Origin: Sthenelais limicola
Taxonomy: Eukaryota; Annelida; Polychaeta; Phyllodocida; Sigalionidae
Assembly: GCA_942159475.1 (NCBI GenBank)
Contig: OW804095.1
Coordinates: 155,918,664 to 155,982,663 of the forward strand
Direction: 5' to 3'
DNA: 64,000 nucleotides
A program made the translations under genes and the position numbers. The notes under the pieces were generated by a model. It ran no database searches. It was not told the origin of the DNA and saw only the letters and a program-made list of their open reading frames with translations. The number at the start of each line of letters is the position of its first letter. Positions within the stretch are counted from its first letter, which is position 1. Positions 1 through 64,000 of this stretch are shown in pieces.

Positions 1-94
1 TCACAGCCCCCAATCAGATAAGAATGATCTATGAGTGATTGGACGCCTACTGCACTAGTCAGTTTCCTGGCTCTGCAGTAGATATATGGCATTA

Positions 95-760
95 TGAAGG
101 CATTTTTTGGTTTGGAGGGACTTTCAATTCTGAGCCTAGGTTGTAGAGGCTTACCCTCAGTTTGAAGGCATTCTCTCAATTCTGAGCCTAGGCTGGAAAG
201 GCTTTCCCTGCATTTGGAGGGACTCTCAGTTCTGAGCCTAGGCTGGAAAGGCTTTCCCTGAGTTTGGAGGCACTCTCAGCTCTGAGCCTAGGCTGGAGAG
301 GCTTTCCCTGAATTTGGAGGCACTCTCAGCTCTGAACCTAGACTGGAGAGGCTTTCCCTCAGTTTAGAGGGACTCTCTCAACTCTGAGCCTAGGCTGAAG
401 AGGCTTTCCCTCAGTTTGGAGGGACTCTCAACTCTGAGCTTAGGTTTGAGAGGCTTTCCCTCAGTTTGGAGGCACTCTCAGTTCTGAGCCTAGGCTGGAG
501 AGGTTTCCCCTGAGTTTGGAGGCACTCTCAGTTCTGAGCCTAGGCTGGAGAGGGTTTCCCCTCAGTTTGGAGGCACTCTCAGCTCTGAGCCTAGGCTGGA
601 GAGGGTTTCCCTGAGTTTGGAGGGACTCTCAGCTCTGAACCTAGGCTGGAGAGGGTTTCCCTGAGTTTGGAGGGACTCTCAGTTCTGAGCCTAGGCTGGA
701 GAGGCTTTCCCTCAGTTTGAAGGGACTCTCTCAACTCTGAGCCTAGGCTTCAAAGTGTCC
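95..760. repeat. 50-bp minisatellite array
   Basis: About 13 head-to-tail copies of a unit containing TCTGAGCCTAGGCTGGAGAG followed by a pyrimidine-rich GGCTTTCCCTC block and GTTTGGAGG. The TCTGA word recurs at 181, 231, 281, 331, 383, 433, 483, 533, 584, 634, 684 and 736, so the period is 50 bp with occasional 2-bp slips. The first copy, near 100-130, is degenerate. Copies differ at a few bases each. There is no unique sequence between units and no coding pattern. Confidence 0.95.
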
Positions 761-1913
761 CCCTCTTGTCTCCCGTCCTGTGTAGGGGAGAGAGCGCCGT
801 CATGTTGCCTCAGGCTCTGCTACATACCATCTACAGCTCCCTACCTTCCCAGGCTATAGATCTGTACAGTGGGGGAGAAGTATTCTTATAGTTTTACACA
901 CAATGTGTTCATGGGCTTCTCTTGATGCCTACAAGTCTCACTTCTCACAAGCCAATGCTTTTCTCCAATACAAGAGTTTGGGACGAGTGAGGAACATCTT
1001 ATATATCTTACATTGGGCTACATTGAGTCTTGTTGTAAAAGAATATCAATGTTGGCAATGTGTGGTAGCGACCTGTAGGAAGGCACCTCCCCTGATGTCA
1101 GGAGTCAGCCAGACAAAAAAATGGTAAAGCTTCTAGCGTCTGCTCCCCGGTTGTTTATTCTCTCCCGAGGTGGTACTCGCAGTAGGTAATGATTGATGAG
1201 TTTTGGCTTCATTATCGACGGAAACATGGAATAATTACCAGGAATGAAGCTAATTGGTATACAAACTGATTAATCTGTGAATAATTGAAGCTTTGTGGAT
1301 GATATTGTGACGTCAGATGTAATAATTGAGCAGCTGTGGATCCAGGATCACCTCCACACGCAAGGTGAGGGCAATTATTGGCAATTCTTACTTCACAAAG
1401 TTTTAAGTTTTAAAAAGAGCGTTTCTCACGTTTTACCATCCATGCAAATGATTGCCTTTCATTAGTTATGAGATTTTCAATATATATCCATTCTCCCCGA
1501 GTGTTCTTATGGAGGGATTTAATCTTTATTTCATAATTTATCTGACAACTTTGTAGATTCATATTGCGCCATGGGACAGGGCCATAGTCTTCCTCTATCT
1601 ATGGTGCTGCACGCTGATTGGCTGAGCCATGTCATGTGTTATGCATAATTATGTGAAGCTCCCCTTGGTTCCCTGGTAACGATATCCCTAGCCGTTGATT
1701 GGCTGTAACGTGTCACATGGTAATGATACACACATCTTAATTGTCTTAGAGAGAGGCTTCGTCACATGACGTTTTTATATTGGGCAAGCAGCGGAAAGCT
1801 TTGAGAGAAACACTTTATTTGTTGAACGATGTTAGCTGAAGGCCCATTTACCGTCCGTTCCTTAGAAATGTTCATTTATGAACAGAATCGTTGATTTGGG
1901 ATCTTTCATAAGG
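761..1913. other. Unassigned non-coding stretch
   Basis: I see no gene here. A 74-codon open frame at 903-1127 has no recognisable motif and ordinary base composition. Two short related segments containing GATTGGCTG followed by a CATG-rich stretch occur near 1616 and 1698; CCAAT-type words like these occur in LTRs and promoters, but I cannot delimit an element. Confidence 0.6.
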
Positions 1914-2119
1914 GTCATATTAAGCTTCCTATCTCTTTATTTACTTAAACGATTCATTAAATAAGTTTTAGAAGGTGTTTTCTAAGACTAAGGGCAGTAA
2001 GGCCCAGCCGTCATAGGAGTGAGTGAGAGAGAGAAGGAATGAGTGAGTGCGTGTGATGTTATTAATGTTATTTGATGAATCGATTAAGTAAATAAAGAGG
2101 TATGAGCTTAATATGAATT
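1914..2119. repeat. Imperfect inverted repeat, possible small foldback element
   Basis: The segment 1914-1964 (GTCATATTAAGCTTCC, then CTCTTTATTTACTTAA) is mirrored as its reverse complement at 2070-2119, where TTAAGTAAATAAAGAG is followed by GAGCTTAATATGA. The arms are about 50 bp, differ at several positions, and enclose about 105 bp. It could be a tiny MITE or a foldback. I found no clear target duplication. Confidence 0.55.
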
Positions 2120-3295
2120 GAATGATTATGTTTATTTCCGACGATCTTCGATGCTTTAATGTCGGTCCATAAGCTTCAATGCTGAGAAGAGGGCTTGTCA
2201 AAAATGGCGATTTTTAAAATGGTAGACGACGGCCACATGGTGGTTTCTCATGTATTACAACTTAAATACTTCATTTCATTGTTTTAAATCTAGTTGATTC
2301 GAGATGGAACATGTCTGACCATCTGCTGTTAAATTTCCAGCAGTTAAATATCATTATGTTCGTTGGAATTTGAATTTTAAGATCGGTTAGAAATGGAATT
2401 TTATTATCGGAATCGAGATTTTTTCACGGATTCCTCTTTCTCCCACATCCCACCCCCCCCTATCCCCTTGCTCTGATATATTCATACTTTTAATTATAAT
2501 TATATAATCGACCTATATTTATACTTATTATCAAAAATATACTTAAGTTTTACTTATAATTACAATTATATATAATTCGAATAATTAAAAACCCACTTTA
2601 CACAAGCTTATGCTTGTAATTCTTGTTATGCAAACTAATGCATTCAGGTTATACAGGCTCTTGTAATATTGATACCGTATTTACCTTCATCGCAATAATT
2701 AGTCAAATCATTAATCCGAATAGATCACATATATATAGTCTATTTGAGAAGAGCTATCCCCGATCTTAGTGTCAAGCAAGCAAGATTTTTCTATTGTCAT
2801 TCATATAACTAATAATTGTGGCTCTTGTAATTTCAATATTAAATAATATGAACATGATCTAAGAACAATAGCAACAATATAAGGAAAGTCTCACACATAA
2901 ATCCGGTTTCGTCACAGAATTACAAGAGCCTGTATAATGTTCAAATATAAGATTTATAGCAGATATGAATACAAATTACATTGATAAAGTATGAATATTT
3001 CCACAGAGAGAATTATCGGTATATTTAATTTATCTTAAATTATTCTTCCATTTATTAATATCATTCTGTCCCCTCCATCTTTTAGGTTTAAGTAACCTAT
3101 GTCCCTGCTCCATTATATTTATTATTTTATCTATTTCGATTCAGAAACTGTCACTGTCAGCATCATGTAGAATTTTAAATTATCCAGATCCACAGAGGTC
3201 TCGCAAGACTGGCCATTTTGCTAATCCTATGTCGATTCTTTAGAATTATATAGAGGAGAATATATATTTTCATGCTTAATCGTACAATCGTAATC
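2120..3295. other. AT-rich non-coding stretch
   Basis: Apart from the inverted-repeat candidate within it, this is AT-rich DNA with a C run near 2450. Open frames on both strands are short and without motifs. Confidence 0.6.
2648..2938. repeat. Candidate MITE-like element with 18-bp inverted ends
   Basis: TTATACAGGCTCTTGTAA near 2648 has an exact reverse complement, TTACAAGAGCCTGTATAA, near 2921, enclosing about 270 bp of AT-rich sequence. A further partial copy of the word (GGCTCTTGTAATTTC) lies near 2820. No ORF is present. This fits a short non-autonomous DNA transposon, but the outer boundaries and target duplication are unresolved. Confidence 0.45.
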
Positions 3296-3304
3296 AACCG
3301 ACAG

Positions 3305-4497
3305 CAGCCACCGACAGCAGCCACCGACAATGGCAGGTGACCGATTGTCGGTCACCTGTGGCCAGTTTGTCGGTGGTCATTTTGTCGTACAAGTGGATAA
3401 GCCACTTTATTGTTGTGAGGGGTGGAGAGGCGGTTCTTTGCTTGCTCCGTATTGCTTGTATATAGGGGTATCATAACATTCTGATACTTATTAATTACAG
3501 TGACTACAATCAGAACAGGCATTTGCAGGAAAATACCTGCACAATAGGAACCTTCCTGTCCCATTACTCGCTGAGTAGTGCGATGTGGTGTGGAGTGACA
3601 TTAGAAATATGGTTAGAATATATAATTATGAGCATTTCCACCAATTGGTCGTCATTTGGCCATCCAGGACTGAAAATTCATACGTTGACATTATGGCAAA
3701 AATCGAACATGTTCAATTGAGTTCTGCGGACAGTATGTGGCCGTGCAAAGCTGTGGAAACTTAAACCCATGTATACTCTTCTCCATATTTTGTTCTTCTG
3801 GAGTTCTCATTCCTAATTTGTACAATGCTAATAAAGGGTCTATTCTACCGTTTGCGAAGAGTTTTTTTTAAAGAACATGTATCGAAATATATTAAAATCT
3901 CTATTCGGTATAATATTATTTAATTAAAGAAATATTAAGTTAAATAAGTATGCTACAACGTGGTGTAATATATTGTACGATTGAGAGACTTTTGAAGTCG
4001 GAATAATCACTTAAAAGTACCAATAAATAATTATAAATCAATAGAAATGATAAAAAATAAACGTCCAAATTAACGCCAAACTATTCACCAAAATCAAGGA
4101 CCCTCAAACCAGGCAGAGATCGAAATATTCAGTAAGAATGACTATAATTATGCATAAATAGATAGAACTGAACAAAATAAAATTAATTTAAAGGTACAAA
4201 TGTACTCCAAATTATTCACATATGTCCACCGAAAGTATCCAAGGTCATAACAACACTCACTATGACCATAAATACATGTTAGGAAAAAAATAAAAAAATG
4301 GTAGGTGACCGACAATCGGTCACCCTCCCGACAATAATGTAAATTTACATTATTGTCGGGAGGGGGTCATGACAAGCCACCGACGAAATGCAGAGGGTGA
4401 CTGGTCACCCGGTGACCGATTGTCGGTCGCCCGGTATCCACTTGACCGATTGTCGGTCACCCCTAGTGACCAATTGTCGGTGACCGTTTGTCGTGGC
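3305..4497. mobile_element. Candidate non-autonomous element bounded by GGTGACCGA palindromic boxes
   Basis: Both ends of this roughly 1.2-kb segment carry iterated variants of a 21-bp inverted repeat, GGTGACCGA-TTG-TCGGTCACC. The left end has it near 3340, next to two copies of CAGCCACCGACA. The right end has it near 4303 in opposite orientation, then variants near 4418, 4444 and 4470. Inside the right block, 4324-4363 is a perfect 40-bp palindrome centred on GTAAATTTAC. The middle is AT-rich and non-coding. Clustered subterminal palindromes suggest transposase-binding sites of a DNA transposon, but the exact termini and a target duplication are not established. Confidence 0.5.
4324..4363. 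repeat. Perfect 40-bp palindrome
   Basis: The sequence starts CCTCCCGACAATAATG, reads through GTAAATTTAC at the centre and ends in the exact reverse complement. It could form a 20-bp-stem cruciform with no loop. It lies inside the right palindromic-box cluster of the candidate element above. Confidence 0.95.
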
Positions 4498-4599
4498 CTT
4501 AACACTCAACAATAACAATCAACTGATCATTACCGTTTAAATAGCTTTTCTTATTATATCAACAAAACAATCCACTGGGATGACCACATCTTAAGACGT

Positions 4600-4800
4600 A
4601 CGGCCATCGTATATTCACCGTTGTAGTGGGCACGTGAAATCGGGGCACAATTTTACATCCCCGTCGTCTAGAGAAGCGTACAGGCACCAGTGAGATGTTT
4701 GTTCTAACTTCTATGCTTCCTAGGCTGTCATTTTTCATATAGCTGTGGCTTATCTGTCCCATGCCAGCCCCCCCCCCCCCCACCCCTACCCCTCACCATA
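4600..4800. repeat. Partial copy of hairpin-headed repeat family (tail module)
   Basis: From about 4665, GAGAAGCGTACAGGCACCAG, then the AACTTCTATGCTTCCTAGGC segment, then a C-rich run (4768-4795), match the tails of the copies at 5.5-6.1 and 6.6-7.3 kb. Only the last ~130 bp of the family unit is present. The small minus-strand open frame crossing it is an artefact of the C run. Confidence 0.75.
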
Positions 4801-5479
4801 ATGCGTGGGAAACAGAACACAAACAATGGAGTGGCATGATAGCCAGCTGCCATGAAGACCACCCTTTAGTTTAATAAAAGTTTTTTTTCCCGGTTGGGAC
4901 CAACAAAAACCAATGTGTGGCCCGTGAGGTGGTGAAGTGAAGTGACCACAATCACATGAGAGAGGGGTTAGTTAGTGAAACAAACTGAGGGGAGCGCCAG
5001 CGCTGCAACCCTTCCCTGGTAATTTATATGAACATATATCAAGTAATATATATGAGCAATTCCACCAATTCGTCAACATTTGGCTGAAAATTCATAATTT
5101 TTTAAAATTGCTTCTATTGATTTATTATGTTTCGTACATAAACTACACATATTACTGATAATAATTGGGAAAGTTAATAATAAATATTGTAGTCAGGACA
5201 GTTTGTGTAGTCTGTGATGGGAACTAGCTGATAAGGACACAAAAGAGTGTACATATTTCTACATGAAATCGAAATGAATAAAAAGAAATAATTATGCACA
5301 TAATGTTTTTAATTATTGTGTACTTCATAGGTCTCGACATAAGGGTCATAATGCTTTTTAATTTGTGAAAATATTCCAACTAGAAGAAAAGTTACAGCCA
5401 AATAACAAAATAATAATCGTTAAACTTTAAAAAGGGATTCAGGGAGATGGAGAAAAATTATTGCTAATGTATAAGGTAT

Positions 5480-6076
5480 AAGTTAGCTAGCAGAGTTAGC
5501 TTGCAGAGTTAGCTTGCAGTGTGAGCTTGTAGAGTCATAAAAGTTTGAGCACTCAGATTTACATTCAGGTTGTTCCTGAGGTGCCTTTCGCGCATAGCAG
5601 TGAGAACGTCACAGCTATGCGCTGTCAAAGCTTGATTCATTGGAAAGTTGGTTCTGTGTAGAGTGAGTCTGACAAAATTAATAAAGAAATAATAACGAGG
5701 TTATTGTACAGACATCAGACAATTTACACAATAATGCATCTAAACTCAAAGCTTCTTTAGGTTGTTGTGAGTGCCTGCACAAAGTTACTAGGGAGGTCCA
5801 CAGGAGGAATTACCGAGTTATTTGAATCTCATTCTTTTCCCCATACCAGTAAAGAGCACTAGGTGAAAGAAAGGGGACCCGTCATTTGTTGTTATGGGTT
5901 GGTCCTCCGGCCCTACGGTCCGCATTGGGTCGCCTAGTCTAGAAAAGCGTACAGCACCAGTGAGATGTTTGTTCTAACTTCTATGCTTCCTAGGCTGTCA
6001 TTGTTTATATAGCATATAGCTGTGGTTAATCTGTCCCATCCTGCCCTCCCCCCACCCCCCACCCCCCACCCACCAA
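5480..6076. repeat. Hairpin-headed dispersed repeat, copy 1
   Basis: The parts in order are: a 15-bp tandem (AGAGTTAGCTTGCAG, about three units) near 5490-5535; a hairpin whose arms are GCGCATAGCAGTG and a near complement (5592-5626); a roughly 300-bp conserved body containing GGTTGTTGTGAGTGCCTGCA and GGTCCTCCGGCCCTACGG; then the tail module ending in a C-rich tract near 6042-6075. It matches the other copies closely along its length but differs by substitutions and small indels. It is non-coding and its class is unknown. Confidence 0.8.
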
Positions 6077-6619
6077 ACTTATATATATACATTTAATATA
6101 CATATTTTTATTTCTCTCTCTCTAAATTTGCTCAAAATACCCCCCATCATTGCATACTTCATAACCTGAAGTAGACTGGGCCAAGTAGAACTGGAATAAC
6201 CCTTCCCAGCAATGGGACAGTCCTACAGGATGGAAATAATGATGAAATAATTGATATGTTATCATGAAGAATTAAGTATGAGTAATTCCGAATGATATTA
6301 TTCTGGCAATAAAAGCAATAAAATAAGGCGAAAATTGTATATAAAATATCATGCTCAAATGCTATTATAATTTGCTGATTTTTGACCAAATATTGGGTTA
6401 TACCCTTAGCGTGACCATCTCTCAATCATTGCGCAATAATTATTGCGTGAAAAGCGTCCACTCTCATCACAGAACTATGGTGAGATGATTGCTTAAAAAA
6501 GATTGATTAAAAATCATGTGGAATTGCGTTCATTTGCCCGTTGGGTATGTGCCTCAATTTTAATAGCAATCTTCTGTGTTCAACCATATCAAATGCCTTG
6601 TTTTTTATTTACTACTACT
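6076..6619. other. AT-rich spacer
   Basis: No gene or repeat copy recognised. The 88-codon minus-strand open frame here has no motif and is AT-driven. Confidence 0.55.
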
Positions 6620-7276
6620 TTCGCGCATAGCCGTTAGGATGTCATGGCTCTGCGCTGTCAAAGCTTGATTCCTTGGTGGGTCCTGTGTATCATGCAGAGT
6701 TAGCTTGCAGAGTTAGCTTGCAGTGTTAGCTTGCAGTGTTTGACCAAGCTTCAACATTTGGGCCACAGTACTATTTGGTAGTTTGTTTGTAGTATAGCGC
6801 ATAGCCGTGAGGACTTCACGGCTATACGCTTTCAAAGCTTGATGTATTGGTGGGTCCTGTGTATCATATAGAGGGGGAGGCTCACAAAACTAATAACGAA
6901 ATAATAACAAGGTTATTGTACAGATGTCAGACAATTTACATGATAATCCCTGTAAACTCAAAGCTTCTTTAGGTTGTTGTGAGTGCCTGCACAAAGTTAT
7001 GAGGGAGGTCCACAGGAGGAATTTCAGAGTTAGTTGAATCTCATTCTTTTCCCCATACCAGTAGAGAGCACTAGGTGGAAGAATGGTGACCCGTTATTTG
7101 TTGTTATGTTTTGGTCCTCCGGCCCTACGGTCCGCATTGGGTCGCCTAGTCTAGAAAAGCGTACGGCACCAGTGAGATGTCTGTTCTAACTTCTATGCTT
7201 CCTAGGCTGTCATTGTTTATGTAGTTGTGGCTTATCTGTCCCACCACCCACCCCCCCCTCCCCACCCCCCTCACCA
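6620..7276. repeat. Hairpin-headed dispersed repeat, copy 2 (double head)
   Basis: This is the same family as the copy at 5.5-6.1 kb, with two successive head hairpins (near 6627 and at 6798-6831, arms GCGCATAGCCGTGA and its near complement). The 15-bp AGAGTTAGCTTGCAG tandem lies between them (6697-6740). Body and tail follow, ending in a C-rich tract (7240-7275). The repeated head suggests an internal duplication. Confidence 0.8.
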
Positions 7277-8199
7277 CACTTGTTGTTCTTGTTTCTACTT
7301 TTGCACCAAAAATTCCAAATGTATATATGGTATTATTTTGTTTAAAATGGTATGATGGATGTTAAATACTTTCCTATAAAAAGTAACTTCTGTACTTAAT
7401 ACTAGAAAATTGATATCAAGGCAATGTATAAAGAAGAGCTGTTTAACCTTAATGTTAATTGTATGACTGTTTGAACTTAATTGAAATAAAATAGTAACAC
7501 TCCATGATGACTAATATACCATGTTAAACAGCAGGTATGAATATATCTAGTGGAATGTTAAAATGATCAATAGTTAAACTTTCAAAAGGGATTTAGGGAG
7601 ATGGAGAGAGATTATTGCTAATGTAAGGTATAAGCAAAGATTATAATACATTATATCCACTTAAAATTCAAGATGTCCTCTATGAATTAAGATCGGATAA
7701 CATCTTCATTTACCAACTTCTAAAATTTGCCATTCTGACAGCATTTGTACATTTCTGGGCGACCTGACCCGTGTACTAGCAACGAATAAGGGAATCAGTA
7801 GAAATACTATTCATATAATCTTGAGATGTTTTATAGAGTGGCATACTCATGTCACGTCCTCATTAATGCCATAATTATGTCTTTCTCATGTGTTTTACGG
7901 TGCCCCATTTCCTATAGCTCACCTAATATCCCGAGATAACCCTACCTATTTATGAACAAAAACGCGTCAGAACATCTATTTTCATGATATAAGAAAAACT
8001 TCGGAATCAGAGCTATTTGAACATTGACCATTTTTAGCCCCCTGGACGCCAATAAATTATAATTGACCATATATTATATGCTAGCAGGAAATATAGGCTA
8101 TTATACAATGGCGTCGAACGGTGCACACGTAGGCTAGGAGTAGGGAGGACAGATCCCTTATTTCCACCACATAACAAATACTGGACATTATATACGTTC
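7277..8199. other. AT-rich stretch upstream of LINE-1
   Basis: No coding content. A short dispersed repeat containing ACTAGCAACGAATAAG and ATCAGTAGAAAT (7780-7830) recurs in diverged form near 22,395-22,440. Part of this stretch may be the 5' untranslated region of the LINE that follows; I cannot place its 5' end. Confidence 0.5.
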
Positions 8200-8323
8200 G
8201 TAATATGGATACTTAATGTGCCTGTGACCTACTACAAGGACTGAATTTGTGATCGTGTTTCTAATTAACATTATATTCAGGGATCTTATTCCTGTTACCA
8301 ATCTTTTCTCCATATATCGCCCA

Positions 8324-10246
8324 ATGGGTGACAAAAGCGCGGTAACCACTGTGCATAGCAACCACAACAACAATAACAATAAGCGACTTCCACGCGCCTT
8401 GAGTCGTATAATACCCAATCAAACTGACCCCACGACCCTAAAATTTTATTTAAGATCGCCAACCAAAATGAGTTCAGAAAGACGCTCATCTGACAGAATA
8501 AGCACATTACAATCTGATGGTAAACCTGCTTTATCAACCTTACAAACGGCGTCACCGACAGCCGACCAATTAAACCAGTCAAGTCACGAAACAGCTGATC
8601 GCCAGCACGCAGTAATGTATGCGGCTCAGCTAGAGTCTGTTCGTGACAAGGTGGAGACGGCCGATCCCTGTAATACGCCTCTACCAGTCTCACCGACCAA
8701 GACTTTGAATGTCTCTATTGATGAAACCGAAGATATTATCTCTCCTTCTGACCCAAATGATTCCTTCAGAGCTTACCTTGACCGATTAGTCAAAGATTTG
8801 AAAAAACACAATGAAGATTCTCTTGCGGAATTAAAGAGACACAATGAGGAAACCCTTTCAGCTCACACTACCAAAATTCAAGATAAAATAAATACAGCCA
8901 CCGCAGATATGATCTCGAATCAAGAGAAATATGATCAGCGCCTAACTGAAGTAGAACAAAGCTTGGGTGAACTAAATGAACGTACTGAGGAAAAAAACCT
9001 AAATTCCCTGATAAAAACTCAACTTGACGCTCATATTGTTATTCTGAACCAAGAAGTTGGGAAAGAAAAACAGTCCTGGGATAAACATATCCAGCTCATC
9101 AAAGATGACTTAAAAACCACTGCCTCTACGGTACTGAAACAGGACGATAGTGAAGCATTACGCACTAACATGGCCGAAGCAAATAAAAAACTCGGGGAGT
9201 TTGGAACGAAGCAAACAGGATTCGAGGGTCTCTTAGCTCAATCATCCAGGACCAATTCAAAATTAAAAGCCCAGCTGCTTGAAGCAAACAGCAAAAATGA
9301 GCTTCTTGACATCAAGTTAAGGAATAAAAACCTAATCATTCAAGGTGTACCTGAAAACAAAGGAGAAAATTTTGATGATTTCTTTTTCAACCTAATCTCC
9401 CCGACGGTCGACAAATTTGACCCAAGCCATATTGATTATGCCTACAGACGTGGAAAACTTAACCAGAAATTTGCAAGGCCCATCGTATTAACTCTTACAA
9501 CAGTAAGTATGAGGGACCAAATCCTAAAGCAGGCGAAAGAAATAAAAGACCAGAACAAAATGAAGGACCTTTGGATCAACAAGGACGTCCCGGATGAAAC
9601 TAATAGAAGGAGTGCCCTTATTCGTCAGTGCGGCAAAGCCCTGACTGCCCTGAAGACAGGGGACAAGCCAGTCATTCGTGCTAATCATCTGTTTCACAAT
9701 GACCGAAAATACTTCTATGATGACCTTCACCTTCTCCCAAGCGGAGCTACGCCTTATGATTTGAAAACACAAATATATCCAAACCAAAACGCGCTAGGAT
9801 TTCAAGGAGACCATGTCTATTTGTCTAATTTTTATAATGCTGATTTTTGGTACAAGGGAGTAATCTATAGCTCGGCCGAACAGGCTTTCCAGGTAGCTAA
9901 AGCTCTTGATAACCCAACCCCAGCAAATGCGAAACTAGCGAGTGAAATGAGTCACACAGATGACCCGTACGTTATCAAACAGAAGGCCGCAAGCATTACT
10001 CTAGGTTTGAATTGGCGTGCACGTGAACGAGAAATTCTGAAAGGTATTGTGCGTTTGAAATTTCAGCAGCTACATGAATTAAGGCAAAAGCTCAAAAACA
10101 CAAAGCAAACACAGTTTTTCGAAATGACACAAGACAAGAAATGGGGAACCGGTTTTCGTCTCGGCGACAAGCGTTTTGACCCTTCTCGTGTGTCAGGAAA
10201 TGAGTTTGGTATGATTCTAACCGAGCTGAAGCTTGAACTGAAATAG
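8324..10246 (+). CDS. LINE ORF1 protein: coiled coil, RRM-like domain and C-terminal NADAR domain
   Basis: This 640-residue protein starts at the first ATG of the open frame (the frame is open about 25 codons further upstream but without ATG). Residues 1-140 are polar and low-complexity, and about 145-330 are heptad-like and charged (coiled coil). About 333-430 match the RRM/CTD of LINE ORF1 proteins (KNLIIQGVPE, DLWINKDVPDE). About 491-637 are a NADAR (YbiA-like) domain: YLSNFY, SSAEQAFQVAKA with conserved Glu519, and WGTG with Trp607, followed by GNEFGMILTEL. Known ORF1 proteins bind RNA as trimers through the first parts. NADAR proteins process ADP-ribose-linked substrates, including ADP-ribosylated guanine. 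Its use by the element is inference. Confidence 0.88.
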   Translation: MGDKSAVTTVHSNHNNNNNKRLPRALSRIIPNQTDPTTLKFYLRSPTKMSSERRSSDRISTLQSDGKPALSTLQTASPTADQLNQSSHETADRQHAVMYAAQLESVRDKVETADPCNTPLPVSPTKTLNVSIDETEDIISPSDPNDSFRAYLDRLVKDLKKHNEDSLAELKRHNEETLSAHTTKIQDKINTATADMISNQEKYDQRLTEVEQSLGELNERTEEKNLNSLIKTQLDAHIVILNQEVGKEKQSWDKHIQLIKDDLKTTASTVLKQDDSEALRTNMAEANKKLGEFGTKQTGFEGLLAQSSRTNSKLKAQLLEANSKNELLDIKLRNKNLIIQGVPENKGENFDDFFFNLISPTVDKFDPSHIDYAYRRGKLNQKFARPIVLTLTTVSMRDQILKQAKEIKDQNKMKDLWINKDVPDETNRRSALIRQCGKALTALKTGDKPVIRANHLFHNDRKYFYDDLHLLPSGATPYDLKTQIYPNQNALGFQGDHVYLSNFYNADFWYKGVIYSSAEQAFQVAKALDNPTPANAKLASEMSHTDDPYVIKQKAASITLGLNWRAREREILKGIVRLKFQQLHELRQKLKNTKQTQFFEMTQDKKWGTGFRLGDKRFDPSRVSGNEFGMILTELKLELK

Positions 10247-10358
10247 GAATTAGGGTAAAGCACATGTCTATTATTAAGCCTCTGATACATGATAAACAGC
10301 GGGCACTTTGACACTGACATACTTTAATTCTGAAATTTATTTTCTCTCTATCATTAAG

Positions 10359-11024
10359 ATGGCTACCATCTACCTGATTGGCGACTCCCGTATTCGCAAC
10401 ATCAAACCATTTCTCAGGCCATACCTGTCACCTTCGCACTACGAGCACCTTCTGGTACTGTCATATTCGGGGGCTTCGCTGAAGCTTGCCTCTTACCTGG
10501 CGGAAGACAGGATAAGCTCAGGCAGACCTGGTACTATCATCTATACCGCCGGTCTGTGTACTATTACAAGGAAGAGGGACGGTTTCGTCACAGTAGCCCA
10601 CCCAACATCCAACCAGGCGGTTGAAACATACAGAGAGGACATGGAAGTAGTCGAACACCATACAAAGATGGCCTTATATCCCTGCCAAGCAAATATTATT
10701 TTTGCTCCAGTATCAGGGATGAATCTTGCAACCTACAACGCGCAATACTACAATCCACAGCAGGCGCTGTTGAACCTAACAGTCACTGAAGTAAACTTAG
10801 CTATTCGCCGCCGAAATGAAGTTAGAGGCTACCCCACCCCCTACCTCGCCGATTTTGTGCACCACAATTGCCGGGGAATGAAGCAAAACTACTATGGTCG
10901 CCTAGACATAGACGGTTGTCATCTCCCCCCTCGCGGACTGGACCACTGGTCAAGACAAATCGGCAAAATGATTCAGAGACTTGATGTTGCCATGCACCAG
11001 CATGCTATATTATATGATTTCTAA
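10359..11024 (+). CDS. SGNH/GDSL-hydrolase-like protein of LINE-1
   Basis: This is a 221-residue protein; the start is the ATG at 10,359, since the upstream extension has no ATG. The N-terminus reads MATIYLIGDSRIRN, giving the block I GDS with nucleophile candidate Ser10. Block II glycine is in YSGASL, block III is TAGLCT where the usual Asn is replaced, and block V is DGCHL with Asp185 and His188. SGNH esterase-like domains are known inside ORF1 of some CR1/L2-type LINEs; here the domain is a free-standing ORF 112 nt after ORF1 and about 390 nt before EN. No signal peptide or membrane segment is visible. The missing Asn leaves catalytic activity uncertain. Confidence 0.7.
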   Translation: MATIYLIGDSRIRNIKPFLRPYLSPSHYEHLLVLSYSGASLKLASYLAEDRISSGRPGTIIYTAGLCTITRKRDGFVTVAHPTSNQAVETYREDMEVVEHHTKMALYPCQANIIFAPVSGMNLATYNAQYYNPQQALLNLTVTEVNLAIRRRNEVRGYPTPYLADFVHHNCRGMKQNYYGRLDIDGCHLPPRGLDHWSRQIGKMIQRLDVAMHQHAILYDF

Positions 11025-11415
11025 TTAAGAACAAAAAGGGACGTGAGTAGAAAGCCTTTTTTTAAATAAACCCAGGTGTTGTTTGATGTTCTAAGAAAGC
11101 ACCAGGATATTTGCATATAGCTCCGTCCATACACATTAGTCAATGTGCCATGACTCATGACTCATGTTTCACTTGTTTCACTTGTTTCACTTGGTCGACC
11201 TTTTATCGACTAGTTAAAATAAGCATATGTGGTTATATATATATATAAACATTTTTTTCACTTATTAATTACTAGATAGTTGCTTCCCTGAAGCTTCTAT
11301 AGTTTATTTGGTAACATGCAATACTCGACGAAATTATTACGTATAAATTCAGTAATTTAATTTTCTTCACACTGTGTGTGGTGGTACTGGGGCCTCTGTC
11401 ACCCCGGTCTTGGTT
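11025..11415 (+). other. Spacer between SGNH ORF and EN-RT ORF of LINE-1
   Basis: This 390-nt region is AT-rich and contains a short tandem of TTTCACTTG-type words (11,165-11,195) and TA-rich DNA. No ORF was found. It may hold signals for translation of the third ORF, but none is recognisable. Confidence 0.5.
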
Positions 11416-12927
11416 ATGTTGGCACCATTAGCCGCAAATAGAAATGATGGTAATGTCGAACTATCACTAAGTGATAGCACAGTTTTCAAAGAAATAAAAG
11501 GTTTTAAGATAGTCAGTCTAAACGTGAGAAGTTTATCAAATAAGATCGATGAAGTAGAAGTACTATTTGATCAATTTCGATCCCAAGTAATATGTATTAA
11601 TGAAACTTGGCTCGACAACAAAACACACAATGGCATGATCAATCTAGTGGGTTACAATCTGGTCAGAAACGACCGTTTAACCAACAAAAAAACTGGGGGT
11701 GGTTTAGTCACATATGTATCAGAGCATTTAGAATTAATACCAGTTGGTGCTGAAATGCATTATTGTTCTGACGATGTTGAATTGCAAACAATTAGAATTA
11801 GACAAAACGAGAACAAAGTTATATCAGTAATTAATGTATACAGGAGCCCCAGTGGTAATCTGTCTGTTGCTTTGGAGATTATTATGAACATTCTAAATAA
11901 AATAGACCCAAAGGACGTTTTGATAATGGTCGGTGATTTTAATGTAGACTACGGTCCCTCGTCGGGTGCAAAATCTCAGTTACTTTCAATAGTAAACAAC
12001 ACTTCACTGAAACAATTTATAACCCTCCACACGAGGATAACTGCTACAACTAATACAATCTTGGATTTGCTTTTCTCAAACTCAAAATTCATACTCAAAT
12101 GTGGCACAATAAATGCTAACATAAGTGACCATAAGCCAATATATGCTATAATTAAAAAAGAAAAAGAAACTTATTCAAAAATTAGCTTTAAATGCAGATC
12201 CTATAGGCGTTATAGTGAAGAAATCCTAGCGAGGGACCTACTGTCAGAAAACTGGGATAATTTATTGGAATCTAAGGACCCAGAATTATCTTGGAACAAT
12301 ATGTATAACGTTATTATGTCGACAGTAAATATCCTGTGTCCTAGCTTTGTTAAAACAAATGTGAGGGCGAAAAAGCCATGGATAACTGCTGAGCTTCTAG
12401 ATTTGATGAAATCCCGAGACCAGATGTTTAGAGCTTCTCGGAAACTCAAAAACACTGGGCTCTTAGAAAAAGCAAAACAACTTAGAAGACGAGTAAACCA
12501 TATGTCTAGGAATTTAAAAAATAACTTTATAAAAAATGAAATTGAAGAAAACAAAAACAATCCTAGAAAACTTTGGTCTAAATTATCTCCGCTGATTAAC
12601 GGGAAAAACCGCTCACAGTATCAAGACATAATACTAGCACAGGATGACAATGAGATAGCAAAAGAGGCAGTCCCCGATGCATTCAATGGCTTTTTCGCCT
12701 CCATTGGCAACAAACTTGCCGATCAGATTCAAATTCCTGACGGTAATGAGCATGTAACTTATCAAGCGTCTAGTTCTACTGAAAATGTTCCTTCACAGTT
12801 TATGTATGAGCCTGTCTCAGTGATAGACTGCAAAAAAATAATAGACAGCATACCTTCAAGTAAATCCTCTGGCATTAAGGATCTCCCAGCATGGTTACTC
12901 AAAGTTGCCCTCAATTCATTAAGATAA
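11416..12927 (+). CDS. LINE AP-type endonuclease and RT N-terminal linker
   Basis: The first ATG of the frame is at 11,416. The APE-type endonuclease motifs are complete: SLNVRS (Asn36), NETW (Glu63), VGDFNVD (173-177) and ISDHKPI (Ser237, Asp238, His239). It would nick target DNA to prime reverse transcription. From about residue 250 to the end is the usual Lys/Arg-rich linker and the start of the RT fingers (SSKSSGIKDLPAW). The frame ends at 12,927, where the RT motifs continue in another frame, so this and the next entry are one original ORF2 split by a frameshift. Confidence 0.92.
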   Translation: MLAPLAANRNDGNVELSLSDSTVFKEIKGFKIVSLNVRSLSNKIDEVEVLFDQFRSQVICINETWLDNKTHNGMINLVGYNLVRNDRLTNKKTGGGLVTYVSEHLELIPVGAEMHYCSDDVELQTIRIRQNENKVISVINVYRSPSGNLSVALEIIMNILNKIDPKDVLIMVGDFNVDYGPSSGAKSQLLSIVNNTSLKQFITLHTRITATTNTILDLLFSNSKFILKCGTINANISDHKPIYAIIKKEKETYSKISFKCRSYRRYSEEILARDLLSENWDNLLESKDPELSWNNMYNVIMSTVNILCPSFVKTNVRAKKPWITAELLDLMKSRDQMFRASRKLKNTGLLEKAKQLRRRVNHMSRNLKNNFIKNEIEENKNNPRKLWSKLSPLINGKNRSQYQDIILAQDDNEIAKEAVPDAFNGFFASIGNKLADQIQIPDGNEHVTYQASSSTENVPSQFMYEPVSVIDCKKIIDSIPSSKSSGIKDLPAWLLKVALNSLR

Positions 12928-14354
12928 TAAATATGACTTATGCAAGTGGGATTATTCCCTCCAGTTGGAAAACTGCTTCGGTAACTCCACTGTTCAAAGC
13001 CGGTTGTACCTCTAACCCAAGTAATTACAGGCCCATTTCTTCTATATTATTACCTGCCAAGATAATGGAGAAAATATTTCACAAACAAGTTTCATGTTAC
13101 CTAGAGGAGAACAGTATTTTATATAACTCGCAATTCGGCTTTCGATCGAATCACTCAACTCAGGACGCTTTGTTAAACTATTTGAATACAATTTATTTAG
13201 CACTTAACGACGGACTTGTTGTGCGTTCGGCCTACCTCGACCTCAGAAAGGCCTTTGATACGGTCAACCACGAAAAATTAATAGCTAAGCTTGCAAAATC
13301 GGGGATTAGAGGTAAGGAGTTGGAGTGGTTTAAAAATTATTTAACGAACAGATTCCAGTCAGTGACTGTGAATAAATGTCAATCTAATAGCCTACCGGTA
13401 CTGTGCGGAGTGCCACAAGGCACCACTCTCGGACCACTCCTCTTTAATCTCTATATTAATGACTTACCAAAATTTATTTCTCACTCTAATATACAAATGT
13501 TCGCTGACGACACCATAATTTATGCAATAGGACATTCGACAGCTGAAATAAACGCAAAATTACAACCTGACCTTGACGCATTAAATTACTGGTGCAAAAT
13601 TAATAAAATTTCGCTCAATTTGGAAAAGACAAAAATTCAGACTTTCTTTGGCCAGGCCATTCTGAGGTCGAGGTGGGATCGAGAAAAAACCTACCTGAAA
13701 CCTGAAAATGTACTGGCTCTGGATGGGAGCAACCTCCAGGAGGTTGATGAGTATAAATACCTTGGGATTACGATTGATAAGGCTCTAAAATTTAAAGGTT
13801 TAGTTCAAAATTTAGTAAACAAGATGAATTATAAAAGTTGGCAGCTAGCAAAACTTAAGGATAAACTACCCATAAAAACCTTAATGCTTATTTATAAGGT
13901 TATGGTGCTGCCCCTTATCGATCAGTCCGATTTGCTTCACGACTCGCACACCACCTCAGGAACTAGCCGCCTTCAGATTATTCAGAATAAAATATTGCGA
14001 ACCATATTTCATCTCCCACCCAGAGCTAATGTGGATCAATTACATATAGATAATAGATTACTGCCTCTGAAACACCGCCGCCGACTGCACCTATTACAAG
14101 CAGGACATAGACTAGCAAAACATCCAAAAAATATTGAATTAAAGCTCCTGAATACGAGAAACTTTGCTGAAGGTAGAAAAGTCTTAAAACAGTTCACCCC
14201 TAAAAACGAACAACTACGAAAATCAGCATTGAATAGAATTACTTTCTCTTGGAATAGACTGCAGACAACGGCACATAAATTACTCGACCCCATAGCTTTT
14301 AAGATTCATGTCAGAAACAACCCTATTTGGGAAGACCAAAACTTTATCGATTGA
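12891..14354 (+). CDS. LINE reverse transcriptase
   Basis: This is the RT portion of ORF2. It carries NYRPIS, FGFRSNHST, AYLDLRKAFD (catalytic Asp codon at 13,239), GVPQGTTLGPLLFNLYIND, FADDT (catalytic Asp pair at 13,506-13,511) and a thumb/C-terminal region rich in Arg, Lys and His. It catalyses target-primed reverse transcription. The annotated start overlaps the EN frame by 37 nt; the true N-terminus lies in the EN frame, so the start here is nominal. Apart from this single frame change the region is open, suggesting a fairly young copy or a sequencing indel. Confidence 0.92.
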   Translation: MVTQSCPQFIKIINMTYASGIIPSSWKTASVTPLFKAGCTSNPSNYRPISSILLPAKIMEKIFHKQVSCYLEENSILYNSQFGFRSNHSTQDALLNYLNTIYLALNDGLVVRSAYLDLRKAFDTVNHEKLIAKLAKSGIRGKELEWFKNYLTNRFQSVTVNKCQSNSLPVLCGVPQGTTLGPLLFNLYINDLPKFISHSNIQMFADDTIIYAIGHSTAEINAKLQPDLDALNYWCKINKISLNLEKTKIQTFFGQAILRSRWDREKTYLKPENVLALDGSNLQEVDEYKYLGITIDKALKFKGLVQNLVNKMNYKSWQLAKLKDKLPIKTLMLIYKVMVLPLIDQSDLLHDSHTTSGTSRLQIIQNKILRTIFHLPPRANVDQLHIDNRLLPLKHRRRLHLLQAGHRLAKHPKNIELKLLNTRNFAEGRKVLKQFTPKNEQLRKSALNRITFSWNRLQTTAHKLLDPIAFKIHVRNNPIWEDQNFID

Positions 14355-14758
14355 TCAGATAGGAGAAAATGTTATACTATTAGTACTGTAACCTAATATT
14401 GGAAACCTTGTAAACCTGTGATATTCATAATTATGTATTGTAGTTACTATTTTTGATACCTCATGTTATACTCACTTTTAGACGACATATATATATTATT
14501 ATAATGTCATCGTAAAAACTTTATAAAGATTTTTTAAGTAAATTGATGTTACCATCATTGATTATCTTTCAACAACAGTAAAGTATTAAACATAGTTTGC
14601 TGTGTACCACTTTCGTCCACGACGATAGTGGAATTGTTCACGGCTACTTATAATGTAAGGCCTTAAAGAGGGCTGGCAAACCTCCCTTTGCTGGAGAAAT
14701 GCCTCCTTAATGTGACCTCGGTCAATTAATAAACGTTTACAAATACAAATACAAATAC
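14355..14758 (+). other. LINE-1 3' UTR and (AAATAC)n tail
   Basis: This is about 400 nt of AT-rich sequence after the RT stop codon. It ends in three ACAAAT-type units instead of a poly(A) tract, as is usual for CR1/L2-like elements. No hairpin strong enough to report was seen. Confidence 0.7.
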
Positions 14759-14889
14759 TGCCGCCGCTACTGTTTCTCTATGTATGCATATAGCCACAAA
14801 GCTGCCAGTGCGACGCCAACCGTGTGGCGGCGCTTCCTATGTCCCTGATTTTGAAACAGGCCCCAGCAGAATGCCTTGCCTTTTTTCAC
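14759..14889. other. Short unassigned segment
   Basis: GC-richer flank of LINE-1 with no recognised feature. Confidence 0.5.
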
Positions 14890-15275
14890 TACTTCTTTCA
14901 CGCATAGCCGTTAGGAAGTCACGGCTCTGCGCTGTCAAAGCTTGATTCCTTGGTGGGTCCTGTGTATCATGCAGAGTTAGCTTGCAGAGTTAGCTTGCAG
15001 TGTTAGCATAATAACAAAATAATAACATGATCATTGTACAGATGTTTGCAGACAATTTACATGATAATCCCTGTAAACTCAAAGCTTCTTTAGGTTGTTG
15101 TGAGTGCCTGCACAAAGTTACGAGGGAGGTCCACAGGAGGAATTTCCCAGTTAGTTGAATCTCATTCTTTTCCCCATACCAGTAGAGAGCACTAGGTGGA
15201 AGAAAGGTGACCCGTTATTTGTTGTTATGGATTGGTCCTCCGGCCCTACGGTCCGCATTGGGTCGCCTAGTCCAG
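14890..15275. repeat. Hairpin-headed dispersed repeat, copy 3 (tail missing)
   Basis: The head (CGCATAGCCGTTAGGAAGTC and near complement), the 15-bp AGAGTTAGCTTGCAG tandem (14,973-15,005) and the conserved body match the copies at 5.5-7.3 kb. The match ends at GGGTCGCCTAGTC near 15,272, so the tail module with the C-rich run is absent. Confidence 0.8.
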
Positions 15276-15389
15276 TGTTTGACGTACGTTGGCTCATGTT
15301 GGCTAGTTACCGGCCCGGCGAACGGCCGTCGTAATGTGAATGGGCCTTGATAGTGCAGCTCTAATCCAAACATCATCAGAACGGAGCTT

Positions 15390-15778
15390 AAATTAACGAG
15401 GGGAAGGGGAAGGTAAAGAAGAGAGAAGAGGGGAGAGAGTATAGGGGAGGAAGAGGAGGGTGGAGAAGAGAGAGGGGGAGGGAGAAAGAGAAGACGGAAT
15501 GTCAAACGCTGGACGACGGGGATGTAAACACCGGCCGGCAGGGGGGGGGGGGGAGGTGGGAAGGAAAGAAAGGGACCAGAGTGAGGAGAGGGGAGAGCAA
15601 AGAAGAAAGGAGGGAGCCGGGGGAGGGAGAGGGTGGGGGAATCGGGGGAGCAGACGGCCGGGGAAGACGGGAGGGACAGGGATTGGGAGAGGGGAATGAC
15701 AGGGAAAGGAGGAGATAGTTTGAGAGGGAGAGAGAGAAGTGAGAGTGCGGGGGGAGGCAGAGAGGAGGAGGAGGCTCC
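15390..15778 (+). repeat. 390-bp polypurine tract
   Basis: The plus strand is almost entirely A and G for about 390 bp (GGGAGAGAG, GAAGAGGGG), with few interruptions and a run of G near 15,541-15,553. It has no regular unit. Three long open frames on it, glycine/glutamate-rich on plus and proline/serine-rich on minus, are consequences of the composition. Such mirror-like purine tracts can form H-DNA. Confidence 0.9.
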
Positions 15779-15824
15779 TACTCATTCCTGACCATATGTT
15801 TCAATAGGAACCTACCTGTTCTCA

Positions 15825-15890
15825 TTATGTGATGTGTTTCAGCAAAATGAGACACTAATTTGCAAAAATGTGTTTTATTCACAAGATCTC
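15825..15890. repeat. Fragment related to the MITE at 38.1-38.5 kb
   Basis: GTTTCAGCAAAATGAGACAC and the following CAAAAATGTG and ACAAGATCTC words align with the reverse complement of the right end of the element at 38,093-38,482. Only one terminus is recognisable here. Confidence 0.55.
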
Positions 15891-15980
15891 ATTGTTCGAA
15901 TGTTCTCACCTTAGGGGGCTAGCTAGCGCTTTAAATGATATGAATATATAAGTAGTAAATTTCAAGACTTTATTAAATAT

Positions 15981-16090
15981 ATTGTGAGGTTGAGTATCAA
16001 GAAGTCAAGGCTTGGTTGGTAGATTGATCGACCTTTAATGTGCGTAAAATCTCAGCTTATATCCTGGCCTGGCAGCCTCGTTTCCCTCAG
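15981..16090. repeat. LTR-like fragment shared with 35.14-35.49 kb
   Basis: From TGTGAGGTT through GTCAAGGCTTGGTTGGTAG and CGACCTTTAATGTGCGTAAA to the TCAGCTTATATCCT segment, this matches the segment starting at 35,138. The match fades after about 100 bp. Both copies begin with TGTGAGGTT, suggesting a true element terminus. Confidence 0.65.
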
Positions 16091-17049
16091 ACCCCGCCCC
16101 CTCCGCCGGTAGAGTTGCTCCTGGACCTGCTCTGGACCCTAAGAATTATTTTCTACAATATCCTTCCGAAGGTCATCCTATGTATGGAGTACATTACTTT
16201 ACTAATAATTGGCCACACAGAAATACTGAAAACCTTCTTTTTCAAAAATAAAATTTCCAACTTAAACTATAGCTGTGCCAATTCGTTTACTATCATTAAA
16301 ATGGACTTGATCCCATTATTGTATAATAGTTCAATGTCACATGTTACTGTCGGACGGGTATTATGTTATAGCATATTATAAATAGGAACATGAACTTAAT
16401 TCAGGCCATTAAAGCTTAGTCAGCCTCCCGCATCATGGTCCCTCCATTGTCATTTAGTCATTTTTAATATTATAATCATATATCCACCCCCAGCCATTGT
16501 AGCTAATTCGAATCCTTCGAAAGTGGTGCACATTTGGAAAATGTTGATACCCCAGAATAGTTTTTATTTCTCATTTATTCTATAGTCTATTTTCTGATCG
16601 TCCGTGGTCAAAATCATATTCTCTAAATCCTAATATTTAACTGAAAAACTATATTATATGCGTAATGCTACGCCACTGTTGTGGCTGTTGAAGTTTAAAT
16701 TAGTCATTAGATATATTTTGTTTAACGTTGTCTTGCGTTCTATATTGAAAACAAGTGATTCGATCATATAAATCGCACCTAAAGAAGCGTGTATTCATAA
16801 ATTTCCATACCAGATTTTAATTTCTACAGTATTAAGCTTGAGATAATCAAAATAGATTGCTGGAATATATATTTATTAGATAATATTGATAATCGATGCC
16901 AAATCATAAAAGATGTATGCTTAAATGTCATTATATCCTTATCTTTCATTCTCTCCAGGCACCAATAATTGCAAATCGAAATTAATAATTATCTTTATGA
17001 ATCCAACAAGAACATGCAATATGAAACATCTCATTTATTAAAAGGTAGA
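16091..17049. other. AT-rich non-coding stretch
   Basis: No gene. The 113-codon open frame at 16,040-16,381 starts inside the LTR-like fragment and shows no domain. Confidence 0.6.
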
Positions 17050-17645
17050 TTGTTTGGATAAACATTGCTCACTTATGCTCATTACTCAAAAACTATTTAA
17101 GCCTTTTACACAATTTAAATTGTATTAAATACCCCAACATATCTATTCGACTTTCCTAATTTTATATGATTATTGCGCAATTATTTCTACCTCTATTTCC
17201 AATCGTTGGAAAAGTAGCTATAAAATATATTCTATAGGATGAGCTATTCGCCGACATAATGTCTAAAATTGTGTCCGAATACTTCTGATCATTACTCAAA
17301 AACTATTTAAGATTTTTACACAATTTAAATTGTATTAAATACCCCAACATATCTATTCGACTTTCCTAATTTTATATGATTATTGCGCAATTATTTGTAC
17401 CTCTATTTCCAATCGTTGGTAAAGTAGCTATAGAATATACTCTATAGGATGAGCTATTCGCCGAAATAATGTCTAAAATTGTGTCAGAATACTTATGCTC
17501 ATTACTCAAAAACTAAATAAGCTTTTTACACAATTTAAATTGTATTAAATACCCCGACATATGTATTTGACTGTCCCAATACCATATGATTGTTGAGCCA
17601 TTAATTGTACCTCTATTTCTAATCGTTGGTAAAGTCTTCGTTTGT
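17050..17645. repeat. 210-bp satellite, first cluster (about 2.8 copies)
   Basis: Tandem AT-rich units contain ACTCAAAAACTATTTAAG, TACACAATTTAAATTGTA, TGATTATTGCGCAATTATTT and GGATGAGCTATTCGCCGA. The GTCTAAAATT word recurs at 17,261 and 17,471, a period of 210 bp. The last unit decays after the TTATTGAGCCATTAATTG variant. The monomer itself holds two short palindromes (AATTTAAATT and TTGCGCAA). Confidence 0.92.
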
Positions 17646-17744
17646 CTTTAATCGTTATTCCAAATATAACTAATGGTAAGATCATTTTCCCCTATTTCTC
17701 CCAATATTCTCTCCAATATAAATATACATAAATAAGGATAATTA

Positions 17745-18085
17745 ACCGACCCTATGGGTGGTAATCAGGGGCAAAACATGGGTGATAAGTTTGAGACCAA
17801 TACATTGTTCACAATAGCTTAAATATATGAAAACAATCGCCCTTTATATACCTGACTATACCAAAAAGAGACATTTTAAATGGAAAGAAAGCTTTAAATC
17901 CTCACTTAAGATGGTCTGATCTGAATAAATCTAGATTTTAATCAAAGATCAGAACCTCCTTGCCATGTCTATGTATGATGGCACACTGCCCCACCATAAG
18001 GGTGGTAATCAGGGGCAACACTTCATGCATGGGTGATAAGTTTTAGACCAATACACATTTCGCAATTGCTTAAATATATGATTAT
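17745..18085. repeat. Pair of ~85-bp direct repeats
   Basis: GGGTGGTAATCAGGGGCAA, then GGGTGATAAGTTT and GACCAATACA, occur at about 17,756-17,830 and again at 18,000-18,080, separated by ~170 bp. The copies differ by substitutions and a small insertion. Confidence 0.8.
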
Positions 18086-19264
18086 TTATTTGATGTTTTT
18101 TCATAATCTAATCAGGGCCTAACTAAAAAATTAAAACTAAATAAGTTAGCTTCTAATGTCTCCTACATCGTCGACTTGGTTCTTTTAAGGTATACTAGAA
18201 AAAGGAATTTATATGAATTCTTTTGGAAAAAAAATAGAACATACTGGAACATACTAAAATTCATGTTGTTATTTTATGTAGGCCTAATACTTTCGCTAAC
18301 AAAATGATATTAGATATAGGTAAATGGCTCCACTAATATTGATGAAATGAAAGAGTAGCATGGCTCTATATCATATTATGACTGATTTGATATAGTTTTA
18401 ATTACACAAATATGGTCCGGTACAAAAACCGTCACCATGAATTTAAAAATGCAAAATATACCAACGCACAGGATTGGCCGCCGCATTACAACCATATACC
18501 TTAGGTTAAAACAATACTAGGTATTTATTTCATAAATTTCACCTATTTGGCTGCAAAACGGTTGCTTTTCTTATCCTCTAACTCTATTGTTCACAAACAT
18601 CTGTCCTCAACACAGCCATTGGGTTCCCACAACATAAGACATAACATGTATACCATATTGAGCATTTATCTGTCAGCAATTATGGAGCTACACCTGCTAG
18701 TATAACAATATGCACTGTCATATAGCTCCAGAATATTGTCGCGCTAAATGTTACACCTATATGTACTTGGCATCGTCCTATAATCACTTGACAATTGAAT
18801 GTAATAGTCAATCACCCTAGACATGTGTGGTAATAGGCTGGCTTTTTGTTATAATCCTCTAACTCTAATCTGTCTCTCACAATAATCGCCTAGCCCTTAG
18901 AAGAGCTTTAGAAATTAAAAACAGGGGAGTCTAAAAAAAAAGAGTTAGACCATCTTTCTCTCTGAGATAAGATTTGTCATATTTCCTCTAAATCTCGAAT
19001 TTCTTATATATTTCATTTTTAATTTTAGATTTTACTTCAAGCAAGATTTTACTAAAGTAACATTGGGGAACTCCTAGAACTCACATTGGCCTGCTTCTGA
19101 GAATTAAAGTCAGGGCTAAAAATGCAAAATATACCACCCATACAGAAAGATAGAGTACCTTCTAAGGATTGTGCAGAATTTTGAATTTTGCAAATCCATC
19201 CATTATTGACATCAGGAGACAGATTTTAGCATCCCTCCACAAGGCCCCTCACACTTAGAGTTGG
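18086..19264. other. AT-rich stretch without genes
   Basis: I find no ORF, repeat copy or RNA gene that I can support here. Confidence 0.6.
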
Positions 19265-19357
19265 CTGGGCCTTGGTGACCTGGGCATAAATTACCGGGGC
19301 TTCGATGACCGGGGCTTCGATGACCGGGGCTCCGATGACCGGGGCTCCGATGACCGG
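19265..19357. repeat. GC-rich 15-bp minisatellite, first block
   Basis: About five units of GACCGGGGCTCCGAT (variants with CTTCGAT) end in GACCGGTCAAC and pass straight into the 210-bp satellite. The sharp GC/AT junction is repeated at 21,267. Confidence 0.9.
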
Positions 19358-19765
19358 TCAACTAATGTTTAAAATTATGTCTGAATACTTCTGCTCATTA
19401 CTCAAAAACTATTTAACCTTTTTACACAATTTAAATTGCATTAAATACCCCGACATATCTATCCCACTTTCCTAACTTTATATGATTATTGCGCAATTAT
19501 TTGTACCTCTAATCCCAATCGTTGCTAAAGTAGCTATAAAATATAATCTAAAGGATGAGCTATTCGCCGACATAATGTCTAAAATTATGTCCGAATACTT
19601 CTGCTCATTATTCAAAAACTATTAAAGCTTTTTACACAATTTAAATTGTATTCAATACCCCGACATATTCATTTGACTGCCCTAATACCATATGAGTATT
19701 GAGCCATTAATTGTACCTCTATTTCCAATCGTTGGTAAAGTAGCTAAAATACTTCAGATAGCCTC
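19358..19765. repeat. 210-bp satellite, second cluster (about 1.9 copies)
   Basis: Same monomer as at 17.05 kb; phase markers at 19,367 and 19,577 give a period of 210. The final unit resembles the terminal variant of the first cluster (TATTGAGCCATTAATTGTAC). Confidence 0.92.
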
Positions 19766-20789
19766 ACCAATGAATGTATTTGTACCAGTTGAGTGGGAAT
19801 CGACCATGAAAATCATGATGTGAAACGCAGCAAAGTTAAATTAAAAGAATAACATTACAATAAATGCTACTATCAAATTCTAACACAGATTATAACTAAT
19901 AATTTCAATACCAAGGACAGTGTACAAAATATATATAATATAATATATAATAATATAAAATATAATATAATTTGGCCTGTTAAATAACAAATGTATATAT
20001 GTAGAGCAAATTCGTATGCCATTATAAGAGAACTGGGAAATATAAGATAAGATAAGAACATCTTTTATTTGCCTGATAAAATCGATAGATACAGAGTGAA
20101 AAGACAAAAAGGTCTACATGTCCATATCAAAAGTAAATTCCATTTCTGCCGACAGTTACCATTAATTTAGAAGGCCTTTTTACTGTGGTCGACTTGGGCT
20201 AGAGTTAAGTATAAAAATAAAATAAAATAATATATAGGTATTAAATAAGAGAGTAATAGAAAATGTCTGATGGACCTACTACTACCGAATCGTAAATTAT
20301 ATACTGATCGTGGGTTTCAAATTTGAACCATGGTCTACCAATAGTATACTTTATTGGTCGTATAAGGACATTATTGTCTCAATATAGTAATTTCGAGAAA
20401 AGATTGCATCTGATCTACTTCCAAATGCTGACATTATTGTGTTAATATAATAATGTTCTGAGAAGAAAGATTGCATTGGATCTACTTCCAGAATGCTTAC
20501 ATAGTCAAGAGAGGTTTTACAAGTGTTGATTTAAGATTTGCATTCGGATTTAATTCCAACATGCTTACCGAACAAGATCAATCAAGAACGATACATCTAC
20601 ATGATATAACAAAAAGAATATCAGACCAATGGACGTCATATATTCATATAAAATGGGAATAAATATTAAGAATTCCTTGCCGCTTTAAGTTAAGACAGTC
20701 AGAACTTAAATAAGTGGTATTTTTTCTATTTAATATCAACATTTCCATTGAGCTCCAGATAGCTCTGGATCTGGAAACCTCCGTCTCCG
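19766..20789. other. AT-rich stretch with a short imperfect duplication
   Basis: Non-coding. Near 20,400 and 20,465 the words AAAGATTGCAT and GATCTACTTCCA recur with ~65-bp spacing, an imperfect tandem duplication. Open frames of 60-90 codons are AT-driven and lack motifs. Confidence 0.55.
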
Positions 20790-21080
20790 GATTCCATTGG
20801 GTAGTTCCTCCGAATGCCACTAGGATATACATTGCAACCGTTGACAATATTTGCAGTTTATATTTTGTGATTAATTTATTATTAATTATCCATTCATTTG
20901 AATTCATCCGGACTTTAACCATGATGGTTATTACATATTTCTCTATTTATGTTCAAGTTTGTACTTATTTCATTATTATATTTATTTAGTTATTCCTGTT
21001 TTGTATTGCAAACATAATGTTCTCTTGTGTTGAAAATCATTGATATACCTTAAATCGGATCGAATTCCGATGGCCGGGAA
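20790..21080. repeat. AT-rich 270-bp module, copy 1
   Basis: Matches 22,985-23,290 nearly throughout, including CCGGACTTTAACCATGATGG, ATGTTCAAGTTTGTACTT and GTTGAAAATCATTGATATAC. It sits directly before the GC-rich minisatellite in both places. Confidence 0.88.
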
Positions 21081-21266
21081 ATTATGACCGGGGCTCCGAG
21101 AAAATATTACCCCGGGTATTGTACCGTATGGAAGACCGGAATGGGTAGTATAGAGGTCGGTACCGAGGTCGGTTACCGAGGTCGGGATCAGACCGGGACC
21201 GGACCGGTACCGGACCGGGGTTAAAATTACCGGGGCTCCGATGACCGGGGCTCCGATGACCGGTCA
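21081..21266. repeat. GC-rich minisatellite, second block
   Basis: Units of GACCGGGGCTCCGA mix with GGTACCGAGGTCGG and GGACCGGTACCGGACC stretches, ending in GATGACCGGTCAAC before the 210-bp satellite. The small minus-strand open frame across it is a repeat artefact. Confidence 0.85.
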
Positions 21267-21795
21267 ACTAATGTCTAAAATTATGTCCGAATACTTATGC
21301 TCATTACTCAAAAACTATTTAAGCCTTTTACACAATTTAAATTGTATTAAATACCCCAACATATCTATTTGACTTTCCTAATTTTATATGATTATTGCGC
21401 AATTATTTCTACCTCTATTTTCAATCGTTGGTAATATAGCTATAAAATAAACTCTATAGGATGAGCTATTCGCCGACATAATGTCTAAAATTATGTCCGA
21501 ATACTTCTGCTCATTACTCAAAAACTATTTAAGCTTTTTACACAATTTAAATTGTATTAAATACCCCAACATATCTATTCGACTTTCCTAATTTTATATG
21601 ATTATTGCGCAATTATTTCTACCTCTATTTTTAATCGTTGGGAAAGAAGCTATAAAATATACTCTATAGGATGAGCTATTCGCCGACATAATGTCTAAAA
21701 TTATGTCCGAATACTTCTGCTCATTACTCAAGAACTATTTAAGCTTTTTACACAATTTAAATTGTATTAAATACCCAAACATATCTATTCTATTC
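21267..21795. repeat. 210-bp satellite, third cluster (about 2.5 copies)
   Basis: Phase markers at 21,273, 21,483 and 21,693 are exactly 210 bp apart. The array stops abruptly near 21,790 at a CTATT microrepeat. Confidence 0.92.
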
Positions 21796-22984
21796 TATTC
21801 TATCTAATTAATAATAATAATTGAAATTATATATTTGGTCTACATATCGCCCCATATCTCCCCTACTAAGGCTACTGCATCCACTATCATTGTGTATTTA
21901 GCCTAATAGCTAAATGGCTATGCTTTTTATGAGATTCGTCTATAATGATATATGATAAATAGCTTATTCATCAGCAGCCATAGCCCATACATATCTGTTG
22001 GACATTTAAATAATCGATGGTTAAATAGTAAGAGAGATGGAGTGATTAATATTCAGGTGCAATAATATTATTTCGCCAGTGTGCAACATAACTCAGAGAT
22101 CGACGCCCAGGTCTCCATTGAATTTGTGTCGGTCTCTGATATTGATATTAGGCTGAGTCCGACGGTCTCCTATGAAATGAACAAGTCATAAAGTCTAACT
22201 TTTCTTATTCTGAGTTATTTTTTAATTACCATATTAATAGCCCCCTTTTTTTGGTCTCTGTAAAATCCTGTCCGTCTCCACTGTTACAATTTGACAGAGA
22301 CCGACTGTCTCTGGTCTCCCAATTCACTGTGTTACATACTATACTGTTTCGCCAGAAGGTGGATTATTACAGCCTTGTCAAGTATAAATTGCAATAGTGT
22401 ATTAGCAACGATTAAAAAAATCAGTAGAAATAACATTCGTATAATCTTTAAATCTATCTAGAAATGAGGAGGGTATTCTCAGGAATACATTCATACTATT
22501 TGTAGGTTGATACGATAATTGACAAAGCAATTACGTTTCTGGTATCGCCCCCATACAATATGTGGGTCAGATTTTCAGAAAATGTACAATTGGCAGCTGT
22601 ACACATTTAGAAACTTCTCCTAAAATTAGGCTGAAAAATGATAAATACTGGGTATATCTGAGTATATTTAGTATTGCATTGATTTAAAGTATCAGTTCTG
22701 TTATGTTAAACTGCATTCTGAAGCTCAGTTATGTCTAAAATGTGGGTTATTTCAGAGGATTGGTAAAGGTGAATTGTACATTTTCTGAAGATCTCACCGA
22801 TCTATAGGTTTGGGGGGATGTGCAATTGGCTAGAATAATAATGTCCTTATTACGTCGTTCGCTGTGTGAAGAGAAATCATGCGATTGCTTTAATTTTTAT
22901 ATCATTACGAAGAAAACAAATTCCTCTTTCAGGAAATGTATACTTATTTATACTTATCTCCCTTACTTGTGGCCCCAGTGTGCG
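21796..22984. other. AT-rich stretch with clustered GGTCTC words
   Basis: No gene. Between 22,080 and 22,325 the word GGTCTC(T/C) or its complement occurs about seven times. A diverged copy of the 7.78-kb dispersed repeat lies near 22,395-22,440. Confidence 0.5.
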
Positions 22985-23290
22985 TTGAATGTACGCACAA
23001 GTGTTGCTCGGATACCTCCGGGTAGTACCTCCGGACGCCACTTGGGGTCTACATTGCAACCCATGATGATATTTGTAATTTATATTATGCGATTAATTTA
23101 TTGTTAATTAACCATTCATATTATTTAATCCGGACTTTAACCATGATGGTTATTACATATTTTACTATTTATGTTCAAGTTTGTACTTATTTCATTATTA
23201 TATTTATATAGTTATTCCTGTTTTGTATTGCAAACATAATGTTTTCTTGTGTTGAAAATCATTGATATACCTTATGTGCCTGTTCATAAA
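22985..23290. repeat. AT-rich 270-bp module, copy 2
   Basis: Counterpart of 20,790-21,080 with the same order of words. It is again followed by GACCGG-type GC-rich sequence. Confidence 0.88.
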
Positions 23291-23725
23291 TCAGGTTGGG
23301 TCCCAATGACCGGAAAATTTTCCCGGGGCTCCGAGATAATTTTACCCCGGTCATCGGCCGATACCGACCCGGTATTGTACCGGTCATCGGAGCCCCGGTC
23401 ATTGGAGTCACGGTCATCGGAGCCCCGGTCATCGGAGTCCCGGTCATTGAAGTCCCGGTCCGGTACCGGTCCGGTCCCGATGTTAAATTACCCGATTTTT
23501 TTATTTTTAAAGTGCCGCTATACTTTAAGTATGAGGAGGTATAGATTCTTAATATGCCGGGTCTGGTCTTGACCGGGACCGGGCCGGGCCTGGACCGGGC
23601 CGGGCCGTTATCGGAATGCCGAGAAGTATACTACCCATTACGGTCTTCCATAGTACCGGTCATCAGAGCCCCGGTCATTGGAGTCCCAGTCATCGGAGCC
23701 CCGGTCACCGGTCGACTTCTCGTTG
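23291..23725. repeat. GC-rich minisatellite, third block (inverted orientation)
   Basis: Here the unit appears mainly as ATCGGAGCCCCGGTC, the reverse complement of the unit in the first two blocks. It is interspersed with GGTACCGGTCCGG and with a short AT-rich island (23,490-23,560). It abuts the 3' end of Ty3/gypsy element A. Confidence 0.85.
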
Positions 23726-23777
23726 TGTTTTGATCCGGGGAATCAGACCTACATTCCCCGTATTGGTACACAAACAG

Positions 23778-26700
23778 CTAAGACTTCAGTTGTAATCGGT
23801 CTGGGGGACGGCGCACCCGTTTCCCCTTTACAACTTCGACAGGAGAGCTAGCTCTATCCTTTCTGACTTTCTTCACCCGTGCTACTGAATCTTTCGCCGG
23901 CCTCCCTACTTTCTTTACGGTAGGTTTCGGCAGCGGATCAGCAACAACTTTACGAGGTCTACCCCTCCGTGGAGCTACAGCGGAAACCGGCGGGTCTGGC
24001 AACCGTAGCTTCCGTGGTCTTCCGCGTTTCCGCTTGACAATGTTAGCTTGGGGCAAGGGCGGAACAGGCAGAACAGCGGTCTTTGTGGCTTTCAAACTCT
24101 GTTTCCCCTTCTTAGGCCTTCCCCGTCGTTTCACAAACACGGAGACTTTTTCTCTCTCTTTCAGATCAGGACATTCCTTGCCAGCTATTACTTTCCCACT
24201 TTCAAGTCTGAGGACGTCGCGGCCAGCCTTCTGCAATGCACGGAACTCCGGTGCTCTGTCAAGATAAACAACCTGCACGGGTCTGTCCTTGTCAAAAGCT
24301 TGCTTAAGGTAGTTGACATGACACCTTACGACTCCTGCAACTGTTTCCAGTTCATAGGTTGTACCCCCTATAAACCGTTTTACTTTGAAGGGGCCATCCC
24401 ACTTGGGACCGATCTTTTTACTGGCCTGCGGATGGTTGTAGCGGTATACAACATCCCCCACTTCAAAGGTCTTAGGCTTAGCTCGCCGATCGAAATCCCG
24501 TTTCTGGTGGATCGCTGCCACTCCGAGATTCTCACGGACGAACTTATGCCCAAGCTTCAACCAATGCTTCAAATTCTCCACGAACGGCACTCTGCATGGA
24601 AAATCCAGACCGCCTGGTTCCACCCCGTGGACCAAGTCCATAGGCGTTACCAGCTCGTCACCAAACACCACAGAGTTAGGTGTGCATAACGTACTTGCAT
24701 GCACACTCGCTCTGTACGCGTGAGCGACACACGGAGCCAACAAATCCCAATCCGTTGCACTATAATCCGTCAGACAGGACAGTTGTTCTACTAGGACTCG
24801 GTTCATTCTTTCCGTCTGACCGTTTGACTGCGGTCTATACGGTAAGGTAATGAGCTTTTCTACCCCTAGCATCTCCAACAAGCTCCGCAACAGGGTGGAT
24901 CGAAACTCCGGTGCTCCGTCCGTTTGCAACGACACGGGACAACCAAACCGGAGGATCCATTCCCTGAAGAGAACTTCCGCACATCTCTCAGCGGTGTGGT
25001 CTGGCATTGGATAGGTCTCCGCCCACTTTGAAAAGTGATCCGTCACTACCATGATGAAGTTATTACCTCTAGGGGTAAGACGGAACGGACCTATAATATC
25101 CAATCCAATTCGACTCCAGCGTTCTCCATGCAATTCCTTCTTAAGAGGCATGACTCCGCCACCACCCCTCGTCTTTCGCATGCTACATTCCGGACATGCC
25201 CTGAGCCACCTTTTCAGATCACTTCTCATGTTGGGCCAGAAGTACTTCTTCTTGGCTGTCCAACCAGTCTTGAAAGATCCGAAATGCCCAACCGTCTTCG
25301 GTCCATGCATTCCCTGGAATATCTCATAGCGAAGCGCAGTAGGAATTACTTTGCGCACGTACGTGATTCCTGTGCGAGGTCGAGTCCACGACAAGCACAA
25401 CACACCATTCTTCATCGACAAACTCCCCAAGTTATGCATATAGGTACAGAATTCGTCTGATTCACCAGACAGGGACTGCTTGTCCAGAACCGAGACTTCT
25501 CCTTCCACTATAGCAATCACTCTTAAGATCTCTGGGTCGTCTTGCTGAGCTGTCCGGATGATTTCTCCCGTAGCAGCAAGGGTCACAGTGGTCGCAGCAA
25601 CAACAGCGTCGTGCGCCCCACAATCAACACAGTCAAATCGAGCACACTTCCGGGTCGGAACCCGGGAAAGCGCATCAACATTGACATGTTTCTTCCCCGC
25701 TCTATGGAGAATCATTCTCTGATCCAGGCCATACTCTTGCATCTGGGTTAACCAGCGCGCCAGCATGTCCATAGGATCCTTGAAGTTCAGGAGCCAACGC
25801 AGCGAAGCATGGTCCGTCCGAACAAAGAAGTTCCGATTCCCTAATAAATAGTGCCGGAATTTCTTCAGATAGGTAAGCACAGCCAACAACTCTCGTTTGG
25901 TCGCACAGTAGTTCCGTTGGGCTTTATCCAAGCTATTACTAGCGTACCCAAGGACTACCTCCTTACCATCTTGGACCTGGGACAGAATCCCTGCCTTGCC
26001 ATACCCACTGGCATCCGTGTCTAAGATAAACTCCCCCTCTTTCCGAGGGTATCTCAACAACGGAGCCCGGGTCAACAAATCTTTCACGCTCTGGAATGCA
26101 ACTGCACACTCCGGGGTCCAGTTTATTGCTTTCGTGTATCGTTTTTCTCTTCCGGCTGCCGTTACTACGTCCTGCAACGGGGAGACAACTGCAGCGAAAT
26201 TCGGTTGGAATTCCCTGTAGTAGGACGCGAATCCTATAAATTGTCTAACTTCCCTCGCAGTCTTCGGAACGGGCCAGTCACGGACCTTCTGTATCTTCTT
26301 CGGGTCCGCTCGAATTCCTTTTTCCGATACTAATCTCCCCAAGTACTCCACTTCACGGCGGAATAGTTCACATTTCTTGGGTTTCAGCTTCAACCTGTAT
26401 TCCCGGATTCGTTCAAGAACCAACCGCAGATTTAGCAGACAACCATCGAATGTCACGCCAAATACAACGATATCATCGAGATACACCAGACAAGACTTCC
26501 AGCGAAGGTCGTCTAGCATACGATCCATCATCCGCTGGAATGTGGCAGGAGCATTGCACAATCCAAAGGCCATAACCTTGAATTGAAACAATCCAACGCT
26601 GGACAGGAAAGCCGTCTTTTGCTTACTCTCCTCGTCCATCGCTATCTGCCAATACCCACTTTCCAGGTCGAGGGTGCAGAACCATTTATTTCCACCCAAC

Positions 26701-26801
26701 GCCTCGACACACTCGTCTATTCTAGGGAGTGGAAAGCTGTCCTTCACTGTGACGGAATTGAGCTGGCGATAATCGACGCAGAAGTGTTGAGTTCCCAACA
26801 A
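23778..26801 (-). pseudogene. Pol of element A: RT, RNase H, integrase with AT-hook tail
   Basis: A 1007-residue open frame. [22 protein letters not shown] and YLDD (near 26,475). RNase H: DTDASG, ATKRELLA and TDHASLRW. Integrase: zinc-binding HFG/CPEC, then LDIIGPF, TDGAPEF and GQTERMNR, with the catalytic Glu present. The C-terminal tail (from about 24,135 to 23,896) holds four AT-hook-like cores: RRGRPKK, KRGRPRK, RRGRPRK and VGRPAK. The apparent start is internal: the RT N-terminus lies in the next frame upstream because about 11 bp are missing near 26,785 relative to the other copies. Non-functional as one polyprotein unless this is an assembly error. Confidence 0.9.
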
Positions 26802-28332
26802 TCACGATGGGTGCTCCCCACGGACTATTAGAATGCTCAATACGCCCCTGCTCGTACATCTTCCAGATCTCCGCTTCAGCTACTTCACGCTTAGACACCG
26901 GAATCCGCCTATAAGCAAGCTTGATAGGTCGAGAGTCGGCAGTATCAATTACGTGTTTCACGACATGGGTGCAACCCGGATCTTCTCTCCAACCATCTCC
27001 GGGTAGCGAAAAGCTCCCACGAAACTCATTAAGAAGACCCATCAGCTTTGACCTCTCTGTCGGATCAGTCAAATCAGAGTCCCTTACAAGTTTCTTCAAC
27101 GGACATTCTGTACTTGGTGGCACAGGGTCATCCGGGGCAATCAAATCCTCATCTACCACAGACGGGGTTTCTACCACCTGTATAGAGTTGATGATTGCAT
27201 CCTTTATTTTGTCCTCCGGACACATATTCACCCCCTCCGGACTAGTAGTGGGTGACGATAGCAGCGTCACATCACTCACTCGTCCAACCACCATATCAAC
27301 ACCTAAACGTAGGGTTTCTGCAGACGGATTACTAAAGGCCACAGTCGCCGTAGCGTCAGCCGAGATATATGAATCAAGGCATCCCACAGTGTAATCCTTT
27401 AGAAAACTCTGGTCCGGCTCAAACATCAAACCCGTTGACGAATCCGAGCACCCGCGAACATCGATCTTAACCAGTGTAGCTGAATAAGGACGAAGGACCA
27501 CCGCTTTCCGAAGTGTTACCTGCCTTCCATCGCCTACTTCACTAGTTGTAATCATATTCACCGAGGGACCCAATTGCTTTGGCGGATCACCACGCCAGTG
27601 ATGCATGATCACAGCGTCTTCTCCATCATTCAAAGACAATTTCCCTGACCAGCACACATAACATCTATGCACAAGATTGAAATCCTGCGCCAAGATTCCG
27701 GACTCCAGGCCAGATAAACCCAATACTACCAGACACGTTAACATGTACGTCCGTTTCCCTAACGTCAAAGGGAACAGAGCGCTACCATGCACAGTAATCT
27801 GTGAATCGTTTCCCATCGTGCACGCCAACCGGCACGGAACCAGTGGCGGCGGCCGACGCAGGGAGTCATAGAACGTCTTCGTCACCAGGCTAGTGGTAGC
27901 GCCCGGATCCCAAAGGAAATCACCAACATCCCCATTCACTGATACTGAAGCGTACCATCTATCCGCAATATATGGATCACAGAGCTTCAACACCCTCTGA
28001 TCATCCACGGAAACTTTCTGAATACTCGCACCCGTGATGGGACCTGACTCCGCTATCACCAAATGCCCTGACTCAGCTTGGTAACCTGCCTTACCCCAAC
28101 AAACGTTGTCGGAGTCTGCAACTACAGGAAAATCCCTGGAATCTACACCATTCCTGGAATGAGTGGTCTCGTCCGCTCGACGCGCCCGAACCGCTTTCGT
28201 ACTTCCCTGGCAGACAGCCTCAGGCTCAGCAGTACTTACGGGAGCTAGAGCCCCACACCCAGTCTTCATTTCAGACACAGAACGATCATGAACTGCAGTA
28301 CTAGGAAGCGCAAACAATTCCCCGGATCCCAT
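26722..28332 (-). pseudogene. Pol N-terminus of element A: protease and start of RT
   Basis: The ATG lies 8 nt after the gag stop codon, in a different frame, suggesting separate initiation or re-initiation. Residues around 130-240 form a retropepsin-like domain with FLWDPGATTSL at the active site; Pro replaces the usual Thr or Ser. Near the C-terminus are YRRIPVSKRE and HSNSPWGAPIV, the beginning of RT, after which the frame is lost near 26,785. Confidence 0.85.
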
Positions 28333-28340
28333 CTCGCTTC

Positions 28341-30344
28341 TTATGAGACCCGTTTGGAGTTTTCCGACGACTCCGGCTTCACTGCTTGATCAGCCTTTGT
28401 CGCGGAACCTCCCCTACCAGTTGCGTCTTTCCAGACATCCCTCTGCGGACAGCTAGCCATAAAATGACCCTCCTGACCACATTGGAAGCAACCAGTCCGC
28501 TTCACACCTCTCTTCCAGTTAAACTTCGATTGTTTACCGGAAAACTTCTGTCCAGACTGTCCTACCCAGGACCGTAGAGCCTGGACGACAGCTTCAGGGA
28601 CGTCATCGCCACATGAGTCTTCCGCCACAGGTTCGGCAGCTGTAGCTTGCACGGAAACCTTTGGGTTTTTCTTCCTCACATCCGGGCCAGCAGTGGTAAG
28701 TGTACTTATAGAGGCAACACTGCCACTCTCCAAGTAACAACTCTCCCACACCTCCGCCCAGTGTATGGCTCTCAGGAGATCCTTCGGCTGTTTCAGGCGA
28801 ACCCAATCAGCCATATCCTGATTCGTCACTCCCTGTAGGAATACACAGAGGGAAACTGACCTCAACGTGTTATCCAATGGACCAAAAGCACGTCGCCCCT
28901 TCCGAGCAACGTCATTACCGAAAAGTCTAACCGACTGGTTCGGAGTCTGGCGGGAATTATATAATTCTGCCTGCTTTCTGGGTCTAGACTTCTCGCCAAA
29001 TTTTGCCTCCATATGGTCGACAAACTGCACAAGAGTCAAGTTCTCCGGCAAATCTCCCATTTCCGCCAGTTGTCTCCTGGAACCACAGATCAACTGTCGT
29101 AACAACTGTTCGGGGCTCCAGTTGTGCGCGGTAGCAATAACTTTCATTTCCGCCAAGTATATCCTCCACAAAATAACGCCATCCCACAACCTGGGTACGG
29201 ATACTTTCGGAGCAATACTCTCACGGGTCGAAGACTGATTGTAATTAAAATCCTCATCCGACTCATCCGGTCCAGTATACTCAAGACCCTGGACAAGAGA
29301 ACGATCTTTCCGGCGGGACCTACTAGATCGACAATAATCTTTTCCACAGTCGTCATCAGAGTCATCTGAGTCACTATCACCTCCGGAAGGCTTCTTCCGG
29401 GCTTTAGTACTGGACAACACAGAACTGGGGGAACCAGGGGAACTGTGGTAGTACGTACCATCACGAACTCTACCATTAGGAGTTTTAACGACAGCGTTAC
29501 GTGACTTCGAAACAACCACATTGCTCTGTTCCTTGCGCGGGGTAACATTCTTGCTGGTCAAAAACGAACCATCATTTGCATTCCCTTTCGGGGAAGATGA
29601 AGCTTGTGCCTGCTTTGAGAACGTAACATGCCTGTCTACATCCTCCGGCCCTTTAGCTGCAACAATGGACGGATCGTCCAACATCGGTGCAAATGACAAC
29701 TTCGGATCAGCAAAAGTTGACGTCACTGGAGCTTTGGGTGTGTATGCACTTTTAACCTTCAGCAACATACCAATCAAATCCTCACCCTGCGAAGTGTCCG
29801 GCGGGGGCGTGTCTTCCGTCCCATCCTCCGAAACACAATCTTCCACCGTCACCGGCGGAGGCGGTCCGTAAACAGCATCATGTATAACTCCTCGAAGAGT
29901 TGCATTCTGCTGTGTAACGTCTGCCATACGCGCATGCAAATCCTCAGCAGCACTTCTATGAGCTTTAAAGTCGGCACGCATCTTCCGGAATTCGTGACGG
30001 AGTTCATCCTCAGTCAAGTCTTCCGGGGACCGACGCCACTGATTGAAAGCACTACCTGCTCCAACATCTACCCGGTGCACAGAACCATCGCCCTCATAAG
30101 CGAAAGTTCCCTCATCCTTACGGGATACGAGATCCTTACGGTCCTGTTCCTTACGGGGACCTAATAGTCCTTTCATCGGAGGACCAAAGGTATCCGTAAC
30201 TATATACGACAACCTCGGAGGTTTGATCACAGTAGCGACCTTTGCCGGAGACTTGACCACACTGACTTTAGGCGGAGACTTCATGCCCAGCGGGGCAACG
30301 GTACCATCCGCTGCTTCAGCCATTTGGTCGGGTCTATCAGCCAA
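28341..30344 (-). CDS. Gag of element A
   Basis: An intact 667-residue ORF beginning 97 nt inside the LTR. The N-terminal third is polar with a short coiled coil (about 110-150). The centre has an Asp/Ser-rich stretch and then the capsid-like region (LVQGLEYTGPDES, RLWDGVILWR, LRQLICGSRRQL). The C-terminus has one CCHC zinc knuckle, CFQCGQEGHFMASC, for RNA binding. Long for a Ty3/gypsy Gag. It has no stop or frameshift, unlike pol. Confidence 0.88.
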   Translation of the reverse strand: MADRPDQMAEAADGTVAPLGMKSPPKVSVVKSPAKVATVIKPPRLSYIVTDTFGPPMKGLLGPRKEQDRKDLVSRKDEGTFAYEGDGSVHRVDVGAGSAFNQWRRSPEDLTEDELRHEFRKMRADFKAHRSAAEDLHARMADVTQQNATLRGVIHDAVYGPPPPVTVEDCVSEDGTEDTPPPDTSQGEDLIGMLLKVKSAYTPKAPVTSTFADPKLSFAPMLDDPSIVAAKGPEDVDRHVTFSKQAQASSSPKGNANDGSFLTSKNVTPRKEQSNVVVSKSRNAVVKTPNGRVRDGTYYHSSPGSPSSVLSSTKARKKPSGGDSDSDDSDDDCGKDYCRSSRSRRKDRSLVQGLEYTGPDESDEDFNYNQSSTRESIAPKVSVPRLWDGVILWRIYLAEMKVIATAHNWSPEQLLRQLICGSRRQLAEMGDLPENLTLVQFVDHMEAKFGEKSRPRKQAELYNSRQTPNQSVRLFGNDVARKGRRAFGPLDNTLRSVSLCVFLQGVTNQDMADWVRLKQPKDLLRAIHWAEVWESCYLESGSVASISTLTTAGPDVRKKNPKVSVQATAAEPVAEDSCGDDVPEAVVQALRSWVGQSGQKFSGKQSKFNWKRGVKRTGCFQCGQEGHFMASCPQRDVWKDATGRGGSATKADQAVKPESSENSKRVS

Positions 30345-30425
30345 TCTCCGAACCTCTGCACAACGCAGTCCTGTTTCACCAAGAAACTACAGTCACACTA
30401 TCAACAAGGTCTGCGGCCAGAAACT

Positions 30426-30439
30426 GGTTTACGGCACCA
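30426..30439 (-). promoter_or_regulatory. Primer-binding site of element A (tRNA-His type)
   Basis: Read on the minus strand, TGGTGCCGT follows the LTR end by 2 nt. These nine bases complement the 3' end of animal tRNA-His (ACGGCACCA). The next bases diverge. Confidence 0.65.
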
Positions 30440-30441
30440 AT

Positions 30442-30940
30442 TGTAGTGTTTTTCCGTCTCACACTACCCAAGTTCGATATATCTATTCTCGCGAAGGGAA
30501 AGAAGACCAGACACACAGCTCTTTAGGTATCACAGGCTTTATTCTCCACACAAACCATGTCCGATAGTGTTTATCGGACCCAACAGAGGTGACCAGGTAT
30601 TGGCCTCAGAGGACAAGTGGCAATTATGGTACACGATCATTGCAGGTGTTGAGAGTCAAACAGTTAACATGGTTTTACATAGGAGTAACACAGTGAAACA
30701 ACACGGAGTCTTACCGGAGCATCCGGAAGCACTCTAAGACACATTATGGTAAAAGAGTTGACTAGATTTAAGTTACCTTTGATATTGGTTTACTGGAACT
30801 CTGTCCAAGTAAGAAAAGGCGGGAATCCGAAAGGCCATTTCTGAACCGGGAGCGCGTTCAGTTGAGGCGCGTGCACCCAATTATAGCAACGCCCGGTCAG
30901 ACCAATTATCTCGGATCTATTTAAAACCGTATTCACTACA
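30442..30940 (-). repeat. 5' LTR of element A
   Basis: This 499-bp segment begins TGTAGTG and ends CACTACA on either strand reading, the same inverted termini as the LTRs of element B. It is followed by the primer-binding site. A TTTTAAATA word near 30,915 (minus-strand sense, near the LTR start) could be TATA-like. Confidence 0.7.
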
Positions 30941-32049
30941 TATGTATATATCATATATGAGTAATTTTTCCAATAGTGCATCATTTGGTTTTCCAGCCTA
31001 GGATATCTACAACCTGTATTTAGGATGATCGCACATGATTATAACCATTTTATTTTAATTCCTTGGCCAAAAGTGCCTTTTCAGGCTAGGAAATGAATAA
31101 TAATTATGGAATTATGAATATAAAGCACAGGCCCATTTAGAAAATATATTACTTCTGATGAAAAGAATGGTTTCTACACATGCACACTCCTTCATTATTA
31201 TGAAAAAACACAATGTTTATGTCATCACTAATTTACACTGATCCAGACTTGGTAGATATCATTTTGGAATATTTGTGTCGCCGTTACGACATATATTGGC
31301 TTCAACACAGTCAAATACCCCAATAGTGATGATTAATATTGAATTGGATTTATACTTTTGTGTAGGGAAGATGTATATGTATGTATAGTTATAGTAATAA
31401 AATGGATATTTGTTACAAAAATCTGTCAAACGTCTGGTTAGAACCATATCCTCGTTTAAGCCGAATAAGTGAGTAACATATCTCATTCTTACACTAAATC
31501 ATTTGATAAATCGGACTTAATAAGGCCAAAATAAGGCAAAAGAATAGGGAAAATATAGGTATCTGAATTAAAGGTGTACAAATCGAAATATTTGTCCCAG
31601 CCTTCCCAAAATTCATCTGCATTCTGCTGATATTCCCTGCTATATATACACCAAGGATCGTAGAGATTCAACGAATTTTATTTTTTCTAAAAATATGGCC
31701 CCTTGAAATCAAATGCTGCCCGTTTGGGAGAATTATTCATATATATATATTATATGAATGCATATATATATGCATTCATATACATTACAAACATATGCAA
31801 TAAACCCAGGTATAAACCTCTAACCAGCCAGAAATATCATACGATCTAGAACATAGATATCTCCTTGAGCAATCATATAGGTGTACCTTACACATATTGG
31901 CAAGCTAAACGAAACCAAGTCTCTACCACCTACCTAGGTATATATCCTCGTTGATATTCCTCCTGAACCGACATAGTTAATTTAAAATGTTTGTCATCGT
32001 TAATTAGATATGTATACATAATATTTTTAATTGAACTGAATTGAATAAA
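30941..32049. other. AT-rich stretch with a palindrome
   Basis: No gene. Positions 31,751-31,782 form a perfect 32-bp palindrome centred in ATATAT, with arms TATATGAATGCATATA and complement. Small open frames on the minus strand are AT-driven. Confidence 0.6.
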
Positions 32050-32215
32050 GAGAGGATGTCAGGGGTAAGGGAGGTGGTTACTGGAGGTGGTTACTGGAAG
32101 GGGTTGCTGGAGGAGGTTACTGGAGGACATTAATGGAGGAGGTTACTGGAGGACGTTACTGGAGGGGGTTGCTGGAGGAGGCTACTAGGTGGACATACAG
32201 GAGGAGATTCTAGAT
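32050..32215. repeat. G-rich minisatellite (GGAGGAGGTTACT unit)
   Basis: About ten 14-16-bp imperfect units of GGTTACTGGAGGAGGTT type. The composition is complementary to the C-rich array at 32.6-33.0 kb, so the two could be an inverted pair. Confidence 0.85.
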
Positions 32216-32580
32216 CTTCTAAATGACCATGACCATGGTGGAATTGCTCATACCTCTCTCTCTCTCCTCTCACTTACTCTCTCTCTCCCTCCTCTTCCTT
32301 ACACATGTTAATCACCATGATTACACCACCCACCCACCTGCCCACACATAAGAAGCAACTCATATGCTTAACGATATAAGACTGAGCCATTATGGTTGAC
32401 CACCAGTATGTTCTATTTTTTTCTTCATGAATTCACATAAATTCCATTTTCTAGAATACCTTAAAACAACCAAGTGGATGATGTAGAAGACATTAAAAGC
32501 TAACTTTGTAGACACAACGATTTTTTCAACGATTAATTTATGAAAAAATATCAAATAAATAATCCTATATTTAAGCAATT

Positions 32581-32998
32581 GTGAATCTCCTCCTGTATGT
32601 CCACCTATATCTTCTCCTGTCCATCCCCATGTACGTCATCCGGTACATATCCCTCTACCTCCTCCTGTACATCCCACTGTACCTTCTCCTGTACCTCCCC
32701 TCTACCTCCTCCTGTACATATCCCTGTACCTTCTCCTGTACCTCCCCTCTACCTCCTCCTGTACATATCCCTGTACCTTCTCCTGTACCTCGCCTCTACC
32801 TCCTCCTGTACATATCCCTGTATCTTCTCCTGTACCTACCCCTCTACCTCCTCCTTACATCCCACTGTACCTTCTCCTGTACCTCGCCTCTACCTCCTCC
32901 TGTACATATCCCTGTATCTTCTCCTGTACCTACCCCTCTACCTCCTCCTTACATCCCACTGTACCTTCTCCTGTATGTCTCCCTGTATCTCCTCTAAC
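32581..32998. repeat. 47-bp C/T-rich minisatellite
   Basis: About eight to nine copies of a compound unit (TCTACCTCCTCCTGTACAT, then CCCTGTACCTTCTCCTGTAC). Period markers at 32,701, 32,748, 32,795 and 32,843 give 47-48 bp. The repeat is open in several plus frames, giving proline/leucine/tyrosine-rich repetitive peptides that I do not regard as genes. Confidence 0.9.
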
Positions 32999-33477
32999 AT
33001 GTTAAGAGAGATGCATCTGCACTAAAGATTGTTAATTATCGATGTTTGAAAAAAAAATTAAAAATATCAAATTTAATCAATATCAAATTATTTTGCTCGA
33101 AATATGCACTATGCTTGTAAAATTTTGATGGAACATAAACTTTATGAGTGGAATAACTTTATAAAAAAATTAGAATTTATTGTGACTGCTAAAGGTCATA
33201 TTCAGAGGTCAAGGTCACAGGTACATTTTGAGGTCCAGTTTTCGAGAATTTTGTAATTTTTGAGGCATAATTTCTTCCGCATGTAAAAAATAAACCAAGT
33301 GAGATTGAGATAATGGTTCCAAACTTTCAGGTTAACTACTAGGGCATATACGCAATACATCCACAAAATATCAAACAGAAAAAATGATTGAATTTTTCCA
33401 TAGTTATGAGGCCCTCAGAGCTGAAAAGCCGTCAAATTGGTGGATTTGACCATATAGATTATATAGATACATGTATA
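32999..33477. other. AT-rich spacer
   Basis: No feature recognised. Confidence 0.55.
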
Positions 33478-34016
33478 TGTAGTGGATATGAGGTTCAGCA
33501 CAAGTCTAGTATAGTGTCACGACTATAAATCACACCTTTTTCTATTACATATGATTACATAATATTGTATAACATTACTCAAGTTTCATTTGATTTCATA
33601 TACATTGATTGCCTAACATTGTGCAACATTAATCAATGTCATTAATTACCCATCTCTCTATTATGCATCATTACTCATAATATATGTATGGTAATATCGC
33701 ACTTACACACAAGGGGGAGCCAGGGGTCAGACTGGTGTGAAGTCACCACTGACCAACCCCCTCAGGTCACGGACAGTGACCCAATTAACACCACCTGATT
33801 GGTTGCCTTAATGAGGCACCTGCAAGGCAATTGGTCAAGGCCTGTCATTGGTTAATTACTCAAGAGATGTAAATGTGTACCACGGGATTCCTTCCGATTG
33901 GAGGAATATGTAATTAATGCGCATGCGCAATGGGCTTCATGGTCAACTGACCAGCTGTATAAATTAAGCAGAATAAATGAGATTCATTAGCCTAGAAACG
34001 GGACTACGCTGTTACA
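33478..34016 (+). repeat. Possible 5' LTR of the split Ty3/gypsy element C/D
   Basis: It begins TGTAGTGG, matching the LTR start of elements A and B, and a TGTTACA end lies near 34,016. It contains GATTGGTT-type CCAAT words, a TATAAATTAAG near 33,958 and AATAAATG about 20 bp later, the layout expected of a retroviral-type LTR. No clear primer-binding site follows, so the boundary is uncertain. Confidence 0.35.
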
Positions 34017-34459
34017 TATTATTATTATTAATATTCATATAGGCTATCCTCTAGCCTGGCTTCGCCTGAACATACCTCTACTCTACCTGACTGATAGTAT
34101 AGCAGTCATATCAATAGCTTGCTGTTGTTTTAACTCTTATATAACTGGGTCGACCTACAAGGTAAAGTTTGTAGCTCTGCCTGCTCAACCTTTCAAGCCT
34201 TTCGGATCTGTTCCGTTTTTACCGTGAATGAAATACCAGCTTTACCCTATTTACAGGTTACATCAACTAACTGCCTTTACCAGAATGCCAGTTCTCGACC
34301 TCAGTGCCAGTGCCTCAGTGCCAGTTCTCGACCTCAGTGCTTTCACTTTGTTTGGTTGTCCCAAATTTCTTCCTGGAAGAAATTGAGACTGTGGTGGCAG
34401 TCTGTGACGTCTATGAAGTTGTACTGCAATTCTGCGGTGCAGACGGAAGGAGGTCGCTA

Positions 34460-36672
34460 TAGAGCGAAACCATGGAGACTGGATTTCATGGATAGAGAAC
34501 TGGGGCCGGAAACCCTGAGGAGTCTCCCCGCGGAATTTGAGTCACCTTCCTCTGACCATGGTGCCAAAGACGGAGCTAGACCAAAATATCCCGGAGGGAA
34601 TTTCGCGGAGTGGAGAGGCCCGCCGAAAGACCCGGACGATTCTGACCTTTGGGAAAGGTATTGTCGGTCAATTGCCGTTGAGCTCCAAACCCAAGTCCGC
34701 GACCTGATGGATGAGAACTTTGAGCTCCGTAAGAAGATCAATACAGAGTCCGTGGACAATGGTCCGGATGGGCGTTTACTTGACGATCATGTAAAGCCCT
34801 CCGACGGGGACCCCGCAGAGACGAGAGACGTGAGATGACAGCTCTGGAGAAGGACTTGCTTGATATGATCCAGGGGATCGTGAAGCAGAATCCTACCAGA
34901 GGTCCTGTGACATCCATGTTTATCCAAAAAGCGGTTAGTGAGCCAACAGAAGATGATTCATCAATTGTGTCCTATCAGGGCGGAAGAGACCGAGATCACC
35001 GCAGTGTGATGACCTCGTCCCCAAGACGAACATGAAAGAAACATGATGACTCTCAGTGGGGAGAACCTGATCGCAAACGACAGGGAAATCATGGCAGAGA
35101 GCATGGCCGAGGGAATAGTCCTTCTGGTTATATATATTGTGAGGTTATGAAGCAAGAAGTCAAGGCTTTGGTTGGTAGAATAATCGACCTTTAATGTGCG
35201 TAAAATCTCAGCTTATATCCTAGCCTGGCGGCCTCATTCTCTCCTCCCGCCCCCCTCATTGGCTGCGGCCCCCTCTCTCTCCTTGGGTCACTTTATTGTA
35301 CCAGGAGGGAGGGTAGGCAGGAGTCACGTACATTCTTATTAATTATTACGAGTGCCAGACCAGTACAACAATTCCAATTAGCATAATTATCAAGGTAACA
35401 ACACACACCCATATAGAGCAATAATATTACCATTAATTAACCTTTGTAATAATTTAATGAAGATGGATCCTAATGATCCTCCCCCACTTGGTTGATTACT
35501 CATTAGCAGACCCCCTCCTTATATGGCTTATCAAAATAAGGGTCGCCTCTGACTCTCCCTTGGAGGAGCTGGCAGGGCATGCACGTTCAGCGAAAATTAC
35601 AGCATCCCCATTGTTTCCACGGAGGCGGTCTCGAGCAGACTTGGACAGTTTGGACAAGGATTGTCGACAGAGGTCGTCTTCCCATAGATCCTGTAGAACC
35701 AACCGGTCCCTAGTCCCTGGTCTTGAGTATGATGGGCCAGAGGAGTCCGATGCCAAAATGTTCCGCCAAAATGTTCCGCCAGAGAAGATGTGGGATGGCA
35801 AAACTGCGTGGCGGACCTACCTCATGGAGGTAAAGGTCATCGCTGAGTCGCACAATTGGACATCTGCTCAATTGCTTCGTCAATTGAGGTGCGGCACATG
35901 CAAACAGCTGGCAGAAATGGGGGATCTGTCAGTGGACATCAATCTCCGGCAGTTCGTTGAGCACATGGATGCAAACTTCGGAGAAAGGTCCAAGTTCCGG
36001 TTGTAGGCTGAGTTCTACAACTGTAGACAGACCCCCGGACAAGCTGTTTGCTTGTTCGCCAATGAGGTGGCACGGAAAGTCGTTCGGTCACATGGACAAT
36101 ACACTGAGAGCTGTGTCCCTGCGCATTATTTTGCAAGGGGTCACAAGCGCTGAGATGTCCGCGTGGGTGCGACTGAAGCAACAATGGGACTTGCAAAGCG
36201 CAGTACATTGGGCGGAGGTATGGGAATCCTGTCAATTGGATTCTCGCTCAGTGACGACCATCAATGCAGCAGAGGCTGCCTTGGTTGTTCCGGAGAATCC
36301 TGCACCCAGTAGCAGATCGTTGTGAAGATCATCGTGGAGAGCGATTGTCCAGGCCACATGTGCAGAGAGTGCTTCAGACTCATTGGATGATGTTCTGCAA
36401 GCTGCTGTGATCCAAGCCTTGCAAACTAAGCCTTGCAAACTTGGAAGGGCGGACAGAGGCGCAATGGAGGCGGAAGGACTTCCGACAGTACCTGACAGTG
36501 GAGAGCGAAATCGGAGAGGCCCCATGGGAGTTGCTATGCTTGTGGACAGGAAGGGCATTACATAGCCAAGTGTCCCAGGCGAGCAAATAAGAAGAAGGAG
36601 ATTACGGACTCAAGGCAATTACAGATGGGAAAACCTCAGAGTCGGAACACTCCAGCAAGCTTTGATTCGTAA
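34460..36672 (+). pseudogene. Decayed gag of element C/D
   Basis: Reading jumps between frames. Recognisable parts are: an N-terminal coiled-coil segment (DLWERYCRSIAVELQTQ, near 34,650); PVTSMF near 34,905; LVPGLEYDGPEES, then MWDGKTAWRTYL and LLRQLRCGTCKQLAEMG (35,710-35,920); DNTLRAVSLRIILQGVTS near 36,095; and a complete CCHC knuckle CYACGQEGHYIAKC at 36,532-36,573. Each has a counterpart in gag of element A. The gag stop is the TAA at 36,670. Several frameshifts and stops plus an LTR-like insertion at 35.14-35.49 kb show it is dead. Confidence 0.82.
35138..35490. repeat. LTR-like insertion within gag of C/D
   Basis: This segment has no counterpart in gag of element A and begins TGTGAGGTT. 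Its first ~100 bp match 15,981-16,090. A CCTCCCCCACTTGG stretch lies at the right end. It may be a solo LTR, but its right boundary and target duplication are unclear. Confidence 0.5.
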
Positions 36673-36681
36673 ACGGGATCC

Positions 36682-37828
36682 CTTTAAAGATGAGAAAATT
36701 TTCCCATCCAAGGTTTGGTTCAACAAAAAGTACATGTTCTTCCATGAGCACGACAGTGTGGAAATGAGGCAGAAGAAAAATCTCATGCGATTATTAGCCA
36801 AGAAATCTGTTGACGCAGGAGCAAATCCTCAGTGTACTAAGCCTAAAGGCGACCAAGTAATGATCAATGGCGTGACATATAATTCAAGGCAACTACATAC
36901 CCTGGATGCTCAATATTCAGTAGAAAATGTCAAAATCGTGAAGGTAAAGAATGGCATAGCTTTTCAAAGCGAAAAGGCATATTTAAGCAACTTTTTTCCT
37001 TGCGAATTTATGTACAATGATGTGTTGTTCAACTGCTCAGAGCAAGCATTTATGTATAAGAAGTGTATGGATCACGGCAAGGACGACATCGCCAAATCGT
37101 TACTCGAGCATCAATGTCCAAGGGAAATTAAGGCCATTGGGGATAGAGTCAGTACGATTGATCAGTGGAAAAGCAGGCAGATAGACATTATGTGTGACAT
37201 CGTTAGATGTTAGTTCTATCAAAACACCCATCTTGTGAATAAACTAGTAAGCACTGGATCAGCCAAATTGATCGAGGCAACTAGCAATCTCTACTGGGGT
37301 GCTGGATGTTATCTCGGAGACATTTGGCAGGGGAAAAACCAATTGGGAGTGATCCTCATGAAGGTGAGAAGTGAGATTGCAAATGCCATTGCTACTAATT
37401 CTTTCCAAGCATTGGTATCCAAGAAGGCCAAGTCGCCATCGAAACGCCTACCAGTAGTGGTTGACAAAGATGGTTTCAGAAATCCACGAGTAGCAGCAAG
37501 GAAGCTTGACAGTAGGAAGTCGTCATCCACCGTTTCCATGTCGAATCCATTTGACATATTCGAAAATTCGTCCCATGACATCAGTAGCAGCTTCAACAAG
37601 ACAATAGTACACACAAGTCTTCCAAAATTAAGCAGATCAAGGTGCGATGATAATGTTTACATGGACATACTCGACAGTTCTGGTATTGACATGTCATCAA
37701 CGGAGGCAAATAGGTCAACACGACAACTACGTTCTCTCGCACTAAATCTCCACATGGACTCATATACACTGCATGAAACAGCAACAGACTTGCACGATAT
37801 CACCAGCAGTCAATCCACTAAATTCTGA
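36682..37828 (+). pseudogene. LINE-2 ORF1 C-terminal part with NADAR domain
   Basis: One frame with a single in-frame TAG at 37,211. First comes the ORF1 CTD region (KVWFNKKYMFFHEHD, GVTYNSRQLHTLD). Next is a NADAR domain: AYLSNFFPCEF, CSEQAFMYKK (Glu codon at 37,040), then after the stop NLYWGAGCYLG (Trp codon at 37,295) and GKNQLGVILMKVRSE. It continues for about 150 residues of polar, Ser-rich tail of unknown role. The 5' end is truncated by the insertion break, so the upstream coiled coil and RRM are missing. The layout is the same as ORF1 of LINE-1 but the sequence is well diverged. Confidence 0.85.
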
Positions 37829-38092
37829 CAAACAATGTAGAGGTCTGTCTTGTTTGTATTTCTAATGTCACTTGTTTTTGTAAATATGTTTAGCCTGTTC
37901 GCGTGGCAATGTTATGAATGGCGGCCATCTTGTGCTGCGGAAAAGGGGTACTCAAATGCTGTAACAGCGAGCACTTCCGGCCATGAAAGTTGAACTAACC
38001 TGTGTAGACAATTTATTTGAATGTAATTTGCTTATATAACGATGATATATCAGAGATCTTGCTGTGTAAATGACCTAATATGTGATGTGTTC
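37829..38092 (+). other. LINE-2 ORF1-ORF2 spacer
   Basis: Short non-coding remainder of LINE-2 before the MITE; no SGNH ORF like that of LINE-1 is visible here. Confidence 0.5.
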
Positions 38093-38482
38093 CAGGAAAA
38101 TGAGTCATAAGTCGCGAAAATTGGATTTTGAGATATCATCATATTTGAATACATGAGACCAAGCCGATTCCAATGAATATAAAGATCAAGGATATTTAAC
38201 AAGTACTTTTATCTTTTTAGTTAGATATTTTCATTTTTGAAAAAAAAGTTTGCAATATTTCTGAGGCAAAAATTACCAGTAAAGTAGTTAATATACTCAA
38301 CAGAATGATTCTAGAAACGTACTGATATAATCAATTAACAGGAACCTTTCGAATTTTGGTTAATGTTTTCATACAACCACAAGGACTAGACACCCCAAAA
38401 ATGAAAATATTCCAAAAAAGAGATCTTGTAAGTAAACGACTTTGAAAAACACAAATTTTGCGACTTGTGACTCATTTTCCTG
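38093..38482. mobile_element. 390-bp MITE
   Basis: Perfect 15-bp terminal inverted repeats, CAGGAAAATGAGTCA at the left and its complement at the right, extend imperfectly to about 40 bp (CGCGAAAATT / AAATTTTGCG). It has no ORF. It lies between the NADAR ORF and the EN of LINE-2, consistent with insertion after LINE-2 arrived. A partial relative lies at 15,825. The target duplication is not clear. Confidence 0.75.
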
Positions 38483-38488
38483 AAACGT

Positions 38489-39254
38489 TTGTATGACATT
38501 GTATGTTTAGTAGAAACATGGCTGAGTCGTGACATTACAGACGTTATGTTGTGTGTGAACGGCTATAAATTCGTCCGACAAGATAGATCGGTGAATAAGC
38601 GAGGACGGGGTATTATAATATATTATCGAGATACCTTCCCATGTCAGACACTGGCTAATTTAAGTCACAATGATGTTAACTCTGAGATACTAACATGTAA
38701 AATCAAACCAGGTAACAGGAAGGCTATGATATTATCCATATTTTATCGGCCTCCGAGTGGTTCTTTGTCGGAGGGGTCTGAACGAAAACTCATTTCGGAA
38801 TTGCTATAATGTGTTTGGTGGAGATATTAATTTAGATCTGAAGAAAGATAATGTTAACACTCGTCGCTTTCTCTCGATTATTGAAAGCAAAGGGATCTTT
38901 CAACACATAACTAGCCCTGCCAGAGTCACAATGAATAGTTCATCATTAATTGACTTCTTAGCCAGCGATTGTAAAAATATAATGAAAAAAGGGACAATAA
39001 GTGAGAACATTAGCGATCACTACCCTGTGTATATGATCATAAAAAAATGTAAATCTCCAGCCAAAGGTATATGTGCTGCATATAGAGCTCGCCCCATCAG
39101 AAACATGTCATTTAATGTAATAAGGCAGGGTATATATGACAATGAGGTACATATTTTACCACGTGACGACTCTCTTGATATTGTTGTGAATCTTGCCTAT
39201 GAATATAAATGTATACATATAAACCGCTTCACATTTTCTCATCTGGAAGTATAG
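38489..39254 (+). pseudogene. LINE-2 endonuclease remnant
   Basis: The first frame (38,489-38,809) holds VETWLS with the catalytic Glu, and IFYRPPSG. A frameshift near 38,800 moves to another frame with VFGGDINLD (GDxN motif) and ISDHYPVY (SDH motif). The N-terminal SLN motif is absent. The match ends near 39,215, where an unrelated insertion begins. Confidence 0.82.
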
Positions 39255-39472
39255 AACACTCACACATGCACTAAAACACAGAATATTGGTAAACCATGTA
39301 GGCCCTATTATGTATCTCCACATATCTCATCACTTAAGTAGCTTGTCACAAATAATCATAAATGGTAGTGGTTCGTCATAATTTACATCCATAAAGCAAT
39401 TAATCCCTGATTTAAATTACTACAATTAAGATCAATCTTCTCCTTTAAAACACCGTCCACAGTCACCCTATA
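39255..39472. other. Inserted sequence, left flank
   Basis: Part of a ~2.2-kb segment that interrupts the EN-RT linker of LINE-2; no motif seen. Confidence 0.45.
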
Positions 39473-40399
39473 ATGGACAACCACTTCATGCAATGTGAGA
39501 AGTGTGGCGACTGGATCGGAAAATCCAAGAAGGCCATCCTCACCCACCTCAACAAATCGCACTCTAAGATTGACAGCCACAGGAAAACTGCCGGTAAGCT
39601 AGCTTGCCGGTAAGCTAGCTTGCCCTACTTGTCAGAAACTTTTATCTTCCCAATGGGTGGTCAGACGCCATCAGAAAAAACAACACAGGGACATCAAACC
39701 TGTATCATCCCCCATAATACATACCACTCCTCATGTGAAAGTCAACCCCAATCACAGACAATTTGACTCTGAAACTCCGCCAAAATTCAAATTTGTTATC
39801 AAATATGCAATGCCCTGTCTTTGCCTCAGCCCCTTTGTCTCAGCCTCAACAAAGTAAATGAATCTCCAACCCTACTGTCCCCCCTCAAGGAGGAACATAC
39901 AACATCAACCTCATCCACGGTGAAAGGGACCGATGCCCCTCCCACCGAAACTCCATCAGACACTAATACCGATGACTCGACCTCCAATGGACCAACCGAC
40001 TCTGACGACATCCTTGAAGTGGATGTCGATAATGAATCCATTCCATCAAACCTCAGTGAACTTGCACGTGATCTTGAATGCTCGGATAGCGAATCCGAAC
40101 CTGAGATGAAAACAACCAGCCCTGAAGACGCAAAGATGACCCCAACCTTATCTAGCTCCAGCATCCCAGACACAGTCAAGAAACAAACAAGTACAACATC
40201 CATCCCGACAGAGGAATACATCCCTACCCCGTTGGGTAGAACTCACAGCAAGGAATATATCCCAACACCCCGAGTGGTGGAGGATGACAGACAGAAACAA
40301 TATAGACCCCAGAGTCAGAAATTACCTGCTAACGAAGTGCTCATTGATCTATTTAACATAGTGTACAAAATTAATCAACTGAAATCTAGAAAACACTAA
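39473..40399 (+). pseudogene. Two-finger C2H2 protein remnant, unknown family
   Basis: From the ATG at 39,473: CEKCGDWIGKSKKAILTH then NKSH forms one C2H2 finger. A 16-bp tandem duplication (CCGGTAAGCTAGCTTG, near 39,592) breaks the frame. A second finger, CPTCQKLL to HQKKQH, follows in the next frame (to about 39,690). After another frame change near 39,825 there is a Ser/Thr/Asp-rich acidic region (39,821-40,399) ending in a short hydrophobic LIDLFNIVYKIN. Two fingers plus an acidic tail resembles retroelement accessory ORFs, but I do not recognise the family. Confidence 0.5.
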
Positions 40400-41235
40400 C
40401 TATTGGAATAGAATCATAGCCCATGTAAAACCATTGTTACATAATTTCATACGTGTATGCAAGAAAACTTTTTAAATACCAAACTAACTTGAGACCCAAT
40501 TTTTGTAACTGCTAATTCTGCTTAAAAGAACAAAGACAAGAGTAACCTAGCAACCGTTATGACGTCACACCACCTGAGACTTTTTGGTCCATATCACCCC
40601 CTGCGGTAACACTTATTGTACACCCTGAAGAAGGAGAAATGTTCTCTGAAACGTTGGTCATGCAACAATAAAACAACTTAAGCAAAACTAACTTGCATCG
40701 TCTTTCTTACGGTTTTGGTGTTTATTTCATAAAATCGATTTAATAATAATATATTCGTGATCGTATAGGTTACTTCTCCGCATAAATATTAATCATATCT
40801 CTAGCAAAGGTAGTGGAGGAAAGAACTATGTCCATGTCAAAGGCCTAGGGTGGATAATATTCTATGTTTAAAAGCGCTTCTCAGGAAAGAATAACATATA
40901 TATATATAGAGAAAGTACTTCGTAAGTCCAGTTAATTCCTTTAAATCCCTGAGGTGAGGTTGAGGTCCTTGTTCCCCAACCTGACAATACATGAAGCTCA
41001 ATGCAAAGGTCATGAATATTACAGCAAGTAACATGAGGTGTGTACAATATGAATCAGGAATATATAAATAAATACAATGAGGAAATAAGTATAAACTTCA
41101 TCATAAATTAGAGTAATATATAATATAAGAGATGGTCGAAGTCTGGAAGCTCTATCATTAACCAATAATTAGTTATAACATAATGAACTAATATAAGCAG
41201 AGAATAGCAGCAGTTCTTGATATGTAGCCCCTGGT
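40400..41235. other. 3' flank of zinc-finger ORF and AT-rich sequence
   Basis: It contains the hammerhead-like motif at 40,625 and an AATAAA just after it (near 40,667). The remainder is AT-rich without genes. Confidence 0.5.
40625..40659 (+). ncRNA. Hammerhead-ribozyme-like motif (Penelope type), candidate
   Basis: Core boxes CTGAAGA (40,625-40,631) and GAAAC (40,648-40,652) are separated by a 5-bp hairpin GAGAA-ATG-TTCTC, with a GTC seven nt after the second box. This is the arrangement of the short hammerheads found in Penelope-like element ends. Stem III would be extremely short and no second copy is present, so activity is doubtful. Confidence 0.4.
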
Positions 41236-41239
41236 GGCA

Positions 41240-41400
41240 GCTGGAGATAACACGGAGGTTTCCCGGCGGTTTCCCTGAGGTTTCCCGGAGATTATTCCGG
41301 ACATATTCCAGAGATTATTCCAGACATATTCCAGAGATTATTACGGACATATTCCTGAGATTATCTGGACATATTCCGGAGATTGTTCTGGAGGTTTCCC
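41240..41400. repeat. 23-bp minisatellite
   Basis: Four to five units of GAGATTATTCCGGACATATT begin at 41,288, 41,311, 41,334, 41,357 and 41,379, preceded by AGGTTTCCCGG-type half units. A plus-strand open frame runs through it only because 23-bp units happen to avoid stops. Confidence 0.88.
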
Positions 41401-41451
41401 AGAGCTTCATAGAGTCATCACACATTCGTAACAATATAACCAAGTAACGAT

Positions 41452-42261
41452 ATGATAAATCAGTTTCATAAGTTACAAGATAGATTATACCCCTATAGAA
41501 GTTATAATATTAGGAATGGTAAGATCGTCAGAGACATTGATTTAACACGGTTGCTAAGGAAAAATAAAGCCTACCGAAATGCTATAAAAAGTAAAGATGC
41601 AAATGATTGGGCACATGCCAATGATCTAAGAGTTCTTGTGCAGACAAAAATATTTAGATTAAAAAACGAGGCCATGGTAGACATATGTAATAGATATTCT
41701 AGGAATGAAAACAAATTCTGGGAGCATTTAGCAAATGTTTATGGTACATCTAAACCGATGGACAGTCGTATAGAACATATTATCAGTTCAGATGGTGTCA
41801 CTTTGCACGGTAAGGATGCAGCAAATTATGCTAATAATTATTTCTGCAACATTCTTCCAAAGTCATCCCCAGATAATCTAAATTTTACCTTTAATAGAGG
41901 TAGGGACTTGCCCAAATTTGAATGGACTGATGTAATCACGACTGAGAGAGTTATCAAGGTAATTAATAAGATTGATGTGAAAAAATTGTGTGGTGTTTTA
42001 GACATGAATTCTACTTTTCTCAAGTTTGCCCTTCTCTCAATTATCGATAATTTTGTTTGGTTATTAAATAGGATACGTGTCGAAAATTATTTCCCAAATT
42101 CGTGGAAAAAATCTCTATGCGTCCTTATACCGAAGAAAGCCAATTCAAGAAAGATAGATGACATTAGATCCATCTCAATTTCCCCAATGATGGGTAAAAT
42201 ATTTGAAGAACTTATGAGAGAGAAAATTGAACAAGAGCTTAAAATAAAACAAAATTTATAA
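41452..42261 (+). pseudogene. LINE-2 linker and RT fingers
   Basis: A 269-codon frame with the Lys/Arg-rich linker (LLRKNKAYRNAIKSKD), NKFWEHLANVYG, FPNSWKKSLCVLIPKK and DIRSISISPMMGKIFEELM, the RT N-terminal motifs. It stops at the edge of an inserted sequence. Confidence 0.85.
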
Positions 42262-42712
42262 TTGATAAGTTATACGGTTTTGAAGGAAACTGTACTTAAT
42301 AATATAATAAATTTAGAGACCCGCGGTTTTGTATGAAACAGCGGAATCAAATAATAAATGCCTCATTGGGGGACTACATTGGGGTAATGGGTGGGTTATG
42401 TACTAACACCATGAAAAATGTATCTGTTCAAATTGAATTTTAAGAAATATATAAAGAATCAAACGAAGACTGTATAATAATTAATACATCAGATAATATA
42501 TATCATATTGTATAATATATATTTATCACTGCGTTGATATCTAATGCTACAATATCATGTATAAGTAATAACTTATACAAATCCTTGCTATGTAACGAAA
42601 AGCATCATAAGTTAAGATTCACCCAGGATACAAACGAAAATGCAATGGCCACATTGAGATGTACCTGATATGAGATCAATAAAAAACGTTACAACAACAA
42701 CAACAACAACAA
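42262..42712. mobile_element. (CAA)n-tailed insertion in LINE-2 RT
   Basis: A 450-bp AT-rich segment splits the RT between the EELMREK region and the QQYGFR motif. It ends in ACGTTACAACAACAACAAC, a tail typical of a SINE or truncated LINE in plus orientation. It has no ORF, and no tRNA-like promoter boxes were identified. Confidence 0.55.
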
Positions 42713-43376
42713 CATCTCCTCGAAATTGATTATTTAATACCGCAGCAATATGGTTTTAGACTGGGTTTCAGTACTGATAGTGCGATTTACTCCTTCCTGA
42801 GAAATGTATTAAAGAACAAAGATAAGGGACACGATACTATTGCAGTCTATTTCGATTTATCCAAGGCATTTAATTCCATTAATATTGATAATTTTTTGTA
42901 TAAATTGTGTAAAGTTGGCCTTGGCGAAAATCTGGTAAATTTAATCAAAAGTTATTCGACGAATAGAAGTCAGATGACTCAATTGGGTGATGTATGTTCT
43001 GATCCCGAACTGCTGCATGCTGGGGTAGCCCAGGGAAGTATTGTAGGGCCTTTACTCTTTATTTTTTATATTAATGATGTAATTGATGTTGGTTTTGAAG
43101 GGGACATTGTCATGTACGCCGACGACTGTGTGATATGAAATAAGATTGCTGTAAACCAGGTCTTAGAGAAGGTTCAGAGAGATGTACTAAAATACCAGAA
43201 CTGGACCGATAGAAATGGTTTAACATTAAACACCAAAAAACAAAATTACAGATTTTTCGTGGAAAATGAGTGTTGAATGCTAACGATTATTTTGTGTATT
43301 GCAATGGTCAAGCTATTGATAGGGTGAACAACTTCAAATATCTAGATTTCCTCTTGGATGACAAATTAAATATGAT
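42713..43376 (+). pseudogene. LINE-2 RT palm
   Basis: QQYGFRLGFSTDSAI, VYFDLSKAFNSI (catalytic Asp), AGVAQGSIVGPLLF and MYADDCVI (catalytic Asp pair near 43,120), then a stop at 43,136-43,138. Recognisable but broken sequence (VNNFKYLDFLLDDKLNM) continues to the insertion point of element B. Confidence 0.85.
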
Positions 43377-43378
43377 AC

Positions 43379-43847
43379 TGTAGTGATCTTCGGATCCGAT
43401 CCGCTTGCACGTAAATAAAGACACAACAAGGCTTAACCTTCCACGGACTTTATTACTACTTGGGACACACCTGTCCTAACCTCAAACAGCATGAGTTAGG
43501 GTTCTGTTGTCTTCTTGACACATATAAAACGGGTGTGAGAACATATACAGAACAAGTAATAAAGATAAGATTTACAGTGACACTACATTAGTGTAATCTC
43601 ACGGACTGACGTCCCGTAGGTACATACAGTACATAGAAATGAGTTGGTAGAATGGTTATAACAGTAAAGTGAACTTATAAGAACATTATGACCAATATGC
43701 TGATAAAAGACCCTACACATATTCTGATATGTAGTCGTGTTCATTGGTACTGCCCACTGGGGTAGTTCAGGTGTACTAACCCACAGCGGACAGCACCTCA
43801 ATGCAATAGAATAGCAATACATTGGTAATATAACCAAACCCACTACA
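43379..43847 (-). repeat. 3' LTR of element B
   Basis: 469 bp with TGTAGTG/CACTACA ends; near-identical to 53,356-53,824. It carries a minus-strand AATAAA near 43,450 that could serve as the polyadenylation signal. Confidence 0.95.
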
Positions 43848-43865
43848 ATACTCCCCCTCTTCGAA
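43848..43865 (-). promoter_or_regulatory. Polypurine tract of element B
   Basis: On the minus strand GAAGAGGGGGAGTAT directly precedes the 3' LTR, the expected plus-strand primer position. Confidence 0.8.
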
Positions 43866-44341
43866 AAAGAGTTTTAACAGATTACAAACTCGGCAAATAG
43901 TAGTAAAAATACATTTCAAAAGACAAACATGTCAAGCAACACATGTAAAAAGAGATTAAGGACTTGAAAATCCACACAAAAAGTTCAATACACACATCTG
44001 AAGAAAGTAGTAATGGTAAATACAAAATACATTCAGGAGCATACAGTGTCCTCACTATCTTACAGAATCCAGTGTATTTAAAAAGTGTAGAAAATTTTTC
44101 AAAAAGTCCAACTGAAGTTCCTCCTTATGAGTGAATCAACAGTAAATAAGAATTATCTCACTTTAAAATGTCTGTGTTGATGTGTAATCAATCCGAGCGG
44201 GAAGTCTGCAGGTGGTAGAAAATGGTCCGGGTCCAAAAGAGAAATCCGTGGGCAAGCTAACAAGGCACAGTGGAAACGCTCAACGTCTCATCCGACAGAG
44301 ACTTGTACAGGATAGAGCTCGACGCCACATCCGGCGGAGGC
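43866..44341 (-). other. Element B 3' untranslated region
   Basis: 476 nt between the extra ORF and the polypurine tract; no ORF or motif recognised. Confidence 0.6.
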
Positions 44342-46810
44342 TTAGAAGAACCAGGCATTGGACATCTGAGTGTCCATGGGGATATCTTCAGTGTTCGTGA
44401 CACCTTCTCCGCCCTCCTGCTGATCCGTTGGTCCTTTCTGCTGGTCCGTAGAACTTTGCTTGTCCTCCGGATCAGCAGCCTTTGCGTTTCCCCCCTCAGG
44501 TAGAGGAGAAATAGCATCTTGTGAGTCGAACAATCTCACTAGGCCAAAAGGGTCTTGGCCTCCCTGTCTCACAGTGGCTGTATGTTGTACTGGCAGGGGA
44601 GCAGTCCGCGGAGCTACCATGGCCTGAAACTTAGCCATCAGGCTGGACAGCAAGTTGTACTGCGCCAAGTCCATGCTCACATTCACAGAGTCCCCGGATT
44701 CTGACACCACAGTACTTGCGCTCAGGCCAGCAGCAGCAGCAGGCTGAGGGGCACGGGCAGCAATTCCTGTAGCGGACTGGGTGGTCTGTCCCACCTCTGT
44801 TTCTCCCTGACCTTCAGGAGAGGAGCTGCGGCTGAATTCTGCGAGTTCTCCGCGCAAACTGGCATTCTCTTCAGTGAGATTGAGAATCTCGCTGTCCTTC
44901 TTGGCCACAGCAAGGCGCAGGGTCTGGATGATTTTCGCTTGCGTCCGGATTGTCTCCTTCTGCGCGGCGTTCTCACCAATCTGGCCCTGCACGGCCTCTA
45001 GCTTTTTCAATGGGTTGGTCAGCGTAGCCATTGAAGTAGAGAACTGTTGTTGAGCAGCGTCAGCAGCAGCCGGAAGAGTCATCAGACAACGTTGCACTTC
45101 AGAGTCCGCTGCCTGGACTAACTGCTCAGTCTCTACCTTTCCAGGCAGCTGGGCAGACAAGGTGTCTGTCTCCAACTGCGCCCTGTGGCCCTTCTGCTTC
45201 TTGGCTGCAGGGAGGGATGGTGAGATCATCTCACCCCCGGAGCTGGTCCGGCCGCGTTTCTGGGCACCATCCGTCCCTCTACTGGTCTCCTTGCTGGAGG
45301 GGGCGTTCTTAGCCACGGACTTGCCTCCGGACTTCCCTTTCTGACTACCAGAGGAAGAGCTGGTGAATCCGGACTGTCCAGCAGCAGAAGAGGAAGCGTC
45401 GGATTTTGACGGTTTTGCAACTGACTTCATCCTGCGCATAACCCTCAAGTGCTGGGCTGACATGTACGTCATGCGCAGAAAGGCAGAGTTGTTCCGGATG
45501 ACTGGCATCACAGCTCTGGTCTTTTCCAGGGCAGTTTCCTTATTGAGGTGGTGCTGCTTAACCTCGCCATTCATGAAGTGCGGCACCAATTCTACTCGGC
45601 GATCCAACACCTGCGCACACTGGTCATGGGAGCACACCCACACTTGTGAGTAGGGAGCATGGACCTCGCAGAGATGCCTGAAAAAGCGTTCTCTGGTGTG
45701 GTACCTCTTGATCCCACCTTCATTTACAGGAAGATACCTGCAAACCATGAAGGGGCATCTAAACCCGGGCTGCCACAGCTTGTGGACCCCAGTCAGTTTG
45801 TCGAACGTGCCCTTGTCCAGACTGTCCTCCCGGACTACCTCCGGACAAATAACCCATTCATAACGGCTCATCTGGTCGTCCTCAAACTCCTTTGACTCAT
45901 CGTCTGACTCCGGAGCTTGTAGCGGGATAGATCCGGGCTGATCCATGCTTGGATTCAGTGGCACTAGGGCTGCTGAATCCATTTCAGCCTTGAACTTGGT
46001 TAAGGAACCAAATTTCCCTAGCTGCACACGCCTAGCCTCCGACCTATACACGTGCACCTTCTTCAGCTTCCGAATTTTTGGAATCTTGGGAAGGGTCTTC
46101 ATACTACTATTGCTAGTAGTGTCATGGGCAGATTTTCCCCTTGAGTCTGTTGACTTTGTCTGCTCTGCTTCCTTGGAACCAGAGGCGGTTGCAGGCTTTG
46201 ATTTGGAGGTAACAGAGGCACCACGAGCCCGATCTGAACTTCCCTTGCCTGGGGACTCAGATTGAGAACGGGTCCGGATGGTGTCCGTGTCCCTGTACTT
46301 CGAACACTTCCCGGGGTCCGTCTGTTTCCTCGGTGATCTCCTAGGTGTCACCTTCACCTCCACCTTGTTCTTTTCAGACTTGCCCGAAGGACTTTGCTTG
46401 GGACCCTTTGTCCCTGTGGTGGGTCCAGTCTTCCTCTCCGAAGACTTGGAAGGCCGGGTTTTGTCCGCAGACCGGTCCGTAGACTTGCCTGAAGACTGAG
46501 GGGTCTGTTCGGACTTGGAAGGAGCAACAATTACCTCGACTTCCATCTCCTCATCCGAGTCCAACTCAAACGGGGCAGGGGCAGGGACCTTCTTGTCCCA
46601 AAACGTCTTGTCCCCTGACTCCTCCTTCTCCGCCGCTGTAATGAGGGATTCCAGCACCCAAGCTGCCTGCTCGTCCGTCAACAGCTCTTCTCCGTCGGAC
46701 GTGGACAGATCCAGGGAGCTGGTTCTTTCCTCGGACGTCCAACCTTTCTTTTCACAGGCACCAAAGGAACAGCAGGCAAGTCCGTAGTTTGTTTCTTCGG
46801 TCCACCGCAT
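44342..46810 (-). CDS. Extra ORF of element B: zinc-finger and coiled-coil protein in env position
   Basis: 822 codons without interruption, overlapping the end of pol by 133 nt in another frame. Residues 1-330 are Ser/Lys/Thr-rich and charged (TPRRSPRKQT and similar, likely disordered and basic). About 345-410 hold two C2H2-like fingers: CPFMVC with FRHLCEVH, then VCSHDQC with HFMNGEVKQHH. About 495-540 contain basic KRGRTSS and AAKKQKGHR, possible nuclear signals. About 600-680 form a heptad-like coiled coil (TIRTQAKIIQTLRLAVAKKD, SEILNLTEENASLRGEL). It has no signal peptide or transmembrane helix, so it is not an envelope protein. Function unknown; nucleic-acid binding is inference. Confidence 0.8.
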   Translation of the reverse strand: MRWTEETNYGLACCSFGACEKKGWTSEERTSSLDLSTSDGEELLTDEQAAWVLESLITAAEKEESGDKTFWDKKVPAPAPFELDSDEEMEVEVIVAPSKSEQTPQSSGKSTDRSADKTRPSKSSERKTGPTTGTKGPKQSPSGKSEKNKVEVKVTPRRSPRKQTDPGKCSKYRDTDTIRTRSQSESPGKGSSDRARGASVTSKSKPATASGSKEAEQTKSTDSRGKSAHDTTSNSSMKTLPKIPKIRKLKKVHVYRSEARRVQLGKFGSLTKFKAEMDSAALVPLNPSMDQPGSIPLQAPESDDESKEFEDDQMSRYEWVICPEVVREDSLDKGTFDKLTGVHKLWQPGFRCPFMVCRYLPVNEGGIKRYHTRERFFRHLCEVHAPYSQVWVCSHDQCAQVLDRRVELVPHFMNGEVKQHHLNKETALEKTRAVMPVIRNNSAFLRMTYMSAQHLRVMRRMKSVAKPSKSDASSSAAGQSGFTSSSSGSQKGKSGGKSVAKNAPSSKETSRGTDGAQKRGRTSSGGEMISPSLPAAKKQKGHRAQLETDTLSAQLPGKVETEQLVQAADSEVQRCLMTLPAAADAAQQQFSTSMATLTNPLKKLEAVQGQIGENAAQKETIRTQAKIIQTLRLAVAKKDSEILNLTEENASLRGELAEFSRSSSPEGQGETEVGQTTQSATGIAARAPQPAAAAGLSASTVVSESGDSVNVSMDLAQYNLLSSLMAKFQAMVAPRTAPLPVQHTATVRQGGQDPFGLVRLFDSQDAISPLPEGGNAKAADPEDKQSSTDQQKGPTDQQEGGEGVTNTEDIPMDTQMSNAWFF

Positions 46811-49401
46811 TTCTTTTTGGTTTCAACACAAATACTAGGCGGAACAGGAGGAACAACAACTGCTGTTCCTGACCCCGTCCCCCCTTTCTTTGGTCTACCA
46901 GGCCTATGTTTCATTTCCCCTAGAGTCTGTTTCTTAGTAGGCAACACTTGGTTTCCTACTACAGGACCCTTCTCCTTCTTTCCCTTAGTCCGTGGAGAAA
47001 GATCCGTGGCCGAAACAGACTTATTCTTCTTTTTCGGCCTACCTCTAGGCTTAACGCCTATAGTAACCTTCTCCTTCACGGACATAGCCGGACATTCAAC
47101 TCCCGCCACAACTTTCCCAGCTTCCAGCCTGAGAATATCTTTACCTGCCTTTTCCGGTTTCTGAAATTCTGGAGCCCTATGAAGGTTTCTAGCCTGGATA
47201 GGACCATCTTCATCAAAAGCAGGCTTGAGATAATCAATGTGGTATCTCAACAAGCCTTCTGCTGTTTCAAGTTCACAGGTGGTACCGCCTATGAACCTGC
47301 GGATTTTAAATGGGCCATCCCATTTCTGTCCCAACTTTTTGTTTGCTTTAGGAGGGCAATATCTATAGACAACATCCCCCTCAGCAAACTTTGGAGGCCT
47401 AGTCCGTTTGTTATAATCTCGTCTCTGATTTATAGCAGAGACTCCAAGATTTTCCCGCACATACTGGTGTCCTCTCCGCATCCATTGTTTCAGGTTCTCC
47501 ACATAAGAAACCTTACAAGGAAAGTCCAACCCGTCAGATTCCACTCCATGGACTATATCCATAGGAGCTACGAGTTCAGTCCCAAAAACTACAGAATTTG
47601 GTGTACATAAAGTGCTGGCATGCACAGTAGCTCGATACGCGTGAGCTATACACAGGGCAAGCATATCCCAGTCATCTTTATGATAATCTGTCAGACAAGA
47701 GAGCTGCTCAACAAGTACTCTGTTCAGCCGCTTGCTCTGTCCGTTGGACTGAGGCCTATAGGGAAGAGTTATCAGTTTCTCAATCCCTAACATATCCAAA
47801 AGACTTTTCAATAGCTGTGATCGGAATTCAGGGGCCCCATCAGTTTGTAAAGCCACTGGACATCCGAACCTCAGAATCCAATCCTTGAAAAGGACTTCTG
47901 CACAGCTTTCTGCAGTATGGTCTCGCATGGGATAAGCTTCAGCCCACTTAGAAAAATGGTCCGTAACCACCATGATGTAATTGTTCTTCCTAGGTGTCTC
48001 CCTAAAGGGACCTAGAATATCCAAAGATATCCGGTTCCACCTGTCACCATGCTTCTCTTTCTTTAGGAGAGAAATTCCTCCTCCCCCACGGGTCTTTCTG
48101 GTACAACATTCAGGGCAAGCCTTCAGGTCATATCTCTGGCCTGACCAATAATATCTCATCTTGGCCGACCAAGTGTTCTTAAAAACACCAAAATGTCCTG
48201 AAGTCTTAGGCTCATGCATACCCATGAAAATTTCTTTCCTCATGGAAGCTGGGATCACCTTCCTCCAATACTTCCTACCGGTGGCTAGCTGGACCCATCC
48301 GAGGCATAGCACACCATCCCTCATTTCCATTCCACCCAGGTGTTGGACATAAGTCCAAAATTCATCGGACTCACCAGCAAGATCTTTCCTAGAAGGAATT
48401 TCCTCTGAACCATCCAACATTGCAATTAACCTCTTGATCATGGGATCAGACTTCTGAGCTTCTTGTAGCCTGTTACTTCCAGAGTCCGTAGGGGCGTCCG
48501 TAGGGGTCTCAGCAGTAACAGTAGCTAGCACAGCGTCATGTAGTCCGCAATCATGACAATCCAATCTCCCACACTTACGTGTTGGCAAGCGAGACAGCGC
48601 ATCAGCATTTTCATGCTTCCGTCCTGCCCGATGCAGAATCATGCCCTGATCCAGTCCGTATTCCTGCATGGTAGTTAACCACCTAGCAAGCATATCAGTT
48701 GGATCTTTGAAGTTTAGCAACCAACGGAGAGAGGCATGGTCCGTCCTCACATAGAAGTTTCTATTACCCAGAAGGTAATGTCTAAACTTCTTCAGATAAG
48801 TCAAAACAGCAAGCAACTCGCGCTTAGTAGCACAATAGTTTTTCTGAGATTTAGACAAACTATTGCTAGCATAGCCCAAGACTACTTCCCGTCCGTCCAG
48901 AATCTGTGAGAGGATACCAGCCATTCCAAAACCACTTGCATCAGTATCTAGAATGAAATCTCCCACCCTCCGGGGGTATCCCAGTACTGGCGATGTGGTC
49001 AGCAATTCCTTGACCTTGCTAAACGCAGCCTGACACTGAGGAGTCCACACTATAGGTCTGGTATAGCGTTTATCCTTGCATGCCGCCGTCACAATATCTT
49101 GCAAAGGGGAGACAATTTCACCAAAGTTAGGTTGAAACTCCCTATAATAGGAAGCAAACCCTATGAACTGTCTAATCTCCTTAACATTTGTAGGGACTGG
49201 CCAATCTCGGACTTTCTCAATCTGTTTCGGATTAGCTTGAATTCCCTTACCAGAAACAATCCGGCCCAGGTATTCAACTTGCTGATGGAAGAATTCGCAC
49301 TTCTTCGGCTTCAATCTTAATCCGTAGTCCTTGATTCGTTCAAACAAGCCTGAGGTTTTGGAGACACCCATCAAGTGTCTTCCCAAAAACAACAATGTCA
49401 T
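46678..49401 (-). pseudogene. Pol of element B: end of RT, RNase H, integrase with AT-hook tail
   Basis: A 907-residue frame. RT thumb (LKPKKCEFF, VEYLGRIV), RNase H (DTDASG, ATKRELLA, TDHASLRW), and integrase with HFG/CPEC (a few residues shorter between them than in element A), LDILGPF and TDGAPEF. The third catalytic position reads GQSKRLNR, so Lys replaces the DDE Glu (codon near 47,730). The C-terminal tail has GRPKK, RPGRPKK and VGRPRK hooks and a degenerate fourth between 47,060 and 46,715. The first ~25 codons are out-of-frame read-in: a frameshift near 49,390 separates it from the YLDD part of RT. Confidence 0.9.
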
Positions 49402-50017
49402 CTAGATAAACCAAACATGACTTCCATTTGAGTCCGTCCAACATATTGTCCATCATACGTTGGAAGGTAGCCGGGGCATTACACAGTCCGAAAGCCATAA
49501 CTTTGAACTGAAATAAGCCCACACTAGAGAGAAAAGCAGTTTTTTCTTTACTCTCCTCATCCATAGCCACCTGCCAATATCCACTTTCAAGATCTAGTGT
49601 GCAAAACCATTGATTTCCACCAAGAGCTTCCACACACTCATCAATCCTAGGCAGAGGAAAACTATCTTTTATCGTGACAGAGTTCAACTGGCGATAATCT
49701 ACACAGAACCTCTGTGTCCCGTCCTTCTTGGCCACCATAACAATAGGAGCTCCCCAAGGGCTATTGCTATGCTCAATCCGGCCTTCTCTATACATCTTCC
49801 AGATATCTGCTTCCACCTTATCACGTTTAGCAACTGGAATCCGCCTGTATGCTTGTTTGATCGGACAAGCATCACCTGTGTTGATCACATGGCGGACCTT
49901 ATGAGTACACCCCAAAGCTTTATCTCCTGGGAGAGAAAAGCAGCCTCGGAACTCCTCTAAGAGACTCAGAGCATTTCGTCTATCTTGGACTTCGGACAAA
50001 TCAGAATCCTTGATCAT
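49340..50017 (-). pseudogene. RT N-terminal half of element B
   Basis: 225 codons: [66 protein letters not shown] and LVYLDDIVVFG with the catalytic Asp pair. It retains the stretch that is missing in element A. Frame changes at both ends connect it to protease (near 50,010) and to the rest of pol (near 49,390). Confidence 0.9.
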
Positions 50018-51137
50018 CTGCAGCGGGCGGAATGGGAAGATTAGGAGCGATCAGATCATCATCCGCTATAGGAGACTCTAGCAACTGTATAGAATTGATG
50101 ATTGCTTCCCTGATCACTTCATTTTCCCCAACATCTGACAAAGAATCTTGAGCCAACAAATCAACTCTAAACACTTTGCCAACCACCCTATTTCGTTTTA
50201 TTTTCAAGGTGCGACCGGTCGGATAGGAGAAAGCTACCACGGCCGGAGAACCGTTGCCTGCTACATAAGTATTCAGGCTGCCCAAGGCTAAGTCTTTCAA
50301 CAATCTTTGGTCTGGCTTGAACATCAATCCATCTGATGTGACTGAGCCACTGCCAAGGTCAAGTTTGGCCATAGTAACTGATCTAGGTTTGAGGACAACT
50401 GCCTTAAGAAGTTTCACCTCTCTCCCAACAATTACGTCTTCCACTTCCATTGCCTTAACAGAGGGGCTTCCAATACCGCTAACAGGTTTCTTCCATAACG
50501 TACAAGGTACAGAAGACCCGAAATTGTCCAAGTAGAAAGTCCCTGACCAATCCAGATTACATTGGTGCACATAATAGAAATCCACACCAAGTATCCCGCG
50601 TTCAGGACCACGTAGACCACTGACTACAAGACAAGTAATCATGTAAGTCCGGTCGCCTAATTTCAAGGGACAAAGCACGCTCCCATATGTAACTATCGGT
50701 GTTCCATTACCCATCACACACATCATCCGTACCGAATTCATTGGTGGTGGATTTGGAAGGGAATCGTAGAATTTCTTAGTGATCAAGCTAGTAGTAGCAC
50801 CCGGATCAACCAAAAAACTTCCACTTCCCCCACCTACTTTTACAGGGGCATACCATCTCTCCCGTACCAACAATTTGGTAGGGATCTCCAAAGTTCCCTG
50901 ATTGTGTACAGAAACTTTCTGAACTCGAGCAGGTTCAGTTGATCCACTTTTGACCAACACTATCTGATCTCGTTCAGCTTGGAATCCGGACTGTCCCCAC
51001 CTCACAGAGGCAGAGTCTAGAATCTCCAGTCTTCGGACGGGGATCACCTTGATGTGAAACCTCCGGCGTACTAGCTGGTGCCTGGGCATGTCCCCCAGTT
51101 TCCATACTACTCTCAGCTTCACTTCCGACTGTGGCAC
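50001..51137 (-). pseudogene. Protease region of element B
   Basis: Retropepsin-like domain with FLVDPGATTSLITKKF (active-site Asp, Pro in place of Thr/Ser) and ERGILGVDF as the flap-distal ILG motif. The start of the original pol frame is at the ATG at 51,168, five nt after the gag stop; a frameshift between about 51,000 and 51,060 moves into this frame. Confidence 0.82.
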
Positions 51138-51173
51138 TGTGAAGCGTCCTTTCCCCGACCCCCATCATGCTCC

Positions 51174-52190
51174 TTATGAGGGTCTGTCTGCGTTTCCTGC
51201 GTCCTTAGCTGATGCACCGGACTTGGGAGCTAGCCCAAGGATAATCTGTTTCGTTGGACACACTGAAGCGATGTGTCTGTCCTCACCACAAAACCAGAAT
51301 CCATTGTTCGGCTTCCACCGTCTGAACCTTCTCTGTCCACCTCCTGTAGAGGGAGCAGCTGGTCCAGGCTTAGGAGCAGACTTTCTGTTCGTCTGCCATG
51401 CCTGCATTGCCTGAATGATACAATCAGAAATATCATCCGAAGCTGGTACTTCAGGCTGTACTTCTAACAGTTTCTCAAGCAACTCCATCATCTGGGCGAT
51501 GGCTTTCTGAGCTTTTTTACTTGCCACACCACTAGGAGATGCGGACGTGGCAAGGGTCGAGGAGCTTTTGGGTTCTACACTTGTCTCCTTGACTGTGGCT
51601 AAATCCATAGTGCAGCTTTCAAACACTACAGCCCAATGTGCAGCTTGGTTCAAGTCATATGGTTGCTTGAACCTCACAAATTCCACCATATTAAGGTCAG
51701 TTAAACCCTTCAAGAAAGTACGGATACACAAAGTCTGCATAGTGCTGTCCAAATGGACACCAAAAGCATATCGTGCAGCCTTCGCTACATCATTGGCAAA
51801 ATGCCTGGCATTTTGACCAGGGGTTTGTCTGGAAGCATAGAACTCAGCTTCTCTCTTTTCCTGACAATAATCACCATAGTTGGTCTCCAAATGAGCTACC
51901 AAGTCCGGCAATTTTGTCCCTGGGGGCAATTCACCAAGAGCCGCTATCTGGCGTCTACAACTACTTTTGAGTTGCCTCAAAAACATTGCATCCGTCCAAT
52001 TATGGACTTCAGCCAATACTTTCATCTCTGCAAGATGATGTTGTCACAAATCCTTTGTAGAATCCCATAGTCTGATGGTACCTAAACATGGTTCAACATG
52101 GTCCTCATCATTGTAGAACGTGTAACTGAACTGAGCACGAGTTGGGTCCGGACCAACATATGTCAATCCCTGAACTAGGGACTTATTGGC
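51174..52190 (-). pseudogene. Gag C-terminal part of element B
   Basis: Includes LVQGL-type and IRLWDS sequence, then an in-frame TGA (52,044-52,046), then HLAEMKVLAEVHNW, LRQLKSSCRRQIAALGEL and YASRQTPGQNARHFANDV, paralleling gag of element A. The zinc knuckle reads FWFCGEDRHIASVC: the first Cys is replaced by Phe (codon TTC). It ends in TAA at 51,174, five nt before an ATG-ATG that opens pol. Confidence 0.82.
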
Positions 52191-53243
52191 ATAAGCAACA
52201 TCGGATCCGGCCGAGGCAAGTTGAGTGTGGAGGCAAGAACATCCAGAGACAAACTTACAGTGGTAGTCTGTAAACCAGTAGTATCTACAACCGGATTAGT
52301 AGTTTGTGTAGGTACCCCAGTAACAGTAGTCATACCACTATCCTTTCGGACATATGTATTATTCACCACCTGTCTGCGTATATAAGAATCATTTCCAGTA
52401 ATGGCAGGCTTCTTAATACTAGACATGGTGGCTAGTTCTACCTTCTTCTCAACTTCTTTTTCCTTTGGAGAGGAAACAGCTACAGCAGAGGGCTCCCGGA
52501 TAGTTACATGCCTAAGGCCTCCAAAATGTCATAAGCTTGAACGAATCTCCCTCTTGATAAGCCGCAGCTCCCTGTGTGTCCGCAAACGTGGACGTTACAG
52601 GTTGCCTAAGCTTCAGAGGAGTCCAAGCGATTCTCTCCGCAGCATTTGTTTCATCCAATAACTCATTGTGGAGCCTAGAATAGTCATCCACTCTTGAGGC
52701 CTCCGTTCTCAGTTTATCATTCTCTATCATGAGTCTTCTAGTGGTAGCCGATGCTTCTCTGGACACATTATTCAGTGTCCCCTGCAAATCCGCGTTCTGC
52801 TGAGCAAGTTGCTCCAACAAATTCCGCTGATCAATGATTTGCTGGTGAGAGCTGGCGTAAGCCTTTCGCCAACTTTTCGCCTGCTCTCTAAGAGTTGCTA
52901 ACTCTATCTCATCCTCGGACTCCGTATTACGGAGAGGTTGTCTATAATCCATCCATGGGTCCGCATCAGCGGGACCCCCTTCTGGGTTGTTCAAACCCAG
53001 ACCCCCTTCCGGATTATTCAAACCCAGACCGCCTAGCAGTTCCAAAGGTTGATCCAGGCCCAAAGGAGCTACATTTGCAGTTCCATAAACAGGAGCTGGA
53101 ACCGCTACAGGAGTCAACTTCAACTTTGCTTTCGCACCAATGCCAACCATTTCACCACCCTTTGGAGGTGTCATGGCTTTGGTCCGTTGCAGATTGTCCG
53201 TAATCTGAGTTGCAACGTCAACCACAGGTCTATTGTCACCCAT
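52175..53243 (-). pseudogene. Gag N-terminal part of element B
   Basis: Starts at the ATG at 53,243, 112 nt inside the LTR. It contains a short internal peptide duplication (GGLGLNNPE twice, near 53,000) and a coiled coil (LREQAKSWRKAYASSHQQ, NLLEQLAQQNADLQGTL). The frame is lost near 52,515, continues in another frame through VELATMSSIKKPAI, and shifts again near 52,200. Two frameshifts make it non-functional as read. Confidence 0.8.
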
Positions 53244-53340
53244 CGTTCTTGTTTCTTTTATTTTTCAGTATATAGAAACCACTTGGAACCTAGATAAATC
53301 TAGTTCTTTATCATAAAAAATGTATCCCAAGGCAAGCTTT

Positions 53341-53353
53341 GGTCACGGCACCA
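53341..53353 (-). promoter_or_regulatory. Primer-binding site of element B (tRNA-His type)
   Basis: Minus-strand TGGTGCCGTGACC begins 2 nt after the LTR end. Its first 11 bases complement the 3' end of animal tRNA-His (TCACGGCACCA). Confidence 0.78.
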
Positions 53354-53355
53354 AT

Positions 53356-53824
53356 TGTAGTGATCTTCGGATCCGATCCGCTTGCACGTAAATAAAGACA
53401 CAACAAGGCTTAACCTTCCACAGACTTTATTACTACTTGGGACACACCTGTCCTAACCTCAAACAGCATAAGTTAGGGTTCTCTTGTCTTCTTGACACAT
53501 ATAAAACGGGTGTGAGAACATATACAGAACGAGTAATAAAGATAAGATTTACAGTGACACTACATTAGTGTAATCTCACGGACTGACGTCCCATAGGTAC
53601 ATACAGCACATAGAAATGAGTTGGTAGAATGGTTATAACATGAAAGTGAACTTATAATAACATTATGACCAATATGCTCATAAAAGACCCTACACATATT
53701 CTGATATGTAGTCGTGTTCATTGGTACTGCCCACTGGGGTAGTTCAGGTGTACTAACCCACAGCGGACAGCACCTCAATGCAATAGAATAGCAATACATT
53801 GGTAATATAACCAAACCCACTACA
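53356..53824 (-). repeat. 5' LTR of element B
   Basis: 469 bp, TGTAGTG/CACTACA ends, about ten differences from the 3' LTR at 43,379. Drives transcription of the minus-strand element. Confidence 0.95.
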
Positions 53825-53828
53825 ATAC

Positions 53829-54375
53829 CTTATATAAATTCGGTTTGTTCAACAGCCATCTTATTATACAGAAGATTGGCAAGAGTAAGTTTCTATATCT
53901 CCAAAAATATATTGATATTGATATATAAGACTTATATCCTGCCTATTTTTGGGCTGTTATTCGACCTGGCACCAAGAAACGAAACAAGAAGGCTACAGTT
54001 AATTCAAAACAACTGTTTAAGGTTATGTCAGGGGTTTAGACGTGGGAGAGCCGAAATTAGACTTAGAAACATCGATATTCATAATAATTGCAAATTATTG
54101 CCACTCTGTTATAGACGCCTACAACGCTTTTTCAGTGTTTTTTGGACTTATTTTGTATTAAATCGCCCTCTATATAATTATAACCTAAGAGACCCATATC
54201 GGGTACAAGGACTGGAAAAAGGAATCCATCAGAAGAAGTCTCTTTGTCAGGATTTATAGTCTTTGGAATGATCTTCCTCACAGTTTAAAAATAATAGATG
54301 ACAAAAAAATATTCAAAAATGAAATTAAAAAGGTCCTGGCAAGGAGTTTCATGCTGAGGAACGAATTTTGGAATT
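53829..54375 (+). pseudogene. LINE-2 RT C-terminus
   Basis: Resumes LINE-2 after element B: YKTYILPIFGLLFDLAPRNE, RLQLIQNNCLRLCQG and NIDIHNNCKLLPLCYRRLQR are typical thumb and C-terminal motifs (53,925-54,130). A frame change near 54,230 precedes a remnant of the last motif. Confidence 0.8.
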
Positions 54376-54385
54376 TAGACACACT

Positions 54386-54560
54386 CATGTACTGAGTGTT
54401 GCTATTTTACAACAGCTCGTTCGCCTATAACATGTACTGGGTGTTGCTATCCTGCGGCGGCCCTTGCATACAGCAATGTACTGAGTGTTGCTATCATGTA
54501 GCAGCTCTCCCACCTAGACCATGTGCTGGGTGTTACTATTCTGCAGCTTCCATTTCCTGT
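54386..54560 (+). repeat. 45-bp tandem repeat in LINE-2 3' region
   Basis: Four imperfect units of CATGTACTGAGTGTTGCTAT start at 54,386, 54,431, 54,475 and 54,520. Confidence 0.85.
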
Positions 54561-54884
54561 TCATCTTTGAGGTTGTATTGTGTATCGCTCGCAGAGGCAC
54601 AGGTCTGTACTGCCTGTGATTATTTTGGTTATATGTGTGATATGCTTTCTTTACGACTATTTCAATGAATGTCATGAAAATGGACACTGCCCAGAGTGTG
54701 AGATTTTAATTTTAATGTCGTGTCATTATTACGTGGTTACTATATATTATTGTATTATAATCGTTTGATATTTTTCTTAACATTTCTCTAAACTCAGCAC
54801 GCACTGAGAATTATTGTAGATATTCGTACAAAATGTCGTAGCTGAATAAAAATCTTAAAACAAACCATGTAGAGCGCGAAGTGT
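54561..54884 (+). other. LINE-2 3' UTR
   Basis: AT-rich, ending near GAATAAAAATCTTAAAAC (about 54,845-54,862) just before element C/D resumes. No ORF. Confidence 0.6.
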
Positions 54885-55457
54885 GATCCAGGGAGTCTAT
54901 GGCAGTAAAACAATTTGTGTGGTATTTGCACAACCTGCAGAAGATGGGAGTGAGGCTCTGACGCCTGTGAGTAGGGAAGCGGGTCGAGTAATACATGATA
55001 GCTGCCCGTTACCGAAAATGAATACTAGTTCGTCTGATGAGACTACTCATCCAGGGATCGGAGATGATCCAGTGGATAGTTCTGTAGATAGCGATCCTGA
55101 TGTGCTATGGGGTCATGCAGAACTCTGAGCTGTCGTCAGTCAAGTGATAGTTGTGGAGGAAGGTCCCGACAACCTTGCCGTCATTCAGCAGGTTTCCGGT
55201 GATGAGCAGAGAACGCTGAAGATCTGTGATGCATGCATTGCAGAGAGATGGTATGCAACTGTATCTGTGAACAGACATATCGGTGAATTTCTGTGGGACC
55301 TGGATGCGATGACTAGCCTGGTGACAAAGGAATTCTACGATGCCCTGCATCAACCGCCACCGATGGTTATGTCCTGTCTGGCGTGCATGATGGGTGGTTC
55401 TCAGATAACTGTTCACAGATGTGCCTTGATACCCTTAACGTTAGGGAAACGGACGTA
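54885..55457 (+). pseudogene. Pol N-terminus of element C/D
   Basis: Resembles the first third of the protease ORF of element A, in two frames: DETTHPGIGDDPVDSS and DSDPDVLWG, then IQQVSGDEQRTLKICD, AERWYATVSVNRHIGEF and LTLGKRTY. The active-site motif has decayed to WDLDAMTS. The frame ends where LINE-3 was inserted at GGACGTAT. Confidence 0.8.
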
Positions 55458-56278
55458 TATATATATATATTGAATTTTTATTCATCATCATTAGAAAATG
55501 GTACAGAAAAGGACTGAAACCTCTACAAGTAGGTCTTCCAGTAAGCCCTAAATAAAATATGTAACATAAGTGTTAGAACAATTCAGGTGGATACATGAAT
55601 ACATTACTAATATTACGGTTACACAGATGATACCCGTATTGGTGCCACTACACACGTGGTCTTATCAATGTCAATGTAGTGTCATTGTTTTGTATCAACA
55701 GTCGATGTTGTGACAGTATCTACGGTCTTAATTATTCCATCATTGGATATTATTAATAAATCCTGACTTCTCAGGTTGAAGTTACCTCATCAGTTTTATA
55801 CAATATCACATTACAAGCATACAGTTTATACGATTTACATTAGTTCAATTCTGTCGTAATATCATAATTAATACTGTTATCTATGCGACGTAACGACTAG
55901 TCCAAAATTGTTGTTATGCAAGTTTTAGCCAGTTAAGTTAAGTAATTCATGCCATCGAGCAAGATCCAGGTTCAATATCTTAGAACAGTACAGTTCTAAG
56001 TTGACTTAGATTAAACTTTTGCCAATACAGTACAGTAATGGCAAATAAAAGTTTGAACAATAATTGTAATTTGTACATTTAATATATAAGACTTTTAAAG
56101 AAAAGTCACCCCAAATACAATAATCACATGCGGATCTCTTAACGGGTAGTCTTCATAATGAGTTATCGATGTCTCGATCTTATTATAGGCTTTATATGCC
56201 TTGGAATGCATAAAATCTCTCAACATTAGAAATTTATCAGCATAGATAATTAATATGCATATTCTAACAACAACTGAC

Positions 56279-56728
56279 TCATTCTTTTTTTAAGAATGGG
56301 TCATTATTTAGGTAATACTGCTGTCGCAGATATTTTCTGAATTCTTTTCTTGAATTAATTAATTGTGGTTCAGGTGGCAGACCATTCCACAATGCTGTCA
56401 TAGTGAAAACATAAGATTTCTTAAAAAGTTCGTTTTTTGGCAATGGGACCCGCATATTTTTTCCCTTGGCCCTGCTTCTCAGATTAAGGCTCCTCATATC
56501 CATGTTTTCATCATTTCTGGATCTCAAGTATGCCTGTTCAGGTATATGATTTTCTCTTCTTGTTTGTAGGGAGGGCATATTTAGGTCCCTGTGAATCTGC
56601 ATGGTACTGGTTAACTTGGGAAGCCCAAGAATAATTTTTAATGAGGAGTTTTGGAGAGATTGTAGTCTCTGCAGGTATTTTTGATTGGCCGAGCTATAAA
56701 ATACGTCCCCATAGTCGATGTGAGGCAA
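56279..56728 (-). pseudogene. LINE-3 RT C-terminus
   Basis: 150 codons: MPHIDYGDVFYSSANQ, LQSLQNSSLKIILGLP, LRSRAKGKNMRVPLP and ALWNGLPPE, characteristic of the end of CR1/L2-like ORF2. Its stop codon lies just before the 3' UTR. Confidence 0.85.
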
Positions 56729-56905
56729 TATTGTCGTCTTATATGTGTTGTATATATTATATATGCGATTATATCTATGAACGGATGCATGGTTGGATAA
56801 CCGGAAGCGCCGGTCGCTAGGATACCGGGCGCGCCAAACTCAAACACTGACTCTCGCCCATTCATTCCAAAAAGCTGACTACAGTCGGTTGTGTTGGTTG
56901 TTTTT
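56729..56905. other. Foreign segment replacing the RT palm of LINE-3
   Basis: About 175 bp with GC-rich patches (CCGGAAGCGCCGG, GGGCGCGCC) and a T15 run at 56,898. It interrupts the motif where FADD should be. On the minus strand the T run is a poly(A) located at the upstream side. It may be a small poly(A)-tailed insertion combined with a deletion. Confidence 0.45.
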
Positions 56906-57320
56906 TTTTTTTTTCGGCAAATAATTGTGCTTTATTATGACATATAACATCCATCAAATCATTGATATATATAATGAAAAGGATCGGCCCTAAAGAGGTG
57001 CCTTGGGGCACTCCGCACGTTACTGGTGCAGATTCGGATGTGACCCCATTTAAGAATGTTTTTTGCGATCTATTACTTAAGTATTCCCAGAACCACTCAA
57101 CAGCCTTACCTTTAACCCCATATAATTCGAGTTTTTTCATCAATAATTTGTGATTCACAGTATCGAAGGCTTTTTGAAAGTTGAGGAAAATCAAATCTGT
57201 TATTTTCCTTTCATTAATATTATTGTAAACTGTCTGTAGTAACTTATCGTGGGCTTCAATAATAGACTTACCACTCCCAAAAGCCAAATTGTTCTTTACT
57301 AAGAAAGTTATTAATTTCAA
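56862..57320 (-). pseudogene. LINE-3 RT palm, first part
   Basis: [16 protein letters not shown] (the catalytic Asp position is occupied by Asn in LNF), [13 protein letters not shown] and [20 protein letters not shown], then the frame runs into the A-rich segment before the DD motif. Confidence 0.8.
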
Positions 57321-58430
57321 AGTAGGCCGAGAGTTGGTTCTGGATGCAACTTTCTAAAATTTTCGCAGGGAGAGATATACATGATATAGGTCTGTAGTTG
57401 CCAGGGCTTTTCTTGTCACCCTCTTTATAAAGAGGAGTAACAACAGCGTCCTTAAATACCTGTGGTATCTTACAATATTCTATAGAGAGGTTATAAAGAA
57501 AAGCAAATTGTTCACTAAGGGCCAGCATGCAAGGTTTTAATATCTTTGTCGGTAACAAGTTAATACCGGAGGCCTTGTAGTTACCCAGTTTCTTCAGTGA
57601 TAATACGACCGCTGCTTTCGTTATAGGAGTAAATTCAAAAATTTTATCAGTAATGCTATCTCTTGTGAGATTACTAAAATCACTTTCTCTTTTTTCTAAC
57701 TTACTCGCCAACGTGGGTCCAACATTTACAAAGTATTTATTTACCTCATTAGCAGCATCAATTTCTTTTAAAGTGAGTCCCTCAGCATTCGTTATTTTGG
57801 TTTCATTGTTGGCTACTTTGATTTTGTCCGTAGACATGATTGGTTTGAGTATCTCCCAAAGCTTGTGTGGATCCTTACTATTTTCTGAGATTTTTTCTTT
57901 AAGATATTTATTTTTTGCCTCTTTTATACATATATTTACCTTGCACCATAGGTCCCTAGCAACTTTCCAATGTTCATCCTTACCAGTGAGTTTGGCTTTA
58001 TCCCTCTGTTTGCCAAGGTCAACTATTTCCTTACCATACCATAGGGGCAATTTCTTTACCTTTTTAAAGCTTTTCACAGGGCACATCCTATCAACATAAG
58101 TAATTATATTTGTGTATAGTAATTCCCAGGCCTCATCAACACATCTCAGTTTATAGTATTCAGTCCAGTCCAGGTTCCTCAAAATTTCTCTAAGAATTTT
58201 TAGGTCTAAACATTTAGTATTCCTTGCTGAGAAGGTTTCATATTTATATTCATTCCTAATTTTCTTTAGTTGAGTAAAAACTGGAAGATGATCGCTTATA
58301 TTAATTTCTATGGAACCACTCCTGTTTGTAATATTAAGTCTAAAGTCGTAATTGAAATCTCCTAGAATTATTATTTCCTTAGATTCATCAACGTTCTGTA
58401 AGACTAATTCAATTTTATCAATTGCTTCAG
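57268..58430 (-). pseudogene. LINE-3 endonuclease C-terminus, linker and RT fingers
   Basis: Read upstream of the nominal start, the same frame contains ILGDFNYDF and INISDHLPVF, the last EN motifs, near 58,340 and 58,290. The linker (DLWCKVNICIKEAKNKYL, DPHKLWEILKPIM) and RT fingers ([16 protein letters not shown]) follow. It ends at 57,268 after FGFWEW, where a frameshift passes to the palm frame. Confidence 0.85.
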
Positions 58431-58436
58431 AAAGCA

Positions 58437-59835
58437 GTCCCTGATTACGTGTCTGGTAGTAACGGGTCTTGCCGGCCCTGAATCTGGAATCATGGTGCGG
58501 GATTTTGCTTTGGTGCGCTCATGTAACATATACTGTTCAGGGAAGCTTGTGTTGAGCAATGGCGCTGATAGTGTAAAAATGCACCATTGGCATGGACCTC
58601 GCCCGAAGCGGATGAGTCCCTCTGTGAAAACGGTCGAAGCTAAGGAGACTAAGGATGGGTATGAAGTAACACTTTGGGAAGCGGTGATTATCCTTCCTCG
58701 ATCAGACACACTTGCTAAGATTGACGTTCGCGGGTGCTCAGACACATTACCAGGTTTTATGTTCGAGCCCGATCAGAGACTGCTGAAGGAATATTCACTG
58801 GGATGCCTTAACACTTATGTATGAGTCCCTACGTCTAGAGACTGATGTGGTGGTCAGAAAAGTGAGTGAGGTGACGGTGCAATCGTCCCCTACTACTTGT
58901 CCGGAGGGGGTAGATCCGGAGATTAGAAGAGCTATCATTAACTCGATTCAAATGGTGGAGTTGCCGTCTGTAGTCGATGATGACCTGATTGCCCCTGACA
59001 TTCCGGTGCTACTGAGGATGGAATGCGCGCTAGTGAAACTAGTGAGAGAGACGCACTTGACTGATCCGCACCCATGTTGTCAAACATGTGATTGACACTG
59101 GTAATGCCAAGCCTATAAAACTCTGCTATAGGCGGATTCCAGTGGCCAAGTGTGACCTAGTGGAGGCTGAAATCTGGCGGATGTACAAGCAGGGATGCAT
59201 AGAGCATTCTAACAGTCCATGGGGAGCACCCATCGTGATGGTTGGTAAAAAAGATGGCTCGCAGCATTTCTGTGTCGATTATCACCAATTAAATTCCGTG
59301 ACTGTGAAGGATAGCTTCCCACTCCCTCGTATTGACAAATGCGTTGAGGCGTTGGGCAGAAACCAATGGTTCTGAACCCTCGACCTGGAGTGTGGGTATT
59401 GGCAGATTGCAATGGATGAAGAGAGCAAGCAGAAAACGGCTTTCCTGTCCAGCTCAGGGTTGTTCCAATTCAAAGTAATGCGCTTTGGATTGTGCAACGC
59501 CCCTGCCACTTTTCAACGAATGATGGATCGTATGCTAGGCGATGTCTGTTGAAAAGCGTGTCTGGTATATCTGGATGATGTGGTAGTATTTGGGAAAGCC
59601 TTTGTGGAGTGCCTCCTAAGTCTACGTCTAGTGCTCGAGAAGATCCGGGGTTCGGATTGAAACTGAAACCCAAGAAATGCGAACTATTCCCCAGAGAAGT
59701 GGAATACTTGGGTCGGATTGTGTCACACAAAGGCATCTGTGCAGATCCAAAGAAGGTACAGAAATTCCTCGAGTGGCCAATTCCGAAAAATGCTAAGGAG
59801 ATTCGGCAGTTTTTGGGATTCGCGTCCTACTAACG
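58437..59835 (+). pseudogene. Element C/D: rest of protease and RT
   Basis: Resumes exactly where LINE-3 interrupted: CLVVTGLAGPESGIM, then KLVLSNGADSVKMHH, IDVRGCSD and FEPDQRLLKEYSLGCLN. RT follows in changing frames: YRRIPVAKCDLVEAEIW, SPWGAPIVMVGKKDG, VDYHQLNSVTVKDSFPLPR, LVYLDDVVVFG (59,560-59,590) and LKPKKCELFPREVEYLGRI. It is lost near 59,835 after GFASY at a 10-bp tandem duplication (CGTCCTACTA). At least five frame breaks. Confidence 0.85.
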
Positions 59836-59840
59836 TCCTA

Positions 59841-59959
59841 CTACCGAAGCACCAGGTGGAGCTACCTCTGTGGGCTTATTTCTCTGCGAACCAACTTTGG
59901 ACAGGATCTACAGTATTTGGATAATACTTGCCTCATACTTGCTTCATTGAGTTGAATAA
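59841..59959. other. Junction between element C/D and LINE-4
   Basis: Short unassigned sequence; the remaining pol of C/D is not seen before LINE-4 begins. Confidence 0.4.
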
Positions 59960-59999
59960 AACAGAGAATGGTTGAGAAAACACTCTTTGGTTTTTATTC

Positions 60000-60621
60000 T
60001 ATGCTAAGTGAACTGGGTTGTAGTAAAGAATACTACACTAGCACCAATCCTAACAAAGCCTGGCAACTATTATTTAAACACTTGATGATTATAACCAACA
60101 AACTCTGCCTAAACGAAAATTTAAAGCCAAGACAGAGAAGCCTCCTTGGTATACAAACGAGCTATTAAACTTAGCTCATGATAGAGATTTCAACTTTAGA
60201 AAATATAGGCAAACTAAGAATGAGGCTTATAGGATAAGAGTGGTGTATTTTGGGAACCTAGTTAACACTGAAACTAGACAGGCTAGGAGCGAATACTTTA
60301 AAAATCAACTTGAAAGACATAAAGGACAATCTAAGTCAATTTCCAAAATTATGTATCCTGAGACAAACTCTATTGCATATGCCAAAGACGTCTCGAACAT
60401 TATTAATAAATTCTTTGCTAATATAGGCTCTAAAACTGCCGCTCTACTTCCTAATTGCATTAACAATTTCGACCTCAAACCAAAAGCCCCTAATGGCCAT
60501 CTGATGGAACAACTGCCATATGAAGCACTAAATCTAGACTCTCTGTCAAAGATTATTGACAACTTGTCTCTATTTAAATCCTCAGGCTGTGACGATATCC
60601 CTATGCAAGTCTATAACCTCC
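60000..60621 (+). pseudogene. LINE-4 linker and RT fingers
   Basis: KPPWYTNELLNLAHDRDFNF, ARSEYFKNQLERHKGQSKSI, INKFFANIGSKTAALLP and LFKSSGCDDIPMQVYNLLF are linker and finger motifs. One frame change lies near 60,150. The match ends precisely at the inserted fragment. Confidence 0.8.
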
Positions 60622-61194
60622 TGTTCAAATTCAAAATTCAAATTCAAATTCAAAAATTCTTTATTGCGGGTGTTGTTACAATTGGTCGGTCAATTCTGAA
60701 CCTGGCTAGTCAGTTCTTCCTATGACTACCGATGTATGATCTTTGAATGTTGTTACAGTGAAAAACTTGTGAAACTTAACGCTAACATAGTAGTTTATGG
60801 AATGAGTAGTTACATAGATGGACATAATGAAACAGTAATCAAGAAAGAGATCAACTGACATTATCGAGAGTTAACAGGTGATCAAAGATCACAGCTTAAA
60901 GCATCAACGCTGAAGAACACATTAGGCGGTGATCTTAGCTATGAATTACATGTGAAGTTAAAAATAGAACGCTAAAGAACACATTATTCGGTGATCTTAG
61001 CTGATAAGTACATGTGAGGGTAAAAATAGAATAGAGTAAAAATGAGCACTTTTATGGGCGCAGCAGCAAGCTAATTTATTTATCATCATATCGGTAAATG
61101 GAGCAAGAAGTTGCTGGGTATACCTCCTGAATGTGGCCCTATCCTCAATCCTGTGAGCAACAGGTTTTAGCTGGTTCCATCTAGACTGGCATTT
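60622..61194 (-). mobile_element. LINE 3' end inserted in LINE-4
   Basis: Minus strand: the last ORF2 motif (CQSRWNQLKPVAHRIEDR, then YTQQLLAPF; 61,190-61,080), a ~450-bp 3' UTR with a ~60-bp tandem duplication (AACACATTAGGCGGTGATCT, 60,910-61,035), and a TTTGAA-type tail at 60,622-60,655. TTCAAA at the left and TTTAAA at the right may be the target duplication. It is related to the LINE-4 C-terminus itself. Confidence 0.75.
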
Positions 61195-61861
61195 AAAAAT
61201 GACAGAATTGCCATATATTTACTCAATTTATCTGTCATTCAAGGCATTATGCCTCATAGATGGAAACAGGCTACTGTAATACCTATACCTAAAAAGGGCA
61301 ATGCCATCCATGTAACCAATCTAAGGCCAATCTCTCTTACACATATCCTTGGCAAGGTACTGGAAAAGCACATAAACAACCAGATACAATCTTTTGTTGA
61401 TTATAATAAACTGTTATCCCCTGACCAGGGAGGGTTTACACATGGGTTTAAGCAAAACGCCTCAACTATAGCAACAACTTACTATAACAACCTGTTACTA
61501 TACCAACTAGCCAACAACAGGAACCGACGTCAGGCTAGCACTTTAGTATTTTTTGATTACCAAAAAGCGTTTGATTCTATTAACCACAATTTACTTATTA
61601 ATAAGCTGGATCACTATTGTGTGCCAACCTGGTTCCGGGGTTCTACAAGGATCTATATTAGGCCCACTACTCTTTAATCTGTTCATTAATGACGTCTGTA
61701 ATATCCCTATAAACGGTCAGATATTATTATTTGCTGATGATATTGTATTACTAAACACCTCACCTGTGTATGATACTGTCCTGGCACACAGACGTAACAA
61801 AACAGACGTAACAAAAACAAGCAGACGTAACAAAAATAGTGGATTGGAGTTTGGCCAATAA
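61195..61861 (+). pseudogene. LINE-4 RT palm
   Basis: IMPHRWKQATVIPIPKKGN, NLRPISLTHILGKVLE, FFDYQKAFDSINHN (catalytic Asp), then a deletion and frame change near 61,630 directly into GVLQGSILGPLLFNLFIND and LLFADDIVLL (Asp pair near 61,735). Three CAGACGTAACAAAA units at 61,790-61,832 disturb the following segment. Confidence 0.82.
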
Positions 61862-62055
61862 ATTGTCTATTAGTCTACCTAAAACAAAAGCTATGTTGAT
61901 ACCACCCACACAATTCCAGGCTAATAATACTACTCTCCCTCCAAAACTCCAAATCTACTGTAATGACATTGAGTGGGTCAGTAATTTTGTCTATCTGGCA
62001 TTAAATATTTCCACTAGCCTGAAATTTGGGGTAATGGCAAAACATATTACATGTG

Positions 62056-62228
62056 AAATATAGGCAAACTAAGAATGAGGCTTATAGGATAAGAGTGGTG
62101 TATTTTGGGAACCTAGTTAACACTGAAACTAGACAGGCTAGGAGCGAATACTTTAAAAATCAATCAGGCTAGGTTCTAGAAATTGACTAAGATTGTCCTT
62201 TATGTCTTTCAAGTTGATTTTTAAAGTA
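62056..62228. repeat. Direct duplicate plus inverted copy of LINE-4 sequence
   Basis: 62,056-62,163 is a 108-bp copy of 60,201-60,308 with no difference that I can see. After 16 bp, 62,180-62,228 is the reverse complement of 60,294-60,342 (49 bp, one difference). Thus the end of the direct copy can fold onto the inverted copy. Confidence 0.93.
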
Positions 62229-62238
62229 ATATCGCAGA

Positions 62239-62493
62239 AACAAACATATCCTAGATATAGCCTTCTACATGTCACAGAATCCTACTAACTTAGACACGAG
62301 GTCCCTTCCAACCCGAAGCCATGCCAAGGGTAGAAGAAACCTATTAGTTCTTCCCCCACATTCTACTAAAATAATAAATTCCCTAACCTATAAATGTCAA
62401 ATGCGCTGGAACGACTTAGCTTCTGAGGCACACGGTATTGAGGATAAACTGACCTTTAAACATTACACGGACAAACTGCTTTCCCCTTTTTAA
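62239..62493 (+). pseudogene. LINE-4 ORF2 C-terminus
   Basis: LDTRSLPTRSHAKGRRNLLV, CQMRWNDLASEAHGIEDK and HYTDKLLSPF, then stop: the terminal motif of CR1/L2-like ORF2. The thumb that should precede it is absent here. Confidence 0.75.
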
Positions 62494-62515
62494 ATTTAAT
62501 TTTATATCTATTCTG

Positions 62516-63689
62516 ATTCAATAATCTGATATTATACCGAATCAACCTGTCATTCACAATTCACTATGTGTCGAACTATAACTGCATTATTATTGACATA
62601 TAAAATGTATATATTGAACTGTCTACACTGAATATTGACTGCCTAAAATATAGGCAACAATCTCATTCTCTCTTATTATAGAATTTCATATCAATTATAC
62701 CGTCCAGGGATTAGATGAGCCTGTGATGCAAGACTAATATGGGTGGCAGTGTAACTTCCTCTAGTGCCTGTGATCCCTCTTAGTCAAGCACCCGGTAACT
62801 CTATCCCATCTGATCTTGATCATGATATCAATGTTCTCAGTAGAAAATTAATGCTCAGATCTATGAGCACAATTTGTTCTCTACCCCAATCGAAATGGAA
62901 ATAATGTTTTGAAATGTGCCTTATGAGTGTAAAACTAAATGATACCATTAACTCACTCATAATTATTACACTGCTTCTAACTCGAGTCCATATTTCTCTA
63001 CTTTTAATGTCTGGGATATCCGGCTTAAGCATTGTATAGAAAACTTGAAGTCTTATAATCACTCCCAATAGGGCGCGTAAGTAGTCCACGGCAGCGACTT
63101 TTTGAGTCGCGCTACTGTAGCAGTTTCATGATGTCATGTGGACATGTCGCGCAAAAATCCCATAGCCCCAATGTTACCGCAATATTAAATCTCTGTTCTT
63201 TCAACGATCATATAGTTTTAGGAGTTCTCACTCACATATATCCATCTTTAGAGACAAACGATTTCAACTATAGCCTTCATAACCGTCAAACCGTTACTGA
63301 GGCGATGTATAGAGTGATTATTTATCGCCCCAATGCTAACTCTATGGGGATTATTTACTTCCGGTCCACACATCGGTACAACTACGCGACTAATTTTCAT
63401 TAATTTGCGCTCTGCCGCCATGACACTTACGCACTCTATAGCATCATGTATCGACCACACCATTGTCTGTTATCTTACACATATCTCATTTCATAATATC
63501 ACCTGTTACTGTTATTTATAATTTCTCAAACTAAGTTTCTGTTGTAACCAAGTTCGCAATCAAGTTCAGGCACTCTCTGGAAGAACAGGCCCATTCAAAG
63601 TTGTAAAAAATTTTTGTATGAACCTGACATGGAAACCCTATGTGCAACAAGATCAGCTAATAAAGAATACTTGAATTGAATTGAATTGA
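62516..63689. other. 3' UTR-like and unassigned sequence ending in a (TTGAA)n tail
   Basis: The first part is probably LINE-4 3' UTR. From about 63,060 a different segment begins (hairpin GCGACTTTTTGAGTCGC at 63,091). It ends with TAATAAAGAATACTTGAATT and repeated GAATT to 63,689, a plus-strand LINE/SINE tail. No ORF with a motif was found. Confidence 0.5.
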
Positions 63690-64000
63690 ATATTATTAGT
63701 AAGGCAAATGCCAGGCTCTGTAACCTGTACATTAACCGACATGCATTAAATTGCAGAACCAGACTCTTACTAACCAAATCCATAATCCTAACGTATCTTG
63801 ACATTTGCTATCTCAATTATAATAAATCTTATACCAATTACAGGTCTTCCAAAAAAAGGCATTGAGGTTTGCATTAAAGAAACCTCGCAGATATGACATT
63901 GATCTACTGCACTCAGAGGCCAGAGTCATGACAGTTAAACAACGTATTTATTTCCACAATGTAAAGTTTTATCAGAAACAACTCCATGTCCCCCATGTTG
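63690..64000 (+). pseudogene. LINE ORF2 thumb fragment, continuing past the window
   Basis: ISKANARLCNLYINRHALN, RLLLTKSIILTYLDICYLNY, then in another frame VFQKKALRFALKKPRRYDID and VKQRIYFHNVKFYQKQ. This is the region missing between the two C-terminal pieces of LINE-4, so it is either a second copy of that family or the displaced middle of LINE-4. Truncated by the window end. Confidence 0.7.

Follow-up and report, generated by a model that had tools for sequence, protein, structure and literature searches.

A LINE of the annelid Sthenelais limicola encodes an ORF1 protein that ends in a complete NADAR domain, and this domain is held by purifying selection with its active-site residues in place. 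The element lies in the window, by which we mean the whole stretch of 64,000 nucleotides that was analysed, and all coordinates refer to this window unless a locus is named. Our results suggest that elements of this kind keep their genetic material clean or protect it.

A Full-Length LINE with Three Open Reading Frames

The sequence from 8108 to 14758 on the plus strand is a full-length non-LTR retrotransposon (LINE) of about 6.65 kb, which belongs to a group that we call lineage A. We base this call on a shared 5′ start and on the extent of homology among copies. The match of four copies on four other contigs (L002 to L005), which are 97 to 99% identical to the window element, begins at one common base, 8108, while in the more distant copies L009 and L010 the homology runs to 14754, beside the 3′ repeat tail. 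This tail consists of (ACAAAT)n short tandem repeats (14739 to 14758) and is known from the window copy only, as a search of L009 to L028 for three or more units found none. The features found are those of a LINE, namely, an APE endonuclease and a reverse transcriptase (RT) in the last ORF and a common 5′ end in dispersed copies, together with a 3′ tail in the window copy only.

Three ORFs follow each other on the plus strand. The first, at 8324 to 10246, had been reported as one open frame in the initial annotation, and it is indeed a single frame of 640 amino acids that comprises an N-terminal region, a coiled-coil region, an RRM, a region at the CTD position, and the NADAR domain. The second, at 10359 to 11024, encodes an SGNH/GDSL-like protein of 221 amino acids. 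The third consists of an endonuclease part at 11374 to 12927, whose start codon is provisional (Pfam Exo_endo_phos_2, E = 1.5e-10), and of an RT part in a different frame at 12891 to 14354 (Pfam RVT_1, E = 1.9e-35). A single frameshift near 12.9 kb splits these two parts in the window copy; in nine relatives, both share one frame of 958 to 1003 amino acids. The RT carries the pattern GVPQG(T/S), which we take to be that of CR1/L2/Jockey-group LINEs rather than L1/Tx1, and this argues against membership in the Tx1 clade. Given the Pfam match to NADAR, the copies on four contigs, and the common start at 8108, a chance frame or an artefact can be set aside.

The protein encoded by the middle ORF is SGNH-like, an assignment that is putative and not proven. 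In 13 aligned rows, there is no variation in the GDS motif, in a glycine block, or in D-x-C-H, and the block that usually holds Asn reads GLCT. The AlphaFold2 model has a mean pLDDT of 85.5 and a pTM of 0.84. The Pfam GDSL family gave no match in the window copy's middle ORF and, of five further proteins, matched a single one with an E-value of 0.069, and there was no SGNH chain among the matches of a PDB profile search with this ORF.

Other repeats are present in the window as well. Two large Gypsy-like elements were recognized by eye from RT/integrase-like frames at 23778 to 30386 and 44342 to 53264 (minus strand). In addition, a 210-bp tandem repeat forms three arrays (17071 to 17635, 19363 to 19746, and 21269 to 21790), with copies that are 91 to 97% alike and with short GC-rich 15-bp repeats directly before the second and the third array.

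The ORF1 Protein and Its NADAR Domain

The NADAR domain occupies residues 496 to 639 of ORF1 (9809 to 10240), where Pfam PF08719 matches with an E-value of 4.1e-15 and a score of 56.8 bits (the cut-off is 35.1), over positions 9 to 162 of the 163 in the profile. A profile of 15 families, compared with PDB chains, finds the NADAR of P. nicotianae (8bau, E = 8.6e-12) and YbiA (2b3w, E = 7.7e-6). The initial annotation had called the domain from short motifs; these motifs are present, the family match is significant, and the domain is complete.

We mapped individual residues from the 8bau profile alignment, in which subtracting 2 from the chain number yields the numbering of PMC11543638, a correspondence taken from the spacing. 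In this way, E43, K50, K75, W89, E125, D130, and W133 of P. nicotianae become E519, K526, K552, W564, E600, D604, and W607 of ORF1. In the available text of PMC11543638, E43, K50, and E125 are described as residues for ADP-ribose binding or hydrolysis in NADAR, and a Glu at the E125 position is what defines the YbiA subfamily. Judged by its sequence, the LINE NADAR is of this YbiA type, having Glu (E600) and not Asp or His at that position. According to our reading of the alignment, R79 and R93, which hold the pyrophosphate in P. nicotianae, are not kept in the LINE NADAR, and the loop from the catalytic Glu to the Asp is one residue shorter.

Pfam gave no meaningful family match on the stretch of ORF1 preceding NADAR. 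However weak its E-values (0.014 to 0.037), the match of the 15-family profile to the RRM of LINE-1-type ORF1p lies in the right place, and the only non-NADAR matches of this profile at E-values up to 1 are LINE-1-type ORF1 chains (2w7a, 2yko, 2ykp, and 2ldy), all over the RRM. By profile comparison, then, the RRM is of the LINE-1 ORF1p type (type II), on a match that is weak but specific. The RRM and CTD together span residues 326 to 482 (9299 to 9769), with approximate borders that we set ourselves and with the CTD identified by position only: there is a conserved region where a CTD is expected, and the profile gave no match to the solved LINE-1 CTD. An AlphaFold2 model of residues 322 to 640, which covers the RRM, CTD, and NADAR, has a mean pLDDT of 84.6 and a pTM of 0.59, with a low-confidence spot at model residues 176 to 180. 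Coiled-coil periodicity is weak in the window copy, where 39 of 500 shuffles equal it, and clear in some relatives; among nine rows, the observed value is reached by 0 to 4 of 500 shuffles in four and by 12 to 60 of 500 in five. Thus, of the coiled coil and RRM/CTD described in the initial annotation, the RRM stands on its weak profile match, the evidence for the coiled coil is mixed, and the CTD is placed by position. The order of coiled-coil region, RRM, and CTD-position region is the same as in LINE-1-type (type II) ORF1p, to which NADAR is added here at the C-terminus.

Copies and Lineages in the Genome

A search of the 1.13-Gb genome with ORF1 (P0001) returned 69 scored matches from 5523 first-look candidates. 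By our count, 61 of the 69 reach residue 637 or beyond, 52 of them without an internal stop; two of the eight short matches are 5′ halves of copies that appear a second time in the list with their 3′ half. A Pfam NADAR search of the same genome gave at least 150 matches over the cut-off (the best 150 of 5561 candidates), 148 of the best 150 being free of internal stops, and the first piece of a second NADAR in the window, described below, likewise retrieved at least 150 relatives (the best 150 of 4461 candidates). These lists contain the best matches only, unmerged, and are biased to intact copies. A scan of the genome for a mollusc haemocyanin domain gave 0 candidates, in a run whose control did not match either, and we had no ground to take the host for a mollusc.

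We also examined copies chosen without regard to NADAR, through their SGNH gene. From the lower-scoring part of a search with an SGNH protein (the best 150 of 2875), 20 places were picked by eye, and the 900 bases upstream were examined in all six frames. NADAR sequence was found upstream in 19 of the 20 copies, the top match being on the sense strand; the domain is complete and open in 12, partial or damaged in seven, and absent in one (L080). Among the 12 intact copies are two identical pairs and some copies that are nearly identical. As read from their sequences, the catalytic Glu and the Trp are present in every one of the 12, and 10 have Asp at the D604 position, the others having N (L068) and S (L077). 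Elsewhere, locus L029 has a lone NADAR frame of 162 amino acids (349 to 834) that retains E, D, and W and may be a gene of the host or an element of its own; its contig has two further NADAR matches in frames of this length (C1:89380390 and C1:66983187).

Five lineages of ORF1-NADAR (A to E) were sampled in this genome, and the window holds two of them. The second ORF1-NADAR, of lineage B, is found at 36566 to 37828 on the plus strand, with an in-frame stop at 37211 to 37213 and Pfam NADAR E-values of 3.7e-10 and 1e-10 on its two pieces. Remains of a LINE follow on the same strand from 38730 to 43138, with an endonuclease-like stretch (38730 to 39254) and a stretch resembling the region upstream of an RT (41440 to 42261), both recognized by eye, and an RT fragment (42683 to 43138; RVT_1, E = 2.4e-14); Pfam found no RT or endonuclease match on the first two. 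The RT fragment, 47% filled in the alignment, groups with the lineage-B locus L039 with support of 94/93, and these remains probably belong to the same lineage-B LINE as the ORF1 before them. The other members of lineage B are L032, L033, and a minus-strand piece in L014; lineage C is represented by L030, D by L031 and L034, and E by L035. In C, D, and E, an SGNH-like ORF, recognized by eye from its motifs and in all three without a Pfam match, lies downstream of ORF1 and is followed by the endonuclease-RT. In lineage B (L039), the endonuclease-RT is downstream and there is no other sense frame of at least 150 amino acids. The ORF1 proteins of lineages C and D (L036:4608-5600 and L037:2-826) have long low-complexity tails after NADAR, and lineage A is without such a tail.

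Outside the host genome, four proteins (P0004 to P0007) carry NADAR and resemble the lineage-A ORF1 plan. By eye, P0004 to P0006 have the order RRM-CTD-NADAR, P0007 is shorter, and P0002 is a CTD-NADAR fragment. A protein search with residues 320 to 640 of P0001 found none at E-values up to 0.001 among 3125 candidates; alignment-based protein searches yielded two and four related proteins.

Regarding the history of the domain, trees of RT, NADAR, RRM-CTD, and SGNH recover the same main groups within lineage A (14 rows; 11 for SGNH), except that L026 shifts its position and L027 lacks resolution in the RRM-CTD tree. NADAR has therefore been largely inherited with the element in this lineage, and free swapping of NADAR between LINE families was not seen there. 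Across lineages, the branches of the RT tree are long and its forks weak. The NADAR tree of 43 rows has weak deep nodes, with a viral NADAR group near lineage D at low support. As for a recent capture from a single bacterial source, the lineage-A NADAR profile had 101 pattern matches in genome contigs of bacteria and archaea, none of which was confirmed as a relative. With these weak nodes and a scan that confirmed no relatives, the data are compatible with one ancient fusion as well as with several captures. As for the viral sequences, one contig (L041:595-6405) has NADAR inside a frame of at least 1937 amino acids with an HExxH motif seen by eye, and others (e.g., L043, L048, and L058) have NADAR in long frames that are open to the start of the locus.

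Conservation and Selection

We assembled 28 lineage-A loci and aligned the 27 whose ORF1 frame runs without a break at least from residue 320 through NADAR; L010 was left out, as its frame stops within NADAR, and L009 and L025 have a break nearer the N-terminus. Within this lineage, no other part of ORF1 is as well conserved as NADAR. Its mean pairwise identity is 60.3%, followed by the CTD (56.2%), the RRM (50.7%), the coiled coil (29.6%), and the N-terminus (24.5%), as calculated from 12 representatives that we chose among the 27, with 15 to 66 pairs per domain.

All seven mapped residues (E519, K526, K552, W564, E600, D604, and W607) are identical in 27 of 27 rows, the window copy and several groups of near-identical copies being among them. 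In an alignment of lineages A to E (seven rows), they are again invariant, except that K526 is K in four rows and R in three. This pattern bears on the notion that NADAR is a reader, guiding the RNP to insertion sites by way of damaged chromatin or ADP-ribosylated nucleic acid. ORF1p of known LINEs binds nucleic acid, and conservation at the ADP-ribose-binding positions K552, W564, and W607 equals that at the catalytic positions. Nevertheless, a pure reader would not need the catalytic E600, which is invariant in the 27 rows and in the 12 intact copies chosen through SGNH, and we consider this role unlikely.

The domain is under purifying selection. The omega of NADAR is 0.09 for L018-L020 (dS 0.87) and 0.10 for L020-L021 (dS 0.99); close pairs give values from 0 to 0.29 on few changes, the highest (L013-L027) resting on four, and many or most of the wider pairs are saturated in dS and uninformative. 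For comparison, omega is 0.05 to 0.12 for RT and 0 to 0.40 for SGNH (pairs with non-zero dS), the high SGNH values coming from close copies. Across five closely related pairs, NADAR has accumulated 30.8 synonymous and 14.2 replacement changes, that is, a pN/pS of 0.13 (P = 1.9e-11 under neutrality), and in the same pairs this ratio is 0.11 for the RRM, 0.15 for the CTD, 0.11 for the coiled coil, and 0.28 for the N-terminus. The constraint on NADAR is therefore similar to that on the remainder of the working element. The initial annotation had proposed a dN/dS comparison across copies and had named neutral decay of NADAR as an outcome that would refute its reading; such decay was looked for and not found, as omega, the close-pair counts, and the comparison with RT are all against it.

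It could still be argued that NADAR is a passenger or a purely structural part of ORF1p whose chemistry is unused, and in fact, no activity is reported for any LINE NADAR in the literature that we searched. However, a passenger would hardly be expected to be the best conserved part of ORF1, with active-site residues that are invariant across lineages whose ORF1 proteins (six aligned frames) are otherwise 20 to 26% identical to P0001. We regard this explanation as very improbable.

A Putative Eraser of ADP-Ribose and Its Probable Opponent

The reading that we prefer, and to which we give roughly even chances, is that ORF1p carries a putative guanine de-ADP-ribosylase that would keep the RNA or cDNA of the element clean. 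ORF1p would bind the element RNA through its RRM-CTD part and would display a YbiA-type NADAR that may hydrolyze ADP-ribose from guanine. With the NADAR displayed on this protein, the RNP would have its own eraser, so that the template RNA and the nascent cDNA could be kept free of adducts which, if left, would block translation or reverse transcription. The suggestion in the initial annotation that the element has its own nucleic-acid de-ADP-ribosylase fits these observations, because the fusion is real, is selected, and has known active-site residues; the enzymatic activity itself is putative.

What is known of other NADARs is consistent with such a function. According to the available parts of the respective reports, NADARs take ADP-ribose off guanine in DNA (PMC11543638) and off guanosine in RNA, but do not act on ADP-ribosylated phosphate ends (PMC11833690). 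YbiA and the T4 NADAR, in the accessible text of PMC11125620, are active in vitro and yet did not protect cells from DarT1; therefore, activity need not mean protection. The substrate might also be a small molecule (NAD, ADP-ribose, or riboflavin-pathway intermediates) or NAD-capped RNA rather than ADP-ribosylated bases. Bacterial and plant NADARs are described in PMC11543638, as far as its available text goes, as N-glycosidases that also act on riboflavin intermediates, and NAD-capped RNA is our own addition to the list. The fusion to LINE ORF1 in five lineages nevertheless points to a nucleic-acid substrate, and we find the small-molecule or cap alternative rather improbable.

If ORF1p does erase guanine marks, its probable opponent would be a host nucleic-acid ADP-ribosyltransferase that acts on guanine. 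The initial annotation had thought of PARP-type defences, in which RNA-directed PARPs would mark the element RNA and the LINE would erase the mark. The genome does have PARP domains, with 23 matches to the catalytic domain, counted by exon and not by gene. One of these loci, L066:134-6457 (G000:C6:65847800-65855000), has a frame of 2107 amino acids with cold-shock, ZNFX1, AAA_11/AAA_12 helicase, and two PARP domains, an RNA-directed architecture that makes it a candidate RNA-directed host ADP-ribosyltransferase; further PARP matches, at C7:72259422 and C7:79592852, lie in frames of 2098 and 2030 amino acids. Moreover, DarT1, which writes on guanine, is placed in the same ARTD class as PARPs in the accessible part of PMC11543638. 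On the other hand, the third triad position in the PARP domains of L066 reads A and D by eye, and results on other NADARs speak against a PARP-type writer: in the available text of PMC13036486, bacterial NADARs act negligibly or not at all on the uracil marks made by PARP10, and phosphate-end marks, as mentioned above, are not removed. We give little credence to a PARP-type writer as the opponent.

For a guanine eraser, guanine-specific writers of the pierisin/CARP-1 type fit better than PARP-type ones as the opponent. CARP-1 in clams and pierisins in butterflies are reported to ADP-ribosylate guanine at N2 (PMC11209040, in its available part). A search of the host genome for the Scabin-like family PF22596, which would indicate a pierisin-like writer, gave no match among 16 candidates, in a run in which the control matched nowhere.

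Even more generally, and only tentatively, since we hold it possible but not probable, invertebrates might possess a guanine-ADP-ribosylating defence against the RNA or cDNA of mobile elements, answered by a NADAR eraser in the RNA-coating protein of several LINE lineages. This would be a eukaryotic counterpart of DarT1-NADAR, and many "animal NADARs" would really be LINE ORF1 proteins. The genome has at least 150 scored NADAR matches; in nearly all of the places that we read, NADARs sit in LINE ORF1 proteins, and selection keeps the LINE NADAR about as strictly as the reverse transcriptase. The LINE setting gives such NADARs a concrete context and a testable job, and it suggests a search for the opposing writer.

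Comparison with Known Systems

The initial annotation knew of no published account of the role of such fusions, which needs a slight correction: a 2025 report (PMC12477816) mentions, in its available text, NADAR in ORF1 of several Tx1 LINE families of the oyster Crassostrea gigas and suggests a role in the processing of RNA intermediates. In the part at hand, this is one passage on divergent Repbase hits. In both cases, a YbiA-family NADAR is found in the ORF1 protein of an invertebrate LINE. Unlike the oyster Tx1 LINEs as described there, lineage A has a separate SGNH-like ORF in between and an RT with GVPQG(T/S), although the oyster elements are known to us by description only and their families may be identical to ours. 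We found no other reports of NADAR in LINE ORF1 in the literature searched, most of the subscription journals lying outside that search. In the available text of a survey of 448 Jockey-superfamily ORF1s (PMC4120745), NADAR is absent from Table 1, and the combination of a type II-NADAR ORF1 with a separate SGNH ORF was not found.

Capture by a retrotransposon is not limited to LINEs. In Ectocarpus, according to the same passage-level account in PMC12477816, a conserved NADAR was likewise captured by a retrotransposon, but there the element is an LTR element of a brown alga with NADAR in the Gypsy Pol, while here it is in LINE ORF1. The DarT1-NADAR toxin-antitoxin systems and the free NADARs of E. 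coli, T4, and P. nicotianae (PMC11543638 and PMC11125620, available parts) share with the LINE proteins the same domain, of the YbiA type with Glu, and the E43/K50/E125-type residues. In contrast to the LINE NADAR, those NADARs are mostly free-standing in the descriptions given there and are not fused to a mobile-element ORF1 protein. Similarly, the esterase (SGNH) ORF1s of CR1/L2 LINEs, for instance, ZfL2-1 (PMC3905857, in its accessible text), are LINE-encoded SGNH-like proteins, but in the elements described here the SGNH-like protein has an ORF of its own beside the type II-NADAR ORF1. Against this background, the three-ORF layout, the constraint on NADAR, the conservation of its active site, the presence of five lineages in one genome, and the control chosen through SGNH appear to be new.
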